DNA from: a virus
DNA: 64,000 nucleotides
Reading direction: 5' to 3' (one strand)
IMG/VR virus record: IMGVR_UViG_3300017743_000002
Coordinates: 1-64,000 of that record
A program made the position numbers and the translations under genes. Under the pieces are notes generated by a model. It had not been told where the DNA came from, searched no databases, and was given only the letters and a program-made list of their open reading frames with translations. Shown in pieces: positions 1-64,000 of this stretch; positions within the stretch are counted from its first letter, which is position 1, and each line of letters begins with the position of its first letter.

Positions 1-3000
1 ACCATTATAGTATAATCTTACTCTATCGTTTCGATAGTTAAGCATGTGCCATTCGTTATTTACATCATTGTAAATACCATTAGCAGAACTCATATCGTGC
101 ATAAACACAATTCTACCACCAATAGACCATCCTTCGTATCCACCTACATCCGAACCATAAGTTGCAACAGTACCATACTGTCCACCTTCATCTCTTACAG
201 CACGTAATCCACATCCTCTATCTTGGAAGTAAAGACCTGATGAACTTCTAGCTCTAAACCAGTTGTTTACATATATACTACTTTGATTTGATGTTGATGC
301 TGGGTCTACATAGTATCCAGTATTATTTGAATCGTAATATCTACCAGCATACATTGAACCACCATTACTACTATTCTCATCAAGAACAGGAATAGTTCTC
401 CAACTTCTCCATCCACTCCAAGAACTTCTGAATCTCAAGTTAGTAATTGGTCCACCAACCATCTGCCATCCGTAACCACCAGTGTTCGAACTACGATAAT
501 GGAATGCCTGCATTCCTACCCAGTGAGATGTACCTGAAGGTTGGTTACCTGGATTACTCCAAGAATCAATGAAACCAGAACCCCAAGTTGAAACAACGTT
601 CATATCTTGTCTACCCCATCCAAATGCACCAGTCCAATAGTTAGTATCACTGGTTTGACGAGGTCTAGCTCTATAATATTCACCACTATTTCTTGTATGA
701 CCCGGCTGACCTATGTAAGCCATCGTTCTATTACTCACACCTTCGAATCTCGTAGAGTGTGCAGATGCACCATCGAAATAATAACCAGTATTATTTGAAT
801 CATAAATAATTGGTGCTCTTAATGAAGAACCTGCTTGTAGGTTGTAGTTAACATATACGTTATTTGTACCTAATGGGTCAGTAGAGTTGTTAACAGACAT
901 GACCTGCGTTGCCATATTGTAATCGTTGTAGAAACGCATACCATTGTAAGATGCGTTTGCTCCAAACTTAATACCAGTATGGAATGCGATTCTTAAATCA
1001 GGATATCTATAAGACCATCCACCACCTTCTCTATAAATAGCGTATGCAGTACTTCTACCAGATGAGAAATACATACCAAATTGATGGTCTGTAGATACAT
1101 CATATCTATTACTAAGGTAATTTGCTCTTGTTACATTGGTAATTGTTGTAGATGCAAAATCACCATAATAACCAGTGTTGTTATTATCATAGAAAAGTGG
1201 ACTTCTTACATCAGAATTATGTCTAAAGTAATCTGAGTTTAATCTCGCTACTTCATTATTTGAACCAGTACCAAATATTGTTGTTCCACCATCATAGTAG
1301 TTAATATATGTAGTATATCCACTAGCTGAATCTAAGTGTAAGTTACCATTTGTAGTTACTACCGATGCAATCGATGAATTGTTTACGAATTCTCTACCAT
1401 TACCACCGACTTGTAAGTATCTTCCCCAACTATTGTTTGGTCCAATATAAATTCTTCCTCTAAATCTTGCAGCTTGTCCAGTTGAATTAGGGTCTACATA
1501 ATATCCAGTATCATTTGAATCATAGAAAAGTGGTGCTCTATAAGAACCTCGCGCTTGTACATATCCACTTTGAGTTCTTTGTTCCCAAGTACCATTGTAT
1601 CTTAGTTCCACATATGAGTTTCTATACATTAATATAGCCCACTCATTTTCATAATCATTATAGATACCAGCTGCGTTTGAATGGTCGTGCATAAACACCC
1701 ATCCACCATTAATAGAGTATCCACCCCATCCACCTCTAGTAGAATGAGTTCTAACAGTACCATAGTTACCACCTACTGTATCTCTACCAACACTAAATTC
1801 TAATGAACTACCATCAGTATAGAAATAAGTACCATTATCATTTTGGTGTCTGATTGCCCAACTTCCACCTTGGTCTAAGAAACCAATTTCATTTGAGTTA
1901 GTTGCGTAAACATATCCTCTAGCATTGTTACCAGATGTTGTGAATAAAATTTGTGATGTAGAAGAACCAGAATATGCTCTCCAACGAGATGATGAATCAG
2001 AATACCAATGCATTCCAGTTGATTGGTTATATAAACCTTCACCACTATTATCATTTCTGAACCAGTTTCTTGCATAGATTTCAGTTGCTCTTAAACCACT
2101 ATTAAGATTTGAGAAAGATGCAGGGTCTACATAATATCCAGTATTTGATGAATCATAAAAGATTGGAGACCTCATATCTGAGTAGTGATATGCGTAATCA
2201 GAGTTTACTCTAAACATTTCACTACCACCTCTTAACACTCTTATTGCATAGTTGTTAGTTGATGCCATTCTAAGGTCAATACCATAATCATCATCACCAG
2301 TTAAGATAATACCCCAGTCATTATTATTTGGTTTATCTAACCATAATAGTGCATCATCACCAGAAGCTTGATTATCAATACCACTCAATCGTAAACCACT
2401 CATTCTAGAATTATTTCGAGGGTTTACATAGAATCCAGTATCATTTCTATCATACATGATATTTGGTCGAATATCATTAAAGTACGATGTACTAGCAAAG
2501 TTACCATAGTATGATGTATTATTTCTATCATAGTAAATATCTGCTCTTACATCATTTAAATAAGATGTAGAGGCTGGGTCTAAGTAGAAACTATTACTAT
2601 TGGAATCATAAAATCTTTGTGCGTACATGTATTCTCCAGCATATACACTTTGACCACTATAAATGTTTCTGTTAGTAGCAAGACCTGGATATGAATCAGG
2701 TACTACTTCACATGCTGTTGTTGAACCAGGATTTCCTGTTCCTGATGTTGTTAATGACCAACCAGGAGATTGGAAGTTATTTGTTATTGCGTAATATAAT
2801 GTACCAGAAGTTCTTATATAAATTTGTAAGTAATGAGTATCATATGTACCACTTTTTCTAATTCTAATGTTATTAAAAATACCATTAGAACTATACCAAG
2901 ATTTACCTAACATAGTAATTGTACCTTGTTGACCATAAGAAATACCAGCAGTAAATGACATCGAACCATGTCTACTACTATTAGTATCCCACACATTGAA

Positions 3001-6000
3001 GGTAGCATATTGTCTACCACTTCCCGTAGCAATAGTTACCCATTGTCCTGCACTTACACTTCTTGATGCGGTATCTGCTATTTCAAATCCATCAACAATT
3101 ATTTCATTTGCGTTTATTGAATTTAATCTAGATGTACCATTAGGGTCTGAATAATATCCTGTATTATTGGAATCATACATTATAGGTGTTCTTACATTTG
3201 CAGTAAAGTTACCTACTTCTGCCGTAAGTTGTGCATTATTAGCACCAGTATCACCATAAAATACAAATTCTGCACCAGTTCCATTTGGATTAGCATCAGA
3301 TACTCTAATTTCAGCATCAAATGATGTGTTGATGAATCCAATTCTATTACCTGTTAAAGTAAGAGTATTAAAATTAGATTGAGATGCTGGATTTGCGTAG
3401 AATCCAGTGTTATTTACATCATAGAAAATTGGTGCTCTATTTGAACTTCTTGTATATGCATCACCAGCTTGATTTACATACCATTGTCTTGTACCTTGTC
3501 CACCAGAACTACCAGCACTACCAGTTGTTGTCCATGCTTCAACGTGTCCACTATTTACATCGAATCTTACATATGCACCATAAGGGTTACTATTAGTCTG
3601 TCTACCATAATATTGTCCACTATAATTAATGTTACCACCAATACCTGTGTTATCATAAGTGATACCTGGCTCAGATGCCCAAAGTGTTAAATGAGCATCG
3701 TAAATATCATTACCATTATTGTAGTGTAATTGAATTCGAGTATCACCATGTCCACCTTCAACATAAAGATGATGTAATCTAGTATCAGATGATGGTTTTA
3801 CATAATATCCTGTATTATTGAAATCATAATAAATTGGATAGTATGCATAATCATTAGTATCGTATGCCGAAATACCACCATCAGTTCTTAATTGTCTATT
3901 GAAGTAGAATAATCCTCTATCGGTTTGGAAATGTGCGTATGAACTATTCATTGGCCCCATATCAACATATCCATAGTTGGTTCTCATTCTTAGAGAATTA
4001 CCACCACCTTCTTCTAACTGAGTATTTGAATCATTAATTTGATATTCACCATAAACCCTAACACCTGTTGATATAGTTCTTAACCTTTCTGCTCCATCTT
4101 CGAATAATTGTAGATAAGGACGAGAAGTATCAGTAATTAAGTAAAAAAGTGCATGGTTTGTTCCTTCATTATCTTCACCTTGGAAGTAGAAATCACCTTC
4201 ACCATGATTATAATTTTTAAAATAGTGGTTTGACCCATCATGCCAAATTCTTAAATCCGAACCATTACCAAATCTTAAAGTTTGGTTGTCTTGGAATTCC
4301 ATATTGGCGTAAATCTCAATAGGGTCATTAGAATCAGCATCAATATATCCTCTAATATCTAATTGTCCATTTACTTGAACATTATTCATTACAGATGTTG
4401 ATGCAAAATCACCATAGTAAGCAGTGTTATCACTATCGTAATAACGAGGTGCGTACATATCTTGTGCGTTTGTTGTAGTTCCACCAATTGGTACAGCTCT
4501 CATTGTTACCGTTACCTTCTTAGAAGATGAAGGTTCGGTTGAATTACTAATATTTGTTACTCTATTTCTTGCACTTCCACCAGCATCCCTTACTCTTACT
4601 TCAAATGAATTCCAATAAGATACTCTTGGCCACCAGAATGCAAGTGTACCACCATTATCAAATACCTTCATTGTAGAGAATCCAGCTTTACCTAAATGTA
4701 AACCAGAATGGTTGATAATAGTGTTAGCATATAGATAACCCTGTACCATAAAGTTAAATGGTGAGTCTGCTGAATAACTTTTACCAGTTGCTTCTAATAC
4801 AAACGATGCTCCGTTTGTAGTATTTGATGTAATATCAGTTTGTACTAATGTACCAGATGTAAAATCAGAACCAGAATGTTTTTTATGTATGAATTCACTA
4901 CCATATGTGTTTTCTGCATGATATAATCTAGAAGTTGAAGCAAAATTACCATAATAAGCAGTATCATTTGAATCATAGAATATTGGTGCTCTTTTAGAAG
5001 TTTCGGAGTATGAATTACCACTACTATCGAAATAAGTTCTGTTTGAACTACCTCCACCTGGTCTTAGTTCTAAATTACCACCATTATATGATGCAATATC
5101 CCAAGAAACTGCTCCATTATCTTGCAATCTTATATAAGACCAATTATTATTAGAATCCAAATCTATTCTAGCATATGATGCACTATCAACTCTAAATCCA
5201 TCTGCTCTAGTAGTTCTTACTTGACCTAATGTTTGAAAAGATACTCCTGTTGTATTAGGGTCTACATAAGTTCCAGTATTATTAGAATCATAAAATATTG
5301 GTGCTCTTGATGAACCTGCAGCTTCTACATTACCACTTGAGTCTACTAACATTCTCCAACTACCCCAACCACCATTTCTATATCCTCGATTAGATGTAAT
5401 AGCGTAAGAATCTGAAGTTTGGTAATAACCACTTGTCCAAGTTTGTGAAGTTAGTGGTGATGAGAATAATAAAGCAGGTCTATCAGTTCCAGAAATACCA
5501 CCCCCTCTTATTTCTTGAACAACACCCCAAGAATGATTTGCGTATGTATTTTCTACTATTAAAGTTGTATTGTTTCCGGGAGCTGAACCAGTTTTAGTAA
5601 TTTGCATTACAGGTCCATTTGATTTACCAAAATTAGAGAAGTCATTTGGGTTTACATAATACGCAGTATCATTTGAATCATAGAAAATAGGTGCTCTAAA
5701 TGAGTTATTAGCTTGAACATATCCTCTATAAATTCTCATTTGCTCTGCCCAACCAGAACCTAAGTTCTGCCACATACTCATATATGAAGAGTTTTGGTCA
5801 ATAGCACCTAAAGCTGTATTACCAGATGTGTACCAAGTTGATACTGAGTTAGATGGTCCTTCAAAATTAATTACTCTACTATTAGAACCACCCCCAATTG
5901 TATTTGCAAATGTTGTACCATCAGGCGATGTATCAATTGAACCACCACCATATGCTCTAAAATTATTTTTTACTTGTACTTCATTATTATTTATTTCTAA

Positions 6001-9000
6001 TCGTTCACCACCACCAGTTACAACTCTAAAATTATCTGCAGATTGGAATTGAATGTATGTGTTAGTATCACCATCGTGGAAAATACGGTCATTTAATCCA
6101 ATATCTTCAACATTAAGAAGTTGTTGGTTATTTGCATTTAAAGAGGCACCAAGTTTAACGTAAGTATCGTTAACTTCCAACATTTCTGTACCACCAGTAA
6201 CAATTCTAAATTGATTAGCATCATGGAATTGTAAATAAGTATCGGTATCACCTTGACTATAAATTCTATCATCTAAATATATGTTTTCAACAGTATTTAA
6301 ATTACCATTACCTAAGTTTAGTCCAGCAAATTGAGGTGAATCTGATGTACGAACATTCTGATTCATTAAATAAACCTCAGTTGTACCTTGTCCAGTATTA
6401 ATATTTGCTGCGGTTATTGTGCCATTGAAAGCTACGGTTGTTCCACTATATGAATAACTAAATACTTCATTATTTGTACCAGCTTCTCTATTAAAGAATG
6501 TAATTCTATCTGAAGTTTCACCATTGATAAATCCAGGTGAACCATCTCCATTGTAAGAAATACCACCACCATAAGTTGATGATTGTCCTACATAAAGGTA
6601 ACCAGTACCTTGTGAGTTACCGTATGCTTCAAAACCTGCTTTATTAGAATCACCTGCAAGAACTCGAACTACTGAATCTGCACTCTTTGAAGTACTACCT
6701 ACTGTAACATCATCAAAAGTTACATCATCAGATGTACGAACATTTTGGTTCATTAAATAAACCTCAGTTGCACCTTGTCCAGTATCTACTGTGTTTGAGT
6801 AGAATGTACCAGCAACATACATCGTATATGATGTATTTAATGTACCTTGTCCAAATGTAAAGTTACCACTTCCATTTAATCCAAATACTGCTCTTGTGTT
6901 ACTTGCATCACTTTCAATAAAGTTTACTAAATGGTCTGAATAAATCGATAGATTATTCTCATTAGTAATTTTAGTTATTGCTCCAACCGTTTCATCTAAG
7001 ATTAATGTACCACCTCTTGCATTTAAGTTCCCGGTTGCTGTTAAATCATCATCAGCGTACCATGAATCTATTGATTCTCTCCAATAGAATTTTTTAGTTG
7101 CTGAAGAACCTCTTAATATCTCAATACCACCATCCTCCGAAGGAGTACCAGTTGTAAAGTTTGAATTAAGAGTTATAATATTATCTGCTAACTGAATAGT
7201 TTCGGTATTCACAATTGTTTGAGTACCTGTTACATTCAGATTACCTGTTATGTTTAATGTTGTACCATCAAAAGTAAGATTACTTTCAACAGTTCCGTTT
7301 GGTGCTGAACCATTAAGTGTGATTACACCATTATCAGTATTACCTGTTAATGCTAATAATCCATCTGTACCACTTTCTCCAGAAGTTCCAGAAGTTCCAG
7401 ATGTACCAGACGTTCCAGATGTACCACTTGTTCCAGATGTACCACTTGTTCCAGAAGAACCCGATGAACCCGATGAACCAGAAGAACCACTTGAGCCACT
7501 TGAACCAGAACTACCACTACTTCCAGAAGAACCTGAAGAACCTTCAGCTCCAGAAACACCACTTGTTCCAGATGTTCCACTTGAACCACTTGAACCAGAA
7601 CTACCACTAGAACCAGAACTACCACTACTTCCAGAAGAACCTGAAGAACCACTACTTCCACTTGTACCATCAGAACCTACTACACCAGCTGCTCCATCAA
7701 CTCCACTCGAACCACTTGTTCCACTTGTTCCGCTTGTTCCACTTGTTCCACTACTCCCAGATGAACCTGATGAGCCAGAAGAACCTGATGTTCCTCCACT
7801 ACCAGCAGTACCTGGAGTACCATCACCACCACCAGCTCCAGTTAAACCAGAAGAACCAGATGTTCCAGATGTACCCGAAGAACCACTACTTCCACTACTT
7901 CCACTTGTTCCATCTTCACCATCAGTACCATCTATACCAGATGAACCACTTGAACCAGATGAACCTGAAGAACCAGATGAACCAGATGTACCTTGAGCTC
8001 CACCAACACCTGAAGAACCAGATGAACCTGAAGAACCACTACTTCCAGATGAACCACTTGAACCAGATGTTCCACTTATCCCAGACGAACCACTTGTTCC
8101 ATCTTCACCATCTACACCATCTACACCATCAACTCCATCTGCACCAGAAGAACCAGATGAACCACTACTTCCAGATGAACCACTACTTCCAGATGAACCA
8201 CTACTTCCAGATGAGCCACTTGTTGCACTTGTTCCACTTGAACCAGATGAACCAGAACTTCCACTTGTACCTCCACTTCCTGCAGTACCATCGGTTCCAG
8301 ATGAACCCGATGAGCCAGAAGAACCCGATGAACCAGAAGAACCAGAAGAACCAGATGTTCCAGATGTTCCAGATGTACCTGAAGTTCCACTACTTCCACT
8401 TGAACCGCTACTACCAGAAGTACCATCAGTACCATCTATCCCAGATGAACCAGATGTACCACTTGTTCCAGAAGTTCCAGAAGTTCCAGAAGTTCCAGAT
8501 GTACCAGACGTTCCAGATGTTCCAGATGTTCCAGCAGTACCAGCTGCTGGTTCCCATTCTGAACCTGTGTATCTAAATATGTTAGTATCAGTTGAGTTAT
8601 AATATAATTGTCCAACTACACCACCAGATGGTTCTGAACTAAAGACTGGAATTACTACCGAATCTTTAATTAATACTGAACCTGTAAATTGATGTGAATC
8701 AGTACTTTCATCACCAAACACATTCGAACCCGATGCGTAAATTACTGATGATGAAATAAATGTTGTTATTAATTCAGTTGATGTTATTGTTCCACCTACT
8801 GATAAATCGTTTCCGATTGTTAAATCGTTATCTATTTGTGCATTATTCTTAAAAATACCACTACCAGTTACAATTAAAAATTTATCAATTGTAGTACCTG
8901 TGTTTATTCTTAAACCTTTATTTTCAGAAATTACAGCTTCTGCTGAACCTGATTTTAATCTATCGATATCACCTAATGCTGATGCTGGTACATTATATAA

Positions 9001-9369
9001 ACCACTACCATCACCATCATATCTTGATGCTGATACATTTGAACTTATATTTAATGAACCTGTTATTGTAGTATTACCAGTTACATCAAATGTAGTTCCA
9101 CTTTCAACTGATGCGGTTGCTGAACCTTCTGCTATTCTTGCTATATCACCAGTAAGAGCTGATGTTGGTATATTATTTAATTCTGAACCATCTCCTCTGA
9201 AAGAACCACTAAAAGAAGATGCAGTTACACTATTATCTACATTTAAAGACGTATTGATATCAACCGAAGATGTAGATATAGTTGCTTGTTCTACACCTTG
9301 AACATCAATCGAAAGTAAACTTTGACTGACCTGATTGATTCCGTTTGGGTTCTTTCCTCCGTATTCCAT
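1..9369 (-). CDS. Giant tail-fibre/adhesin protein, 3' end outside window
   Basis: The ATG at 9369-9367 is preceded by AGAGG a few bases upstream, and the frame stays open to base 1, so at least 3123 residues are present and the C-terminus is missing. In order the protein shows an N-terminal segment with SGSFSGSF and GDGSELNNIP motifs like those of the 3585-aa neighbour; a collagen-like Gly-Thr-Ser/Gly-Ser-Ser tract (about bases 7360-8555); a mixed region with paired DDRI/NDRI repeats (about 6050-6350); and about fifteen repeats of the type YDSNNTGYYVDPAS between 5700 and 300, separated by Trp/Tyr/Arg-rich segments. Such YDS..TGYYVDP repeats are common in long phage tail fibres. Distal host-binding fibre is the likely role. 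I translated it by hand from the sequence; I did not check every codon for stops, but all sampled parts are open and protein-like. Confidence 0.85.
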   Translation of the reverse strand, partial: MEYGGKNPNGINQVSQSLLSIDVQGVEQATISTSSVDINTSLNVDNSVTASSFSGSFRGDGSELNNIPTSALTGDIARIAEGSATASVESGTTFDVTGNTTITGSLNISSNVSASRYDGDGSGLYNVPASALGDIDRLKSGSAEAVISENKGLRINTGTTIDKFLIVTGSGIFKNNAQIDNDLTIGNDLSVGGTITSTELITTFISSSVIYASGSNVFGDESTDSHQFTGSVLIKDSVVIPVFSSEPSGGVVGQLYYNSTDTNIFRYTGSEWEPAAGTAGTSGTSGTSGTSGTSGTSGTSGTSGTSGSSGIDGTDGTSGSSGSSGSSGTSGTSGTSGTSGSSGSSGSSGSSGSSGSSGTDGTAGSGGTSGSSGSSGSSGTSATSGSSGSSGSSGSSGSSGSSGSSGSSGADGVDGVDGVDGEDGTSGSSGISGTSGSSGSSGSSGSSGSSGSSGVGGAQGTSGSSGSSGSSGSSGSSGIDGTDGEDGTSGSSGSSGSSGTSGTSGSSGLTGAGGGDGTPGTAGSGGTSGSSGSSGSSGSSGTSGTSGTSGTSGSSGVDGAAGVVGSDGTSGSSGSSGSSGSSGSSGSSGSSGSSGSSGTSGTSGVSGAEGSSGSSGSSGSSGSSGSSGSSGSSGSSGSSGTSGTSGTSGTSGTSGTSGTSGTSGESGTDGLLALTGNTDNGVITLNGSAPNGTVESNLTFDGTTLNITGNLNVTGTQTIVNTETIQLADNIITLNSNFTTGTPSEDGGIEILRGSSATKKFYWRESIDSWYADDDLTATGNLNARGGTLILDETVGAITKITNENNLSIYSDHLVNFIESDASNTRAVFGLNGSGNFTFGQGTLNTSYTMYVAGTFYSNTVDTGQGATEVYLMNQNVRTSDDVTFDDVTVGSTSKSADSVVRVLAGDSNKAGFEAYGNSQGTGYLYVGQSSTYGGGISYNGDGSPGFINGETSDRITFFNREAGTNNEVFSYSYSGTTVAFNGTITAANINTGQGTTEVYLMNQNVRTSDSPQFAGLNLGNGNLNTVENIYLDDRIYSQGDTDTYLQFHDANQFRIVTGGTEMLEVNDTYVKLGASLNANNQQLLNVEDIGLNDRIFHDGDTNTYIQFQSADNFRVVTGGGERLEINNNEVQVKNNFRAYGGGSIDTSPDGTTFANTIGGGSNSRVINFEGPSNSVSTWYTSGNTALGAIDQNSSYMSMWQNLGSGWAEQMRIYRGYVQANNSFRAPIFYDSNDTAYYVNPNDFSNFGKSNGPVMQITKTGSAPGNNTTLIVENTYANHSWGVVQEIRGGGISGTDRPALLFSSPLTSQTWTSGYYQTSDSYAITSNRGYRNGGWGSWRMLVDSSGNVEAAGSSRAPIFYDSNNTGTYVDPNTTGVSFQTLGQVRTTRADGFRVDSASYARIDLDSNNNWSYIRLQDNGAVSWDIASYNGGNLELRPGGGSSNRTYFDSSGNSYSETSKRAPIFYDSNDTAYYGNFASTSRLYHAENTYGSEFIHKKHSGSDFTSGTLVQTDITSNTTNGASFVLEATGKSYSADSPFNFMVQGYLYANTIINHSGLHLGKAGFSTMKVFDNGGTLAFWWPRVSYWNSFEVRVRDAGGSARNRVTNISNSTEPSSSKKVTVTMRAVPIGGTTTNAQDMYAPRYYDSDNTAYYGDFASTSVMNNVQVNGQLDIRGYIDADSNDPIEIYANMEFQDNQTLRFGNGSDLRIWHDGSNHYFKNYNHGEGDFYFQGEDNEGTNHALFYLITDTSRPYLQLFEDGAERLRTISTGVRVYGEYQINDSNTQLEEGGGNSLRMRTNYGYVDMGPMNSSYAHFQTDRGLFYFNRQLRTDGGISAYDTNDYAYYPIYYDFNNTGYYVKPSSDTRLHHLYVEGGHGDTRIQLHYNNGNDIYDAHLTLWASEPGITYDNTGIGGNINYSGQYYGRQTNSNPYGAYVRFDVNSGHVEAWTTTGSAGSSGGQGTRQWYVNQAGDAYTRSSNRAPIFYDVNNTGFYANPASQSNFNTLTLTGNRIGFINTSFDAEIRVSDANPNGTGAEFVFYGDTGANNAQLTAEVGNFTANVRTPIMYDSNNTGYYSDPNGTSRLNSINANEIIVDGFEIADTASRSVSAGQWVTIATGSGRQYATFNVWDTNSSRHGSMSFTAGISYGQQGTITMLGKSWYSSNGIFNNIRIRKSGTYDTHYLQIYIRTSGTLYYAITNNFQSPGWSLTTSGTGNPGSTTACEVVPDSYPGLATNRNIYSGQSVYAGEYMYAQRFYDSNSNSFYLDPASTSYLNDVRADIYYDRNNTSYYGNFASTSYFNDIRPNIMYDRNDTGFYVNPRNNSRMSGLRLSGIDNQASGDDALLWLDKPNNNDWGIILTGDDDYGIDLRMASTNNYAIRVLRGGSEMFRVNSDYAYHYSDMRSPIFYDSSNTGYYVDPASFSNLNSGLRATEIYARNWFRNDNSGEGLYNQSTGMHWYSDSSSRWRAYSGSSTSQILFTTSGNNARGYVYATNSNEIGFLDQGGSWAIRHQNDNGTYFYTDGSSLEFSVGRDTVGGNYGTVRTHSTRGGWGGYSINGGWVFMHDHSNAAGIYNDYENEWAILMYRNSYVELRYNGTWEQRTQSGYVQARGSYRAPLFYDSNDTGYYVDPNSTGQAARFRGRIYIGPNNSWGRYLQVGGNGREFVNNSSIASVVTTNGNLHLDSASGYTTYINYYDGGTTIFGTGSNNEVARLNSDYFRHNSDVRSPLFYDNNNTGYYGDFASTTITNVTRANYLSNRYDVSTDHQFGMYFSSGRSTAYAIYREGGGWSYRYPDLRIAFHTGIKFGANASYNGMRFYNDYNMATQVMSVNNSTDPLGTNNVYVNYNLQAGSSLRAPIIYDSNNTGYYFDGASAHSTRFEGVSNRTMAYIGQPGHTRNSGEYYRARPRQTSDTNYWTGAFGWGRQDMNVVSTWGSGFIDSWSNPGNQPSGTSHWVGMQAFHYRSSNTGGYGWQMVGGPITNLRFRSSWSGWRSWRTIPVLDENSSNGGSMYAGRYYDSNNTGYYVDPASTSNQSSIYVNNWFRARSSSGLYFQDRGCGLRAVRDEGGQYGTVATYGSDVGGYEGWSIGGRIVFMHDMSSANGIYNDVNNEWHMLNYRNDRVRLYYNG
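300..5700 (-). repeat. About fifteen YDSxxTGYYVDP-type repeats in the giant fibre
   Basis: Reading the minus strand, the motif Y-D-[SRNDV]-x-[ND]-[TS]-[GA]-[YFT]-Y-x-[DN]-[PF] occurs near bases 5665, 5280, 4960, 4430, 3820, 3410, 3160, 2600, 2530, 2450, 2140, 1510, 1170, 790 and 320. It is usually preceded by an aromatic/hydrophobic R-A-P-I-F type strand. Spacing is irregular, from about 70 to 630 bases, so these are not simple tandem repeats but a recurring structural cap between variable inserts. A second form reads YYGDFAS in place of YYVDPAS. Confidence 0.8.
7360..8555 (-). repeat. Collagen-like Gly-X-Y tract in the giant fibre
   Basis: In frame on the minus strand this stretch is an almost unbroken series of Gly-Thr-Ser and Gly-Ser-Ser triplets, with occasional Gly-x-Asp, Gly-Glu and Gly-Ala triplets and short IDGxDG interruptions. 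Glycine occupies every third position and proline is essentially absent. At DNA level it is a 9-base-periodic repeat built from variants of ccagatgta/ccagaagaa/ccacttgtt. Long phage-type collagen-like stalks of fibres have this form. Confidence 0.85.
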
Positions 9370-9379
9370 TAACCTCTAT

Positions 9380-9712
9380 TTATGATATCTCTAATACTGA
9401 TAAAATAACATCTGCCGAACTATTAACATTAGATGTCACTGTTATTGAATCGTTTGCCTCTAAAACTACTTTTTGGTCACCACCAACTAAAACTGCCGAT
9501 GAACCATTTGGGATAACTGCTCCTTTTACTAAATATTTAGTAACACTAGCAGAATTATCGGTTATTTGTACATCTACATAAATGTTTTGAGATACAATAT
9601 TTGCTACATTTACACCAATCACAGTTGTTGATGTTGCAGCTGGTGTTGTATAAACACTCAATCCACCTGTTCCTGCAGGTCCTTTTATACTATTTTTAAA
9701 TACATTTGCCAT
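9380..9712 (-). CDS. Small virion structural-type protein (110 aa)
   Basis: This is a short, Ser/Thr/Val-rich, all-beta-looking protein with no Cys and no signal peptide. It starts with a GPAGTGGLSVY segment and ends with a Val/Ile-rich strand pattern (DVILSVLEIS). The C-terminal pattern closely parallels the last part of the 286-aa protein at 22284-23144 (LTVILSILESANE), suggesting a shared domain. Proteins of this type occur beside tail-fibre genes in marine phages and are thought to be virion components; that is recollection of the family, not proven here. It sits 10 bases upstream of the partial giant fibre and 4 bases downstream of another 110-aa structural protein, consistent with one transcript. 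Confidence 0.7.
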   Translation of the reverse strand: MANVFKNSIKGPAGTGGLSVYTTPAATSTTVIGVNVANIVSQNIYVDVQITDNSASVTKYLVKGAVIPNGSSAVLVGGDQKVVLEANDSITVTSNVNSSADVILSVLEIS

Positions 9713-9716
9713 ATCT

Positions 9717-10049
9717 TTATCCTAATGCTATTGAAAATGCCAACGCAGAATCTAATACATCTACACCTTCAACTGTAAATGCGTTTCCATTTGTTACATT
9801 TATTGAACCACTTACTTGAACTGAACCACTATTAATAATATTTACACCACCATCAGTATTTTCCGTACCAACGTTTAATGTTTGTTTTACAGTTAAATTA
9901 CTAAATTCAGCCTGCTCAACTGTAATATCACCAATAAATGAACCACTAAGTGAACCTGTAAATGAACCAGTGAATGAACCACTCAAATCAGCGTATGCCG
10001 AAGGAGCTTGTGTAATCGAACCGGAAAAACTAGGTTGGTCTATTCTCAT
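9717..10049 (-). CDS. Small fibre-associated structural protein with SGS repeats (110 aa)
   Basis: The product begins MRIDQPSFSGSITQAP and continues with a run of SGSFTGSF-type repeats followed by strands such as GSVQVSGSINVTNGN. These are the same short beta-repeat words that make up the N-terminal parts of the giant fibres encoded on either side (SGSFSGSFxGDG), so it looks like a miniature or detached fibre N-terminal module. No enzymatic motif is visible. A possible role is linking or capping fibres in the virion, but no function can be assigned from sequence. An AT-rich motif matching the candidate promoter element lies 21 bases upstream of the ATG. Confidence 0.65.
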   Translation of the reverse strand: MRIDQPSFSGSITQAPSAYADLSGSFTGSFTGSLSGSFIGDITVEQAEFSNLTVKQTLNVGTENTDGGVNIINSGSVQVSGSINVTNGNAFTVEGVDVLDSALAFSIALG

Positions 10050-10069
10050 TGATAATTATCGTTTTCTTT

Positions 10070-10081
10070 GATATAAATATC
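10070..10081 (-). promoter_or_regulatory. Candidate phage promoter element (variant)
   Basis: The + strand reads gatataaatatc, a perfect 6+6 palindrome apart from its centre, sharing the TATAAATAT core with the dodecamer found upstream of several other genes. It lies about 20 bases before the ATG of the 110-aa gene in a non-coding gap of about 50 bases. Confidence 0.4.
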
Positions 10082-10101
10082 AAATAAATATCTTTTACCT
10101 T

Positions 10102-10560
10102 TTAAGATGGCTTTGTAGGCCATACAATATTATAAGGGTCTGATTGTGTTGTTACATCTCTTAAAGATTGTCTATAATTTTGCCAATCAGTTAGTTGAGA
10201 ACCTGTGATTGGTGAATCTTGAAATTGAGTCCAATCAGAATTACTCAATAATGTATTTCTACTATCTCTTATATCAGACCACTTTATTTCTTTTCTTGTA
10301 TTTATTGTAGCTTCATCTGCATCTGATATTTCATATGTTTGTACATATACTGAACCAGATAAAGTTGGAGTTACTTCTACTACATCTTTAGTGTAATCAT
10401 CGTCATAACCACTATCTTTTAATTCAACATTATATACACCAAAAGTTTCCAATAAACTATCTGTGATAATTGTTGGAAAACTTGTATTCTGATTATCAAT
10501 TTTTAAATTTTGAACCGAATATGGATATGTTATAGTTGAACCTGATACTTTTAGATACAT
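10102..10560 (-). CDS. Tail-fibre assembly/chaperone-like protein (152 aa)
   Basis: The C-terminal half has the layout typical of phage tail-fibre assembly chaperones: an I-R-x-x-R-N-x-L-L segment, S-D-W-T-Q-F-x-D-S-P, then W-Q-N-Y-R-Q-S-L-R-D and a terminal V-W-P-T-K-P. That order (RxxLL, DWTQ, D-P, W-YRQ-LRD, WP-P) is the signature by which such proteins are recognised in many myo- and siphoviruses. The N-terminal half is a short beta-rich region. Its position next to giant fibre genes supports a role in folding or trimerising them. It ends 52 bases before the next gene and begins 6 bases after the leucine-rich-repeat gene stops. Confidence 0.75.
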   Translation of the reverse strand: MYLKVSGSTITYPYSVQNLKIDNQNTSFPTIITDSLLETFGVYNVELKDSGYDDDYTKDVVEVTPTLSGSVYVQTYEISDADEATINTRKEIKWSDIRDSRNTLLSNSDWTQFQDSPITGSQLTDWQNYRQSLRDVTTQSDPYNIVWPTKPS

Positions 10561-10566
10561 AATATT

Positions 10567-11493
10567 TTATTTAAATGTTGCTGGTATCGAACCAAAATTA
10601 GTTAAACCACTACAAAATGCAAAACAATCAGTACCAATAGGTGTTGGAGTTCTTTCAAAAATTTCATCACCACTTGGTGTATCAGTTGGAGTTGCTCCAC
10701 CTAATGAGTTAGCTGTTGTTGCCATATTAAATGCATTAGAGAATGTTGTAACCGATTGGTTGTTACTAAAAAAGTTTGATGGAATTGCGGTTATTGACCT
10801 ACAATTCCTAAATACTGATTCAAAGTTTACAACTTGTGTATTGTTATCAAATAATCCACTTGGTATTGATGTTAAAGTTAAACATGCATTGAATGTACCA
10901 GAAAAAGATGTTACATTTGTATTATTATCAAATAATCCACTTGGTATCGATGAAATTCCAGTACAAAATACGAATGTATTAACAAAAGAAGTAACATTTG
11001 ATGAAAAATCAAATAAACCATTTGGAATTATTGTTATTCCAGTTTGTCTAAATGTAGAGTTAAATCTAAGTACAGTATTTAATCCTTCGTTTAAGGTTGC
11101 ATTATTAGAAACATCTGATGGGATTGTTGTTAAATTAATACATCCAAAAAAGTCAATTTGTTCAAAATCAATACCTCCCCAATCATCAACTGAACGATAT
11201 AATCCTTTATATGATGAATTGTTATTCACATTAAAACCTGGACAATATCCACTAATTATAATTTGATAAGTACCAGCAGTTGAATATGTATGGAATCTAC
11301 CAGAATCAAGAGTTTGTAATATTGTAGTTGTACCACTACTATCACCCCAGTCAACAACTATATTAGGTTGTTTTCCACCAGGTGAAGTTAGGGGCAACTC
11401 AAATTGTGTATTTGCTCCTCCAGTTTGTATTGTAAATTTAAAAGGTCTCACTTGTCCTGCTTCTATTGAAATTAAACGTCTTGCTATACTCAT
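10567..11493 (-). CDS. Beta-domain plus BspA-like leucine-rich-repeat protein (308 aa)
   Basis: Residues about 1-105 look like a PKD-type beta sandwich: NIVVDWGDSSG is followed by a HTYSTAGTYQIIISG strand, the usual W-G-D-G...Y...G-x-Y pattern. Residues about 115-300 contain repeats of the type L-x-x-I-P-S-G-L-F-D-N-N-T-x-V-x-S-F, with one unit each near SIPSGLFDNN (twice), TIIPNGLFDF and AIPSNFFSNN. These resemble BspA/DUF285-like leucine-rich repeats found in surface and adhesion proteins. No signal peptide is visible, so a virion-borne, surface-recognition role is more likely than secretion. It lies between two giant fibre genes, 9 bases downstream of the 3585-aa gene. A fibre-tip adhesin is an inference. 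Confidence 0.7.
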   Translation of the reverse strand: MSIARRLISIEAGQVRPFKFTIQTGGANTQFELPLTSPGGKQPNIVVDWGDSSGTTTILQTLDSGRFHTYSTAGTYQIIISGYCPGFNVNNNSSYKGLYRSVDDWGGIDFEQIDFFGCINLTTIPSDVSNNATLNEGLNTVLRFNSTFRQTGITIIPNGLFDFSSNVTSFVNTFVFCTGISSIPSGLFDNNTNVTSFSGTFNACLTLTSIPSGLFDNNTQVVNFESVFRNCRSITAIPSNFFSNNQSVTTFSNAFNMATTANSLGGATPTDTPSGDEIFERTPTPIGTDCFAFCSGLTNFGSIPATFK

Positions 11494-11502
11494 AACTATT
11501 CA

Positions 11503-14500
11503 TTAACTTACATTGTTTGCACTTAGGAATCCATAATATGTACTCCCCCCATCATAAGTATAGAATACTAATATATCTTTTCCATTTGCTGTTAGTGTTG
11601 GTGCTGCTCCATTAGCCCATTGTATTATACCAGGCCAACTTACAGTTGCAGTACCACCACTTCCATCTTCCAACACCAATGTAAATCCAATTGCACGAGG
11701 GCCTGTTGGTGCGTTTGAAAGAGAAATTGTTATACTACCAGTTCTATTGATTCTAAAGTTGTTACCTTCAGTTAAATCTATATTTGTTGTTCCACTTGAA
11801 TTACCTATATCGTAGTAGTTTTCGTGGAATCTTGTAGAGAATGTAGCATCACTTACATCTAAATCACCAGTTACATCTAATAAATTACCATTGAATGTTA
11901 AATTAGCTTCTGCATTTGCAGTTCCATCACCTTCCATAGTAACAACTCTATCTTCTGCATCATTATCTACATTTAATAATCCACTTGAACCAGATGTACC
12001 AGATGAGCCCGAAGAACCAGTTTCACCTGATGAACCAGAAGTTCCACTTGTACCACTCGTACCACTACTTCCAAATAAAGTACCATCTAAACCAGATGTA
12101 CCAGCAGTACCAGACGAACCTGATGAACCACCCTCTCCAGTTATACCCGATGTACCCGAAGAACCAGAAGTTCCACCTGTTCCACTACTACCACTACTTC
12201 CGAATAAAGTACCATCTAAACCACTTGTACCAGATGTACCAGCCGTTCCAGATGAACCAGCCGTTGATGCAGTACCAGACGAACCCGATGAACCCGCAGT
12301 ACCTCTCGTACCACTACTACCACTACTTCCAAATAAAGTACCATCTTGTCCAGAAGTACCTGATGTTCCAGCTGAACCACTTTCTCCACTCGTACCAGAA
12401 GAACCACTTATTCCACTTGTACCGCTTGAACCACTACTTCCGAATAAAGTACCATCTTGTCCAGAAGTACCTGATGAACCAGCAGTTCCACTTACACCAG
12501 ATGTTCCACTTTCTCCACTCGTACCACGCGTACCAGAAGAACCAGATGAACCAAAGAAAGTTCCATCAATACCACTTGTACCAGTTGTTCCAGAAGTACC
12601 TGATGAACCTCCAGTACCAGCAGTACCAGCGGTACCTGTTGAACCTGAAGTTCCCGAAGTACCATGTGTACCACTACTTCCAAAGAATGTTCCATCTTGT
12701 CCAGAAGAACCTGAAGTACCAGTTGTACCCGATGTACCAGCAGTTGATGAAGTACCAGATGAGCCAGATGAACCACCAGTACCAGTTGTTCCAGATGAAC
12801 CAGCTGAACCAAAGAATGTTCCATCTTGTCCGCTTGTTCCACTCGTTCCACTTACCCCACTACTACCTGATGTTCCAGCACCAGAAGTACCAGAAGTACC
12901 AGCCGTACCTGATGAACCGAAGAATGTTCCATCAACACCTGATGTACCAGTTGTACCACTTGTCCCACTACTACCACTCTCACCGCTTGTACCAGATGTA
13001 CCTGCTCCACTCGTACCAGAAGTACCAGCCGTACCAAAATTAGTTCCATCTAAACCAGAAGAACCTGAAGTTCCAGTTGTACCAGAAGAACCTGATGTTC
13101 CAGTTGTACCACTCGTTCCAGAAGTTCCAGCAGTACCAAAGTTAGTTCCATCTTGTCCAGATGAACCCGAAGTACCATTTGTACCATTAGCTCCATTTTC
13201 TCCATCAATACCCGATGTACCAGTTGTACCTGAAGAGCCAGCAGTACCAGATGAGCCACTACTACCGCTGGTTCCAGATGTTCCAGAAGTACCACTACTT
13301 CCAAAGAACGTTCCATCTAATCCAGTTGTTCCAGATGTACCATCACTTCCTAATCCAGAAGTACCCGATGAACCTGCGGTTCCACTTGAACCAGATGAAC
13401 CGAAGAATGTTCCATCTACACCAGAAGAACCTGAAGTTCCACTTGTACCAGACGAACCTGCCGAACCACTTGTCCCACTACTTCCGCTAGTACCATTTGT
13501 ACCTGATGTACCTGATGTTCCACTACTCCCTTCAGCTGATGTACCAGAACTACCACTTGTTCCAGTTGTTCCGCTTGTTCCAGTTGTTCCAGAAGTTCCA
13601 CTTGTTCCACTACTTCCCTCTGCGGATGTACCAGAAGAACCTGATGTTCCACTTGTTCCGCTTGTACCACTACTTCCACTTGTTCCAGATGTACCTGATG
13701 TACCACTACTTCCTTCAGCAGATGTACCACTTGTTCCTGCTGAACCTGAAGTTCCAGTTGTTCCGCTTGTTCCAGAAGTACCAGCCGTTCCACTACTTCC
13801 CTCAGCTGATGTACCTGATGTACCAGTTGTACCAGAAGTACCAGCTGAACCACTTGTTCCATTAGAACCAGATGTACCCGATGTACCTGCTGAACCACTT
13901 GTCCCACTACTACCACTCGTTCCAGATGTACCAGAAGTTCCACTACTACCACTCGTTCCATCAGAACCACTTGTTCCACTACTACCACTCGTTCCAGATG
14001 TACCAGAAGTTCCTTCAGAACCAGTTGTTCCAGAAGTTCCAGATGTACCCGATGTACCTGCTGAACCTCCACTACCAGACGTTCCACTTGTTCCAGAAGT
14101 TCCAGTTGTTCCGCTTGTTCCAGAAGTACCACTTGTACCACTACTTCCACTTGTTCCAGATGAACCTGATGTTCCGTTTGTACCTGAAGTTCCAGATGTA
14201 CCAGCCGAACCTGATGAACCTTCTGCTCCACTTGTTCCACTTGTTCCAGAAGTACCTGATGTACCATTAGTACCTGTCGAACCAGAAGAACCAGAAGTAC
14301 CCGATGAACCAGAAGTACCAGCTGAACCTGAAGAACCTTCTTGTCCACTCGTACCACTACTTCCACTACTTCCGCTTGTTCCACTACTTCCAGAAGAACC
14401 ACTTGAACCAGAACTTCCGCTTGTACCACTTGTACCAGAACTTCCACTTGTTCCGCTTGTACCACTACTTCCGCTTGAACCAGATGAACCCGATGAACCG

Positions 14501-17500
14501 GATGTACCTCCACTACCACTACTTCCGCTTGAACCAGATGTACCCGAAGTTCCACTACTTCCACTTATACCACTTGAACCAGATGAACCTGATGTTCCAG
14601 AAGAACCTCCCGTACCAGATGAGCCTGAAGTTCCACTTGAACCAGATGTACCTGATGTTCCGTATTTATCAACAATGTTTATTGTTCCAAGCATTGAACC
14701 ATGAACACTACATTGGTAATATATGTTATTAGGAGCATTTTCAGGAACTCTATATTCTATTAAAGTAGAAGTACTATGAACTCCAGCTCCTGCATCATTA
14801 TTTGTTGTACCAGGCACAGTTGTATTATCACCAGATTCTAATCTTAATGCAAATGGATGTGATGAACTTACATTTGAAACATCAAAGTAATATAATTCAC
14901 CCCTTACAAGAGTTAATGATGGTTGGTTTCCACTATATCCATCTATTGTATAATTGTTTCCACCTGGTGTTCTAACAATGAACAAAGCTCCACCTTCTCT
15001 ACCAGCAGTACCAGATGTACCACTCGTTCCAGACGAACCTGATGTTCCAGATGTACCAGTTGAACCTGATGTACCAGCAGTACCAGATGTACCACTACTT
15101 CCAGAAGAACCACTTGAGCCGGAAGAACCAGATGTTCCAGACGTTCCTGAAGTTCCACTACTACCACTCGTTCCACTTGTTCCAGAAGTACCCGATGAAC
15201 CAGAAGTACCACTACTTCCACTTGAACCAGAAGTACCAGATGAACCTGAAGTTCCACTACTACCACTTGTTCCAGCGGTTCCACTACTACCACTTGTCCC
15301 ACTACTACCACCTGTTCCACTTGAACCAGAAGTACCAGCAGTACCACTTGTTCCAGCAGTTCCACTACTACCACTTGTACCAGCAGTTCCAGAAGTTCCA
15401 CTTGAACCAGATGAACCAGCCGTTCCAGTAGTACCACTACTACCAGAAGAACCCGATGTACCACCAGTACCAGATGTACCACTTACAGCAGTTACATCTC
15501 TTTTGAAAACTTTTCCAGTTGATTCATCAATAACTAAAACTGTATCTGAACTACCAGTTTGTAATCCTACAAATTGTGTACTACCAGATGATACTAAACT
15601 ACCACTTACTTCAAATCTTCCAACAAATGAACCAGTACCAGTATTTGGTAAGAAATTTTCTCCTAAGAAATCACCAGCATTTAAAGCGAATGAAGCAGTT
15701 GCTGCATAAGATGCTGAAAGTACAGTCATCGATGCCGTTTGGTCATTTCTTACATAATCTTCAGCAGATACAGCGTTTATAGCATAAGATGCTGAAAGAG
15801 CGTATGATGCTGAAAGTACAGTCATCGATGCCGTTTGGTCAGTTCTTACAAAGTTATCAGTATTAAAATCACCAGCGTTTACGGCGAATGAAGCAGTTTC
15901 AGCATATGATGCTGAAAGTACAGTCATTGAAGCCGTTTGGTCATTTTGTATATAGTTATCTAAATTAGCAATCTCAGCAAGAGATGCCGAATCGAATCCA
16001 AATAAGTTTGATGCAGTTTGAGCTAAATCAGCGTTTCTAGCATATGATGCTGATAATACTGAACCTACTACATCACTACCTTGTACAAATCCTGCTAATC
16101 TACCACCAGTACCAATTACTGCTTGTCCACTTGTCAATCCACTAAATGTTACTCTAACCGATGAACTATCGATTGATTCTATTGCTTGTGGAATAATCTG
16201 TCCATTTGAACCAGTTTCATAAATTTGAACTACTGGATAATCAATAGCGAAATTGTGTTGGAATGTTACCTGAGTTACATCTGAGAATGGGAATACAGCA
16301 GTATCACCAAATTGTGTTACAGGTCTAAATTTGTTTGCATCTGCATCAAATACTAAAATATCTAAATCATCAGGTACATCTATACCAACATTTTCACCTT
16401 GGTATGAACCTACGAATGATGATGTAATTCTTGGTGAGAATATTTCATCCGTTACAGTTATCTTAGATGCACTTACATCGTTTTGGAAGGTTACATCTCC
16501 GAAAAATGTTGAACCACTATCTATTGACCTAACTACGAATCCATCATCAGGAGTAACCGATGCGGTTACAGAACCACTAAGTATTCTACTTTGGTCTAAT
16601 CCTTCAATAGCATCAGCAGGAATATTAAATAATCCCTCACCACTACCACTAAAGAATCCACTTCCAGATGGTATTTCTATATTACCAATAAAAGTAGAAC
16701 CACTTGTTGGAGAAAATACCCTAAACCCTTCTATATTATCAACCGATGCACTAATACCACCACTTATGATAAGATTTAATTCTAAATCTTCTAATGCTTC
16801 TGCAGGAATATTAAATAATCCCCCACCATCACCAGTAAATAATGTACCACTAATTGGTTTATTTACGATTAAACCAGCAGTAGGGTCTACTCTTGCTTCA
16901 GCAGCACCAGATACAATTCTATCTAATTCTAAATCTTCAAGTGCATCTAATGGAATATTAAATAATCCACCACCATCACCTTTATATAAAGATGCTGTTA
17001 TTGATTGAGAAACATGTAGAGAACCACTAATTTCTACTTTAACTGAACCTGAGTTTATATTTGAATCTAAGTTTTCAACTCTAAAGAAACCTAATGGGTC
17101 AACTGATGCAGTTACCGAACCAGTAAATATTTTTGATGAATCAATTGCTAAGTTAGCAATATCAATGTTTGTAATCCCACTACCATCACCAGTAATAATA
17201 CCACCAACATCTAAAGATTCAGAAATAATAACTGAACCACTAAATGATGAATCTACTGCAATTGATGAGGTTTCGTTAAATACTTTAAATTCAGTTTCCG
17301 ATAAAGATGCAGTTGCTGAACCACTTGATAACTGAGTTACGTTTAGTGATAAATTAGCAATATCAATATTTGTTAAACCACTACCATCACCAGTAAATAC
17401 TCCACCACCACCAACAGTTATTGAACCAGATGTTACAATTGAACCAGTGAATACTGCTCCACCAGTTGGTGCAGTTACTACAAATGTATCACCACTAGCA

Positions 17501-20500
17501 ACCGATGCCGTAGCAGAACCACTTGAGATAAGAGGAGCAGCTGCTGCTTGTACATTTGTTAATTGAGAACCATCACCAACAAAGAATGATGCACTTACAG
17601 ATTCAGCAATATCAACCGAACCAGTTACTGATAAATTTTTACTTCCAGTTAAGAATCCTATTGATACACTACCACTTACATCTAAAGATGATTTAAATTC
17701 TGAACCACTTATTGCCGTTACTACAAACGATTCTCCACTCTCAACCGATGCCGTAGCAGAACCACTAGCAATTACAGGTGATAAATCAGCTTGTACATTT
17801 GTTAATTGAGAACCATCCCCTACAAATGAACCAGAGAATGAACCACTAATTTCATCAGCTTCTATTTTATTAGCTGTTATTTTTTCACTTACATCAAAAC
17901 TACCAGTTACATCTACATCTCCTTTGAGAATGTTAGTTGTTACTTCTGGAGTTGTACCTAATACATTAAATACATTACCATATGATTCTGATTGTGCTGC
18001 GTAATAATATAATTGTGATGGTGCACTAGCTGATGGGGTAATCGTTAAGAAAGCTCCATTAGCACCAGGATTTACACTACTACTAACTACATTAATAAAG
18101 TATTGAGAACCACTGTCAGAATTTGTACCATCTAAATTTTCTGAAATTTTGAAATCAAATCCAGCATTAGAACTATCTGATAAATCAAAATAATAAGGGT
18201 TATCTTTAATAGTTTTAAATGTTGCTTTACCAACACCATCTATAAAGTACCTACTTTCTGATATTATTACTGAACGACTTGTTGGTATATTTTCTAATAA
18301 AATAGATGATGAAACTACTAAAGAACCAGTTATAGTAGTATCACCTAATATATCAACATCACCTTGAAGAGATGAAGATGTATTTACTACAAATCCCTCA
18401 TCAGGTGCAATTGATGCGGTAAAAGAACCACTAGCTATAAAACTTCGTTGAATTACATCTTCGGAAAGTGCCGATAATGGAATATCAAATAAATCTCTAC
18501 CACTACCACTAAACGAACCACTAAATTCATCAGCTATAATCTTTGGAGTAGTAATTGATTCCGTTACATTTAATGTTCCATCTATTCTTAGATTATCTTC
18601 AATTCGTGAATCTAAGTATGGGAATTCATTAACAACATTAATAACAGCTGACCCAGCCATACCACCATGATTCAAACAATAGTAGTAAAGTTGAGTTGGT
18701 GTTTCTGATGTTATTAATATACTAACTTGAGAACCTGCACTTCCAGCATCAATACTACCAGTAGTTACACTTGAAGTATATTCAGTTCCAGAAGAATGAA
18801 TACCATTTAATGTTGTAGAAAATTTTAATGGGTGAGTTTCATTTGATGTATCTGATTGGTCAAATGTATATGTACTACCACTTACTAAATATAAATCTGG
18901 ATGTATTTGTCCATCTATAAAATATTTGTTACCATCATCAGTTGAACCAACAGTAACTATTTTTGTTAAATTATCTTTTATTTGATTTGATGATGAAATA
19001 AATACACTACCACTAATAGTTACATCATCTTCAAATCTACCAGTTGAGTTTACTTCAAATCCTCTAGTCGGATGAACCGATGCAGTTACTGAACCACTTA
19101 CAATTCTAAATGCTTCATCTGTAATTGCTGAACGAGGTATATTAAATAAAGATTCACCACTACCACTAAAAATAGATGCAGATACAGTTCCACTTACATC
19201 AATATCACCATCAAAAGATGCTGATGTATTTACAACAAACCCTAAGTTTGGAGAAATAGATGCCGTTGCTGAACCACTTGATATTCTTGGAGAATCTTCA
19301 GAAAGTGCAGATTGTGGAATATCAAATAAATTAGCACCACTACCACTAAATGATGAACTAACATCAAGTTGTACATTTCCACTTACAAATAAAGAGCCAC
19401 TAAATATTGAACCACTTTCAACAGATTTTACTACAAATCCAAAGTTTGGAGAAACTGATGCGGTTACTGAACCACTTGATATTAATGGTGCATCCTCTGA
19501 AAGTGCTGATTGTGGAATATTAAATAATCCACTACCATCCCCAACAAATCCACTGGAACTTATAAATTTACTTGATGTTAAATTACCAAATATAGAAGTA
19601 TCACCAAATAATGTTTGTTTATCACTTCCAGTATTATCACCAAATATATTTGAACCAGAAGAATAAATTATTGATGATGAAATAAAATCAGTAAATATTT
19701 CGTTAGCTGTAATTCTACCAACAACAGTTAAATCATTATCAATTGTTAAATCACCTTGTATAGAAGCTGATGTATTTACTACAAATCCTAAGTTAGGTGA
19801 AATAGATGCGGTTGCTGAACCACTAGCAATTCTAACAGCATCTTCAGAAAGTGCTGATTGAGGGATATTATTTAAATCCGAACCATCACCACTAAATGAA
19901 CCACTAAATGAACCAGTAATTTCATCAGCTATAATTTTTGGAACATCTAATGTTTCTGTTATAGAAACACTACCACTAAATTCAGATTTTACTGAACCTG
20001 TTCCGAATACTTTAAATGTACCATCGGGTAAAACCGATGCGGTTACTGAACCAGTTGTGATTAAATTAGAAATTAGTGCATCTTCAACTAACGCAGATTT
20101 TGGTATATCAAATAATTCCGCACCACTACCACTAAATACACTACCACTACTTAATTGAACACTACCACTAAATATAGAACCACTATCTATTGAGGTTACT
20201 CTAAATACATTATCATCAGTTGAAGCAGTTACACTACCAGTTCCAATAAAAACTGCTTCTCTCGATACTAACGCTTCAATTGATTCTTGTGCATCATTAG
20301 AAAGTGCTGAGAATGGTATATCAAATAAATCTTCACCACTACCACTATATTTTGAACCACTATTTAATTGAACTGCACCACTAACAAATACCGAACCACT
20401 TAATTCAGTTGTTACTGAAGCCGTTGATTGTACTCTAAAGAAACCATCAGTTGAAACCGATGCGGTTACTGAACCAGTAGATATTAAGTTCGAAATAAGT

Positions 20501-22260
20501 GCATCATCCGTTAATGCAGTTCTTGGTATATTGAATAATTGTTCACCACTACCACTAAAGAATGAACCACTACTTAAAAATACAGAACCTGTAAAAGTAG
20601 AACCACTTAATTCTGATTCTACAACTAATCCAAAGTTTGGAGAAACTGATGCGGTTACTGAACCACTTCTAATATTATTTGTAATAAGTGCATCTTCAGT
20701 AAGTGCTGATTTTGGTATATCAAATAACTCTGCACCACTACCACTAAATATACTACCACTACTTAATCTTAAACTACCACTAAATGTTGAACCACTAGCT
20801 TCGGATTTTACAACAAATCCATCAGCATCAGAAACCGATGCAGTTACACTACCAGTTGCTAATAAACCAGCTTCAAAAGCAAGAACTGCTTCAACAGCGT
20901 CTTGAGCATCATCTGAAAGTGCTGCTAATGGTACATTAAATAATTTTTCACCACTACCAGAAATAAATGAACCACTACTTAAAAATATTGAACCTGTAAA
21001 TGTAGAACCACTATCTAATGAGTTTACTACAAAACCAGTATCAGGTGATACGGAAGCAGTTACTGAACCACTAATAATTAAATTCGTTTCTAATGCATCT
21101 TCGGTAAGTGCTGAACGAGGAATATCGAAAAGATTAGCACCACTACCACTAAATATACTACCACTATTAAGTTGAACTGCTCCACTTACAAATATTGAAC
21201 CACTAAATTCAGATTTTACTGAACCAGTTGATTCTACCTTAAAAACTCCAGATGGGTCTAAAGATGCGGTTACTGAACCTGTTACGATTCTTGATGAATC
21301 AAATGCATCATCGGTAAGTGCAGTTCTTGGAATGTTAAAAAGATTTTCACCACTACCACTAAATGAAGAACCACTATTTAATTCTATATTTCCACTAACT
21401 AAAAGTGAACCACTTAATTCAGTTGTTACTGAACTACTACCAAATACTCTAAAGAATCCAGAATCATCAACAGATGCACTTACTGAACCAGTTGCTATGA
21501 TTGGAGTAACTAATGCATCAGGTGCTAGTGCTGATTTTGGAATGTTAAATAATCCCTCACCACTACCACTAAAGAATGAACCACTATTTAATTCAATAGT
21601 TCCACTTGCGAATGTAGAACCACTTAATTCAGTTATTCCTACTATTATAGTATCTGATAAAGATGATGTTCCTTCTACACTAAATCCTCCAGTAACATTT
21701 GTATCACCATTTATTTCTAATGAACCAGTAATTCCAACTGAACCTGTAAATTCTTGCTTATCAGTAAGTTCATCACCAAAGATATTTGAACCAGATGAAA
21801 AAATAACTGAAGAGGAAATAATTTCTACAATTAATTCTCTAGCTACAATACGATTATCAACAATTAAATCACCAGTAACTCTTACATCACCATCTACATC
21901 TACATCACCATCAAATGATGATGATACATTTACTAAGAATCCAGTATTTGGTGAAATTGATGCTGATGCAGAACCTGATAATAATCTTACTGCTTCTGGA
22001 AGGTTATTTAATTCAGAACCATCTCCACTAAATGAACCACTAAATGAACCAGTAACTTGCTCTAATTGAAGTGTTGTAACAAATAAACGATTACCATCAG
22101 CATCAGAAGCAACAAGAGCAATAGAACCAGAAGAAAGTGAACCACTCTCAGGTACACCTAAGTTTGGTTCAGCCTCATTCAGCCTTAGATATTCATATCT
22201 ATTCTCCGATACATCGGAGGGCCTTATTACTTTAACCTTTCCGCTTAATAATTGGCTCAT
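11503..22260 (-). CDS. Giant collagen-like fibre protein with cupredoxin-like domains (3585 aa)
   Basis: Start ATG at 22260; no clear ribosome-binding site. Residues 1-1100 are tandem units of the pattern SGSVTASVSPDxGF...FSGSGxxLFNIPxSAL, roughly 70-80 residues each. At about 1098-1210 there is a cupredoxin-like domain with a plausible type-1 copper set (THP His, then C, H and M in YYYCLNHGGM). A second at about 1327-1437 has lost these residues. Further SGS repeats are followed by LSASYA/TASFA repeats (about 2070-2180). Collagen-like Gly-X-Y tracts fill about 2257-2420 and 2535-3425, separated by another cupredoxin-like domain (2425-2533) with SHP and CSVHGSM. The C-terminal about 160 residues are a beta-rich knob-like domain. 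Likely a long virion fibre. It lies between the 286-aa protein and the leucine-rich-repeat protein. Confidence 0.9.
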   Translation of the reverse strand: MSQLLSGKVKVIRPSDVSENRYEYLRLNEAEPNLGVPESGSLSSGSIALVASDADGNRLFVTTLQLEQVTGSFSGSFSGDGSELNNLPEAVRLLSGSASASISPNTGFLVNVSSSFDGDVDVDGDVRVTGDLIVDNRIVARELIVEIISSSVIFSSGSNIFGDELTDKQEFTGSVGITGSLEINGDTNVTGGFSVEGTSSLSDTIIVGITELSGSTFASGTIELNSGSFFSGSGEGLFNIPKSALAPDALVTPIIATGSVSASVDDSGFFRVFGSSSVTTELSGSLLVSGNIELNSGSSFSGSGENLFNIPRTALTDDAFDSSRIVTGSVTASLDPSGVFKVESTGSVKSEFSGSIFVSGAVQLNSGSIFSGSGANLFDIPRSALTEDALETNLIISGSVTASVSPDTGFVVNSLDSGSTFTGSIFLSSGSFISGSGEKLFNVPLAALSDDAQDAVEAVLAFEAGLLATGSVTASVSDADGFVVKSEASGSTFSGSLRLSSGSIFSGSGAELFDIPKSALTEDALITNNIRSGSVTASVSPNFGLVVESELSGSTFTGSVFLSSGSFFSGSGEQLFNIPRTALTDDALISNLISTGSVTASVSTDGFFRVQSTASVTTELSGSVFVSGAVQLNSGSKYSGSGEDLFDIPFSALSNDAQESIEALVSREAVFIGTGSVTASTDDNVFRVTSIDSGSIFSGSVQLSSGSVFSGSGAELFDIPKSALVEDALISNLITTGSVTASVLPDGTFKVFGTGSVKSEFSGSVSITETLDVPKIIADEITGSFSGSFSGDGSDLNNIPQSALSEDAVRIASGSATASISPNLGFVVNTSASIQGDLTIDNDLTVVGRITANEIFTDFISSSIIYSSGSNIFGDNTGSDKQTLFGDTSIFGNLTSSKFISSSGFVGDGSGLFNIPQSALSEDAPLISSGSVTASVSPNFGFVVKSVESGSIFSGSLFVSGNVQLDVSSSFSGSGANLFDIPQSALSEDSPRISSGSATASISPNLGFVVNTSASFDGDIDVSGTVSASIFSGSGESLFNIPRSAITDEAFRIVSGSVTASVHPTRGFEVNSTGRFEDDVTISGSVFISSSNQIKDNLTKIVTVGSTDDGNKYFIDGQIHPDLYLVSGSTYTFDQSDTSNETHPLKFSTTLNGIHSSGTEYTSSVTTGSIDAGSAGSQVSILITSETPTQLYYYCLNHGGMAGSAVINVVNEFPYLDSRIEDNLRIDGTLNVTESITTPKIIADEFSGSFSGSGRDLFDIPLSALSEDVIQRSFIASGSFTASIAPDEGFVVNTSSSLQGDVDILGDTTITGSLVVSSSILLENIPTSRSVIISESRYFIDGVGKATFKTIKDNPYYFDLSDSSNAGFDFKISENLDGTNSDSGSQYFINVVSSSVNPGANGAFLTITPSASAPSQLYYYAAQSESYGNVFNVLGTTPEVTTNILKGDVDVTGSFDVSEKITANKIEADEISGSFSGSFVGDGSQLTNVQADLSPVIASGSATASVESGESFVVTAISGSEFKSSLDVSGSVSIGFLTGSKNLSVTGSVDIAESVSASFFVGDGSQLTNVQAAAAPLISSGSATASVASGDTFVVTAPTGGAVFTGSIVTSGSITVGGGGVFTGDGSGLTNIDIANLSLNVTQLSSGSATASLSETEFKVFNETSSIAVDSSFSGSVIISESLDVGGIITGDGSGITNIDIANLAIDSSKIFTGSVTASVDPLGFFRVENLDSNINSGSVKVEISGSLHVSQSITASLYKGDGGGLFNIPLDALEDLELDRIVSGAAEARVDPTAGLIVNKPISGTLFTGDGGGLFNIPAEALEDLELNLIISGGISASVDNIEGFRVFSPTSGSTFIGNIEIPSGSGFFSGSGEGLFNIPADAIEGLDQSRILSGSVTASVTPDDGFVVRSIDSGSTFFGDVTFQNDVSASKITVTDEIFSPRITSSFVGSYQGENVGIDVPDDLDILVFDADANKFRPVTQFGDTAVFPFSDVTQVTFQHNFAIDYPVVQIYETGSNGQIIPQAIESIDSSSVRVTFSGLTSGQAVIGTGGRLAGFVQGSDVVGSVLSASYARNADLAQTASNLFGFDSASLAEIANLDNYIQNDQTASMTVLSASYAETASFAVNAGDFNTDNFVRTDQTASMTVLSASYALSASYAINAVSAEDYVRNDQTASMTVLSASYAATASFALNAGDFLGENFLPNTGTGSFVGRFEVSGSLVSSGSTQFVGLQTGSSDTVLVIDESTGKVFKRDVTAVSGTSGTGGTSGSSGSSGTTGTAGSSGSSGTSGTAGTSGSSGTAGTSGTAGTSGSSGTGGSSGTSGSSGTAGTSGSSGTSGSSGTSGSSGSSGTSGSSGTSGTSGTSGSSGTSGTSGTSGSSGSSGSSGSSGTSGTAGTSGSTGTSGTSGSSGTSGTSGTAGREGGALFIVRTPGGNNYTIDGYSGNQPSLTLVRGELYYFDVSNVSSSHPFALRLESGDNTTVPGTTNNDAGAGVHSTSTLIEYRVPENAPNNIYYQCSVHGSMLGTINIVDKYGTSGTSGSSGTSGSSGTGGSSGTSGSSGSSGISGSSGTSGTSGSSGSSGSGGTSGSSGSSGSSGSSGTSGTSGSSGTSGTSGSSGSSGSSGSSGTSGSSGSSGTSGQEGSSGSAGTSGSSGTSGSSGSTGTNGTSGTSGTSGTSGAEGSSGSAGTSGTSGTNGTSGSSGTSGSSGTSGTSGTSGTTGTSGTSGTSGSGGSAGTSGTSGTSGTTGSEGTSGTSGTSGSSGTSGSDGTSGSSGTSGTSGTSGSSGTSGSAGTSGTSGSNGTSGSAGTSGTTGTSGTSAEGSSGTAGTSGTSGTTGTSGSAGTSGTSAEGSSGTSGTSGTSGSSGTSGTSGTSGSSGTSAEGSSGTSGTSGTTGTSGTTGTSGSSGTSAEGSSGTSGTSGTNGTSGSSGTSGSAGSSGTSGTSGSSGVDGTFFGSSGSSGTAGSSGTSGLGSDGTSGTTGLDGTFFGSSGTSGTSGTSGSSGSSGTAGSSGTTGTSGIDGENGANGTNGTSGSSGQDGTNFGTAGTSGTSGTTGTSGSSGTTGTSGSSGLDGTNFGTAGTSGTSGAGTSGTSGESGSSGTSGTTGTSGVDGTFFGSSGTAGTSGTSGAGTSGSSGVSGTSGTSGQDGTFFGSAGSSGTTGTGGSSGSSGTSSTAGTSGTTGTSGSSGQDGTFFGSSGTHGTSGTSGSTGTAGTAGTGGSSGTSGTTGTSGIDGTFFGSSGSSGTRGTSGESGTSGVSGTAGSSGTSGQDGTLFGSSGSSGTSGISGSSGTSGESGSAGTSGTSGQDGTLFGSSGSSGTRGTAGSSGSSGTASTAGSSGTAGTSGTSGLDGTLFGSSGSSGTGGTSGSSGTSGITGEGGSSGSSGTAGTSGLDGTLFGSSGTSGTSGTSGSSGETGSSGSSGTSGSSGLLNVDNDAEDRVVTMEGDGTANAEANLTFNGNLLDVTGDLDVSDATFSTRFHENYYDIGNSSGTTNIDLTEGNNFRINRTGSITISLSNAPTGPRAIGFTLVLEDGSGGTATVSWPGIIQWANGAAPTLTANGKDILVFYTYDGGSTYYGFLSANNVS
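11975..14663 (-). repeat. Long collagen-like Gly-X-Y tract of the 3585-aa fibre
   Basis: About 890 residues of nearly continuous Gly-Thr-Ser, Gly-Ser-Ser and Gly-Thr-Ala triplets, punctuated at fairly regular intervals by GxDGTxFGSSG or GxDGTLFGSSG interruptions and by GTSAEGSSG. Proline is absent. The opposite strand is open over 2.8 kb only because the 9-base repeat lacks stops in that frame. Confidence 0.9.
14663..14985 (-). other. Cupredoxin-like domain inside the collagen-like fibre
   Basis: This encodes about residues 2425-2533 of the 3585-aa protein. It begins NYTIDGYSGNQPSLTLVRG, continues with YYFDVSN and SSHPFAL, and ends YYQCSVHGSMLGTINIVD. The single His in SHP plus Cys, His and Met in C-S-V-H-G-S-M match the H...C-x(2)-H-x(2)-M arrangement of type-1 copper sites. 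It interrupts the collagen-like tract. Copper binding itself is not shown by sequence. Confidence 0.65.
15000..15490 (-). repeat. Second collagen-like Gly-X-Y tract of the 3585-aa fibre
   Basis: About 160 residues of Gly-Thr-Ser/Gly-Ser-Ser/Gly-Thr-Ala triplets, placed on the N-terminal side of the embedded cupredoxin-like domain and preceded by a FKRDVTAVSG strand. Same 9-base periodicity and the same triplet vocabulary as the longer tract. Confidence 0.85.
17950..18281 (-). other. Degenerate cupredoxin-like domain in the 3585-aa fibre
   Basis: The encoded segment follows the framework of the two better-preserved copies (SRYFIDGVG, then YYFDLSDSSN, then QLYYYAAQSESYGNVFNV) but the metal-ligand positions are gone: the expected HP becomes FDF, and C-x(2)-H-x(2)-M becomes AAQSESY. 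It therefore looks like a copy that kept the fold and lost the site. Confidence 0.55.
18630..18965 (-). other. Cupredoxin-like domain in the repeat region of the 3585-aa fibre
   Basis: Encodes about residues 1098-1210. Recognisable parts are KYFIDGQIHPDLYLVSGS, TYTFDQSDTSNETHPLKF and QLYYYCLNHGGMAGSAVINV. The THP histidine and the C-L-N-H-G-G-M cluster give one His, Cys, His and Met in the order expected for a type-1 copper site. Domains of this look occur in other marine phage structural proteins. Confidence 0.65.
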
Positions 22261-22283
22261 TTATTTGTGTTCTTAATATATAA

Positions 22284-23144
22284 TTATTCGTTTGCACTTT
22301 CAAGTATCGATAGAATTACCGTTAAATCGGTAGAACCTGATACAATTAGTGAAAATTGTTGTTCTAATACTAATTTACCCGCCACAATCGGTGATAATGA
22401 ATCTCCAGCAGGTATCGTTACATTTGTAATTAAATCAACGGGTTCTTGTTCAACTCTCGTTGGATTTGATATGGTATCAGATATTGCATCAAACAAATTA
22501 ACTGAAGCACTGATTGAACCTGATTCTGCTATTAATGTATTATCAAAAGATTGTGTAACACTATCTTGATATAATCTAGGTATATCAATTGAACCCGTTA
22601 CAGATTCATTAATAAGTATTTGTTGTACTAATAAATTAGCGTAATCTATCGATTGATAAGATGCTGTATAATAATCATTAGGTATTAAGATTTCTCCGTT
22701 CTTATTATAATAAGAAAGAGCTGCTTTTTTACTCTGAAGTGTTCCTCCTTCGATTAAATCCGCCTCAACACCATCCACAGCAGTTCTAACATATCCTTCA
22801 AAGAAAGAAGATGTAAAACTAAATGGAATTTGTGTTAAATTGTTTTGAAAATTTGTGTATGCCGCTGATTCTTTTTCTAAAAATGTTTGATTTTTAGCTA
22901 TAAGTGCGGATGCGCTTAAAAAACTACCCGAATTACTTATTGAATCTACTTGTGGAACTGGCAAATCCCTATTACTTGTTATACTAATAGTAACGGGTTC
23001 ATCTGTAGTTCCAGTATTCGTTATTTGAGCAGATAATAAAATAGTAGAAACTCCTTTTGGAGCTGAATATACTACATCATCATCACCTGTCAAAGTGGTA
23101 AGTACGGATTTAAATGCGTTTAGTGGTATTAATTCTTCTGCCAT
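22284..23144 (-). CDS. Virion structural-type protein (286 aa)
   Basis: An acidic, Ser/Thr/Val-rich protein without membrane segments or enzyme motifs. The N-terminal part is beta-rich (STILLSAQITNTGTTDEPVT is a strand pair typical of an immunoglobulin-like sandwich), the middle is more helical (FLEKESAAYTNFQNN, YANLLVQQILINE), and the C-terminal about 80 residues repeat the beta pattern, ending LTVILSILESANE. This last part parallels the 110-aa protein at 9380-9712. It lies between the two largest fibre genes, ending 23 bases before the 3585-aa gene starts. It may be a connector or decoration of the fibre/baseplate assembly; no specific function is recognised. Confidence 0.65.
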   Translation of the reverse strand: MAEELIPLNAFKSVLTTLTGDDDVVYSAPKGVSTILLSAQITNTGTTDEPVTISITSNRDLPVPQVDSISNSGSFLSASALIAKNQTFLEKESAAYTNFQNNLTQIPFSFTSSFFEGYVRTAVDGVEADLIEGGTLQSKKAALSYYNKNGEILIPNDYYTASYQSIDYANLLVQQILINESVTGSIDIPRLYQDSVTQSFDNTLIAESGSISASVNLFDAISDTISNPTRVEQEPVDLITNVTIPAGDSLSPIVAGKLVLEQQFSLIVSGSTDLTVILSILESANE

Positions 23145-23148
23145 ATCC

Positions 23149-23160
23149 TATATAAATATT
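23149..23160 (-). promoter_or_regulatory. Candidate phage promoter element (variant)
   Basis: The + strand reads tatataaatatt, one base different from the dodecamer repeated upstream of other gene blocks. It lies only 4 bases from the ATG of the 286-aa gene, closer than elsewhere, which weakens a simple promoter reading for this copy. Confidence 0.3.
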
Positions 23161-23186
23161 TCTTTTATTTTTATTCACTTTTTTTA

Positions 23187-26100
23187 TTAATCCTGCAGTG
23201 CTAATGAGAATGGTGTTACAAGTGAGAATAACGATTTAGAGAATGTTCTACCCTCTAATGTACCAGAAGCTTGTTTAATAACAAGACCTCCACCAATTCT
23301 AAAGTCACCAAGTTCGTTACCAGAAGTAAAGAATACTCTACCTCCACCAATTTCAGTAATTTCCTTATCAGGATCAGGTACACCATCACCACCTTGGTTA
23401 GGAGGTAATGCTTTATAAGTTACACCAGCACCAGCGTAAGAGAAATCATGTCCAGTTGTAATAATTAAAGAACCAAACTCTTCAACAGGCGCTTGTCTAG
23501 CAGCGAATTGGAATTGAGTTCTTAAATATCTATTAGTTTCTGCAGTTTCTTTCTTTTGTTCGTTAATAACAACAGCTGCACTTCCATACACTCCATTGTA
23601 ATACGATTCAGCCGCTCTGATACTTCTCTCATTACCACCATAGATGATATCAGTTGCGATAGCATCTAAAATAAATCCAGTATCTCTATAACATTTTTCT
23701 TCATTGTAATCAAAAGTAGGGAATGCCGCATTTGTGTACGATATTGCCTTACCTTGTAATACTTTTTTCTCCGCTCTAAGTGCATTAGCTCCATTTTTAT
23801 TTAATAAGAATGGGAATACTAATTGTTGTTGTTTGATTATCTTTTCAGCCAACCCTTTTGAGAAATCAATACCATCAGTTGTTTGTGGTTTTTGTTCCGT
23901 AGTTGCGATTGAAGGAATATAGTAGTAGAATGTACCTGCTTGTACTGCTCTAGCATTACCACCATATGTTAAATCAGTTGCTACTGCATCTATGATGTAT
24001 CCTAAATCTCTACTACAACTAACTTCGTTGTATTCAAACTCACTCCAAGACGAACTTAGATAAGCGATTGTTTCTTTTTGTATAAATGTTGTGTTATCTC
24101 TTAATAACTGAACACCATTTTTAATTTCAGCTGATGGATTTATGTATTCTAAGTTTTGAACTACATTTTGTGAAGTTCCATTAGCAAATCTAATTCCATC
24201 AATTGTTGGGTCTAACTGATTAGCTTCTGATGGAGTACCACCCTTAGTTGCTCTTGATGGGTATCTCCAATAGTATAATCCAGCTACTCTACTTCTTTCA
24301 TTTCCACCGTAAACTAAATCAGTTACAGCTGCATCAATTATATATCCAGTATCTCTTCTACATTTATCTTCGTTGTAAGTTACATTACTCCAAGAAGATG
24401 ATATAAATTCGATAGTTTCATTTTGTACGAAACTTCTATTGTTTCTTAGTAATTCAGCCGATGCAGATACTTCAGATGTTGGTGAAACGAATATTGTATT
24501 TTCTAATACTTTTTCAGCCAATCTAGCAGAGTAGTTAATTCCATCAATTGTTTGATTTAATTGTCCGTTTGGATTAGTTTGGTAATTAACAGTTGCATCT
24601 GATGGGTATAAGTAATAGTACTCACCATTTACTCTACCTCTTTCATTTCCACCATATAAGAAATCCGTTGCTACACCATTTAAGATATATCCAGTATCTC
24701 TCTTACATTTATCTTCATTGTAATCAAATGTACTCCAAGAAGATGAGATGTAAGCGATTACTTCATTCTGAATAAATTCTTTATTATCTAAAAGAACTTT
24801 ATTTCCAGCTAATCTCTCAGCCGATGCCGTTACGAATATTTCGTTTTGTACTAATTTACTTGCCACATCACCCGCGTACTTAATACCCGTTGTAGTTGGT
24901 TCTAATTGAGTTGATGTTGCTGATGAAGGATATTTGTAGTAGTATTCTCCTGCAATCTTACTTCTTTGGTTACCACCATAAAGTAAATCAGTAGATACTG
25001 CATCTAAAATATGTCCAACATCTCTCATACAAGTTGCTTCTACATAATCAAACCCTTCCCAAGAAGAACTTAGGTAAGAAATTGATTCAGATTGAATAAA
25101 CTCTCTATTATTTCTAATTAATTCAACTGATGCTGATATTTGAGCTGATGGGAAATCAAATGTTACACCTTTAACGATTTGTTCAGTTAATTGTGATGCG
25201 TAATTGATACCATCAATAGTTTGTTGAGCTTGAGAACCAGTTCCATTAGCTTCAGATGGGAATTGATAGTAGAACTTAGCGTTTACTACTGATTGAGATA
25301 CGATTCCATATCTTAAATCTTCTGCTACACCATTTACAATAAATCCAACATCTCTTCTACACTTAACATCATCATAATCAAATCCTATCCACGAAGAAGA
25401 AATATATTCTACAACTTCATTTTGTATAAATGGTACACTTTCAGTAATCAATCCATATGTAGTTAGAATATCAGAACCAGTTAATAATGAACCATATTCA
25501 AATGCAGGTTGAACAACACTTACTGAATTTTGCTCAGTTCTAACAAATGTGTGAACTGATTGTGGTAAATGTTTAATTGCTCCATTTGATGCTGATACGA
25601 ATGTGTGAACTGATTGAGGTAGATGTTTTACAGCGTTTGTTGATGCAGATACAAATGTGTGTACCGAACCAGAAGCACTTCCACCATCTCCTACATTTAT
25701 TGTAAATGTACCAGTTTGTCTTTCTAATCCATCATTTGTAGCCGATACAAATGTATGTGTGTTTGTATATGAGGAAGAACCTATGTTTATATCAAACGTA
25801 TTTGTAGTTACATTAGAAATTTCTAACCATCTTCCATTTGGATAATCTATTCCAGCTCTTGGATATGATTTTTCAACAGTATCACCATCCAATACACAAG
25901 TATAAGTTAGAGAATTATTATCTAATTTGATATAATCACCATTACTAAAATTATGATTAGCTATTGTTATAGTAACATCACCAGTTGATGCGTTATAAGG
26001 AGCATCAGTTACAGTATGTGATGTAGTTCCAACTGAAGTAATAACTATTGATTGTTCAGCGTATGGGTCAGAACCACTTCTTGGATAAGAATGAACAGAT

Positions 26101-29100
26101 GTATCACCATCTTGGTCACAAGTAAATGCGAATGATTCATTTTCTAATACTACACTTCTACCAACACCTATACCATGCTGTCCAACAGTTACAATCATAT
26201 CACCACTTAATGCGTTGTAATCAACATCCGATGGTGTAAAGAATTTATTTGGACCCGAAATACCAACATTTACAGTCATTGTAGTATCAGTAATATCCGT
26301 TATCTTCATTGAACGTCCAGCGAATGGGTCAATACCAACTCTTGGATATGATTTAACTGATTGATTATTATCCATATCACAAGTGAAAGCAAATGATTCA
26401 ATATCTAAAATGATACCTTCACCAATACTTAAACTATGACTTTCAACAGTCATTACGAATTCACCCGTTGCTGGGTCATAAGATGCAGTTGTTGGATTAA
26501 ATTCTACATTAGGTCCAGACGCTCCTACGTTAACAGTTATAGTATTATTGGTTTTTGAAAGAATTTCTAATTCATTATTGTAAGCAGGTTGTCCAACTGA
26601 AGGTAATTTATCTTCAGTTTTGTTGTTATCCATATCACAAGTAAATGTGAACGATTCAGGTGATAAGTATATACCCTCACCCTCAGTATAAGAATGACTT
26701 TCAATTGTTAATACAAACTCACCATTTGATGGGTCATAAGTTGCGTTAGTTGGAGTTGAATCTGCTTTTCCATTAGCTATTGCATCTGATACAATTGCGA
26801 ATGAAGATGAAATTGTGTTAAAAATAGTAACATCAGTTATACTACTACCAGTTGCTGGTGAGAATGAAGTTACTTTAATTCCATTATCAGTATTCAAACT
26901 TCCTGTTTGAACAAATAATGTTTCTTTGTTAACTAATTTTTCAATTAAATCTTTAGTATAGATTAATGCATCAGTAGTTTCATCTAATTGATTACCAGTT
27001 GCTTCAGATGGGAATCTATAATAGAATTCACCAGCAGTTAATGCTCTTTGGTTTCCACCATATCTTAAATCAGTAGCAACAGCATCAATTATGAATCCAG
27101 TATCTCTACTACAACTTAATTCATTGTATTCAAAGTTTGGATATTTAGCGTTTACGAATGCTACAGTTTCAGCTTGTAAGAATTCTCTATTTTCTCTAAT
27201 TGTATCATAAACAAATTCAACTTCATTTGATGCAGTTTGGAAAACAGCTCCACTTACTATTTCAGTTACTATATTTTGTACATAATCAATAGCAGTTACA
27301 GTTGGGTCTTTTTGTCTATTTTCATTTGGTACACCACCACTAATAGCTGCTGATGGGAATCTGTAATAATAATCTCCAGCATTCACACTTCTTTCATTTC
27401 CACCATATAATAAATCAGTAGAAACTGCATCTATAATATGAGTAATATCTCTTTTACAAGTTATTTCATTATAAGTAAATCCATCCCACGAAGATGATAA
27501 GAATTCAATTGTTTCATTTTGAATAAATTCTCTATTATTTCTAATCAATTCATAAGAACCACTAACTACTGCGGATGCAGTTTGGAACGTATATCCTCTT
27601 ACAATACTTTCTGCTAATCTACCAGCATAATTAATACCATCTAAAGTTTGTTGTAATTGTGCACCTTGTGCCTGAGATGGGAAATCATAGTAGAATTTAC
27701 CATTGAATATAGATGCAGAATTTGCGTTATACAACATATCTTCAGCTGCCCCACTTATAATTCCTCCTATATCTCTACTACACTTACTTTCATCATATGA
27801 TGCAGTTGACCAAGAAGATGATAAATAAGCAATTGATTCACTTTGAATAAATCCAATATTTTCTTTTAATAAGTTATATGCTGCAATTGTTGTTGGTGAT
27901 TCTGATGGAGCTCCATACTCAACAACAGTTGGTAATGAACCAGTTCCATTTTTAACAATATTAGTTACAATTGCAATTGATGATGAAATTAATCTTTGTT
28001 GTAATCTATCTCCAAATGATTCAGATGTAAATTGAACTGCGTCAGTAACTTTAATTAAGTTATCAACATCAGAGTTATTTTTAACAACGTTTGGTTTAAC
28101 ACCCAATCCATTTTGTAATATATTTTCAATTATACCAACTGATGTATTTACTTTATTAATTTCAATTGATGAACCTACAATAGAAGAAGTAAACTGATTT
28201 GCTGAAGTTACTTTAATATTGTTTTCAGCATTAGTTACTAATTTTGGTAAAATACTTATTGAGTTATTTTCAGTTCTAACAAAAGTATGACCTGCCTGAG
28301 GTAAATGTTTAACTGCTCCTTTAGATGCAGATACAAATGTATGTAATGATTGAGGTTCATGTTTAACAGCGTTTGCTGAAGCTGATACGAATGTATGTAA
28401 TGAACCTGAAGCGCTTCCACCATCACCTACATTTATTGTAAATGTACCAGTTTGTCTCTCAATACCATTTGCTGCAGCTGATATAAATTTGTGTTCTCCT
28501 ATATATGATGATGCACCAATATTAATATTAAATGTATTCGTAGTTACATTAGAAATTTCTAGCCATCTTCCAGATGGGTAATCATAAGCAGGTCTTGGAT
28601 ATGATTTAGTAGTTGTATTATCATCTAATACACAAGTATAAGTTAATGCGTTATCAGCAACTTTAACATAATCACCATTACTAAATCCGTGATTGGCGAT
28701 TGTTAGTGTTACTACACCTGTTACTGAGTTGTATGGAGCGTTTGTTGGAGTATGCGATGTTGTACCTACCGAAGTAATCACAATTGATTGTTCAGCGTAT
28801 GGGTCAGAACCACTTCTTGGATAAGAGTGAGTTGTAGCATCTCCATCTTGGTCACAAGTGAACGCAAAAGATTCATTTTCTAATACTACACTTCTTCCTA
28901 CTCCTAAACCAAATGATTCAGTAACAGTTAGAGTCATATCACCACTTAAAGCATCATATGATGCAGTAGTTGGTGTAAAGTATTTATTAGGACCTGATAT
29001 ACCTACATTTACCGTCATTGTATTTGAAGTTACCGAAGTAAGTTTCATTGAACGTCCAGCGAATGGGTCAATTCCAAATCTAGGATAAGATTTAGTTGAT

Positions 29101-32100
29101 TGGTTGTTATCCATATCACAAGTAAATGCAAATGAACCAGTACTTAATACTATACCTTCTCCAACACTTAATGTGTGAGTTCCAGTTGTAATTACGAAAT
29201 CACCATTAGCAGGGTCATAAGTTGCATTAGTTGGAGTCCATTCAATATCAGGATCCGATGCTCCTACATTTACAGTTATAGTATCAGTAGTTTTTGCTGT
29301 TATCTCTAATTTATTAGTATAAGCAGGTTGTCCAACTGAAGGTAATTTGTGTTCAGTTCTGTTCCCATCCATCGTACAAGTAAATGTAAACGATTCTGGT
29401 CTTATATAAATTTCATCTCCAATATCCAAAGTATGATTTGGAATAGTAACTACAAAGTTTCCATTTGATGGGTCATAAGTTGCTGTTGTTGGAGTAAATG
29501 AACCTGTACCATTTTCTATGATATTAATAATTTCTCCAAATGATGAACTTACAATACCAAATTCAGTATCAGTTACATAAGTACCACTAGCAGTTACATA
29601 AGAACCAGTTGTTAGTTGTTGTGGAGTATCTAATGTATCATCAAACCACTTAGCTAATGCAAATGGTGTATCATCGGTTCCGAATCTAATAATATCATTA
29701 ATAAACCCTACACTACGAGTTACAAATGCTGATTCAACTTCACTACCACTTAGTGAAGAAGTAAATTGAGATGTATCATTAATTTTAATTAATCCTTCAA
29801 TATTTTCAGTTAATATAGGTAAAGTACTTACTGAATCTCGTTGAGTTCTAATAAATGTATGAGCTGATTGAGGTAAATGTTTCAATGCCCCATTGGAAGC
29901 TGATACAAAAGTATGAACTGATTGAGGTTCATGTTTAACTGCTCTATTGGATGCTGATACGAATGTATGTAATGAACCAGAAGCACTTCCACCATCTCCT
30001 ACATTAATTGTAAACGTTCCATCTTGTCTCTTCAATCCATTAGTAGTTGCTGATACAAATGTATGTGAACCTACATATGGTGAAGAACCTATATTGATAT
30101 CAAATGTGTTAGTTGTTACATTTGAAATTTCTAACCATCTTCCACTTGGATAATCGTAATTAGGTCTTGGGTAAGATTTTGTAGTTATATTTTTATCTAA
30201 TACACAAGTATAAGTTAGAGAATTATCATCTAATTTTATGTAATCTCCATTATTGAAATTGTGGTTAGCTATTGTAATAGTTACATCACCAGTTGCAGAA
30301 TCATATGGTGCATCGGTTACACTATGAGAAGTAGTTCCAACTGAAGTGATTTTTATTGATTGCTCAGCGTATGGGTCAGAACCACTTCTTGGATAAGAAT
30401 GAGTAGTTACGTTACTATCCATATCACAAGTGAATGCAAATGATTCGTTTTCTAACACCACACTTCTACCAACACCCAATCCGAATGATTCAGTAACAGT
30501 TAGAGTCATATCTCCACTTAGAGAATTGTAAGAAGCAGATACAGGTGTGAAATATTTATTCGGACCTGATACTCCTACATTAAATGTCATTGTAGTATCA
30601 GTTACAGCCGTAAGAGGAAGTGAACGTACTGAATACGGGTCAATACCAACTCTTGGGTAGGATTTAACTGATTGGTCGTTATCCATATCACAAGTAAATG
30701 CGAATGATTCAGGTGACATTACTACACCTTCACCAATACTTAAACTATGACTTGCTACAGTTACAACAAATTCCCCAGTTAATGGGTCATAAGATGCAGT
30801 TGATGGATTGTATTCTACATTTGGACCCGATTTACCAACGTTTACAGTTATAGTATCTGATGTTGTTGATTTAATTGTTAATCTATTATCATAAGCAGGT
30901 TGTCCAATTGATGGAAGTTTGTGCTCAGTTCTATTTCCATCCATATCACAAGTGAATACAAATGATTCAGGTTTTAGATAGATACTATCACCACTATGTA
31001 AATTATGTTTAGGTACAGTCATTAAGAAATCACCATTAGCAGGGTCATAAGTTGCTGTTTTAGGTGTGAATGATTCAATACCTGTTTTTATAATTCCAGT
31101 TACAATATCATATGATTCACTAACTTCAGTTTGATATGAACCACTCAATGCAATTGATGAAGATACTGAATTAAATGATGTTACTTTTATATTTCCATCA
31201 CTATTAGAAACTTTAGATGGAGTTTTAGTTATTAATTGAGATAAAACACTTATTGAGTTATTTTGAGTTCTAACAAAAGTATGACCTGCCTGAGGTAGGT
31301 GTTTTACTGCTCCATTAGAAGCTGATACAAAAGTATGAACTGATTGTGGTAAATGTTTTACAGCGTTTATTGATGCTGATACAAATGTATGTATTGAGCC
31401 ACTTGCACTTCCACCATCTCCAACGTTTATTGTAAATGTTCCAGTTTGTCTTTCTAAACCATTTGTTGTAGCTGATACAAAAGTATGAGCTGATGTGTAA
31501 GATGATGAACCAATGTTAATATCGAAAGTATTAGTTGTTACATTAGAAATTTCTAACCATCTTCCAGATGGGTAATCATAACCAGGTCTTGGATATGATT
31601 TCTCAACACTATTACCATCTAATATACAAGTATAGGTTAGAGAATTATCAGAAAGTTTGATATAATCTCCATTACTAAATCCATGTCCTGTGATTGTTAT
31701 AGTAACATCACCAGTAGATGCATCATAAGGTGCATTAGTTATAGTATGGGATGTAGTTCCAACTGAATTTATTACAATTGATTGTTCCGCATATGGGTCT
31801 GAACCTAATCTTGGGTAAGAGTGAACAGATGTATCACCATCTTGGTCACAAGTGAAAGCAAAAGATTCGTTTTCTAATACTACACTTCTTCCTACTCCTA
31901 ATCCGTGCTGTCCAACAGTTACAACCATATCACCACTCAATGCGTTGTAATCAACATCAGTTGGTGTAAATAATTTATTCGGAGCCGATACTCCAACATT
32001 AACAGTCATTGTTGTATCAGTAACATCAGTTATAATCATTGAACGACCTGCAAATGGGTCTATTCCAAATCGAGGGTAAGATTTAACAGATTGGTTATTG

Positions 32101-35100
32101 TCCATATCACAAGTGAATGCAAATGAACCAGTATCTAATACGATACCCTCACCAATACTTAAACTATGATTACCAGTTGTGATTACAAATTCTCCAGTTG
32201 CTGGGTCATAAGATGCAGAAGAAGGTGTGAACTCTACATTAGGACCTGATTTACCAACATCCACAGTTATAGTATCTTCGGTTACCGATTTAACTTTTAA
32301 TTTATTATTATATGCTGGTTGTCCAATTGATGGTAATTTATGTTCCGTTCTATTATTATCCATTGTACAAGTGAATACAAACGATTCTGGTCTTATACAA
32401 ATTTCATCCCCAACATCTAAACCATGTTTAGAAATAGTAACTACAAAGTCTCCATTTGATGGGTCATAAGTTGCTGTTGTTGGAGTAAATGTTTTTTGTG
32501 TAATTATATCTCTAACTAAATTCTTAGCATATACAATACCCTCAATAGTTTCTACTTTTTGTACGGTAGTTGCTTCAGATGGGAATAAGTAATAAAATTC
32601 TCCACTCTTAATACTTCGTTGATTACCACCCCATAAGAAATCGGTTGCAACACCATCTAAGATGTGTCCAACATCTCTTCTACACTTTTCTCTATTATAT
32701 GTAAAGAATGGGAATGTGTAATCAATGTATTCAGTTACTTCTTTTTGAATTAAAGTTCTATTATCTCTAATCGTATTCCAAATACTTAATTTAGTTTCTG
32801 AAGGTTGTACTAATACTACATTCTGAATTAATTTTTGAACTAAGTTAGCTGCATGTACGATACCATCGATAGTTTGTGTTTTTTGAACACTTGTTGCTTC
32901 TGATGGATATAAGTAATAGTACTCACCAGCAATAACACTTCTTTCATTTCCACCATATCTTAAATCGGTAGATACAGCATCTAAGATGTGTCCAACATCT
33001 CTACTACATTTAGCTTCATCATAATCAAATCCAACCCAAGAAGATGAAATGTAAGCAATTACTTCAGCTTGAACCAATTCTCTATTTTGTTCTATCGTTT
33101 GATATAATCCTTCTCTTTCTACTGATGGATTTACTAATATAGTATTACTCATTACCTTATCAGATAATCTTTGAGCATGAACTATACCATCAACAGTTTG
33201 GTCTAATTGTGAACCTTGTGCTTGTGATGGATATTTGTAATAGAAATCTCCAGCAATTATACTTCTCTCATTTCCACCATACAATAAATCAGTAATTGCT
33301 GCATCTATTATGTATCCAGTATCTCTCTTACATTTTACATCATCATAATCAGCTGCATTCCAAGAAGATGAAACATATTCAATTACTTCATTTTGGATTA
33401 AATCTCTATTTTCTAATACTAAGTTATAAGCATTTACTTTATCTGAAGATAGTGGTGTAAATACTGCTCCACTTACTACTTTTTGTGCAACTTCACCAGC
33501 ATATTCAATACCATCTAAAGTTGGGAATAGTTGAGAACCAGTTGCTTCAGATGGGAATTTATAATAGAATATACCAGCATTAATTGTTCTTTCGTTACCA
33601 CCATAAACAATATCAGTAATTGATGCATCTAAGATGTGTACGATATCTCTTTTACAAGTTTCTTCTGGATAATCAAAATCACTCCAAGAAGCTGATAGGA
33701 ATGCAATTCCCTCTTCTTTAATAAACTCTTTATTATTGTTTATAATTGTTTGTGTATCTAATCTATCTTGAACTGGATTTGAGAATGTTACATTCGATGC
33801 TATTTTTTGTGCTACCCTACTTGCGTATCGAATTCCATCAATCGTTTGACTCAATTGTGAACCTTGTGCTTGTGATGGATACTCTAAGTAGAACTTACCA
33901 TTAAAGATAGATGCTGAGTAAACATTGTGAATTAAATCTTCAGCTGCTCCACTAACAATACCAGCAACATCTCTCATACATTTATCTTCATCATATGATG
34001 CAGTTGACCAAGAAGATGATAAGTATGCTATTGTTTCTTCTTTTATGAAATCAATATTTGATTTTAATAAGTTGTAAGCTGCAACAGTTGATGAAGCAGT
34101 TACCTCACTACCATACAATGATGATGATTCATAAGAACCACTTCCAAATTCTATAATCTTAGTTACAATATCAAATGCCCCAGAAATAAATTCTATATCT
34201 GCAGCTGATGCTGAGATAGAAGATGTAGTAAACTGAGTTTCAGTTGTTACTGCGATTGCTTCTTCAGTATTATCAATTTGTGGAGGAATTACAGTTACCG
34301 AATCATTTATAGTTCTAACAAATGTGTGAACTGATTGTGGTAGATGTTTAACTGCTCCATAAGATGCTGATACGAATGTGTGAACTGATTGTGGTTCATG
34401 CTTAACTGCATTTGTTGATGCAGATACAAATGTATGGATTGAACCACTTGCACTTCCACCATCACCTACATTAATTGTAAATGTACCATCTTGTCTTTTT
34501 ATTCCATTAGTTGTAGCAGATACAAATGTATGTGCTCCAGTGTAAGAAGATGAACCTATATTAATATCAAATGTATTAGTTGTTACATTTGAAATTTGTA
34601 ACCATCTTCCAGATGGAGAATCATATCCAGCTCTTGGATAAGATTTCTGAGTTGTGTTTCCATCTAATACACAAGTATAAGTTAATGCACCATCATCAAC
34701 TTTTATATAATCATTATTAGAGAATCCATGATTAGAGATTGTGAGTGTTACGATACCAGTTGTTGGATTGTATGGTGCATTTGTTGGAGTATGTGATGTA
34801 GTTCCAACTGAAATAATTTTTATCGATTGTTCTGCATATGGGTCTGAACCACTTCTTGGGTAAGAGTGAGTTGTAGAATCACCATCTTGGTCACAAGTAA
34901 ATGCGAATGATTCATTTTCTAATACTACACTTCTACTTACACCCAATCCATGTTGACCTACTGTCAATACCATTTCCCCAGTCAATGCATTATAATTAAC
35001 ATCAGATGGAGTAAAATATTTATTAGGACCTGAGATACCAACATTTACAGTCATTGTATTATTGGTAACATCAGTTATAATCATTGAACGACCAGCGTAA

Positions 35101-38100
35101 GGGTCTATACCCAATCTAGGGTAAGATTTAACTGATTGGTCATTATCCATATCACAAGTGAAAGCAAATGATTCAGTATCTAATATAATTCCCTCACCAA
35201 CACTTAAAGTATGTGTACCAGTTGTTATTACAAATTCTCCAGTTGCTGGGTCATAAGATGCGTTAGTTGGATTAAATTGTACATTAGGACCTGATTTGCC
35301 AACATTTACAGTTACAGTATTATTTGTTACAGATTTAATTCCTAATTTAGTATTGTAAGCAGGTTGACCAACTGAAGGTAATTTGTGTTCAGTTTTGTTA
35401 TCATCCATTTCACAAGTAAATGTGAATGATTCTGGTTTTAGATAGATACTATCAGTTTTTCTAAATTTGTGATTTGGAATAGTCATTACAAAATCACCAT
35501 CAGCAGGGTCATAAGTTGCTGTTGTTGGAGTAGAACCAGTTCCAAATTCTATAATATCTAATACAGTTTCAAATGAAGATGATAATTTAGATATAAGAGT
35601 TTCTGAACCAACTAATGAAGAAGTAAATTGAGTTGCATCACTTCTTTTAACTAAACCTTCAATGTTTTTAGTTAGAATTGGTAAAGTACTTACTGAATCT
35701 TTGTTTGTTCTAACAAAAGTATGAACTGATTGAGGTAAGTGTTTAATAGCTTTTCTCGATGCAGATACAAATGTGTGAACTGATTGTGGTTCATGCTTCA
35801 CAGCGTTTGATGAAGCTGATACAAATGTATGTAAAGAGTTTGATGCCGTTCCACCATCTCCTACATTTATTGTAAATGTACCAGTTTGCCTTCTTATACC
35901 ACCAGTAGTTGCCGATACAAATGTATGTGCTGATTTATATGATGATGCTCCAATGTTAATATCAAATGTATTAGTTGTTACATTTGAAATCTCTAACCAT
36001 CTTCCACTTGGATAATCATATCCAGCTCTTGGATAAGATTTTTGAACAGTGTTTCCATCCAATACACAAGTATAGATTAAAGCTCCATTATCAACCTTAA
36101 CATAATCTCCATTACTAAATCCATGTCCAGCAATAGTTAAAGTTACAATTCCAGTTGATGCGTTATAAGGAGCATCAGTTGGTGTGTGTTGAGTATTTCC
36201 AACTGATTTAATTTCTATCGATTTACCAGCATATGGGTCAGAACCTGGTCTTGGATACGAATGTGTTGTAGCATCTGAATCTTGGTCACAAGTAAATGCG
36301 AATGATTCATCTTTTAATACTACACTTCTTCCAACTCCTAAACCATGCTGTCCAACAGTTACAATCATATCACCAGTCAATGCATTATAAGATGCAGATG
36401 TTGGAGTAAAGTATTTATTTGGACCCGATGCTCCAACGTTAAACGTCATTGTTGTATCAGTTACCGAAGTAATTGGAATAGAACGAACTGCAAATGGGTC
36501 AATACCAACTCTTGGATATGATTTAACCGCCTGGTCATTATCCATATCACAAGTGAATGCAAATGCTTCTGGTGAAAGTATAATACCTTCTCCAACACTT
36601 AAAGTATGTTTACCAACAGTTGCAACGAAATTTCCAGTTAATGGGTCATAACTTGCGTTAGTTGGATTGAATTCTATATTCGGACCTGATTTACCAACGT
36701 TTACACTTATGGTATTATCAGTTATTGAATTTATTGTTAATTGTTTATTGTATGCGGGTTGTCCAACTGAAGGTAATTTATGCTCAGTTCTATTACCATC
36801 CATATCACAAGTGAATACGAATGATTCTGGTCTTAAATAAATTCTATCATTAACATCTAAATCATGTTGAGAAATAGTCATTACAAACTCACCATCAGCT
36901 GGATTATACGTTGCTGTTGTTGGTGTATAAGAATCTATACCACTTTTTAGAATCCCAACTACCGTACTGAATCCTCCACTTACTATATTTCTATCAGAAA
37001 CACTAGCATCTAAGGATGAAGTATATTGTACACCATCAGTTACTTTTATATTATTTTTAGTGTTTACTACTTTTTCAAATTCACCTTTAGTTGGAACATA
37101 AACAAATTCCTGCTCAGATGATAATGGTAAACTATCTACAATGTTTATTACACCACTAGCCGAAACATTTGTTGGATTCACATAGAAAAGTGTATCAGGT
37201 GTATCTACTAAAGGAGTAAATGTTATCGTACCAAATGTAATACCATTATTTATTAAACCAATACTTTCATATACATCATATGTAGTACCAGCAGTTCTTT
37301 TGGTTTTAATTAAGAATGGTGCATTAATATTAATATCTTCAAAACCTAAATCATTAACAGAGAAAGTGTACATTTCATTTCTAACCAATGTTAACGTTGG
37401 GTCTTTTTTAGAACCCAAGAAAGAACCAGTATCTTCTCCACCTAATCTCCATCCTTCTCTACCATCAAAGTATTTTAATTGATTATCATTAATATAAAAT
37501 GCAGTTGAATCGTTTGGTAAAGAAACAACTTCAAAATAAGATGAAGAATTAGCTGAACCTGATATTTCCTTACTTCCACTAATTCCATACTCAACAATAT
37601 CAATTACAGTTCTAAATGATTCTGAAATTTCTGATGAAATTGGAGTTGATGCTGATATAGAAGATGTATATTGTGAATTGTTATTAAACTTAATTCCATC
37701 TTTTACATTTGAAACTTCTACTATATCATTTGGTAATGTTGTACCAATTGTAGTTGTTATTAAGTTATCACCATAAGAATTTTTAGGAATACCAACTTGA
37801 GAAATAGGTAAACCATTTGGTGCAAATCCAACAACTATATCTGAAGTTATTGAGCTTCCACTTTCTATAATCGTAGTTACTATTTCGAATGATTGAGAAA
37901 TACTACTAAGTTCACTATTACTAGCAGTTATCGATGAGGTTATTAATGTTGTACTACTAACTAACTTTGGCTCTTCTAATGTCCATTCTAAATTAGGTGT
38001 ATTACCAGCAATAGCTGCAAGTAATGAATCTTCACCTTGCTTAATAATATCTTCAACTAATCCAAATGAAGAACTAACTTTTACTTTTTCAGTTTCACTA

Positions 38101-40982
38101 CCAGATACCAAAGATGATGAGAATGGTAGAATATTACCAACTTTAACTCTTGAATATGTGTTATCAATTACCGCTGGAGCTTCTACTATTTCATTTACAA
38201 TTACTTTATCAATAAATGATTTAGCGTAAGAAATACCATCAACAGTTTCATTTAGTTGGTCTCCATTTACTTTCGAAGGAATTTCACCATAGTATAATCC
38301 AGCTCTAACTGATTTTTGATTACCACCATAATATAAATCAGTTGCAACTGCATCTACAATAAATCCAGTATCTCTTTTACATTTATCTCTTAGGTAAACT
38401 AAGTTAGGAAACTGAGTATCAATAAAGTTTACAGTTTCTTCTTGAATTAAACTTCTATTTTCAACAATTAAATCGTATGTTGATTGTATGATTGCTGATG
38501 CCGTTACGAATGTATCTTTAACAACTAATTTTTTAGATAAATCTCTTGCCCACTCTATACCATCTAATGTTGGTAATAGTTGTGTTGTTGTAGCAGTTGA
38601 TGGGTATAGGTAATAGAACTCACCAGCTATTCTACTTCGTTCATTACCACCATATCTTAAATCAGTTGAAACTGCATCTATAATATGTCCAACATCTCTT
38701 TTACATTTATCTTCATCATAATCAAAGTTTCTCCAAGAAGATGATACATAAGAAATTACCTGATTTTGTATAAATAATTTATTATTTGTTAATAAATCAT
38801 ATCCGTTTATAACATTTACAGATGGCTCTACATAGGTTACATCACCAATCACCCTTTCTGCTATTCCACCAGCATATCTAATAGCATCTAATGTTTGTTG
38901 TTTTTGTGATGATGTTGCTTCTGATGGATATAGGTAATAGAAATTTCCATTTAAAACGGATTCTTCATTACCACCATATAATAAGTCGTGAGCTGCACCA
39001 CTTACAATATACCCTAAATCTCTTTTACAAGTTGTTTCATTATAATCAAATGTACTCCAAGATGAAGAAAGATATGCTATTGTTTCTTCTTGAATAAATG
39101 ATAAATTACCTAATAATGCATTGTATCCATTTTGATAATCAATTGATGGATTTTCAAATGAAGAACTTTGAATAATACTAGGTGCATAATCTGGACCTAA
39201 TTCTAAAATTCTATAAACAGTTGCAAATGAAGAACTAATCTTATTTCTTACTTCTGCACTTGAAGAAATATCAGTAATAAATTGAGGTGTTTCAGTTATT
39301 TTTATATTACCAGCATTTGATGATGTAATTGGTGGTAATGGATTATCAGTATCATCCAGTCCAAACTCTACTATTCGTAAAACAGAATTATAATTTCTAT
39401 TAATTATATCAACTTCAGTTTGAGTTGTTGCATCTGAAGTTATATAAGGAGTTTCATTTCCAACTTTTACTAAACCATCTATATTATCTACTAAAGTATA
39501 ACTAGCAGTTGCTCTAGCTCCAATTTCTAACGTTTCTTTTACTTTATCAAATCTATCTTCGATTATTGCTAATTCAGTAGAGGTTGCTGATGTTGAACCT
39601 GTTATTTGATTTCCAAATGATACATTCCAAACCGAACCAGTGTTATATCCTCTTGTTGCTGATTTAGCTAATAAAGATGGAATATTACTTATACCACTTG
39701 ATACAATGTTTGAAACTAATCTATATTCTGATTTTGCCTGTTCTGCAACTTTATCAGATGAATTATTACTACTAAATTGTTGTAATTCATCAGTTACTTT
39801 GATACCATCATTTGTATTTGGTACAAATTCAGGTATTGCAGTTAACCCATCCTCAATTGTATCAATAATAATTGTATAACCATCTCTTACTCTATTAAAT
39901 GCTTCTAAGTTACCACCACTACCAGTAATAAACCTAGACCCACTAGCATACATACCAAAATCACCAAACGATGTGTTTGAGTTTAGAAGTACTGCTTGTC
40001 CACCATCTAATACCTTTACAGAATATGCTGAGAAGTTTGTAAAGAAGGATACCAACTGAATAAATCCTCTACCTACAACTTGACAACCCACACCATTAGG
40101 TGCGATTTGTGTATATGCATCCAATACCATTGAAGCAAGAGGTGAATCAGGATGGATTATATTTCCATCTACATTCAATCCACCACCACCAGCAGGAATA
40201 TCCTCATATGCTTCTAAGAATGAGTTCTCCTGATTCGAAATCATCGAACAGTTCTGAACATAAGGAGATGTTGTAATAAATGAGTTTGGTGCGAATGCAA
40301 TTGCGAAACCACTTCGAGAGTTATCTACTGATGGAAATACTCTCAATCCAGCAAATGTCATCTCTGAAAGGTAACATCCACTATTTACCCAAAATAAATC
40401 TTCGTTTTCGTTTTTAGCTACAATCTTAGTTACCCTTAAACCAGCTCCCCATACAGTTGTATTCTTTGGAAGTTCAATTGGGTTTTCTTCTAAGTAAGTT
40501 CCAGCAGATACTTCAATTGCAAAACCAGTAAATAAAGAACCAGTTGGTAACCCAAATCTACCATCATCTCCCGCAGTTGCTAATTCAGCAGCTCTTTTTA
40601 CAGTTCTTAATGGAAATTGTGGTGTTCTACCATCATTTGTATCATCACCAGAAGTTGAAGATACATAAATAGTAGCATCCATTGCTCCGAAATCTTCAGG
40701 TTTGATTCCACCAAATAATCTTGAATCTAACGATTCTAATGAAACGGATGATGTTAATTCTAATGCTTGGTCACCAACTACATTAAGAGGTCCATCAATA
40801 GTAAGTGAACCACTTAATTCAACTGAACCAGTTATAGTAGATTTTTCAGAAGGGTCTGAACCTAAAGTAAAACTTTGAGATACAAGTAAAGAGCCAGATA
40901 TAGATACACCTTGCGCAAAGGAGGTATCCCTAATAAAATCCTGTATCTCTTCTACCTGTTTTCTGGATATTAATCTTGCCAT
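23187..40982 (-). CDS. Giant modular structural/fibre protein with beta-helix domain (5931 aa)
   Basis: At 17.8 kb this is the largest gene in the window. The N-terminus (MARLISRKQVEEIQDFIRD) is followed by SGSLLVSQSF repeats. About residues 100-367 are a parallel beta-helix/pectate-lyase-like domain (YVSSTSGDDTNDGRTPQFPL, AIEVSAGTYLEENP, LFWVNSGCYLSEMTF). The rest alternates two module types: six copies of a roughly 410-residue block of ESFxFTCxMD/SYPRxGxDP/HTFVSA units, and seventeen copies of a roughly 75-90-residue helical unit with F-D-Y-N-E-x-K-C-x-R-D and L-x-Y-G-G-N-x-R. The C-terminus (ITTGHDFSYAGAGVTY, SGNELGDFRIGGGLVI) matches what I recall of giant structural proteins in T4-like cyanophages. 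Likely a virion protein of the fibre/baseplate periphery; enzymatic activity of the beta-helix is not evident. Confidence 0.9.
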   Translation of the reverse strand: MARLISRKQVEEIQDFIRDTSFAQGVSISGSLLVSQSFTLGSDPSEKSTITGSVELSGSLTIDGPLNVVGDQALELTSSVSLESLDSRLFGGIKPEDFGAMDATIYVSSTSGDDTNDGRTPQFPLRTVKRAAELATAGDDGRFGLPTGSLFTGFAIEVSAGTYLEENPIELPKNTTVWGAGLRVTKIVAKNENEDLFWVNSGCYLSEMTFAGLRVFPSVDNSRSGFAIAFAPNSFITTSPYVQNCSMISNQENSFLEAYEDIPAGGGGLNVDGNIIHPDSPLASMVLDAYTQIAPNGVGCQVVGRGFIQLVSFFTNFSAYSVKVLDGGQAVLLNSNTSFGDFGMYASGSRFITGSGGNLEAFNRVRDGYTIIIDTIEDGLTAIPEFVPNTNDGIKVTDELQQFSSNNSSDKVAEQAKSEYRLVSNIVSSGISNIPSLLAKSATRGYNTGSVWNVSFGNQITGSTSATSTELAIIEDRFDKVKETLEIGARATASYTLVDNIDGLVKVGNETPYITSDATTQTEVDIINRNYNSVLRIVEFGLDDTDNPLPPITSSNAGNIKITETPQFITDISSSAEVRNKISSSFATVYRILELGPDYAPSIIQSSSFENPSIDYQNGYNALLGNLSFIQEETIAYLSSSWSTFDYNETTCKRDLGYIVSGAAHDLLYGGNEESVLNGNFYYLYPSEATSSQKQQTLDAIRYAGGIAERVIGDVTYVEPSVNVINGYDLLTNNKLFIQNQVISYVSSSWRNFDYDEDKCKRDVGHIIDAVSTDLRYGGNERSRIAGEFYYLYPSTATTTQLLPTLDGIEWARDLSKKLVVKDTFVTASAIIQSTYDLIVENRSLIQEETVNFIDTQFPNLVYLRDKCKRDTGFIVDAVATDLYYGGNQKSVRAGLYYGEIPSKVNGDQLNETVDGISYAKSFIDKVIVNEIVEAPAVIDNTYSRVKVGNILPFSSSLVSGSETEKVKVSSSFGLVEDIIKQGEDSLLAAIAGNTPNLEWTLEEPKLVSSTTLITSSITASNSELSSISQSFEIVTTIIESGSSITSDIVVGFAPNGLPISQVGIPKNSYGDNLITTTIGTTLPNDIVEVSNVKDGIKFNNNSQYTSSISASTPISSEISESFRTVIDIVEYGISGSKEISGSANSSSYFEVVSLPNDSTAFYINDNQLKYFDGREGWRLGGEDTGSFLGSKKDPTLTLVRNEMYTFSVNDLGFEDININAPFLIKTKRTAGTTYDVYESIGLINNGITFGTITFTPLVDTPDTLFYVNPTNVSASGVINIVDSLPLSSEQEFVYVPTKGEFEKVVNTKNNIKVTDGVQYTSSLDASVSDRNIVSGGFSTVVGILKSGIDSYTPTTATYNPADGEFVMTISQHDLDVNDRIYLRPESFVFTCDMDGNRTEHKLPSVGQPAYNKQLTINSITDNTISVNVGKSGPNIEFNPTNASYDPLTGNFVATVGKHTLSVGEGIILSPEAFAFTCDMDNDQAVKSYPRVGIDPFAVRSIPITSVTDTTMTFNVGASGPNKYFTPTSASYNALTGDMIVTVGQHGLGVGRSVVLKDESFAFTCDQDSDATTHSYPRPGSDPYAGKSIEIKSVGNTQHTPTDAPYNASTGIVTLTIAGHGFSNGDYVKVDNGALIYTCVLDGNTVQKSYPRAGYDYPSGRWLEISNVTTNTFDINIGASSYKSAHTFVSATTGGIRRQTGTFTINVGDGGTASNSLHTFVSASSNAVKHEPQSVHTFVSASRKAIKHLPQSVHTFVRTNKDSVSTLPILTKNIEGLVKRSDATQFTSSLVGSETLISKLSSSFETVLDIIEFGTGSTPTTATYDPADGDFVMTIPNHKFRKTDSIYLKPESFTFTCEMDDNKTEHKLPSVGQPAYNTKLGIKSVTNNTVTVNVGKSGPNVQFNPTNASYDPATGEFVITTGTHTLSVGEGIILDTESFAFTCDMDNDQSVKSYPRLGIDPYAGRSMIITDVTNNTMTVNVGISGPNKYFTPSDVNYNALTGEMVLTVGQHGLGVSRSVVLENESFAFTCDQDGDSTTHSYPRSGSDPYAEQSIKIISVGTTSHTPTNAPYNPTTGIVTLTISNHGFSNNDYIKVDDGALTYTCVLDGNTTQKSYPRAGYDSPSGRWLQISNVTTNTFDINIGSSSYTGAHTFVSATTNGIKRQDGTFTINVGDGGSASGSIHTFVSASTNAVKHEPQSVHTFVSASYGAVKHLPQSVHTFVRTINDSVTVIPPQIDNTEEAIAVTTETQFTTSSISASAADIEFISGAFDIVTKIIEFGSGSYESSSLYGSEVTASSTVAAYNLLKSNIDFIKEETIAYLSSSWSTASYDEDKCMRDVAGIVSGAAEDLIHNVYSASIFNGKFYLEYPSQAQGSQLSQTIDGIRYASRVAQKIASNVTFSNPVQDRLDTQTIINNNKEFIKEEGIAFLSASWSDFDYPEETCKRDIVHILDASITDIVYGGNERTINAGIFYYKFPSEATGSQLFPTLDGIEYAGEVAQKVVSGAVFTPLSSDKVNAYNLVLENRDLIQNEVIEYVSSSWNAADYDDVKCKRDTGYIIDAAITDLLYGGNERSIIAGDFYYKYPSQAQGSQLDQTVDGIVHAQRLSDKVMSNTILVNPSVEREGLYQTIEQNRELVQAEVIAYISSSWVGFDYDEAKCSRDVGHILDAVSTDLRYGGNERSVIAGEYYYLYPSEATSVQKTQTIDGIVHAANLVQKLIQNVVLVQPSETKLSIWNTIRDNRTLIQKEVTEYIDYTFPFFTYNREKCRRDVGHILDGVATDFLWGGNQRSIKSGEFYYLFPSEATTVQKVETIEGIVYAKNLVRDIITQKTFTPTTATYDPSNGDFVVTISKHGLDVGDEICIRPESFVFTCTMDNNRTEHKLPSIGQPAYNNKLKVKSVTEDTITVDVGKSGPNVEFTPSSASYDPATGEFVITTGNHSLSIGEGIVLDTGSFAFTCDMDNNQSVKSYPRFGIDPFAGRSMIITDVTDTTMTVNVGVSAPNKLFTPTDVDYNALSGDMVVTVGQHGLGVGRSVVLENESFAFTCDQDGDTSVHSYPRLGSDPYAEQSIVINSVGTTSHTITNAPYDASTGDVTITITGHGFSNGDYIKLSDNSLTYTCILDGNSVEKSYPRPGYDYPSGRWLEISNVTTNTFDINIGSSSYTSAHTFVSATTNGLERQTGTFTINVGDGGSASGSIHTFVSASINAVKHLPQSVHTFVSASNGAVKHLPQAGHTFVRTQNNSISVLSQLITKTPSKVSNSDGNIKVTSFNSVSSSIALSGSYQTEVSESYDIVTGIIKTGIESFTPKTATYDPANGDFLMTVPKHNLHSGDSIYLKPESFVFTCDMDGNRTEHKLPSIGQPAYDNRLTIKSTTSDTITVNVGKSGPNVEYNPSTASYDPLTGEFVVTVASHSLSIGEGVVMSPESFAFTCDMDNDQSVKSYPRVGIDPYSVRSLPLTAVTDTTMTFNVGVSGPNKYFTPVSASYNSLSGDMTLTVTESFGLGVGRSVVLENESFAFTCDMDSNVTTHSYPRSGSDPYAEQSIKITSVGTTSHSVTDAPYDSATGDVTITIANHNFNNGDYIKLDDNSLTYTCVLDKNITTKSYPRPNYDYPSGRWLEISNVTTNTFDINIGSSPYVGSHTFVSATTNGLKRQDGTFTINVGDGGSASGSLHTFVSASNRAVKHEPQSVHTFVSASNGALKHLPQSAHTFIRTQRDSVSTLPILTENIEGLIKINDTSQFTSSLSGSEVESAFVTRSVGFINDIIRFGTDDTPFALAKWFDDTLDTPQQLTTGSYVTASGTYVTDTEFGIVSSSFGEIINIIENGTGSFTPTTATYDPSNGNFVVTIPNHTLDIGDEIYIRPESFTFTCTMDGNRTEHKLPSVGQPAYTNKLEITAKTTDTITVNVGASDPDIEWTPTNATYDPANGDFVITTGTHTLSVGEGIVLSTGSFAFTCDMDNNQSTKSYPRFGIDPFAGRSMKLTSVTSNTMTVNVGISGPNKYFTPTTASYDALSGDMTLTVTESFGLGVGRSVVLENESFAFTCDQDGDATTHSYPRSGSDPYAEQSIVITSVGTTSHTPTNAPYNSVTGVVTLTIANHGFSNGDYVKVADNALTYTCVLDDNTTTKSYPRPAYDYPSGRWLEISNVTTNTFNINIGASSYIGEHKFISAAANGIERQTGTFTINVGDGGSASGSLHTFVSASANAVKHEPQSLHTFVSASKGAVKHLPQAGHTFVRTENNSISILPKLVTNAENNIKVTSANQFTSSIVGSSIEINKVNTSVGIIENILQNGLGVKPNVVKNNSDVDNLIKVTDAVQFTSESFGDRLQQRLISSSIAIVTNIVKNGTGSLPTVVEYGAPSESPTTIAAYNLLKENIGFIQSESIAYLSSSWSTASYDESKCSRDIGGIISGAAEDMLYNANSASIFNGKFYYDFPSQAQGAQLQQTLDGINYAGRLAESIVRGYTFQTASAVVSGSYELIRNNREFIQNETIEFLSSSWDGFTYNEITCKRDITHIIDAVSTDLLYGGNERSVNAGDYYYRFPSAAISGGVPNENRQKDPTVTAIDYVQNIVTEIVSGAVFQTASNEVEFVYDTIRENREFLQAETVAFVNAKYPNFEYNELSCSRDTGFIIDAVATDLRYGGNQRALTAGEFYYRFPSEATGNQLDETTDALIYTKDLIEKLVNKETLFVQTGSLNTDNGIKVTSFSPATGSSITDVTIFNTISSSFAIVSDAIANGKADSTPTNATYDPSNGEFVLTIESHSYTEGEGIYLSPESFTFTCDMDNNKTEDKLPSVGQPAYNNELEILSKTNNTITVNVGASGPNVEFNPTTASYDPATGEFVMTVESHSLSIGEGIILDIESFAFTCDMDNNQSVKSYPRVGIDPFAGRSMKITDITDTTMTVNVGISGPNKFFTPSDVDYNALSGDMIVTVGQHGIGVGRSVVLENESFAFTCDQDGDTSVHSYPRSGSDPYAEQSIVITSVGTTSHTVTDAPYNASTGDVTITIANHNFSNGDYIKLDNNSLTYTCVLDGDTVEKSYPRAGIDYPNGRWLEISNVTTNTFDINIGSSSYTNTHTFVSATNDGLERQTGTFTINVGDGGSASGSVHTFVSASTNAVKHLPQSVHTFVSASNGAIKHLPQSVHTFVRTEQNSVSVVQPAFEYGSLLTGSDILTTYGLITESVPFIQNEVVEYISSSWIGFDYDDVKCRRDVGFIVNGVAEDLRYGIVSQSVVNAKFYYQFPSEANGTGSQAQQTIDGINYASQLTEQIVKGVTFDFPSAQISASVELIRNNREFIQSESISYLSSSWEGFDYVEATCMRDVGHILDAVSTDLLYGGNQRSKIAGEYYYKYPSSATSTQLEPTTTGIKYAGDVASKLVQNEIFVTASAERLAGNKVLLDNKEFIQNEVIAYISSSWSTFDYNEDKCKRDTGYILNGVATDFLYGGNERGRVNGEYYYLYPSDATVNYQTNPNGQLNQTIDGINYSARLAEKVLENTIFVSPTSEVSASAELLRNNRSFVQNETIEFISSSWSNVTYNEDKCRRDTGYIIDAAVTDLVYGGNERSRVAGLYYWRYPSRATKGGTPSEANQLDPTIDGIRFANGTSQNVVQNLEYINPSAEIKNGVQLLRDNTTFIQKETIAYLSSSWSEFEYNEVSCSRDLGYIIDAVATDLTYGGNARAVQAGTFYYYIPSIATTEQKPQTTDGIDFSKGLAEKIIKQQQLVFPFLLNKNGANALRAEKKVLQGKAISYTNAAFPTFDYNEEKCYRDTGFILDAIATDIIYGGNERSIRAAESYYNGVYGSAAVVINEQKKETAETNRYLRTQFQFAARQAPVEEFGSLIITTGHDFSYAGAGVTYKALPPNQGGDGVPDPDKEITEIGGGRVFFTSGNELGDFRIGGGLVIKQASGTLEGRTFSKSLFSLVTPFSLALQD
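23560..25480 (-). repeat. C-terminal cluster of six CxRD/YGGN units
   Basis: Six tandem units, each with FIQxExIxYxSSSW, a C-x-R-D-x-G-[YF]-I motif, a D-L-x-Y-G-G-N-x-R motif and a Y-P-S-x-A-T segment. The last member has AFPTFDYNEEKCYRD in place of the SSSW form. Similar clusters of three units at about 38200-39160, five at about 32500-34090 and three at about 26930-27900 give seventeen in all. Each unit carries one conserved cysteine. Confidence 0.75.
25535..26765 (-). repeat. Sixth copy of the 410-residue ESFxFTC module
   Basis: One of six blocks of about 1230 bases in the 5931-aa gene. Each starts with a T-P-T-x-A-T-Y-D-P-x-N-G strand, has four sub-repeats built on ESFxFTCxMD or LTYTCVLD, and ends in HTFVSAS...KHLPQSVHTFVRT. 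The others are at about 28265-29500, 29835-31070, 31260-32490, 34305-35535 and 35705-36935. Copies differ throughout, so they are old or strongly diversified duplications. Confidence 0.8.
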
Positions 40983-40986
40983 TCCT

Positions 40987-41472
40987 TTATTCTATTTCTA
41001 CTATTTTACCCTTAATTGTAAATGCGTTTGTTGGTACTTCCAACGGTACTCTTGTGATATCTTCATTAAATATCATTCTAATTTCTTTTGAACCACTAGC
41101 GTATTGACCTGATAATAATTCAGTTCCCTCACCATCATATAACTTTACATTATATTTAGTTCTATCTTGCTTTACTCCATAAAGAAATACATCTAAATAA
41201 TCAAATGCGTTATCTACTTGTAAATCTTCATATACAAATCTATATCCTTCTATATCTACTCTATCCAATAAATCACCATCATTGTTACCATCTTTAGAAC
41301 CTAAAAATAAAGTAAATAATTTTTGAGTAGCAGAATCCAAAGATGATGAGGTTGGAGTAAACTCATTGATAAACGTATCTTCTATTACTTCCAATACAAA
41401 ATTTTTGAAAGATTGTCTATCTCTCTTTTTTACTGTATTACCTGTGTATATGTTTGGAACCTTTCTACTCAT
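40987..41472 (-). CDS. Unrecognised probable structural protein (161 aa)
   Basis: No family is recognised. The N-terminus is basic (MSRKVPNIYTGNTVKKRDRQSF) and helical, followed by a segment with FTLFLGSKDGNNDGDLLDRV and then alternating strands (YRFVYEDLQVDNAFDYLDVF, KYNVKLYDGEGTELLSGQY, FTIKGKIVEIE). It ends 4 bases before the giant 5931-aa gene and its ATG overlaps the stop region of the preceding 134-aa gene by one base, so the two are probably translationally coupled. Position between neck/tail-completion genes and fibres suggests a tail, baseplate or fibre-attachment component. Confidence 0.7.
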   Translation of the reverse strand: MSRKVPNIYTGNTVKKRDRQSFKNFVLEVIEDTFINEFTPTSSSLDSATQKLFTLFLGSKDGNNDGDLLDRVDIEGYRFVYEDLQVDNAFDYLDVFLYGVKQDRTKYNVKLYDGEGTELLSGQYASGSKEIRMIFNEDITRVPLEVPTNAFTIKGKIVEIE

Positions 41473-41876
41473 TAGTTAACTCTTTCAATATCACCTTTTA
41501 TAAATATCCTATCATCAGTAGAGAAAGACCAAGGGTCTCCATTTCTATCTTCTAATGGAAAGTTTTCTTTTTTCATTTTTACATAGAAATCATTTCCAAC
41601 TTGTTCGTAAACATAATCTTGACTTCTAACGAATAATTCACCTTGAGAGTCATCTGTTAATAAATACATAAAAACATCAAATCTTGCATGCGGTTTTCTT
41701 TTATCTTTTAATCTTGAATCTAAAGTTTTTATTCTCATATTTTCAACTTTAAAAATCCAATAAAGTGGATGATAAAATTCATATCTATCTCCACCATTTT
41801 TATCAGAAGGAACACCTGAAAATGTATTAGGTGCGTTTACCTCTTTTAGAATATTTTTTAAAGTAAATATGTTCAT
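41472..41876 (-). CDS. Unrecognised probable tail/neck protein (134 aa)
   Basis: A compact protein with mixed helix and strand character: MNIFTLKNILKEVN, then HPLYWIFKVENMRIKTLDSR, HARFDVFMYLLTDDSQGELF and FIKGDIERVN. No Cys, signal peptide or known motif. It overlaps the end of the gp15-like gene by four bases (ATGA) and the following 161-aa gene by one base, so the three are tightly coupled. Small proteins at this position in T4-type phages tend to be tail or connector components, but I cannot identify this one. Confidence 0.7.
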   Translation of the reverse strand: MNIFTLKNILKEVNAPNTFSGVPSDKNGGDRYEFYHPLYWIFKVENMRIKTLDSRLKDKRKPHARFDVFMYLLTDDSQGELFVRSQDYVYEQVGNDFYVKMKKENFPLEDRNGDPWSFSTDDRIFIKGDIERVN

Positions 41877-43003
41877 AATTCAATAAATTTACCAGTTACA
41901 GAAACTTCATCTTGAGAATCCAAAATGTATGTAATTTCACCACCACTTTCAAAAGCTTGAGTATTATCCAATTTAAATAATATTCTGTTTATACTACCAT
42001 CAAATGTATAAGTGTATGCATTTGGTGTTATAAACACTCCATTAATATAGATTCTAAACCAACCTTTAGTATCAAATGTACCTCTTAGTTCTTGTGGTAA
42101 AATAGGTAATTCAGAATTTTCTAAATAGAAATAAGAAAACTTATTTGTTACACCATCTGCTGTTTCATCAGGATATAAACTCTTATTAATATTTGCATCT
42201 TTAGAACCCCTAATTGCTACAAAATCTATAACGTTCTGATACTCATTATAAATATTAGGATTTGAGAATCTCATACCTGTTAAGTCAGTTTCTATACCCC
42301 ATACAACTTTTTTAGGAGTGAATGATTTTTTAACAGTTGGTTTCTCATCATATGTTTCTGGAAGTAGGTATGCATTAACTACCATTGTAAAGGAAGTTCT
42401 AATGATTCTTTCTGAACCTTCTCCTACTTCTTGTTGGTTATCAAATGAATCAATACGAGTTCTAAATTTGAATCCCTTTTCACTTCCCCAATACCTATCA
42501 GTTGCATATTGAAATGCTTCGACTATGGTATTCATATGTTCGGTAAATGATGTCCAAATCATTACCTCATAAGTTACAGTTACATAATCAGGTACTGAAA
42601 CTTCATATTGTTCAAATGCTTTTTGAGCATCTGGTTGTAATGAAAATCTTTCGTATCTATTCTTTTTAGAATATTTTCTATAAGCTGGTAATGTATTTAC
42701 ATCTTTAAATTGTGCTAAGTTTGTATCTCTTTCGATAGAGTTTCTTTTGAACATTACTAATGGAATCTGAATCTTACCTCTTTGGTCTCTCAGATATCCT
42801 TTTGCTCTAGCATTATTCCATCGTTCAGCATTACCATATAATAAAGGAACTTTAACTTGATTACCATGTTCTTCAACATCAGGTATCACAGTATCCACCA
42901 TATATTCAGCAATAGTAGTATCTACATCTAAAAGTTTAACACCTTTAGTGTACTCCTTATCTATACCTCTTTGTAATGCTCTATTTGTTTCTTTCTTATT
43001 CAT
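41873..43003 (-). CDS. Tail sheath stabiliser/tail completion protein, gp15-like (376 aa)
   Basis: The protein shares the layout of T4 gp15, which caps the tail and joins it to the neck: an early QVKVPLLYGNAERW strand that corresponds to the gp15 VPITY segment, a IQIPLVMFKRNSI stretch, then YVTVTYEVMIWTSFTEHMNT followed by IVEAF, corresponding to the gp15 IYELSIFTRYEDD helix region, and a beta-rich C-terminus. It is about 100 residues longer than T4 gp15 because of an added C-terminal beta domain (RIYINGVFITPNAYTYTFDG). The gene follows a gp14-like gene with a one-base overlap, giving the T4 order 13-14-15. The match is by eye and remote. Confidence 0.7.
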   Translation of the reverse strand: MNKKETNRALQRGIDKEYTKGVKLLDVDTTIAEYMVDTVIPDVEEHGNQVKVPLLYGNAERWNNARAKGYLRDQRGKIQIPLVMFKRNSIERDTNLAQFKDVNTLPAYRKYSKKNRYERFSLQPDAQKAFEQYEVSVPDYVTVTYEVMIWTSFTEHMNTIVEAFQYATDRYWGSEKGFKFRTRIDSFDNQQEVGEGSERIIRTSFTMVVNAYLLPETYDEKPTVKKSFTPKKVVWGIETDLTGMRFSNPNIYNEYQNVIDFVAIRGSKDANINKSLYPDETADGVTNKFSYFYLENSELPILPQELRGTFDTKGWFRIYINGVFITPNAYTYTFDGSINRILFKLDNTQAFESGGEITYILDSQDEVSVTGKFIEL

Positions 43004-43458
43004 TATATAACTCTCATTTCAGTTTGAATAGAACTTCTTCTTGTCATAAATGTTGATGCAATGATTGAGAATTTCTCTCCACTTTGTCCACCAATTAATT
43101 GGTCCTCTCTCACATTATCGATTTCAAAATATGCATCATTGTGTTTAATAATATCACCAATCTCTGGATAGAATCCTTTTCCTTTTAGAGTAACTCTATT
43201 AAATCTAAATTCTACGTTTTGTCCACTATCAGCACCAAATCCTTCATATGAAACCGAAGAATCATCTCTTTCAATTACAGCAGTACATTCAGTACCTTGA
43301 TAATAAGATTTGTTTAGGGATTCACCATAAAGGTTTGTTGATATATCTTCAATAGAGAGCTTGAATAGAACTACTGTTGTTTCAATCACAGCATCTACTA
43401 ATTCCTTTGAAATAGATTCAAAGAATCTTATATCTCTATCTAATGCGAATCTTGGCAT
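43003..43458 (-). CDS. Neck protein, gp14-like (151 aa)
   Basis: A short protein with the core pattern of the T4 gp14 neck protein: TECTAVIERDDSSVSYEGFG at the place where gp14 has its VECYYVPRE...FGE segment, and PEIGDIIKHNDAYFEIDNV at the place of EGDLIYFPMDNSLFEINWV. It is shorter than T4 gp14 (256 residues), mainly at the C-terminus. Expected role is sealing the head-tail connector together with gp13. It lies 1 base from the upstream gp13-like gene and overlaps the gp15-like gene by one base. Confidence 0.7.
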   Translation of the reverse strand: MPRFALDRDIRFFESISKELVDAVIETTVVLFKLSIEDISTNLYGESLNKSYYQGTECTAVIERDDSSVSYEGFGADSGQNVEFRFNRVTLKGKGFYPEIGDIIKHNDAYFEIDNVREDQLIGGQSGEKFSIIASTFMTRRSSIQTEMRVI

Positions 43459-43459
43459 T

Positions 43460-44608
43460 TTATCCGGTGTATATCGTTAGTGGAACTTTTCGTAACATTT
43501 CTTGCTGATAATTAGATTCGTTATTTCTAATTTCAAACTGATTTTTTCTACTTAACTCTTCTAAGTTTTCTCTGAGTTGTTCAATCAAAGCATCTTTTTC
43601 AGTTTGAGCCTCAGCTCTTAATGCTGCTCCATCCAACGATATTTCGGAACCAGGAATAGGTACTGAACTATATTTTTCTCTGATTGCTCCTAATAGTTCT
43701 TTAGCTAGAGCAAGTGAATATTTTCTAATCCATTGTTTACCAACATCATTTATTTTACTATATGGAATAAAATCATAGCCAACATTTGAGTAGTCAGAAA
43801 CCACATCCGAAGTTACGTTTGTTGAGTTTTGAATAAATTCATTTCTAACAAAGTATTCAAACCATAATCTACCAGTAGTTGTTGGGATTGGGAAAATTTG
43901 TAATTTATTATTTACGATATTAAATGAGTGTGCTGATTTTCTGAACTGGTCATTAAATTCAATAGCTTGAATTCTTAATAAATCTTCATAAAGTGGCATC
44001 AATACAAATTGTGCTGCTGGTGAGAACGAACCAAATCCAAATTCATCAACTAAGTTAAGAGTTCCTTGTCCACTTACCGAGTAAGGGTCAAAGAATCTAT
44101 TAATTGCTGGAGTTGCTTCGTGAAATACTTTTACTACATCAATTCTATTAGAACTCTCACTTACGTTTGCCCATAAAGTATCTAAATCATAGTTTTGTTG
44201 TCCAGCTACTAAATCAATTGAACCTTTTTGAATATCGGTATTACCACCAACACCAGAAAGTGTACCATATGCATCTGAAATGGCTACTAAATCAGGTAAA
44301 TTTGAACCTTGAACTAATTGTCCACTGTAATTTGAACCCGTTGGGTTTCCTTTTAATGTATCTAAGTTATTTCTAATGTTAAACTGATTTACTTGCGAAG
44401 CATACTCTGAAGTAGCTTCTTCAAAACAAGCAAATAAACTTTCATCAACCAATTCTACATTTTGGACGGGGTATCCTAATCGTTTTGCACACCAATTAGC
44501 TACTTTTGGGGCATCTACTGCGAATATTGCATCCGAATCAAAAGTTCCAAATGGAGTATCCCCTACTGAGAATGATGATGAACCAGGGTATATGTATTCT
44601 ACTGCCAT
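43460..44608 (-). CDS. Head completion/neck protein, gp13-like (382 aa)
   Basis: Residues about 30-75 form a helical adaptor-like segment (KVANWCAKRLGYPVQNVELV, then CFEEATSEYASQVNQF) common in head-tail connector proteins of marine phages; the remainder is beta and helix (DLVAGQQNYDLDTLW, NNKLQIFPIPTTTGRLWFEY) and ends in a charged coiled-coil region. Because the next two genes resemble gp14 and gp15, I assign it gp13-like by position and style. The ATG is preceded by AGAGAGGAATAATTT, a good ribosome-binding site. It begins after the capsid-gene terminator and is the first gene of a new block. Confidence 0.65.
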   Translation of the reverse strand: MAVEYIYPGSSSFSVGDTPFGTFDSDAIFAVDAPKVANWCAKRLGYPVQNVELVDESLFACFEEATSEYASQVNQFNIRNNLDTLKGNPTGSNYSGQLVQGSNLPDLVAISDAYGTLSGVGGNTDIQKGSIDLVAGQQNYDLDTLWANVSESSNRIDVVKVFHEATPAINRFFDPYSVSGQGTLNLVDEFGFGSFSPAAQFVLMPLYEDLLRIQAIEFNDQFRKSAHSFNIVNNKLQIFPIPTTTGRLWFEYFVRNEFIQNSTNVTSDVVSDYSNVGYDFIPYSKINDVGKQWIRKYSLALAKELLGAIREKYSSVPIPGSEISLDGAALRAEAQTEKDALIEQLRENLEELSRKNQFEIRNNESNYQQEMLRKVPLTIYTG

Positions 44609-44636
44609 AAATTATTCCTCTCTTTAGTATCGTATC

Positions 44637-44646
44637 TATAAATATA
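44637..44646 (-). promoter_or_regulatory. Candidate phage promoter element upstream of the neck genes
   Basis: The + strand reads tataaatata (coding strand TATATTTATA), ten of the twelve bases of the element found upstream of other gene blocks. It lies 28 bases before the ATG of the gp13-like gene and just after the terminator of the capsid gene, a sensible place for a promoter. Confidence 0.45.
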
Positions 44647-44685
44647 AAGAAATATAAGAATAGTATTTTTAGTGAGGACATAAAA

Positions 44686-44713
44686 AAAGAGGGGAACTTT
44701 CGAACCCCTCTTT
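44686..44713 (-). terminator. Rho-independent terminator after the major capsid gene
   Basis: Coding-strand arms AAAGAGGGG and CCCCTCTTT pair over nine base pairs around a ten-base loop and run into a TTTTTTT tract, the standard intrinsic-terminator form. It starts about 30 bases after the capsid stop codon and separates the head genes from the neck/fibre genes. Confidence 0.85.
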
Positions 44714-44742
44714 ATTCATTTTATATAAAGTTAAACTCTATC

Positions 44743-46344
44743 TTAGATAGATTGTAAATCTTTAACAAAAATCTTACCATAGTACTCAGGTCTAACCATC
44801 TTCTTAGCGTATCTCGTCATTACTCCTCTTCTTGGAGTGAAGTTTTGAGGGTCATACACTAATGGAGTCATGATTAACGGTACATACGGAGCATATACAG
44901 CACCAGTTTCTAGGAAGTTGCTTCCTCTAAATCCTAACAAGATTTCATTTGAAGTCATGTAAGGGTTTTTGTAAACTGTGTATCTGTTAGCAATCGCACC
45001 TACTGAAGTTACACCAGCAGCGAAAGACATTGCATCTTTATCAGCTGATACACTAAATCCAGGGATTGATTCTAAGATAGTACATACATCAGGAGAAGCA
45101 ACTACGAAGTTAGCTCCACCTCTTAAAGTCAATTGGTGAATCTTATTAGATACTTTGTTTAATTTAGTACCTAAAGTTTGGAACCAAGTGTTCTTTTGGT
45201 AAGCAACAGCAGAACTACCAGCTGACCAAGATGAACCATTGTACTCTTCACCTATTGTAGCTGACCAGTATTCAACAGTTAAAGCGTTAGATTTTAACAT
45301 ATCTAAGATTTCTAAATCAATCTCTAATGAGATGTAATCAGATAACATAGAAGTTAATTCAGCTTCAGCATCGATTGAGTGGTAAGCGTTAAGGTCTTGC
45401 GCCAACTCAGGAGTCCACACAGCCTTTAGTTTTCTAGTCTTAGCAACAATTGCTTCAGACTTCAACTCTAGGTCTACTTCAGGAATCTGAAGGTCATCAC
45501 CAGTTGCTGGACCAGGAGATGTAAATGAAGATTGCTCAAAGTCACCTCTGTTATAATCAGCAGGGATATGAGAAAACTTAACAGTTACAGCGTTTGCATC
45601 TACAGCAGCAGATGTTCCAACGAAGAATATAAGGTTATCACCATCAACTTTGTTGAATTGAGAGTAGTTTGCACCATTAATATCAGTACCACTTACAGCG
45701 AAAGATGCAATTGCATCTACATCAGCAGTAGCTGAGATATCAGATTTAGCAATAGTTAATTTTTGGATATCACCAACTTCAACAGAAGCAGATAATGCAC
45801 CATCAAATCCTATATCAGCATGTGAAGCAGAAGCCCAAGTTTGAGCACCAGTTGCTACACTTACAGAATCTTCATTGATAGAATATCCAAATGCACCATT
45901 ACCATATAAACCACCAGCAGCTTCACCAGTTCTACCTGAACCTAATGAACCTGAGTTACCAAATAAAGATTCGTGCTTTAGTTTTCCACCATTTTCCGAA
46001 CCATATTTGAAATCTAGATAGAATACAAGTCCTGAAGGTAAGTTCATTGGTTGTACACTAACGAATTCTTTAGAAGCAATCTCACCAAAGATTCTTCTAA
46101 CAAGAGGAAGGGCTACACCACTCCACTCTTCACTATTTGCGGCTGTCCCAGTCTGAGATGCCTCATCAAGCAATTGTTTTGCTTGGTTTTCTAAAAGAAC
46201 AGACATTGCGCCTTGCTCTTTTTCATTTAAACCTTCTAGAAGTCCAGTTTGTTCCCATTTACCTTTTAGTTGTCTTGTTTCATTCAACATTACAGCTTGT
46301 GGGTTCTTTCCTTCCATTAGTTTAGATAAATCAAAATTTGCCAT
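44743..46344 (-). CDS. Major capsid protein, gp23-like (533 aa)
   Basis: Size and features match the T4 gp23 family: a helical N-terminal segment (QLKGKWEQTGLLEGLNEKEQ) removed on maturation, PLVRRIFGEIASKEFVSVQP, the conserved MNLPSGLVFYLDFKYG, then KTRKLKAVWTPELAQDLNAY, and the C-terminal PYVPLIMTPLVYDP and TRYAKKMV segments. A candidate protease site is LLDE/A after Glu61, close to the Glu65 site of T4 gp23. The insertion between residues 160 and 280 (repeated Ala/Ser/Asp-rich strands) is the most divergent part and may be the insertion domain. The ATG has AAAAAGGA 8 bases upstream. It follows the scaffold gene and is followed by an intrinsic terminator. Confidence 0.92.
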   Translation of the reverse strand: MANFDLSKLMEGKNPQAVMLNETRQLKGKWEQTGLLEGLNEKEQGAMSVLLENQAKQLLDEASQTGTAANSEEWSGVALPLVRRIFGEIASKEFVSVQPMNLPSGLVFYLDFKYGSENGGKLKHESLFGNSGSLGSGRTGEAAGGLYGNGAFGYSINEDSVSVATGAQTWASASHADIGFDGALSASVEVGDIQKLTIAKSDISATADVDAIASFAVSGTDINGANYSQFNKVDGDNLIFFVGTSAAVDANAVTVKFSHIPADYNRGDFEQSSFTSPGPATGDDLQIPEVDLELKSEAIVAKTRKLKAVWTPELAQDLNAYHSIDAEAELTSMLSDYISLEIDLEILDMLKSNALTVEYWSATIGEEYNGSSWSAGSSAVAYQKNTWFQTLGTKLNKVSNKIHQLTLRGGANFVVASPDVCTILESIPGFSVSADKDAMSFAAGVTSVGAIANRYTVYKNPYMTSNEILLGFRGSNFLETGAVYAPYVPLIMTPLVYDPQNFTPRRGVMTRYAKKMVRPEYYGKIFVKDLQSI

Positions 46345-46372
46345 TTTATTTTTCCTTTTTAATGTTAGTTAA

Positions 46373-47563
46373 TTATTTAATATTAGCCAATTGTTTAAAT
46401 CTTTCGGCTAACGTATTTGTGTTTTCAGAAATAATTTCTTTTGCAGGTGCAGTTGAAGCAACTGGTTTAGAAGCAGCTTCAGCTACAACTTTCTTAGTTC
46501 TCTTCTCAGTTCCTGTAAAATTCATTGATTCTGCCAACGTAGCGTAAACTAATTTTACTTCTCTAACAGATGATGTTCTGTCTAAGTTTTCAACAACTTT
46601 AGATTTTTGCTCATTGTTTAAGTTATAAGCTCTGAACAATCTATTAGCGTATAATAATTTTGCGTTAAGAAGGTTTACTTCGTTGATAGTAGATTTTAAA
46701 GATTTCACAGTATTGTAAGCTTCTTCTAACTCAGTTTGTAGTTTAACTACCTCTTCGTTAGCTTCTTCTTCAGCTACTACTTCTTCTTCCATTTCTTCTT
46801 CTTCTCCGTATCCCATTTCTCTAAGGATTTCATCCAAGTCGATATCTTCTTCTTCATCCATTTCTTCTTCCTCTTCTGAGATAGTTTCTTCAACTTCCTC
46901 TTCTTCGGATTCTTCCATTTCTGCTTCTTCAGATTCTTCTTCGTGAACTTCATCCTCTTCTTCTTCAGATACTTCTTCTTCAGAATCCATTTCCAATTCG
47001 GAAACTTCTTCTTCATCTTCCATATCCATTTCTAATTCTTTGATGATAGCTTCTAAATCTAACTCATCTTCTTCTTCCATCTCTTCTTCTTCTTTGTAGT
47101 TTTCTTCTACTTCTTCTTCTTCGTCCATAGAATCTTCTTCACCTTCGTGAGAACCTTCTTCTACTTCTTCTTCTTCAGAAACAGTTTCTTCTACCTCTTC
47201 TTCTTCAGAGACTTTAGCTTCTTCGATTTCGTCATCATCATGCCCTTCACCTTCTTCCAACTCATCACCTACTTCTGCAGTTTCTTCTTCAGATTCAGGT
47301 CCAAGTTCTGTGTGTGCGTCAGATGCAACATCTGATGGTTCAACTGGAGTTTCTTCATCACCACTACCAATATCACTTGAATCTAATTCCTCTTCGATTT
47401 CTTCATCATCACCTTCCATTTCAGCTTGTAGCTTCTTTGATAGGATAGATTGTAATCTTGGAGTAAATGCTTCCTCAAGTGCAATCTTAGCGTTAGCGAT
47501 AGCAGTTTCTCTTACAGCTTTAGCATCAGCAATTGCTTCTTTTAACAATTTTGAATTTGCCAT
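46373..47563 (-). CDS. Prohead core scaffold, gp22-like, with poly-Glu tract (396 aa)
   Basis: The place immediately before the capsid gene is that of gp22, the main assembly core protein. The first about 55 residues are helical (LKEAIADAKAVRETAIANAK). Residues about 55-265 are extraordinarily acidic, mostly Glu/Asp with runs such as EEEVEE and EEEMEEEDEL and repeats like SEEEEVEE. Residues about 270-345 are a coiled coil (EVVKLQTELEEAYNTVKSLK) with NLNNEQKSKVVENL, followed by a short basic end. Scaffold proteins of T4-type phages are Glu-rich and helical, but this acidic block is unusually long. The DNA there is a low-complexity ttcttc/tcttca repeat. No SD is evident. Confidence 0.8.
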   Translation of the reverse strand: MANSKLLKEAIADAKAVRETAIANAKIALEEAFTPRLQSILSKKLQAEMEGDDEEIEEELDSSDIGSGDEETPVEPSDVASDAHTELGPESEEETAEVGDELEEGEGHDDDEIEEAKVSEEEEVEETVSEEEEVEEGSHEGEEDSMDEEEEVEENYKEEEEMEEEDELDLEAIIKELEMDMEDEEEVSELEMDSEEEVSEEEEDEVHEEESEEAEMEESEEEEVEETISEEEEEMDEEEDIDLDEILREMGYGEEEEMEEEVVAEEEANEEVVKLQTELEEAYNTVKSLKSTINEVNLLNAKLLYANRLFRAYNLNNEQKSKVVENLDRTSSVREVKLVYATLAESMNFTGTEKRTKKVVAEAASKPVASTAPAKEIISENTNTLAERFKQLANIK

Positions 47564-47782
47564 TTTACTTGTTACTTTTAAAATTTGCTGAAGTTATTTG
47601 AGGAACCTCAATATAGAATAGTGTAAATTGGTTGTTCGGTAACTAAACATTAAAAGTTAGTATTCATTAACCAACGGAACCCACATAGACGTGGGTTATT
47701 GTAAGAATAAATATATAAAAATTTATAAAACAATAAAAAACTAAAGAAAATAATAAGTTTTTTATAGATTTGGTGTATAGGG
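47564..47782. other. 219-base intergenic region before the scaffold gene
   Basis: The longest gap between genes in the window. It contains an AT-rich stretch around 47700-47770 with TAAATATATAAA, similar to the promoter-like dodecamer, and two small inverted repeats: aacccac/gtgggtt at 47678-47697 and ttgagg/cctcaa at about 47598-47611. Neither is followed by a T-tract in the coding direction, so I do not call them terminators. No tRNA-like fold or small gene is apparent. A promoter or RNA-processing region for the scaffold/capsid pair is plausible. Confidence 0.4.
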
Positions 47783-48418
47783 TTATTTTTTAATCTTACC
47801 CCTTTTAATATCTCTTTGTAGTTCTGCACCTGCCCCCAATACATCATTAATTGATTGGTCTATTGGCACATTACGATATTTAGCAATCTTTCTAACTGCC
47901 ATCATTACGATTCGTTTCTCTTCAGTAGAGTATCCTTCGTTTATTACTGATTCACCAAACATACCTACTATATCACCTTGATATTTATTACCCGGCTTTC
48001 CAGCAATAGCAGTTACAAATGCCAGTCTATCTTTAAGTTTACCTTTTTTTACAAAGTTAAAAAGTTTTTTTGAATCTAAATTATAATCATCAATGAATTT
48101 TTGTACGGCGATACCACGAGTACCAGTAAATCCAGCGATTCCCATTGCTTCTTTACTAGCAGCTTCGTTTACGGATTCTTCATTCATTTCAGAGATAGCT
48201 TTTTCTCTTAGTATCTCTCTTACGATTTTTCTAAGTTGTTCTTTCATCTTTGGTAATCCTTTATGTTTTGTTGCTGCAAAATCTTCAATCTCTTTTTCAC
48301 TCATTCTATCAGCGATATCTTTTATTTCATCCGAAACCTCTGAAGCAGGTACTTCACCTCTTTTGAATGCTAATGCCAATCCAAATAACTTTTGTTGTTG
48401 TTGTGATTGTGCAGGCAT
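47783..48418 (-). CDS. DUF3008-like probable prohead core protein (211 aa)
   Basis: The first 60 residues (MPAQSQQQQKLFGLALAFKR...EVSDEI...FAATKHKGLP) match the DUF3008 family pattern: MPAxSxxQQ at the start, a helix with K-x-G-E, and the closing F-A-x-T-K-H-K-G-L-P. The remainder is helical and contains EQLRKIVREILREKAISE, a segment that is repeated in style across other head genes here, and a C-terminal FIDDYNLDSKKLFNFVKKGK. It lies between portal and scaffold genes, so a head-core or internal role is likely, but the DUF itself has no assigned function known to me. Confidence 0.65.
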   Translation of the reverse strand: MPAQSQQQQKLFGLALAFKRGEVPASEVSDEIKDIADRMSEKEIEDFAATKHKGLPKMKEQLRKIVREILREKAISEMNEESVNEAASKEAMGIAGFTGTRGIAVQKFIDDYNLDSKKLFNFVKKGKLKDRLAFVTAIAGKPGNKYQGDIVGMFGESVINEGYSTEEKRIVMMAVRKIAKYRNVPIDQSINDVLGAGAELQRDIKRGKIKK

Positions 48419-48422
48419 CTTA

Positions 48423-49172
48423 TTACATTAATTTTTTTAAACTATGATTCTTAAATCCATTAGAAACGTTACCTTCAAATATTGATTGTATTTTAGCAGC
48501 TAGTTTCTTACTACCATTCATTTTCAAATCATATGCAATAGCATCTACTGATGTTTCACCTTCCCATCCAGATTGATTAGTTGCTAAATGTGCAATTTCA
48601 TCAGTATCATCATCACCATCATAAAATTTAGAAGAGAATACTGTATTCTTTCTCCACTCATCATATTCCTTAGAGAATACATCTTTTGGTTTGTCTGGGT
48701 CATTCATTGGATTAGAATCCCATTCAGGTTTATCTTCTAATATTGAAATTAGTTTTCTTGCCTCAGAATGAAAGTTTGAATCAGTTAGTGCTTCTACTGC
48801 AGCTATACTCATTTTTCTTTCGTATTCTTCTTTACCTAATTTTTGTGGAGTGATTCCTAAATCTTTTGCTTTCTCACGAACATCTTTGTTTATTTTAGGA
48901 TTACCAGCTCTACCACCAGACGAATCTTTTGGTTCTGATTTAGGTTCATCTTTAGGAGTATCAGGTGCATCGTACCCAGTATCTTTAGAGAACATATTAG
49001 GTTTATCTTTCTTAGGGTTATCATCACCCTTATCATCTATCTTAGAATGAGTACCAGCCTTTACAGCAGCATCTCTACTATCTTTTGATTTAAATACAGA
49101 AGTTTCACCACTCTTTTTAGATGTTGCAGTAAATGTTTCTTCTTCGTTTAGTAAGTCAGTTAGTTTAATCAT
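48423..49172 (-). CDS. Probable prohead core/internal protein with targeting-like N-terminus (249 aa)
   Basis: No family recognised. It begins MIKLTDLLNEEETFTATSKK; the first ten residues end in L-N-E, resembling the ten-residue capsid-targeting peptide of T4 internal proteins (MKTYQEFIAE) that is cut by the prohead protease after I/L-x-E. Residues about 40-95 are highly charged and disordered (Lys/Asp/Pro/Ser), and the C-terminal half is a mixed helical domain (EYERKMSIAAVEALTDSNFH; KKLAAKIQSIF). It sits among head genes with 4-base gaps on both sides. It may be packaged with the DNA. Confidence 0.65.
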   Translation of the reverse strand: MIKLTDLLNEEETFTATSKKSGETSVFKSKDSRDAAVKAGTHSKIDDKGDDNPKKDKPNMFSKDTGYDAPDTPKDEPKSEPKDSSGGRAGNPKINKDVREKAKDLGITPQKLGKEEYERKMSIAAVEALTDSNFHSEARKLISILEDKPEWDSNPMNDPDKPKDVFSKEYDEWRKNTVFSSKFYDGDDDTDEIAHLATNQSGWEGETSVDAIAYDLKMNGSKKLAAKIQSIFEGNVSNGFKNHSLKKLM

Positions 49173-49176
49173 AGTA

Positions 49177-49722
49177 TTATTTTTTACCTAATCTTTCTTT
49201 TGCCATATTTACATCAATATCAGCAATCTCATAGTATCTACCTAAAATATTACCCATATCTTCGTATAATGCATGTAACCTTTCATCTAAACTTCTTGCT
49301 TCAGTTGCAACTTTATCAAATGCTTTATCCATTTTTTCCAACTCACTCATATTTCTTTTGATGGTTACTTTATCGAACCAATCATCGTTTTCTGAAAGAG
49401 TTAGTGTTTTAGCTGCTTCAACAATACCACCTAAAGTTTCTGCTACCTCAACGATATCAGATTGTCTTTTCATTTGTTCTTGAAATGCTTTATAAGTTGA
49501 GATAATTTCTAAGAAGTGTTTCTTAACTTCAGTTGATAATTTTTTCTCACCTTCTAATGATTCAGATAATGAAAACTTACCATCTACGATTTTTACTTCG
49601 TTTATGTTAGTTTTTCTGATATCATTATATCCTTTAGATACTTTAGTACCTTTTTGTTCAACTTTCAAACTAAATTTGTTGTTGTGAACGTAATCGTATA
49701 TGTCAAAATTCTTTTTACTCAT
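49177..49722 (-). CDS. Helical probable prohead core protein (181 aa)
   Basis: A charged, largely helical protein. After a short beta N-terminus (FDIYDYVHNNKFSLKVEQ) it has heptad-rich helices (VKKHFLEIISTYKAFQEQMK, then VEVAETLGGIVEAAKTL, then MSELEKMDKAFDKVATEARS) and ends NMAKERLGKK. The ATG overlaps the stop of the protease gene by one base. It has no Cys. Similar small helical proteins form the assembly core in T4-type heads (gp67/gp68), though I see no clear match to either. Confidence 0.65.
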   Translation of the reverse strand: MSKKNFDIYDYVHNNKFSLKVEQKGTKVSKGYNDIRKTNINEVKIVDGKFSLSESLEGEKKLSTEVKKHFLEIISTYKAFQEQMKRQSDIVEVAETLGGIVEAAKTLTLSENDDWFDKVTIKRNMSELEKMDKAFDKVATEARSLDERLHALYEDMGNILGRYYEIADIDVNMAKERLGKK

Positions 49723-50309
49723 TATCCTAATTCCGTTATAATTTCTCTCATTAAGTCTTGTGCCTTACAAAAGTTCCCACAAACATCAGTACCAATTTGT
49801 TTGGCTACTGATTCGTTCATTGGAGTCATAAATGCACCATGTGTAGATGGGTTGGAAACAAAATCCCAACCTATTAGTTCAAAATCTTCACCAACTAAAA
49901 GTTTGTTATCTTTCATTGGTTGAGTAGAACCCATACCTCTTGATGAGATACCTAAAAGGATTCCAGCTCTTAATAATTCTTTTAATATATTTCCAGAAGG
50001 AGTAGGTAAGATTTCAACTGTACCCATAACATCATTACCTTCCCAATGTACCTCTTTAATATTATGTGATACATTCTTTAGGTTAATAACTGAAGAATCT
50101 GGATGGTCTAATTCACCCAATGCTCTTCTTTCTTTAATTAAAGTTTGATATTTACTTATCTCTCTTTCTAATATTTCTTTTGGGTACACTCTACCATTTT
50201 GGTTTTCTGCACCTGAACGTTGAAGGACTCCTTTAACCAAAGTTCTACCTGATGAATCTTCGTTCACTCTTCCTTCAAATAAGTTTGTTTCTATTAATAG
50301 ATTCTTCAT
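49722..50309 (-). CDS. Prohead maturation protease, gp21-like (195 aa)
   Basis: A serine protease of the herpesvirus/T4 prohead type: RTLVKGVLQRSGAENQNGRV followed by YPKEILEREISKY, catalytic His69 in GELDHP, and nucleophilic Ser122/Ser123 in LLGISSRGMGS, with a conserved ELIGWDFVSNPSTHGAFMTP C-terminal block. It would degrade the core and trim capsid proteins after I/L-x-E. LIE at residues 5-7 could be a self-cleavage site. Unusually for gp21-type proteins the C-terminus contains two Cys (DVCGNFC). It lies between the core genes, and its last base overlaps the start of the 181-aa gene. Confidence 0.9.
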   Translation of the reverse strand: MKNLLIETNLFEGRVNEDSSGRTLVKGVLQRSGAENQNGRVYPKEILEREISKYQTLIKERRALGELDHPDSSVINLKNVSHNIKEVHWEGNDVMGTVEILPTPSGNILKELLRAGILLGISSRGMGSTQPMKDNKLLVGEDFELIGWDFVSNPSTHGAFMTPMNESVAKQIGTDVCGNFCKAQDLMREIITELG

Positions 50310-50320
50310 AATGGTTATCC

Positions 50321-51262
50321 TTATTTATGTTTTTTTAGTAACTCAGTAAATTCTCTTTTTACACCAAATGATAATCTTTTGTGAATTCCTTCTTTTACTA
50401 ATACATTAATTATATCTTTTACATTTGAATTTTCAAGTGTAATTTTATTTTTTGATAATATTGGTCTTTCTAAAAATGTATTTATTTCAAACCTTAATTC
50501 TTCAGAAAGTTTAATTCCTTCATAAATTGATTTAAGATATTTGATAAAATCTTTATCGTTTTTCATATCCTTAAAGCTCTTATCTGAAAAAATATTCTTT
50601 ACAAAATCTTTAGCATCTTTTGAATCTTGCTTTATTTGGTCAATTAAACCAAACATACCTTCATTTACTGATTCCATTAAACCAATTGCAGTAGTTCCAA
50701 CAATTCTTTCAGCTCCATCAGCGTATTTCTTATTTAAGATTGCTACTTTAGCACCACCTATATTAATTACATACATTGGTAACATACTTGTACTAAAGTG
50801 ATAATCTTTGATTTTTGCTTTCTTTAATTCTTTACCTATATCCATAAAAGATTTAGCACCTTTTACGAGGTCAGCAAGTTTATCTAAAGTCTTATCATGT
50901 TTTCCTTCTGAGATATTAGTTGAACAACCACCTTCGGTTACTCCACCACATCCACATCCACAATCATGTGATTCTTCTACTTTTTCACCAGCTCTTAGAG
51001 CTGCTAAATCAGATGCTTCAATTTCACCATCACCATCAATATCTAACTGCTTTTGTTTATCAGTTAACTCTTCATTCTTTTCACCCTTACCATCCCAAGC
51101 AGAATCAATCTTATTAAAGAATGCTTTCTTTTCTTCATCACTCATTGATGGAATAGATTTTCCTGCCTTTTCTAAAGCTTTTTTGAAAAACGCTTGATAG
51201 TCACTCTCTTCAGCCATAATAGCTTTAAGGGTTTCTTTGATAGTGTCTCTGGTAATATTCAT
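50321..51262 (-). CDS. EF-hand and Cys-cluster protein, probable head protein (313 aa)
   Basis: I take the ATG at 51262; a TTG four codons upstream is also possible. Residues 74-85 (D-I-D-G-D-G-E-I-E-A-S-D) form a complete EF-hand/dockerin-type calcium loop with D at positions 1, 3, 5 and 12. It is followed by C-G-C-G-C-G-G and a further Cys, a potential metal or disulphide cluster. The first about 70 residues are helical (FFKKALEKAGKS; FFNKIDSAWD). The C-terminal part has a small alpha/beta domain (PMYVINIGGAKVAILNKKYA) and helices. Its place before the protease suggests a core or internal protein. Function unknown. Confidence 0.6.
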   Translation of the reverse strand: MNITRDTIKETLKAIMAEESDYQAFFKKALEKAGKSIPSMSDEEKKAFFNKIDSAWDGKGEKNEELTDKQKQLDIDGDGEIEASDLAALRAGEKVEESHDCGCGCGGVTEGGCSTNISEGKHDKTLDKLADLVKGAKSFMDIGKELKKAKIKDYHFSTSMLPMYVINIGGAKVAILNKKYADGAERIVGTTAIGLMESVNEGMFGLIDQIKQDSKDAKDFVKNIFSDKSFKDMKNDKDFIKYLKSIYEGIKLSEELRFEINTFLERPILSKNKITLENSNVKDIINVLVKEGIHKRLSFGVKREFTELLKKHK

Positions 51263-51274
51263 ATTAATTGCCAA

Positions 51275-51721
51275 TTATAATTTACTAATCTGTGTTACAA
51301 TAGTGTTCAATCTTTCTCTAATTTTGAACAAATTCTTTTGGGTTCTTTTCCAATATTGGTTTGAATTTAAATCACCTTCTTTTTTAATTCTACCATACCA
51401 TCTTAGGAATGTTTCTATTTCAGAAAGTTGTTTATTAACTTGAGAAATTCCCCTACCAATTTTTTGCTTTGGAGAAGATTCATCTTTTTTTAATTCTAAC
51501 CATCTATTTTCACTAACCCGTTTGTAACCATTTCCTTTATTTATGGCATCAACAAATTCATCATCATTTTCTTCTTCATCATCAGTACCATCCGTATCTT
51601 TAAAAGCAATTGGAGTTTGGTATCCAGCCACATTAGATGTGGTGGTTGCTTCATCAACATCCAACTCTTCATTTTGGATTTCTTCAATTAAATCCTCAAT
51701 AAGTTCTTTTAATTTAATCAT
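51275..51721 (-). CDS. Acidic probable core protein with targeting-like N-terminus (148 aa)
   Basis: The N-terminus MIKLKELIEDLIEEIQNEEL is a leucine/glutamate helix carrying L-I-E twice, again like a T4-type targeting peptide and cleavage site. It is followed by an acidic linker (DTDGTDDEEENDDEF) and a basic C-terminal helix (KQKIGRGISQVNKQLSEIET; KRTQKNLFKIRERL). The gene overlaps the stop of the 289-aa gene closely (its ATG ends at the previous stop) and precedes the EF-hand protein. Highly charged small proteins at this site in T4 (gp67, gp68) shape the head core; this could be an analogue. Confidence 0.6.
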   Translation of the reverse strand: MIKLKELIEDLIEEIQNEELDVDEATTTSNVAGYQTPIAFKDTDGTDDEEENDDEFVDAINKGNGYKRVSENRWLELKKDESSPKQKIGRGISQVNKQLSEIETFLRWYGRIKKEGDLNSNQYWKRTQKNLFKIRERLNTIVTQISKL

Positions 51722-52591
51722 TTATTTTTTGCTCTTCAATTCTTTAATTAATTCATAAGACATCATTAATGATGAAACATGATTATCAGAAACAACTTTA
51801 CCAATTTTAGTTTTAGCTAAAACAGAAACAGTTTCTGCTAATTTAATTTTGGTTACTTTATCTTTTATACCTTTGGATAATGATTTTAACTCAGAAACAA
51901 TAGAGGGTATTTGTTTTGAAATGTACGATTTAAAACCAGTAGTATTAGATAAGTTATTGATGTATTCTCTTAATAAGTTTTTTTGATTTTCATCTAAGTT
52001 AGAATACTTTTTGTTAAAAGTTTCTACTAATATCTTATAAGTAAGTAATCTTAAATCTTTATCTTGCTTTTTATAAGATTCTACAATCTGAGTATTAGTA
52101 TCTTTTTTAGATGATAATGTAGATTGTTTAGATGTAATAGATTCAATAAGGGTAATTTTTGAATTGAATACATCCTTAATATCATAATTATCCATCTTCT
52201 TAGATTCAAAAATCTTATAGATAGATGCCAATACTCTATAATTAGATATTGGTGACGAAAGAAAATCATCCATATTGAATGATTCATTAATCTTTTTAAT
52301 TAGATTATACTTCTCTTTATGTAATTGTTTTTGGTCAATACGATTATGAGCTTCGTTAACAGTATCTATGAACTTCTCAGCTCTTGATTCTGAATTATAC
52401 TTTTCCTTCATAAGAAGTTCGTATAATCGTAGCTCTTTATTTAACTCGGTTTTTGGACTAAAAAATTCACTAACGATTTTTTTAGCCTTCTCAGTAGCAT
52501 CCCCATTGAGAACTTCTAACGTAATTTGTCTTACGAGAAGCTCAAATAGAATACCAGTATTCTTAAATTTTGAATGTTTTACCCTCTTCAT
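51722..52591 (-). CDS. Helical Lys-rich head-associated protein (289 aa)
   Basis: An almost entirely helical, basic protein with no Cys: MKRVKHSKFKNTGILFELL leads to VRQITLEVLNGDATEKAKKI and then VSEFFSP, then coiled segments (KKDTNTQIVESYKKQDKDL; NTTGFKSYISKQIPSIVSEL), ending SLMMSYELIKELKSKK. It is immediately downstream of the portal gene and upstream of the acidic core proteins. I recall proteins with the KNTGILFELLVRQIT opening in other T4-like marine phages, annotated as hypothetical or prohead core proteins; function is not established. An exact copy of the promoter-like dodecamer lies 48 bases upstream. Confidence 0.65.
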   Translation of the reverse strand: MKRVKHSKFKNTGILFELLVRQITLEVLNGDATEKAKKIVSEFFSPKTELNKELRLYELLMKEKYNSESRAEKFIDTVNEAHNRIDQKQLHKEKYNLIKKINESFNMDDFLSSPISNYRVLASIYKIFESKKMDNYDIKDVFNSKITLIESITSKQSTLSSKKDTNTQIVESYKKQDKDLRLLTYKILVETFNKKYSNLDENQKNLLREYINNLSNTTGFKSYISKQIPSIVSELKSLSKGIKDKVTKIKLAETVSVLAKTKIGKVVSDNHVSSLMMSYELIKELKSKK

Positions 52592-52639
52592 TGTGTTTTT
52601 ATCCTATAATAATATATCAATATACGATATAATACATCG

Positions 52640-52651
52640 TATATAAATATA
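52640..52651 (-). promoter_or_regulatory. Candidate phage promoter element
   Basis: Exact copy of TATATAAATATA on the + strand (TATATTTATATA on the coding strand), 48 bases before the ATG of the 289-aa gene and about 25 bases after the portal stop codon. The following leader contains a further AT-rich imperfect repeat (cgatata...atcgtat). Confidence 0.5.
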
Positions 52652-52675
52652 AGTTAATTTTGATTTCCTAAAATT

Positions 52676-54433
52676 TTATTCATTAATCAAATTATCGTCA
52701 TCTAAAAAGTCTCCGTTTTCACTCATTAACTTCCTTTTTGCCGAAACTCCGTTAACATATTCTTTAGCAACTTTTTGCGTAGTTTTACTAACTCTACCTT
52801 CAGTTTTCTTTAACGCTTTTTGATTTTCTTTTTTACCTAATGGGTCTCTCCCATAAGGATGTTTATCTTTACCATAGGTGTTTCCCTCTCTAGGTCTACC
52901 ACCTTTGTTCTTTAATTCAGTTTTTAATTCTTCTAGTTCATCTTCAACATCAGTAGGTTCTTGCTCCATTGCTGGGTCACTTCCTTCATCTTCAATTGAA
53001 CGATATCTGAATCTATCTTTAAGGTCATTAACAAGTTGAACCTTTTGAAAGTCAACCTCATCATCACTAAAATTAAATATATTTTTATATGCCCAATCTT
53101 TAGATACCATATTTAATCCTTGAATATCAGAAACCAATCTAACTTTTTCACTCCATAAATTTACCTTTTCTTGCTCATATATAGTAGATGGATTAACTAA
53201 GTTTAGTTCAAAATCTACCATTTCTTTACCCTCAATACCTTGTGCAGCTAAATGAGTTACTGCTAACTTAGTTAATTCAGATATTAAAGTTCTTTGGATT
53301 CTTTCGATTGTTCTTGCAAATCTTACATCTTCTGCAGCAAGAGTTGCTTTACCATTTACATTCTCATCATATCCCAAATATGCTTTTGGAATCTTTAGAG
53401 CTGCAAACATTTTATTCTTTAAGTAATCAATATCATCAATTGCAGTATATTCTAAACCACCTAATGAATCTATTTGAGTACCACTATCACCACCCCTAAC
53501 AGGTAAGAAGAAATCTTCAGTTAGGTTTTGGATGTTATACTTTAAGTTATAATCACCAGTATTTTTATCTACAAATGGAGTTTTTTTCATTTTGTTGATA
53601 ATTCTCTGCATATAGTTATCAACTTCTTGTGGTGGAATATTACCAATATCAATTTTGAAAACTCTCTTATCAGGTGCTCTCATAATTCTATGAATTAACA
53701 TTGCATCTTCCATAAGAGAAACTTGTTTCCAAATTCTTCTACCATTCTCAATCATTGCTTTACCATAAGGTAAGAAGTTTGTATCTGATAATAATCTGAA
53801 ATGTACTATTTCGTAGTTCTCATATTCACCTTTACCATTTGGGTCATGATTTACTTTGAACTTAATGTAGTTTGCATTGTTTGGGTCAGTATTTTCTAAT
53901 CTTTCAGTTTCATAAACTGGAAGTGGTCTTACATTTATAATACCAACACCTGGCTGAATTTCTTGTAATAAAAAGAAATCACCATACTTAACCATATTTC
54001 GTGTCCAAGACCATAGGTTAAATTCTATATTAAGAATATCATAGAAAAGATTCTCTAATATTTCTTTTATTTTTTCGTTTTTCGATTTAATTTGTACAAC
54101 ATCTCCAAATTCATTTTTTAATGTTGATTCATCTGCGTAGATATCTAATGCTGATGAAATAATCGGGTCATTATCCATTGCATCATAATCTCTGAAAAGT
54201 TCTCTTCTGACTTGATGGTATGCCATCGATTGAGCTGCCATCTGGTCTCCATAAAAAGACCTTTGTAGTTTGGTGTACCTATCTCTTAAATTCATTAAGT
54301 TAGTACCACCCCTCTGTCTATCATCAGTATCAACTACCTTTCTCTTTCCATCTTTATCAACCTTTACGATTGCTTGAGTAGAAAAAAGTTTAGTTAACCT
54401 TTCAAAAAATGAACTATTATTTTGTTCTGCCAT
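52676..54433 (-). CDS. Portal vertex protein, gp20-like (585 aa)
   Basis: Forms the dodecameric DNA gate at one capsid vertex. Diagnostic segments are RRELFRDYDAMDNDPIISSA, then LDIYADEST, the block EDAMLIHRIMRAPDKRVFKI and DIGNIPPQEVDNYMQRIINK, then FFLPVRGGDSGTQIDSLGG and MFAALKIPKAYLGYDENVNG, all characteristic of the T4 gp20 family. Length is a little above the T4 protein. The C-terminal 80 residues are Lys/Glu-rich, with a basic patch (GKKENQKALKKTEGRVSKTT) and an acidic end. It follows the DUF5872-like gene and is followed by core-protein genes, the T4 order 20-core-21-22-23. No strong ribosome-binding site is seen. Confidence 0.95.
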   Translation of the reverse strand: MAEQNNSSFFERLTKLFSTQAIVKVDKDGKRKVVDTDDRQRGGTNLMNLRDRYTKLQRSFYGDQMAAQSMAYHQVRRELFRDYDAMDNDPIISSALDIYADESTLKNEFGDVVQIKSKNEKIKEILENLFYDILNIEFNLWSWTRNMVKYGDFFLLQEIQPGVGIINVRPLPVYETERLENTDPNNANYIKFKVNHDPNGKGEYENYEIVHFRLLSDTNFLPYGKAMIENGRRIWKQVSLMEDAMLIHRIMRAPDKRVFKIDIGNIPPQEVDNYMQRIINKMKKTPFVDKNTGDYNLKYNIQNLTEDFFLPVRGGDSGTQIDSLGGLEYTAIDDIDYLKNKMFAALKIPKAYLGYDENVNGKATLAAEDVRFARTIERIQRTLISELTKLAVTHLAAQGIEGKEMVDFELNLVNPSTIYEQEKVNLWSEKVRLVSDIQGLNMVSKDWAYKNIFNFSDDEVDFQKVQLVNDLKDRFRYRSIEDEGSDPAMEQEPTDVEDELEELKTELKNKGGRPREGNTYGKDKHPYGRDPLGKKENQKALKKTEGRVSKTTQKVAKEYVNGVSAKRKLMSENGDFLDDDNLINE

Positions 54434-54496
54434 TTTATTTACTTTATGTTATAATCTAACTAAGATACAAAAAAATTTTGATATATCCTAATTTTA

Positions 54497-54904
54497 TTAC
54501 CATGCTTTACAACTCCAATACCTAGCTTTGTGTCTTGGTCCCGGCGTATCACAATTGTGTCTAGCTCTAAAAGCTTTTCTTCTTGATGGAATATCTTTCT
54601 GAATCTGCATTGTCTTTTCACCTGCTTTTTTAGCCGATGTTCCACCATGTCCGAAGTTTACCTTTACAACATTTCCTTTTGGATTTTTAACATATACTTT
54701 AAACTTTTTAACATCTCCCCTCATAGGTTTGTTTAGTTTAACGTTTCTACCCTGATATTCAGCTTCGTTGATATCTTCTTTTACATCTTTTAGAAAGCTA
54801 ACAAACTCCTTTAAATCATAATAATTTTCTACATCGTATTCTTCGATGTTTTCATCTAAAACTGATTTAAATTCTTTGTAAAGTTCTTCCGAATAATTTT
54901 CCAT
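54497..54904 (-). CDS. DUF5872-like protein (135 aa)
   Basis: After an acidic helical N-terminus (MENYSEELYKEFKSVLDENI) residues about 50-135 match a small conserved phage domain: GRNVKLNKPMRGDVKKFKVY, VKNPKGNVVKVNFGHGG, then RRKAFRARHNCDTPGPRHKA and YWSCKAW. The spaced His and Cys residues near the end suggest a structural metal site. I recall this domain as DUF5872, frequent in marine T4-like phages, sometimes fused or adjacent to prohead proteins; no biochemical role is known to me. It lies between terminase and portal genes. ATG is preceded by TAGGA at about 8 bases, and an exact promoter-like dodecamer is 26 bases upstream. Confidence 0.75.
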   Translation of the reverse strand: MENYSEELYKEFKSVLDENIEEYDVENYYDLKEFVSFLKDVKEDINEAEYQGRNVKLNKPMRGDVKKFKVYVKNPKGNVVKVNFGHGGTSAKKAGEKTMQIQKDIPSRRKAFRARHNCDTPGPRHKARYWSCKAW

Positions 54905-54930
54905 GCTTAATTCCTATAATTAACCTATAC

Positions 54931-54942
54931 TATATAAATATA
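54931..54942 (-). promoter_or_regulatory. Candidate phage promoter element
   Basis: Exact TATATAAATATA (+ strand) 26 bases upstream of the DUF5872-like gene and 11 bases after the terminase stop codon region, flanked on the coding strand by TTTTATATTTATATAGTAT, nearly the same context as the copy at 61339. Confidence 0.5.
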
Positions 54943-54953
54943 AAATTTTTATT

Positions 54954-56537
54954 TTATAACCATTTAGTTAAATCTTCAACATCATCACCAACATTCATTT
55001 GCCAAGGATTTTCCTCATTATCATTACCACCATATATCCCACTATAAGTATGAGATGAGATACCATCAATCGCTCTTTTAGTTAAATCGATACCTTCCTG
55101 TCTTAATCGCAAAGCAGTATCTCTAACCCACAACGAAATTGCTAAACTCATTGTTAAATCATCATTATAACCCCTCATAGCTTCAGCTCTACCATGCATC
55201 CATATAAATGTGAATAATTCATCAATAGTTCTAACTGAACGTATTATAATTGATTTCTCTCTAACATACTCTTCTAACTTAGAAATAATCAAAGGTCTAG
55301 TTCTTGAAGTAGTTGAAAATCCAGCTACCATACTTTTATCTTGAGAACGATATCTATTTGAGTGTTGATGTTCTATATCTACATATTTTAAATCCTTACT
55401 CATGTAATATAAGTTAGGATAATTTCTATCAATAACTTGTTGAATAGTTGCCCAACCGATATTTGCGTTTTCAATAACCAACAATGCGTTGTTATATTCA
55501 GTTGATAGAGATACTAAGAAATTACCAAAATCTTTGGTATCTAACTTACCTCTATATTCAGCTACTTGTTCCGATGCTTCAACATCAATAACGTGAGCAG
55601 CAGAGTAATCCGAAGAATCACCTCTAGCAACATCCGCTACAACTATATAAGTTTTTGTATAATCAGGAAATTGCCATTTCCATAAGTTTCCGTCAAAACC
55701 ACCCCTTTCAACTGGTTCTTGTACATAAGTTTCTTTGTAAAATTGAAGTATTTGTGGGTCAATAACCGAATCACCAGAAGATACAAAATCACAATCACAT
55801 TCTTGTGCTGCTCCTTTTGGTCCTAATAGAGTTTCTTGCTCATCTCTCCAACTTTGGTCTCTTTCGGGATGAACACTCCAATGTAATCTAATATTATTAA
55901 ATCCATTTGTACCATCTTCAGAACCTACCCAAGTTTTGTGAAAGAAGTTACCTACACCATTTGGAGTAGATAAAATAATTGCATTACCACCCGTTGATAA
56001 TGTAGATTGAGCCGATACCCAAATCTCTTCAATCTTATCAATGAATGCCGCTTCATCAAATACCAAAAGGGATAATGCTTCAGAACGTCCAGCATCTCCA
56101 GCAGCTGAAGTTGCTTTTATTTGGGAACCATTTGAATATCTTAAAGATAGTTTGTTATCTTCAACTGTTGTTAGTTTTAACCAAGATGGTAGATAGTGAT
56201 TCATTACCCTAACCTTAGTTACTAAGTTCTTTGCTACTTCTTGCTTTGTTGCAATTACCAAACAATTAAAATCATCATTGAATAACATTTTCCACAAAGA
56301 AAATCCTGCAGTTAATGTTGATATACCAGTTTGTCTGGATTTAAGAATAACATTATATCTATGATTTTTAAAATCAACTAATGTTTCTTCTTGAAAAGGA
56401 TATAAGTGAAAAGGAATCTTACCCCTAACAGGATGTTGAATCATACAATACTTTCGCATGAAGTAAATAGGGTCAGATGCACACTTTTTGTACTCTACCG
56501 CTATAATTTCTTTTAATGATGCCTTTTTTTTAGCCAA
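54954..56537 (-). CDS. Terminase large subunit, gp17-like (527 aa)
   Basis: ATP-driven DNA packaging motor and nuclease. Walker A is SRQTGIST (residues 67-74), Walker B LLVFDEAAF with Asp161 and the catalytic Glu162, and the coupling motif is IILSTPNG (187-194). The nuclease domain starts at VVADVARGDSSDY with the metal-binding Asp302 and has VIENANIGWATIQ further on. The CDCDFVSSGDSVIDP linker is typical of the family. The start is a TTG at 56537; the next ATG (residue 27) would delete conserved sequence. The preceding gene ends 8 bases upstream (stop at 56545-56547), and AGGA lies about 18 bases before the start. No small terminase or tail sheath/tube genes are seen beside it. Confidence 0.95.
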   Translation of the reverse strand: MAKKKASLKEIIAVEYKKCASDPIYFMRKYCMIQHPVRGKIPFHLYPFQEETLVDFKNHRYNVILKSRQTGISTLTAGFSLWKMLFNDDFNCLVIATKQEVAKNLVTKVRVMNHYLPSWLKLTTVEDNKLSLRYSNGSQIKATSAAGDAGRSEALSLLVFDEAAFIDKIEEIWVSAQSTLSTGGNAIILSTPNGVGNFFHKTWVGSEDGTNGFNNIRLHWSVHPERDQSWRDEQETLLGPKGAAQECDCDFVSSGDSVIDPQILQFYKETYVQEPVERGGFDGNLWKWQFPDYTKTYIVVADVARGDSSDYSAAHVIDVEASEQVAEYRGKLDTKDFGNFLVSLSTEYNNALLVIENANIGWATIQQVIDRNYPNLYYMSKDLKYVDIEHQHSNRYRSQDKSMVAGFSTTSRTRPLIISKLEEYVREKSIIIRSVRTIDELFTFIWMHGRAEAMRGYNDDLTMSLAISLWVRDTALRLRQEGIDLTKRAIDGISSHTYSGIYGGNDNEENPWQMNVGDDVEDLTKWL

Positions 56538-56544
56538 ACTAAAT

Positions 56545-57228
56545 TTATTTTTTTCCTATCTTCCAATACATACCACCAGTAATAAATGGTGCTAATTGTG
56601 AGGTATTAGAGTTATTCTGAATACCTAAACCTAATTGAAATAAATTATTCTTTTTATTTTTTAGGATTAACCCAGCTCCAACATTACTGATTATATCTTC
56701 TTTGTTGAAACCACCATTTAATCCCCAATAAAATTCATTCTTTGGTAATTCTTTCACAATCGTTGTATTATAAACAGTTGGTATCTTAAAAAACCAATCT
56801 ATTTCTCTAGATTCAATTGAGTTTTGTGAAATGACATCAGTTAGAATACCAAAGCCTAAATCTCCATTTGGTTTGTTACCTAATGAATCAGTAACTACAT
56901 CTGGGAAATCATATGTTAAATTTAATGTATCTTTAACTGTTACTTTTGAAAAGTAATCTTTGATAATTGCAAGTGAATCTACATCTACTGGTATCTCCAC
57001 TTCTTTAATTACTTCTTTTGTAATATACTTTGGTACATACTTTGTTACCTTAACTTCTTTTTCTACATATATGGTATCTGTTTTTTGTTCTAACAGTTCG
57101 TAATCTTTACCATCTACGTTTATTATTTCTTTTTCTTCTTCTTCACCACCACAACTTCTTAATAACAATACCACACATAGTATCATTATCATTATTGTTT
57201 TTAAATCAAATTTCTTTAACAAGTTCAT
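56545..57228 (-). CDS. Predicted lipoprotein/membrane-anchored protein with beta-rich C-terminus (227 aa)
   Basis: The N-terminus is basic (MNLLKKFDLK), then hydrophobic (TIMIMILCVVLLLRSC), followed by GGEEEEKE. L-R-S-C is an imperfect lipobox, so either a lipoprotein or an N-in membrane anchor is possible. Residues about 40-85 are a Lys/Glu/Val-rich repeat (VEKEVKVTKYVPKYITKEVI). The C-terminal 90 residues have alternating strands (WGLNGGFNKED, NVGAGLILKN, LFQLGLGIQN, PFITGGMYWKIG), reminiscent of outer-membrane strands. It could be a spanin-like lysis protein or a phage-made envelope protein; no firm family. Its start overlaps the end of the 223-aa gene by 23 bases. Confidence 0.6.
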   Translation of the reverse strand: MNLLKKFDLKTIMIMILCVVLLLRSCGGEEEEKEIINVDGKDYELLEQKTDTIYVEKEVKVTKYVPKYITKEVIKEVEIPVDVDSLAIIKDYFSKVTVKDTLNLTYDFPDVVTDSLGNKPNGDLGFGILTDVISQNSIESREIDWFFKIPTVYNTTIVKELPKNEFYWGLNGGFNKEDIISNVGAGLILKNKKNNLFQLGLGIQNNSNTSQLAPFITGGMYWKIGKK

Positions 57229-57877
57229 AATTCATAGGTTTTAACTTTTCGTAGGCAGCATTTCTTTTTTCTATAACATCGATAAGTTCTTTTCTACCAT
57301 TATCAATATCAGCTTCTATTTGTTTTTTTAGATTTTGAACATCTTCGTTTGATGACCACTTTTCAATAGAACCATCATCATTTACATATTTATGAATATT
57401 AGTAACTTCATTTAATGCTTGGTTCCATTTTTCTAAAACATCGGTTCCATATGCTGCCATATTAGAGTATATCTTATAATCCTCATACTCTTTCCATAAT
57501 CCATCGACTTTTATTTGCGTTTCTCTTTCAGCTAAACAAGTTGCACAAAATCCAGTTTTATTTATTAATTTTTTATCTGCGGCTGAATACTTTTTGTTTT
57601 TGCTATCATCTCCCTTACACTTAGTTTGTTCTGCTAAGTATTTTCTTACTTTACTAAGTTCATTAGATAATTTAGATTGTTTTACCTTACCATATGATTT
57701 TTGCTCATAAACAACACCATTTTCTTCCCAAATATCACCAACTTCTCGTTTTGTTGTTTCTTTGATATCCGATAAAGATATTTGACTATCTTTTTGGTAT
57801 TCACCGGTTTGAATCATATTTACCAACTTTCTACGAGTTGGGTGCATATATTTTTTATTGAATTTTTTCTCAGCCAT
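57206..57877 (-). CDS. Unrecognised Lys/Glu-rich coiled-coil protein with CxxC (223 aa)
   Basis: No family recognised. A basic start (MAEKKFNKKYMHPTRRKLVN) leads to a helical region. The middle holds Cys in QTKCKGDD and FCATCLAER, the latter a CxxC motif that may bind zinc together with other residues. The C-terminal half is a long coiled coil (KKQIEADIDNGRKELIDVIE, then KRNAAYEKLKPMNYE). It lies between the large enzyme fusion and the membrane-anchored protein, with its 3' end overlapping the latter by 23 bases. A role in head or lysis functions is only guesswork. Confidence 0.65.
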   Translation of the reverse strand: MAEKKFNKKYMHPTRRKLVNMIQTGEYQKDSQISLSDIKETTKREVGDIWEENGVVYEQKSYGKVKQSKLSNELSKVRKYLAEQTKCKGDDSKNKKYSAADKKLINKTGFCATCLAERETQIKVDGLWKEYEDYKIYSNMAAYGTDVLEKWNQALNEVTNIHKYVNDDGSIEKWSSNEDVQNLKKQIEADIDNGRKELIDVIEKRNAAYEKLKPMNYELVKEI

Positions 57878-57922
57878 ATTTTGTAACTTATATATTCATA
57901 TATATAAGTATTGGGTTTTTTA

Positions 57923-60900
57923 CTATTCGTAAAATAAACCGAGTATTTGATTAAGGGGTGCAAATGTTCCTGTTAGTTTGAAAGTCTTTCCACCATATAC
58001 AAATACGATTCCTTCGTTTGGAACTATTTTATTCTTTCCTCCGATAGAAGTTAATCTTTCCAATTCTAATTTTAGTTTTTTTACTTTCTTAACATCACCT
58101 AATTTTTGAACATCTTTTATTGTCTTGTCCAATCTTTTTTTCATATCCCTAACTGCCTTATCAGGATTTACAGTTAGTGCTGAACTCATAAATGAAAGTA
58201 CTTCAGCCCCTAAACCTAAGAAGATATTTTCAAATGGTCTTATATTATCCTTAGCCATCTTAGCGTGGTCATTCTTATCAATTCCCTTTGCCCATTCTAA
58301 TGTTTTTTCATCAGATAAATTTTTCTTATCCAATCTAAATGATTTATCGTAGAATGCCCATCTCTTAACTAACCCCATTAGAGTTTTGTTATCTAATTTA
58401 GATGGTGATTTCTTATTTACAAAATCCATCCAAAAAGCTTGATGGTAATCAGCGATTCCATCATTATCTTTTAATTTAAATTTCTTTTGTAATTTTGATA
58501 TTTGTGAATTATACTTTCCTTTAGTTGATGAAAGATTTTTTGATTTTGGTAATTGAACAACTGGTGGTCCTTGAATCGTATATGCTGATTGGACTTGTTG
58601 ATTAACTTGTTTAATCATACCAGCTAATATTCTTGCGGCGTCTTGGTTTTCACCAATAGCAACACCATCTTCATTATACTCCATTGTTCCGTGGAATACT
58701 AATAGTGCTTGTCCGTAAGGTATTACATTAACAGAAGTTGGATAGATTACCTCCAAATTCATAAAACATGCTCCTCCTTTGAAAATCTTATCTCTCTGCT
58801 TTTCACTCAACTTAGATATTGCCTTCGTTAAATCTTTCATTGCGAAGTTATACGCCTTTTCCAATTCTCCTCTTCCAGCAAACTTCACAGCCACCCCATT
58901 AATATCTAATGCACCTTCTCCTTTGTTTTTCAAATGTCCTTTATTTCTCGCTGCAACCAATCTCCCATCTCTCCAACTAACTGCCAATGCTTGTCCATCT
59001 GTTTTTTCTCTAGTGAGTTCTAAATTACCCTCTAAAGCTTTTTGTACTATATCTTTTAATTGTCCAAAAGTTAAATTGATTTCTGTATCGAATGGGTGAT
59101 TCATATGTCCATAAGCACCTCCTTCCAAAATCAATGATTCAGTAATACCACCACCTAATGCGTATGGTTCATTATACTGAAGTTTTTCTTTATCAAATTT
59201 CTTTCTTAGTTTTTTGATTTCTTTTTCATGTTTATCCATCCACTTTTGGTCTGGATATCCATGCCCTAATCCTTCTTTAACTCTTTTATCCTTTATTAAC
59301 ATCTTTAATAATTCACCACCCTTACCTTTGATATCTTTATGTACCATTCTTGAAGTTGGGCCTTGAAATAATTTGATGTAAAGTTTTTCTAAGTATTCAC
59401 CCTTTTGTTTATCTGATAGATTCTTAAATACTTTACTTATTTCTCCTCTTCTTTTGTAAACATATGATTTTAAATCATCATAGTAAAAGGAGTTGATTTT
59501 TTCAGTTACAGGTTCATAACCTTTTTTCTTAGTATTTTTATCGTTTGCTTGATGACCGGGGCTTTTACCATCATCATCAAAATCAATTGTATCTGGCTCA
59601 GCCATTGAACCTCTCTTTGCATATGATGAATATGTATGGTGGTCATTGAAATCCTTTTCAGCTTCTGAAGAAGGTTTACCACTTTTTACAGCTTTAAACT
59701 TATCAGTAACTTTAGTTGGTAATGATTCAAATTTATATTCTGGGTCTGATGTTTTAAAATCATCCTTTCTCATTATGGTTTTAGCGATTACTTTATTCGC
59801 TTGTTTCATAAATGGAATATTGATTTTACTTCTACTATCTTTTGCTACAATCTGTCCATATAAATCTAAGAAGTTTACAAAATCTTTTTTCTTCTTTCCT
59901 AATCTTTTAAAGAATCCAATTAATTCAGCTTGTGATATTTCTTTTTTATTTCTTGGGTCAGTTAACCTATCGAAGAAATGTTTATCAGTTAGAACTATAT
60001 CTACTGGATTAAGTTGTTTATCAGCATACTTATCAATCTTCACCAAATCAGCCATTGGGATTTCATTAACAGTACCTTCTTTAACAATTCTAAAGTTTAC
60101 TACCTTTCTACCATTTATAGTTGGCATCCCATGCTCATCTTTACCAATTGTTTTGATGATTGTTTTTTTGTTTTTAAATCTACCAGTTAGAATTGTATCT
60201 CCTATTTTTACTGGAAGTTTTATATCTTCACTTACCACATTACCTTGTGGTTTCTTTTCGTTAGATAAATCTTTAGTTGATTGTTTTTTATCATCCTTTA
60301 ATTCATCAAAATTTATTATAGAATACCCTACCAATCCAGCAATTCTAGTTACATGTCTAAACCATTTATTATAAGCATCAGTACCATAAAAATCCTTTTG
60401 GTTAGTTGCGGTTGTTTTACCAGCAACACCTGCGGGATATGGAGTTACTGCTTTTACAGGTCCTTCAGGATAAATTGGATGTGGGTCTATATCAGTAAGT
60501 TCATCACTCATAATTTGTGATAAAACAGTATATCCTACCGCCTCTGCTCTTTTCTTAGAAACTCTATCGAATGTATTATAATTTGGAAAAATATAATTAG
60601 GTCCATCATCAACTGCAGTTTTACCCATAGTGGCTGATGCCTCCTTAATTAAATCATTTCCATAACTAATTAACCAATTTTCTAATACTTCTTTTGAAAT
60701 AGTAAAATCTTCGTTTAATGTATTTGTTATAAAATCAAATATCTTTTTATCAAACTTTGGATATGCTCTTTTTGTAAAAAAGTTTTTCTTATCTTCTTCT
60801 GAACCTGATGATAATCCCTTACGAACTTCAGTTCCACTTACACCACCAGCACCTTCAGGTGCTACATAAACGTATCCCTTATCTTCATATCCTTCGAAAT

Positions 60901-61312
60901 CTAAGTTATCTTTGTAAGGGGTAAAGAACTTACCTCTACTACCTAATCTACCAGCATCTTTCTTACCCACAACAGTAATGAATGCAGTTGTATCTTTATC
61001 AAACTTCGTTAGTACCTCAGTTGGTACATACGGATTTTTTACTTGAACAATTTTGTTTTTTGGAATCCCAAACATTTTGGTAATAATCATTACCTTTTCT
61101 TTGAAGTTGAATGGGGATTTATTATTATCGGTTTTATTGGATGTACCGATATACACATTATTCTTTCCGAACTTTTTTACTAAGTGGGAATAGGTTGCGT
61201 AATGACCTTTATGAAAAGGTTGAAAGCGGCCAGCATAGACTACAACTTTGTTGTCTACACCCTCCGCTTCTCCTAAAATACTTTCTATTAAGAATTGAGA
61301 TAATTCGTTCAT
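57923..61312 (-). CDS. Fusion of HxGH nucleotidylyltransferase and ligase-like nucleotidyltransferase (1129 aa)
   Basis: Residues 22-215 are a Rossmann-type nucleotidylyltransferase with HKGH at 34-37 (AGRFQPFHKGHY) and GVSGTEVRKGL, the pattern of NMN/FMN adenylyltransferases. The middle (about 370-540) has KIGDTILTGRFKNKKTIIKT and DKHFFDRLTDPRNKKE, of unknown role. The C-terminal about 400 residues look like an ATP/NAD-dependent polynucleotide ligase: motif I E-K-T-D-G with Lys770, then R-N-K-G-H, LEVIYP, and near the end E-G-I-V-F-V-Y followed by T-F-K-L-T-G. The first 10-15 residues (MNELSQFLIESILGE) contain L-I-E and L-G-E, resembling a capsid-targeting/cleavage peptide. An exact promoter-like dodecamer lies upstream. 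Substrates are unknown. Confidence 0.75.
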   Translation of the reverse strand: MNELSQFLIESILGEAEGVDNKVVVYAGRFQPFHKGHYATYSHLVKKFGKNNVYIGTSNKTDNNKSPFNFKEKVMIITKMFGIPKNKIVQVKNPYVPTEVLTKFDKDTTAFITVVGKKDAGRLGSRGKFFTPYKDNLDFEGYEDKGYVYVAPEGAGGVSGTEVRKGLSSGSEEDKKNFFTKRAYPKFDKKIFDFITNTLNEDFTISKEVLENWLISYGNDLIKEASATMGKTAVDDGPNYIFPNYNTFDRVSKKRAEAVGYTVLSQIMSDELTDIDPHPIYPEGPVKAVTPYPAGVAGKTTATNQKDFYGTDAYNKWFRHVTRIAGLVGYSIINFDELKDDKKQSTKDLSNEKKPQGNVVSEDIKLPVKIGDTILTGRFKNKKTIIKTIGKDEHGMPTINGRKVVNFRIVKEGTVNEIPMADLVKIDKYADKQLNPVDIVLTDKHFFDRLTDPRNKKEISQAELIGFFKRLGKKKKDFVNFLDLYGQIVAKDSRSKINIPFMKQANKVIAKTIMRKDDFKTSDPEYKFESLPTKVTDKFKAVKSGKPSSEAEKDFNDHHTYSSYAKRGSMAEPDTIDFDDDGKSPGHQANDKNTKKKGYEPVTEKINSFYYDDLKSYVYKRRGEISKVFKNLSDKQKGEYLEKLYIKLFQGPTSRMVHKDIKGKGGELLKMLIKDKRVKEGLGHGYPDQKWMDKHEKEIKKLRKKFDKEKLQYNEPYALGGGITESLILEGGAYGHMNHPFDTEINLTFGQLKDIVQKALEGNLELTREKTDGQALAVSWRDGRLVAARNKGHLKNKGEGALDINGVAVKFAGRGELEKAYNFAMKDLTKAISKLSEKQRDKIFKGGACFMNLEVIYPTSVNVIPYGQALLVFHGTMEYNEDGVAIGENQDAARILAGMIKQVNQQVQSAYTIQGPPVVQLPKSKNLSSTKGKYNSQISKLQKKFKLKDNDGIADYHQAFWMDFVNKKSPSKLDNKTLMGLVKRWAFYDKSFRLDKKNLSDEKTLEWAKGIDKNDHAKMAKDNIRPFENIFLGLGAEVLSFMSSALTVNPDKAVRDMKKRLDKTIKDVQKLGDVKKVKKLKLELERLTSIGGKNKIVPNEGIVFVYGGKTFKLTGTFAPLNQILGLFYE

Positions 61313-61338
61313 CTGATATAGTACTATTTCCTTTGTAC

Positions 61339-61350
61339 TATATAAATATA
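61339..61350 (-). promoter_or_regulatory. Candidate phage promoter element
   Basis: Exact TATATAAATATA on the + strand, 26 bases before the ATG of the 1129-aa gene and about 20 bases after the preceding stop codon. On the coding strand the context is CTATATTTATATAGTAC, itself nearly palindromic. Confidence 0.5.
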
Positions 61351-61370
61351 GAATTTATTACTTTTACCAA

Positions 61371-61775
61371 TTATACTTTAACAAATGGAGAATCTACAAC
61401 TTCGCCACCGTCAACGCCGTTGTTTCCACCTCGTCCACCTTGTTGTGCCTGTTGTTCCATTTGTTCTTTAATAGCTGGGTTATAAGTAACTGTACCCTTT
61501 TCTAAATCTAATTGACCTCTTGGGTAATCTCTTTCTAACTTATTCAACTCTTTTCTAAGCTCAGCGTTAACTTCTTTGAAGTTAGTTTCAGCTTGAGTGA
61601 ATGCCTCATCAATTCTTTCTAAATCAGAATGTAATTGATTTTTTCTAATATGCAACTCACCAATTTGACCCATTAGTTGTTGTAACTGTCCATTATATCC
61701 TTTGATTTCTTTGACCTTATCTTCTGATAATTCAGCCGTTCTTAAATCAATCGATGTTTTTTGTTCTTTTGCCAT
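61371..61775 (-). CDS. Small coiled-coil protein (134 aa)
   Basis: Residues about 18-90 are a strong heptad-type coiled coil (YNGQLQQLMGQIGELHIRKN, LERIDEAFTQAETNFKEVNA), followed by a Gly/Gln-rich C-terminus (AQQGGRGGNNGVDGGEVVDS). No Cys, no membrane segment and no known family. Similar short coiled-coil proteins are frequent in T4-like marine phages and are annotated as hypothetical. It is placed between the sugar cassette and the enzyme fusion; an exact promoter-like dodecamer is 34 bases upstream, so it may begin its own transcript. Confidence 0.7.
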   Translation of the reverse strand: MAKEQKTSIDLRTAELSEDKVKEIKGYNGQLQQLMGQIGELHIRKNQLHSDLERIDEAFTQAETNFKEVNAELRKELNKLERDYPRGQLDLEKGTVTYNPAIKEQMEQQAQQGGRGGNNGVDGGEVVDSPFVKV

Positions 61776-61809
61776 ATGACTATAAATTAATTAATTTGTT
61801 TTGAATTCG

Positions 61810-61821
61810 TATATAAATATA
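61810..61821 (-). promoter_or_regulatory. Candidate phage promoter element
   Basis: Exact TATATAAATATA on the + strand, 34 bases upstream of the 134-aa coiled-coil gene and 5 bases from the kinase stop codon. It would separate sugar-cassette transcription from the head region. Confidence 0.5.
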
Positions 61822-61825
61822 TAAA

Positions 61826-62581
61826 TTATAAGTTTTCGTAATCTATTGTTGTAACACCTCTCTTTTGTACTACTTGTGCTGAACAACGATTTCCGAACTG
61901 TATTGATTTTGGAATATCATCAGTATCTAATAACATTTTAACAAACCCTGCTACAAATGTATCACCAGCTCCTGAGATATCCATTATCTCTACTTTTTCG
62001 GTTGGATATGATATACCTTTGTACATACATCCATCCTTATCTAATGTAATTATTAGCTTTTCTAAAATCCAATCGTTTTTTTCAATAAATTCTTTATTAT
62101 TTTCAAACTCTGAACGATTTAGTTTTATGAATCGTAAATCCTTACACCAATTACCCAATTGCTTCTTTGTATCACAAATTACATTTGGATGTTTGAATCC
62201 GATATATGCTATATCTTCTTCGGTTAGGAATCCCTTATTGTAATCAGAAACTACAATCATTTGGTATTCCCAATAATCTATATCGGTAAGTAGTTTGTTA
62301 CCTATCCTATCGATATTTTTTTCTTCATCAATTCTTAATAATAAAGTGTTTGATGATTCGTGAATATGTCTTGTCTTTGTAATGGGAGATTTTTGATGAT
62401 GAAAATCCACATCAATACTCAATGATGTTAAGTTAGCTAATACATTCATTCCCATTCCACCATTGAAAACTTCTCTTTTTGGAATAAATACAGGAGCAGG
62501 TCCTTCGGGTGAAAGACGGGGTGTATCTCCATAAATGAAGATATCATCACATTGTTCTCCTATTAATAAAACTTTACTCAT
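61826..62581 (-). CDS. PfkB-family kinase resembling the HldE/RfaE N-domain (251 aa)
   Basis: The N-terminus VLLIGEQCDDIFIYGDTPRL followed by SPEGPAPVF is the recognisable RfaE/HldE kinase opening, and FNGGMGMNVLANLTSL is the sugar-binding Gly-rich loop. The C-terminal ISGAGDTFVAGFV contains the PfkB GAGD motif with the catalytic Asp, and QVVQKRGVTTI ends as in this family. It is shorter than typical HldE kinase domains (about 310 residues). The expected reaction is phosphorylation of D-glycero-D-manno-heptose 7-phosphate at O1. It overlaps the nucleotidyltransferase gene by 8 bases and follows it, the reverse of the domain order in bifunctional HldE. Other PfkB substrates are not excluded. 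Confidence 0.8.
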   Translation of the reverse strand: MSKVLLIGEQCDDIFIYGDTPRLSPEGPAPVFIPKREVFNGGMGMNVLANLTSLSIDVDFHHQKSPITKTRHIHESSNTLLLRIDEEKNIDRIGNKLLTDIDYWEYQMIVVSDYNKGFLTEEDIAYIGFKHPNVICDTKKQLGNWCKDLRFIKLNRSEFENNKEFIEKNDWILEKLIITLDKDGCMYKGISYPTEKVEIMDISGAGDTFVAGFVKMLLDTDDIPKSIQFGNRCSAQVVQKRGVTTIDYENL

Positions 62582-62957
62582 CTAATAATCCAGTTGTTGA
62601 GAATCCTTCTACTTTAGGGAAGTATTCTATTTTCTTAGCATGTTTTCTACCAATAATACCTTTCGTTTTGTATTCTTCTCCAATTACAAAAATATCTGGT
62701 TGGTATTCTTTTATAGCATCAGATAATTCTTTATCGGTATCAAATACCACAATACCATTAACTCCATTAATTTGAAGTAGATTATATATTCTTTGTTTTT
62801 CATTATGAAAAGGTCTATTATCTCCCTTTGATTCTTTTACTCTTCTATCAGAATCAATTCCTATCATTAATTTTTCTCCCAATGATTTTGCATGTGCAAT
62901 TAATTGAAAGTGTCCGTGATGAAGAACATCGAAACAACCATTAATCCAAATCTTCAT
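62574..62957 (-). CDS. Cytidylyltransferase-like protein resembling the HldE/RfaE C-domain (127 aa)
   Basis: A minimal nucleotidyltransferase with WINGCFDVLHHGHFQLI (HxGH motif), then an alpha/beta core (KLMIGIDSDRRVKESKGDNR, RIYNLLQINGVNGIVVFDTD) and GEEYKTKGIIGRKHAKKI, then VEGFSTTGLLDE corresponding to the ISTT motif. These are the landmarks of HldE C-domain/glycerol-3-phosphate cytidylyltransferase proteins. Given the RfaE-like kinase just downstream (8-base overlap) and the heptosyltransferase just upstream (no gap), ADP-heptose formation is the most economical reading, but CTP-type activity cannot be excluded from sequence. Confidence 0.8.
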   Translation of the reverse strand: MKIWINGCFDVLHHGHFQLIAHAKSLGEKLMIGIDSDRRVKESKGDNRPFHNEKQRIYNLLQINGVNGIVVFDTDKELSDAIKEYQPDIFVIGEEYKTKGIIGRKHAKKIEYFPKVEGFSTTGLLDE

Positions 62958-64000
62958 TTATAAAAACTTTTTTAATTCACTTATTACCATATCTGAAGTA
63001 ATCTCCTTAGTACACTCAAATTGTCTGTTAGTACCCTTATGGTCAGGACACCAATCCCAATCACCAGCATCTAATCCTAATCGGTTAAAACATCCACTAC
63101 ACTTTCCTTTAGGTGAACCGATTCTTACACAATCTTTCATTTCTGCCCAAAGCTCTGAGAATCCACTAATCAAAACTGTCTTTGTTCCTAACGCCCAACT
63201 TAACCAACTCAATCCACTACCAATACCAATGAATGCTTTTGATTTAGCCATTTCATCCATAACTGATTCTAATGGTCCTTCTGGGTGTTTTATTATTCCC
63301 TTTGGGTGTGTGTTACCCATATAGTTATCACCCTCTTTTGAAAGTAATTTAACTTTATAGCCTTTATCATTTAACCAATCTACTACATCCTGCCAACCAG
63401 TTGGGTTGTTCCAATATTTTGGTTGAGCAGTTCCATGTATTGCTATTGTGATTAGTTTATCATCTTTCTCAACATTTCTATCTTTTAACTTTGGTTTTAT
63501 TTCTTTATATTCCAATCCTAATATGTCAGTTGCCATTTTTTGCATAGTAACTTCTTTTGGGTCTGTTGGATTTTTAAAGTAATCAATACTACCATCATTA
63601 TAAAATAATCCCAAATTGTACATAGCATATAAATTAGGAACAACATCACCTGGCTTCACAAACTCAATATTAGGATATTGTTTTTTTAACATATCATTAT
63701 GAAATGTAGATGTAACTATTTTACAATTATGTTGTTTACCAAACTCCTCAACATATGGAAACCATGCCAATGTATCTCCCAATGCTTTTGAATCTAGTGC
63801 AATATAAACTCGCTTATTAGTTGCATTATAATTTTTTTCAACTACAAGTTTATCGTTTTGCCAAACTCTAATTGTCCAATCTACGAAATATCTAATATTA
63901 GATTTAGCCCAATGATTTGTTTTTAGTTCAGTTTCATAATGTATAAAATTTGTTTTTTTATCTATAAATTCAACTCTATATGTTAAATTCTCTGAACCTA
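62958..64000 (-). CDS. Aah/TibC-type O-heptosyltransferase, 5' end outside window
   Basis: The frame runs open from the stop after 62958 to base 64000, so the start is outside; a TTG at 63782 is not the start since conserved sequence precedes it. The visible N-terminal part has RVEFIDKKTNFIHYETEL, RYFVDWTIRVW and VYIALDSKALGDTLAWFPYV. The glycosyltransferase-9 core has IAIHGTAQPKYWNNPTGWQD and FIGIGSGLSWLSWALGTKTV. The C-terminus has C-S-G-C, then W-D-W-C-P-D-H-K-G and R-Q-F-E-C-T, four cysteines spaced like the iron-finger of autotransporter heptosyltransferases. These enzymes attach heptose from ADP-heptose to Ser of adhesins. It abuts the nucleotidyltransferase gene. The acceptor here is unknown. 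Confidence 0.85.
   Translation of the reverse strand, partial: GSENLTYRVEFIDKKTNFIHYETELKTNHWAKSNIRYFVDWTIRVWQNDKLVVEKNYNATNKRVYIALDSKALGDTLAWFPYVEEFGKQHNCKIVTSTFHNDMLKKQYPNIEFVKPGDVVPNLYAMYNLGLFYNDGSIDYFKNPTDPKEVTMQKMATDILGLEYKEIKPKLKDRNVEKDDKLITIAIHGTAQPKYWNNPTGWQDVVDWLNDKGYKVKLLSKEGDNYMGNTHPKGIIKHPEGPLESVMDEMAKSKAFIGIGSGLSWLSWALGTKTVLISGFSELWAEMKDCVRIGSPKGKCSGCFNRLGLDAGDWDWCPDHKGTNRQFECTKEITSDMVISELKKFL

Follow-up and report, generated by a model that had tools for sequence, protein, structure and literature searches.

The closest described counterparts of the phage locus analyzed here are the TibC/TibA and Aah/AIDA-I systems, whose O-glycosyltransferases belong to the BAHT family (NCBIfam TIGR04414, autotransporter O-heptosyltransferase). 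This family has so far been known from a few bacterial adhesins, and the TibC-type genes of pathogenic E. coli adjoin those of their acceptors. The O-glycosyltransferase reported here (GT) shares with TibC and Aah the fold, the length, Asp110, Lys230 and Trp305 (TibC numbering) and the four-cysteine iron finger, and the genes of its bacterial relatives are also found beside those of acceptor candidates. It differs in that it is phage-borne, that its candidate acceptors are Gly-Ser/Thr triplet (collagen-like) proteins instead of beta-solenoid autotransporters, that Arg286 and Pro300 are lost and that GT4 and methyltransferase domains are often joined to it by fusion or linkage, the fusion to one or the other being found in many phages.

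Cyanophages P-SSM2 (PSSM2_309/310), S-SM2, S-CAM1 and S-CAM3 possess a split hldE-like gene pair, often adjacent, whose kinase and nucleotidyltransferase are homologous to those described here (35-48% and 34-45% identity, respectively), whereas P-SSM2 and S-SM2 contain neither a TibC-type enzyme nor strict triplets. Glycosylated collagens are known from viruses and bacteria, such as those of mimivirus and BclA. Collagen-like phage fibers are also known (PMC3368898). All of these have Gly-X-Y shafts, some of which are glycosylated, whereas the triplets described here are nearly proline-free GSS/GTS and are accompanied by a TibC-type enzyme. On mycobacteriophage virions, glycans are reported at capsid and tail-tube C-termini (Freeman 2023, to the extent described in PMC12619734). 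As far as that description goes, both cases involve glycans on phage virion proteins, reported there and predicted here, but here with a TibC-type enzyme and fiber repeats as the predicted target.

In the open-access literature, we found no report of phage BAHT enzymes, phage heptosylation or a triplet acceptor, an absence that is weak evidence. New are the wide spread of the enzyme in viruses, its core status and its co-occurrence with Gly-[Ser/Thr]-[Ser/Thr] triplets. We consider it fairly probable that GT O-glycosylates the phage's own collagen-like tail fibers at these triplets, with an ADP-heptose-type sugar as the most likely donor. Support for this reading consists of sequence, predicted structure and co-occurrence, from which we infer the activity, the acceptor, the identity of the sugar and its elongation.

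Organization of the locus and identity of the GT

The window, i.e., the whole stretch of 64,000 nucleotides analyzed, comprises bases 1-64000 of a 102,380-base IMG/VR record that is most likely a fragment. The record is T4-like, with a major head protein, a portal and a baseplate wedge matched by PHROG, and its terminase is 55-56% identical to those of Flavobacterium phage immuto and Microcystis phage Mel-JY01. The earlier note had described an O-heptosyltransferase-like, an HldE C-domain-like and an HldE N-domain-like protein in this order with 0 and 8 bases between them. All three ORFs are found in that order on the minus strand (Table 1); the 0 bases hold for the junction of GT and hldC, but the 8 bases are an overlap of hldC and hldN (62574-62581).

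Table 1. Features of the GT cassette and the predicted acceptor fibers; positions refer to the window unless stated otherwise.
Feature	Position	Strand	Remarks
TibC/Aah-type O-glycosyltransferase (GT)	record 62958-64097, window 62958..64000	-	379 aa from ATG
HldE C-domain-like nucleotidyltransferase (heptose-1-phosphate adenylyltransferase-like), hldC	62574..62957	-	127 aa
HldE N-domain/HldA-like PfkB kinase, short form, hldN	61826..62581	-	251 aa
Small coiled-coil protein recurring beside the cassette	61371..61775	-	related ORF near viral GT loci
Giant tail fiber, predicted acceptor	11503..22260	-	3585 aa; Pfam Collagen E 6e-99
GTS/GSS triplet region of the 11503..22260 fiber	11974..15480	-	aa 2261-3429, interrupted
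Giant tail fiber, predicted acceptor	1..9369	-	3123 aa in window, cut by window start; Pfam Collagen E 5e-45
GSS/GTS triplet region of the 1..9369 fiber	7354..8541	-	aa 277-672

The GT ORF is open at the window end (62958-63998 within the window) and its 5' end lies beyond it, where the start of GT forms an ATGA overlap with an upstream gene (record 64094-66277), whose 727-aa product combines a GT4 and a methyltransferase domain with a sub-threshold match to GT25. The gene order up727-GT-hldC-hldN-coiled-coil-gp1129-gp223-terL recurs on many IMG/VR contigs. An ORF of the coiled-coil family is found within 6 kb of GT in 74/103 viral GT loci, in many cases immediately ahead of the tail sheath gene, and in this record a second, related coiled-coil protein (L003:6345-6623) flanks the cassette on the other side. 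The 1129-aa ORF (57923-61312) contains an N-terminal cytidylyltransferase-like domain (PF01467) and is kept beside terL across the clade, with a length that differs widely among relatives. Farther along the record are a 3357-aa fibre-like protein (L003:7252-17325, record 67251-77324) with an intein/Hint-like insert near L003:8251-8679 (Pfam PF14890, E 1.2e-7, 32.0 bits, under the cutoff of 35.8) and, upstream of its gene, a short UDP-glucose/GDP-mannose dehydrogenase-like gene (L003:17576-18406, 276 aa).

The proposed membership of GT among Aah/TibC-like O-heptosyltransferases is borne out. Against TIGR04414 (cutoff 200), a model that also matches all 25 aligned GT homologues (E of 1e-5 or lower), the full protein reaches 294.2 bits (E 1e-87), and phmmer against the PDB retrieves TibC only (4rap, E 2e-49). 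The AlphaFold2 model, built with the 25 homologues, has a pLDDT of 92 and a pTM of 0.87 and displays the TibC fold, i.e., an N-terminal beta domain and a GT-B catalytic domain; Foldseek places TibC chains (4rap/4rb4) first with a TM of 0.85 and 32% identity, and the GT9 lipid heptosyltransferases far behind with TM values of about 0.4-0.55. An LPS-core GT9 enzyme was rejected as the identity of GT because of the weak GT9 matches and a TM of about 0.5, compared with 0.85 to TibC.

Residues with described roles in TibC (PMC4358343) were compared in 104 viral and 21 genome-collection GT homologues. The C-terminal CxxC...C...C motif noticed earlier corresponds to C333, C336, C350 and C362 of GT, the counterparts of C339, C342, C358 and C370 in the TibC iron finger, and these cysteines are invariant in 125/125 homologues. 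The profile match and the iron-finger cysteines, on which the earlier note had made its assignment depend, are thus both present. The catalytic Asp110, Lys230 and Trp305 are invariant in the 104 viral and 21 genome-collection sequences, while Thr226, which like Lys230 and Trp305 contacts the sugar/phosphate, is Thr or Ser across the 125 homologues. Arg286 of TibC contacts the adenine and is described as highly conserved among family members, its replacement by Ala having abolished or largely diminished the activity (PMC4358343). It is Val in the window GT and its clade, which lack this adenine contact, and Arg is found at this position in 10/104 viral and 9/21 genome-collection sequences; Pro300 is Gly in the window GT. 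The family, the modeled fold and the catalytic residues of GT are secure, in contrast to the donor nucleotide. Among the GT neighbors read, no partner autotransporter was recognized, and a triplet-repeat fiber or lipoprotein was found instead.

The HldE-like pair and the sugar donor

The HldE-like character of the other two proteins holds at the level of the best-scoring NCBIfam families, but both remain well under the equivalog cutoffs: the HldE-C-like protein scores 98.5 bits against TIGR02199 (cutoff 181.5) and the HldE-N-like kinase 111 bits against TIGR02198 (cutoff 345). The former also matches phrog_7878 (E 7e-36), cytidylyltransferases in the PDB and TIGR01518 (60.5 bits), while the kinase matches phrog_8133 (E 1.5e-74) and HldA (4e84, E 7e-11) and contains the motifs RLSPEGPAPV and SGAGDTF. 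The structure prediction called for in the earlier note gave a TibC-like model of high confidence for GT and a weaker one for the kinase (10 rows), with a mean pLDDT of 69 and a poor C-terminus in which residues from 181 on are mostly below 50. Phage genes for GmhA and GmhB, the presence of which was also to be checked, gave no profile matches in the window's record or the related records searched, which are fragmentary, and these enzymes may come from the host. The GmhA model has no match in P-SSM2 or S-SM2, whose annotated short 'phosphoheptose isomerase' is not recognized by the model.

Both hldC and hldN are found at 41/104 viral GT loci and only one of them at 5, with neither found within the fetched stretch at the rest. 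On 21 contigs selected by terL and extending 8 kb or more upstream of it, GT is found at the same place in 20, the remaining record having GT 3.6 kb beyond the fetched stretch, whereas hldC-like genes are found in 17 and hldN-like genes in 12. These presence counts identify GT as a core gene of the phage clade and the hld sugar-supply genes as accessory. An ADP-heptose pair as a novel core was rejected, as such pairs are known from cyanophages and are accessory here. What stands of the ADP-heptose cassette proposed earlier is an operon with HldE-like halves, with its donor unproven.

From the hld-like pair and the enzyme family, heptose is the likely sugar. Another donor is conceivable, given the Arg286 loss, the sub-threshold HldE scores and the failure to find GmhA/GmhB in the records searched; the pair would then make a different activated sugar, and GT would transfer it from another NDP-sugar to the same triplet fibers. 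The change of Pro300 to Gly at the donor site, the cytidylyltransferase matches of the hldC-like protein and the absence of the pair from many GT phages are in line with such a donor, but for each of the three proteins the best NCBIfam match is a heptose enzyme, the kinase retains the RLSPEGPAPV and GAGD motifs as in HldA, and Lys230, Trp305 and Asp110 are retained in GT, so that we regard a donor other than heptose as rather unlikely.

Spread of the GT and its pairing with Gly-Ser/Thr triplets

A profile-based scan of IMG/VR yielded at least 596 confirmed stretches with GT, a minimum that gives no fair viral-to-cellular ratio when set against the 21 genome-collection sequences, because the search patterns were drawn from phage sequences. 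An isolate-rich phage collection contained four GT records only, including Mel-JY01, where GT forms the C-terminus of a 1226-aa ORF (L032:4750-8430) that is annotated as 'methyltransferase FkbM' and to which Pfam assigns GT4 and a TibC-type C-terminal domain; the structural protein beside it has about 600 triplet residues. Two main GT neighborhoods, beside the terminase or beside the tail sheath and tube, are both structural modules. On the GT tree (quick method, moderate support), phage and cellular sequences are interleaved, which requires several transfers. Four contigs in bacterial MAGs (L038, L042, L046 and L057; Rickettsiaceae, Bacteroidetes, Winogradskyella and unclassified) resemble phage DNA, with tail sheath/tube or phage-type neighbors.

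The two giant fibers of the window are assigned to tail fiber by PHROG, and that at 11503-22260 also to collagen-like minor tail; their Pfam Collagen (PF01391) scores are 324 bits for the latter and 151 bits for the other, against a gathering cutoff of 27.2. Gly-X-Y runs, in which X and Y are mostly Ser/Thr with almost no Pro, account for 996 residues of the 11503-22260 fiber and 393 residues of the 1..9369 fiber, or about 1,390 triplet residues together. The more than 41 kb of Ser/Thr-rich genes counted earlier is roughly right, although what is specific is the presence of Gly-Ser/Thr triplets in two of these ORFs; likewise, the phage's own fibers, suggested earlier as the target, remain the likeliest one, with the predicted acceptor narrowed to the Gly-Ser/Thr-Ser triplet part of these two.

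Cellular GT genes have as neighbors, often adjacent, genes of small secreted proteins or lipoproteins in which Gly-Thr-Ser, Gly-Ser-Ser and Gly-Thr-Ala triplets make up most of the sequence. A triplet-repeat ORF, mostly secreted or lipoprotein-like, is found within the fetched stretch at 14/15 non-phage bacterial GT loci, the exception being a divergent Schwartzia locus cut by the contig end; in Schekmanbacteria (L047) a distance of 5 kb separates GT from the triplet ORF, which is cut, so that its secretion cannot be judged. The strict DNA pattern (GGN WCN WSN)x4 is present in 11/15 non-phage GT genomes, and in 8 of these 11 all strict matches of a 2.3-5.5 Mb genome fall inside the GT locus, i.e., within 0.2-0.4% of the genome. 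At four phage loci (L112, L115, L116 and L130) a triplet fiber begins within 150 bases of GT, and the pair of GT and triplet protein is carried by both the bacterium Methylobacter luteus and the phage isolate Mel-JY01. The position of the enzyme gene beside an acceptor candidate matches the layout of TibC-type loci in pathogenic E. coli, and the simplest reading would be that the enzymes of the GT branch act on Gly-Ser/Thr triplets, those of surface lipoproteins in bacteria and of fiber shafts in phages.

Most of the viral records are fragments; among those of at least 50 kb, the strict pattern is found in 19/22 with GT and in 0/11 controls without it, which are immuto-type phages and two cyanophages (Fisher p 2e-6, a value that overstates independence, as do the others, since the viral records are mutually related). 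In the reverse direction, GT is found in 18/29 records of at least 50 kb chosen by GTSGTSGTS DNA alone and missing from the other 11, compared with 1/19 records chosen by a GGNCC/Gly-Pro-X pattern (p 7e-5), which is palindromic so that part of its matches do not code for Gly-Pro, and 0/15 immuto-type phages and cyanophages. A 735-kb uncultured phage (L036, LR756501.1) has 1248 strict pattern matches and GT in a 738-aa ORF. In a phage of 636 kb (W03), GT is divergent and strict triplets are missing.

Alteration of host glycans by phages is known, and the hld-like genes of the related cyanophages sit among polysaccharide-type genes, both of which would fit a GT that modifies host surface proteins or polysaccharide for superinfection exclusion or receptor change and not the virion. 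This target is improbable, as GT is found in late structural modules in both main settings, co-occurs with fiber triplets and has bacterial relatives that adjoin a protein acceptor candidate, and the GT9 lipid heptosyltransferases fit its model much worse. Phylogenetic confounding, by which GT and triplets would merely both be frequent among large aquatic Bacteroidota-type T4-like phages, agrees with the relatedness of the viral records and the near universality of GT in the terL clade but has little chance of being the explanation, because the pairing recurs in phages with differing GT neighborhoods and in separate bacterial groups (Methylococcaceae, other Gammaproteobacteria and a Schekmanbacteria MAG) that are interleaved with phages on the tree.

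Proposed mechanism and implications

Under the reading we favor, glycosylation of the phage's own fibers, GT would be a phage branch of the TibC/Aah-type enzymes that acts in the cytoplasm of the host, ahead of virion assembly or in its course, and O-glycosylates Ser and Thr of the fiber triplets. An ADP-heptose-type sugar would most likely be the donor, and the two HldE-like proteins may raise or secure its supply through the kinase and nucleotidyltransferase steps in phages carrying the pair. The GmhA and GmhB steps would be provided by the host, and relatives without the hld pair would draw on what the host contains. Extension or methylation of the first sugar may be the role of the upstream GT4-methyltransferase-GT25-like protein, and the linkage of GT to GT4, methyltransferase and GT25-like domains suggests an extended or methylated glycan. 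The virion may benefit through stiffening of the proline-poor collagen-like shafts, protease resistance or adhesion/binding.

It is also possible, although we put it forward tentatively, that viral glyco-collagen of this kind is widespread: TibC-type ring enzymes would attach sugar to Ser/Thr by the hundreds along proline-poor GSS/GTS shafts, linked GT4 and methyltransferase domains would extend and cap the glycans, and the resulting coat would stiffen or protect these very long fibers, while bacteria would share the pair on small surface lipoproteins, with gene exchange between phages and cells.

A family so far known from a few bacterial adhesins is now found on viral contigs in the hundreds, and a specific candidate acceptor motif recurs with it in phages and bacteria. 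If the proposed role is true, a large class would be added to the glycosylated virions, the purpose of Gly-Ser/Thr triplet fibers would be explained and GT together with triplets would be a genomic marker of sugar-coated phages. TibC-type enzymes would then act on collagen-like repeats besides beta-solenoids.
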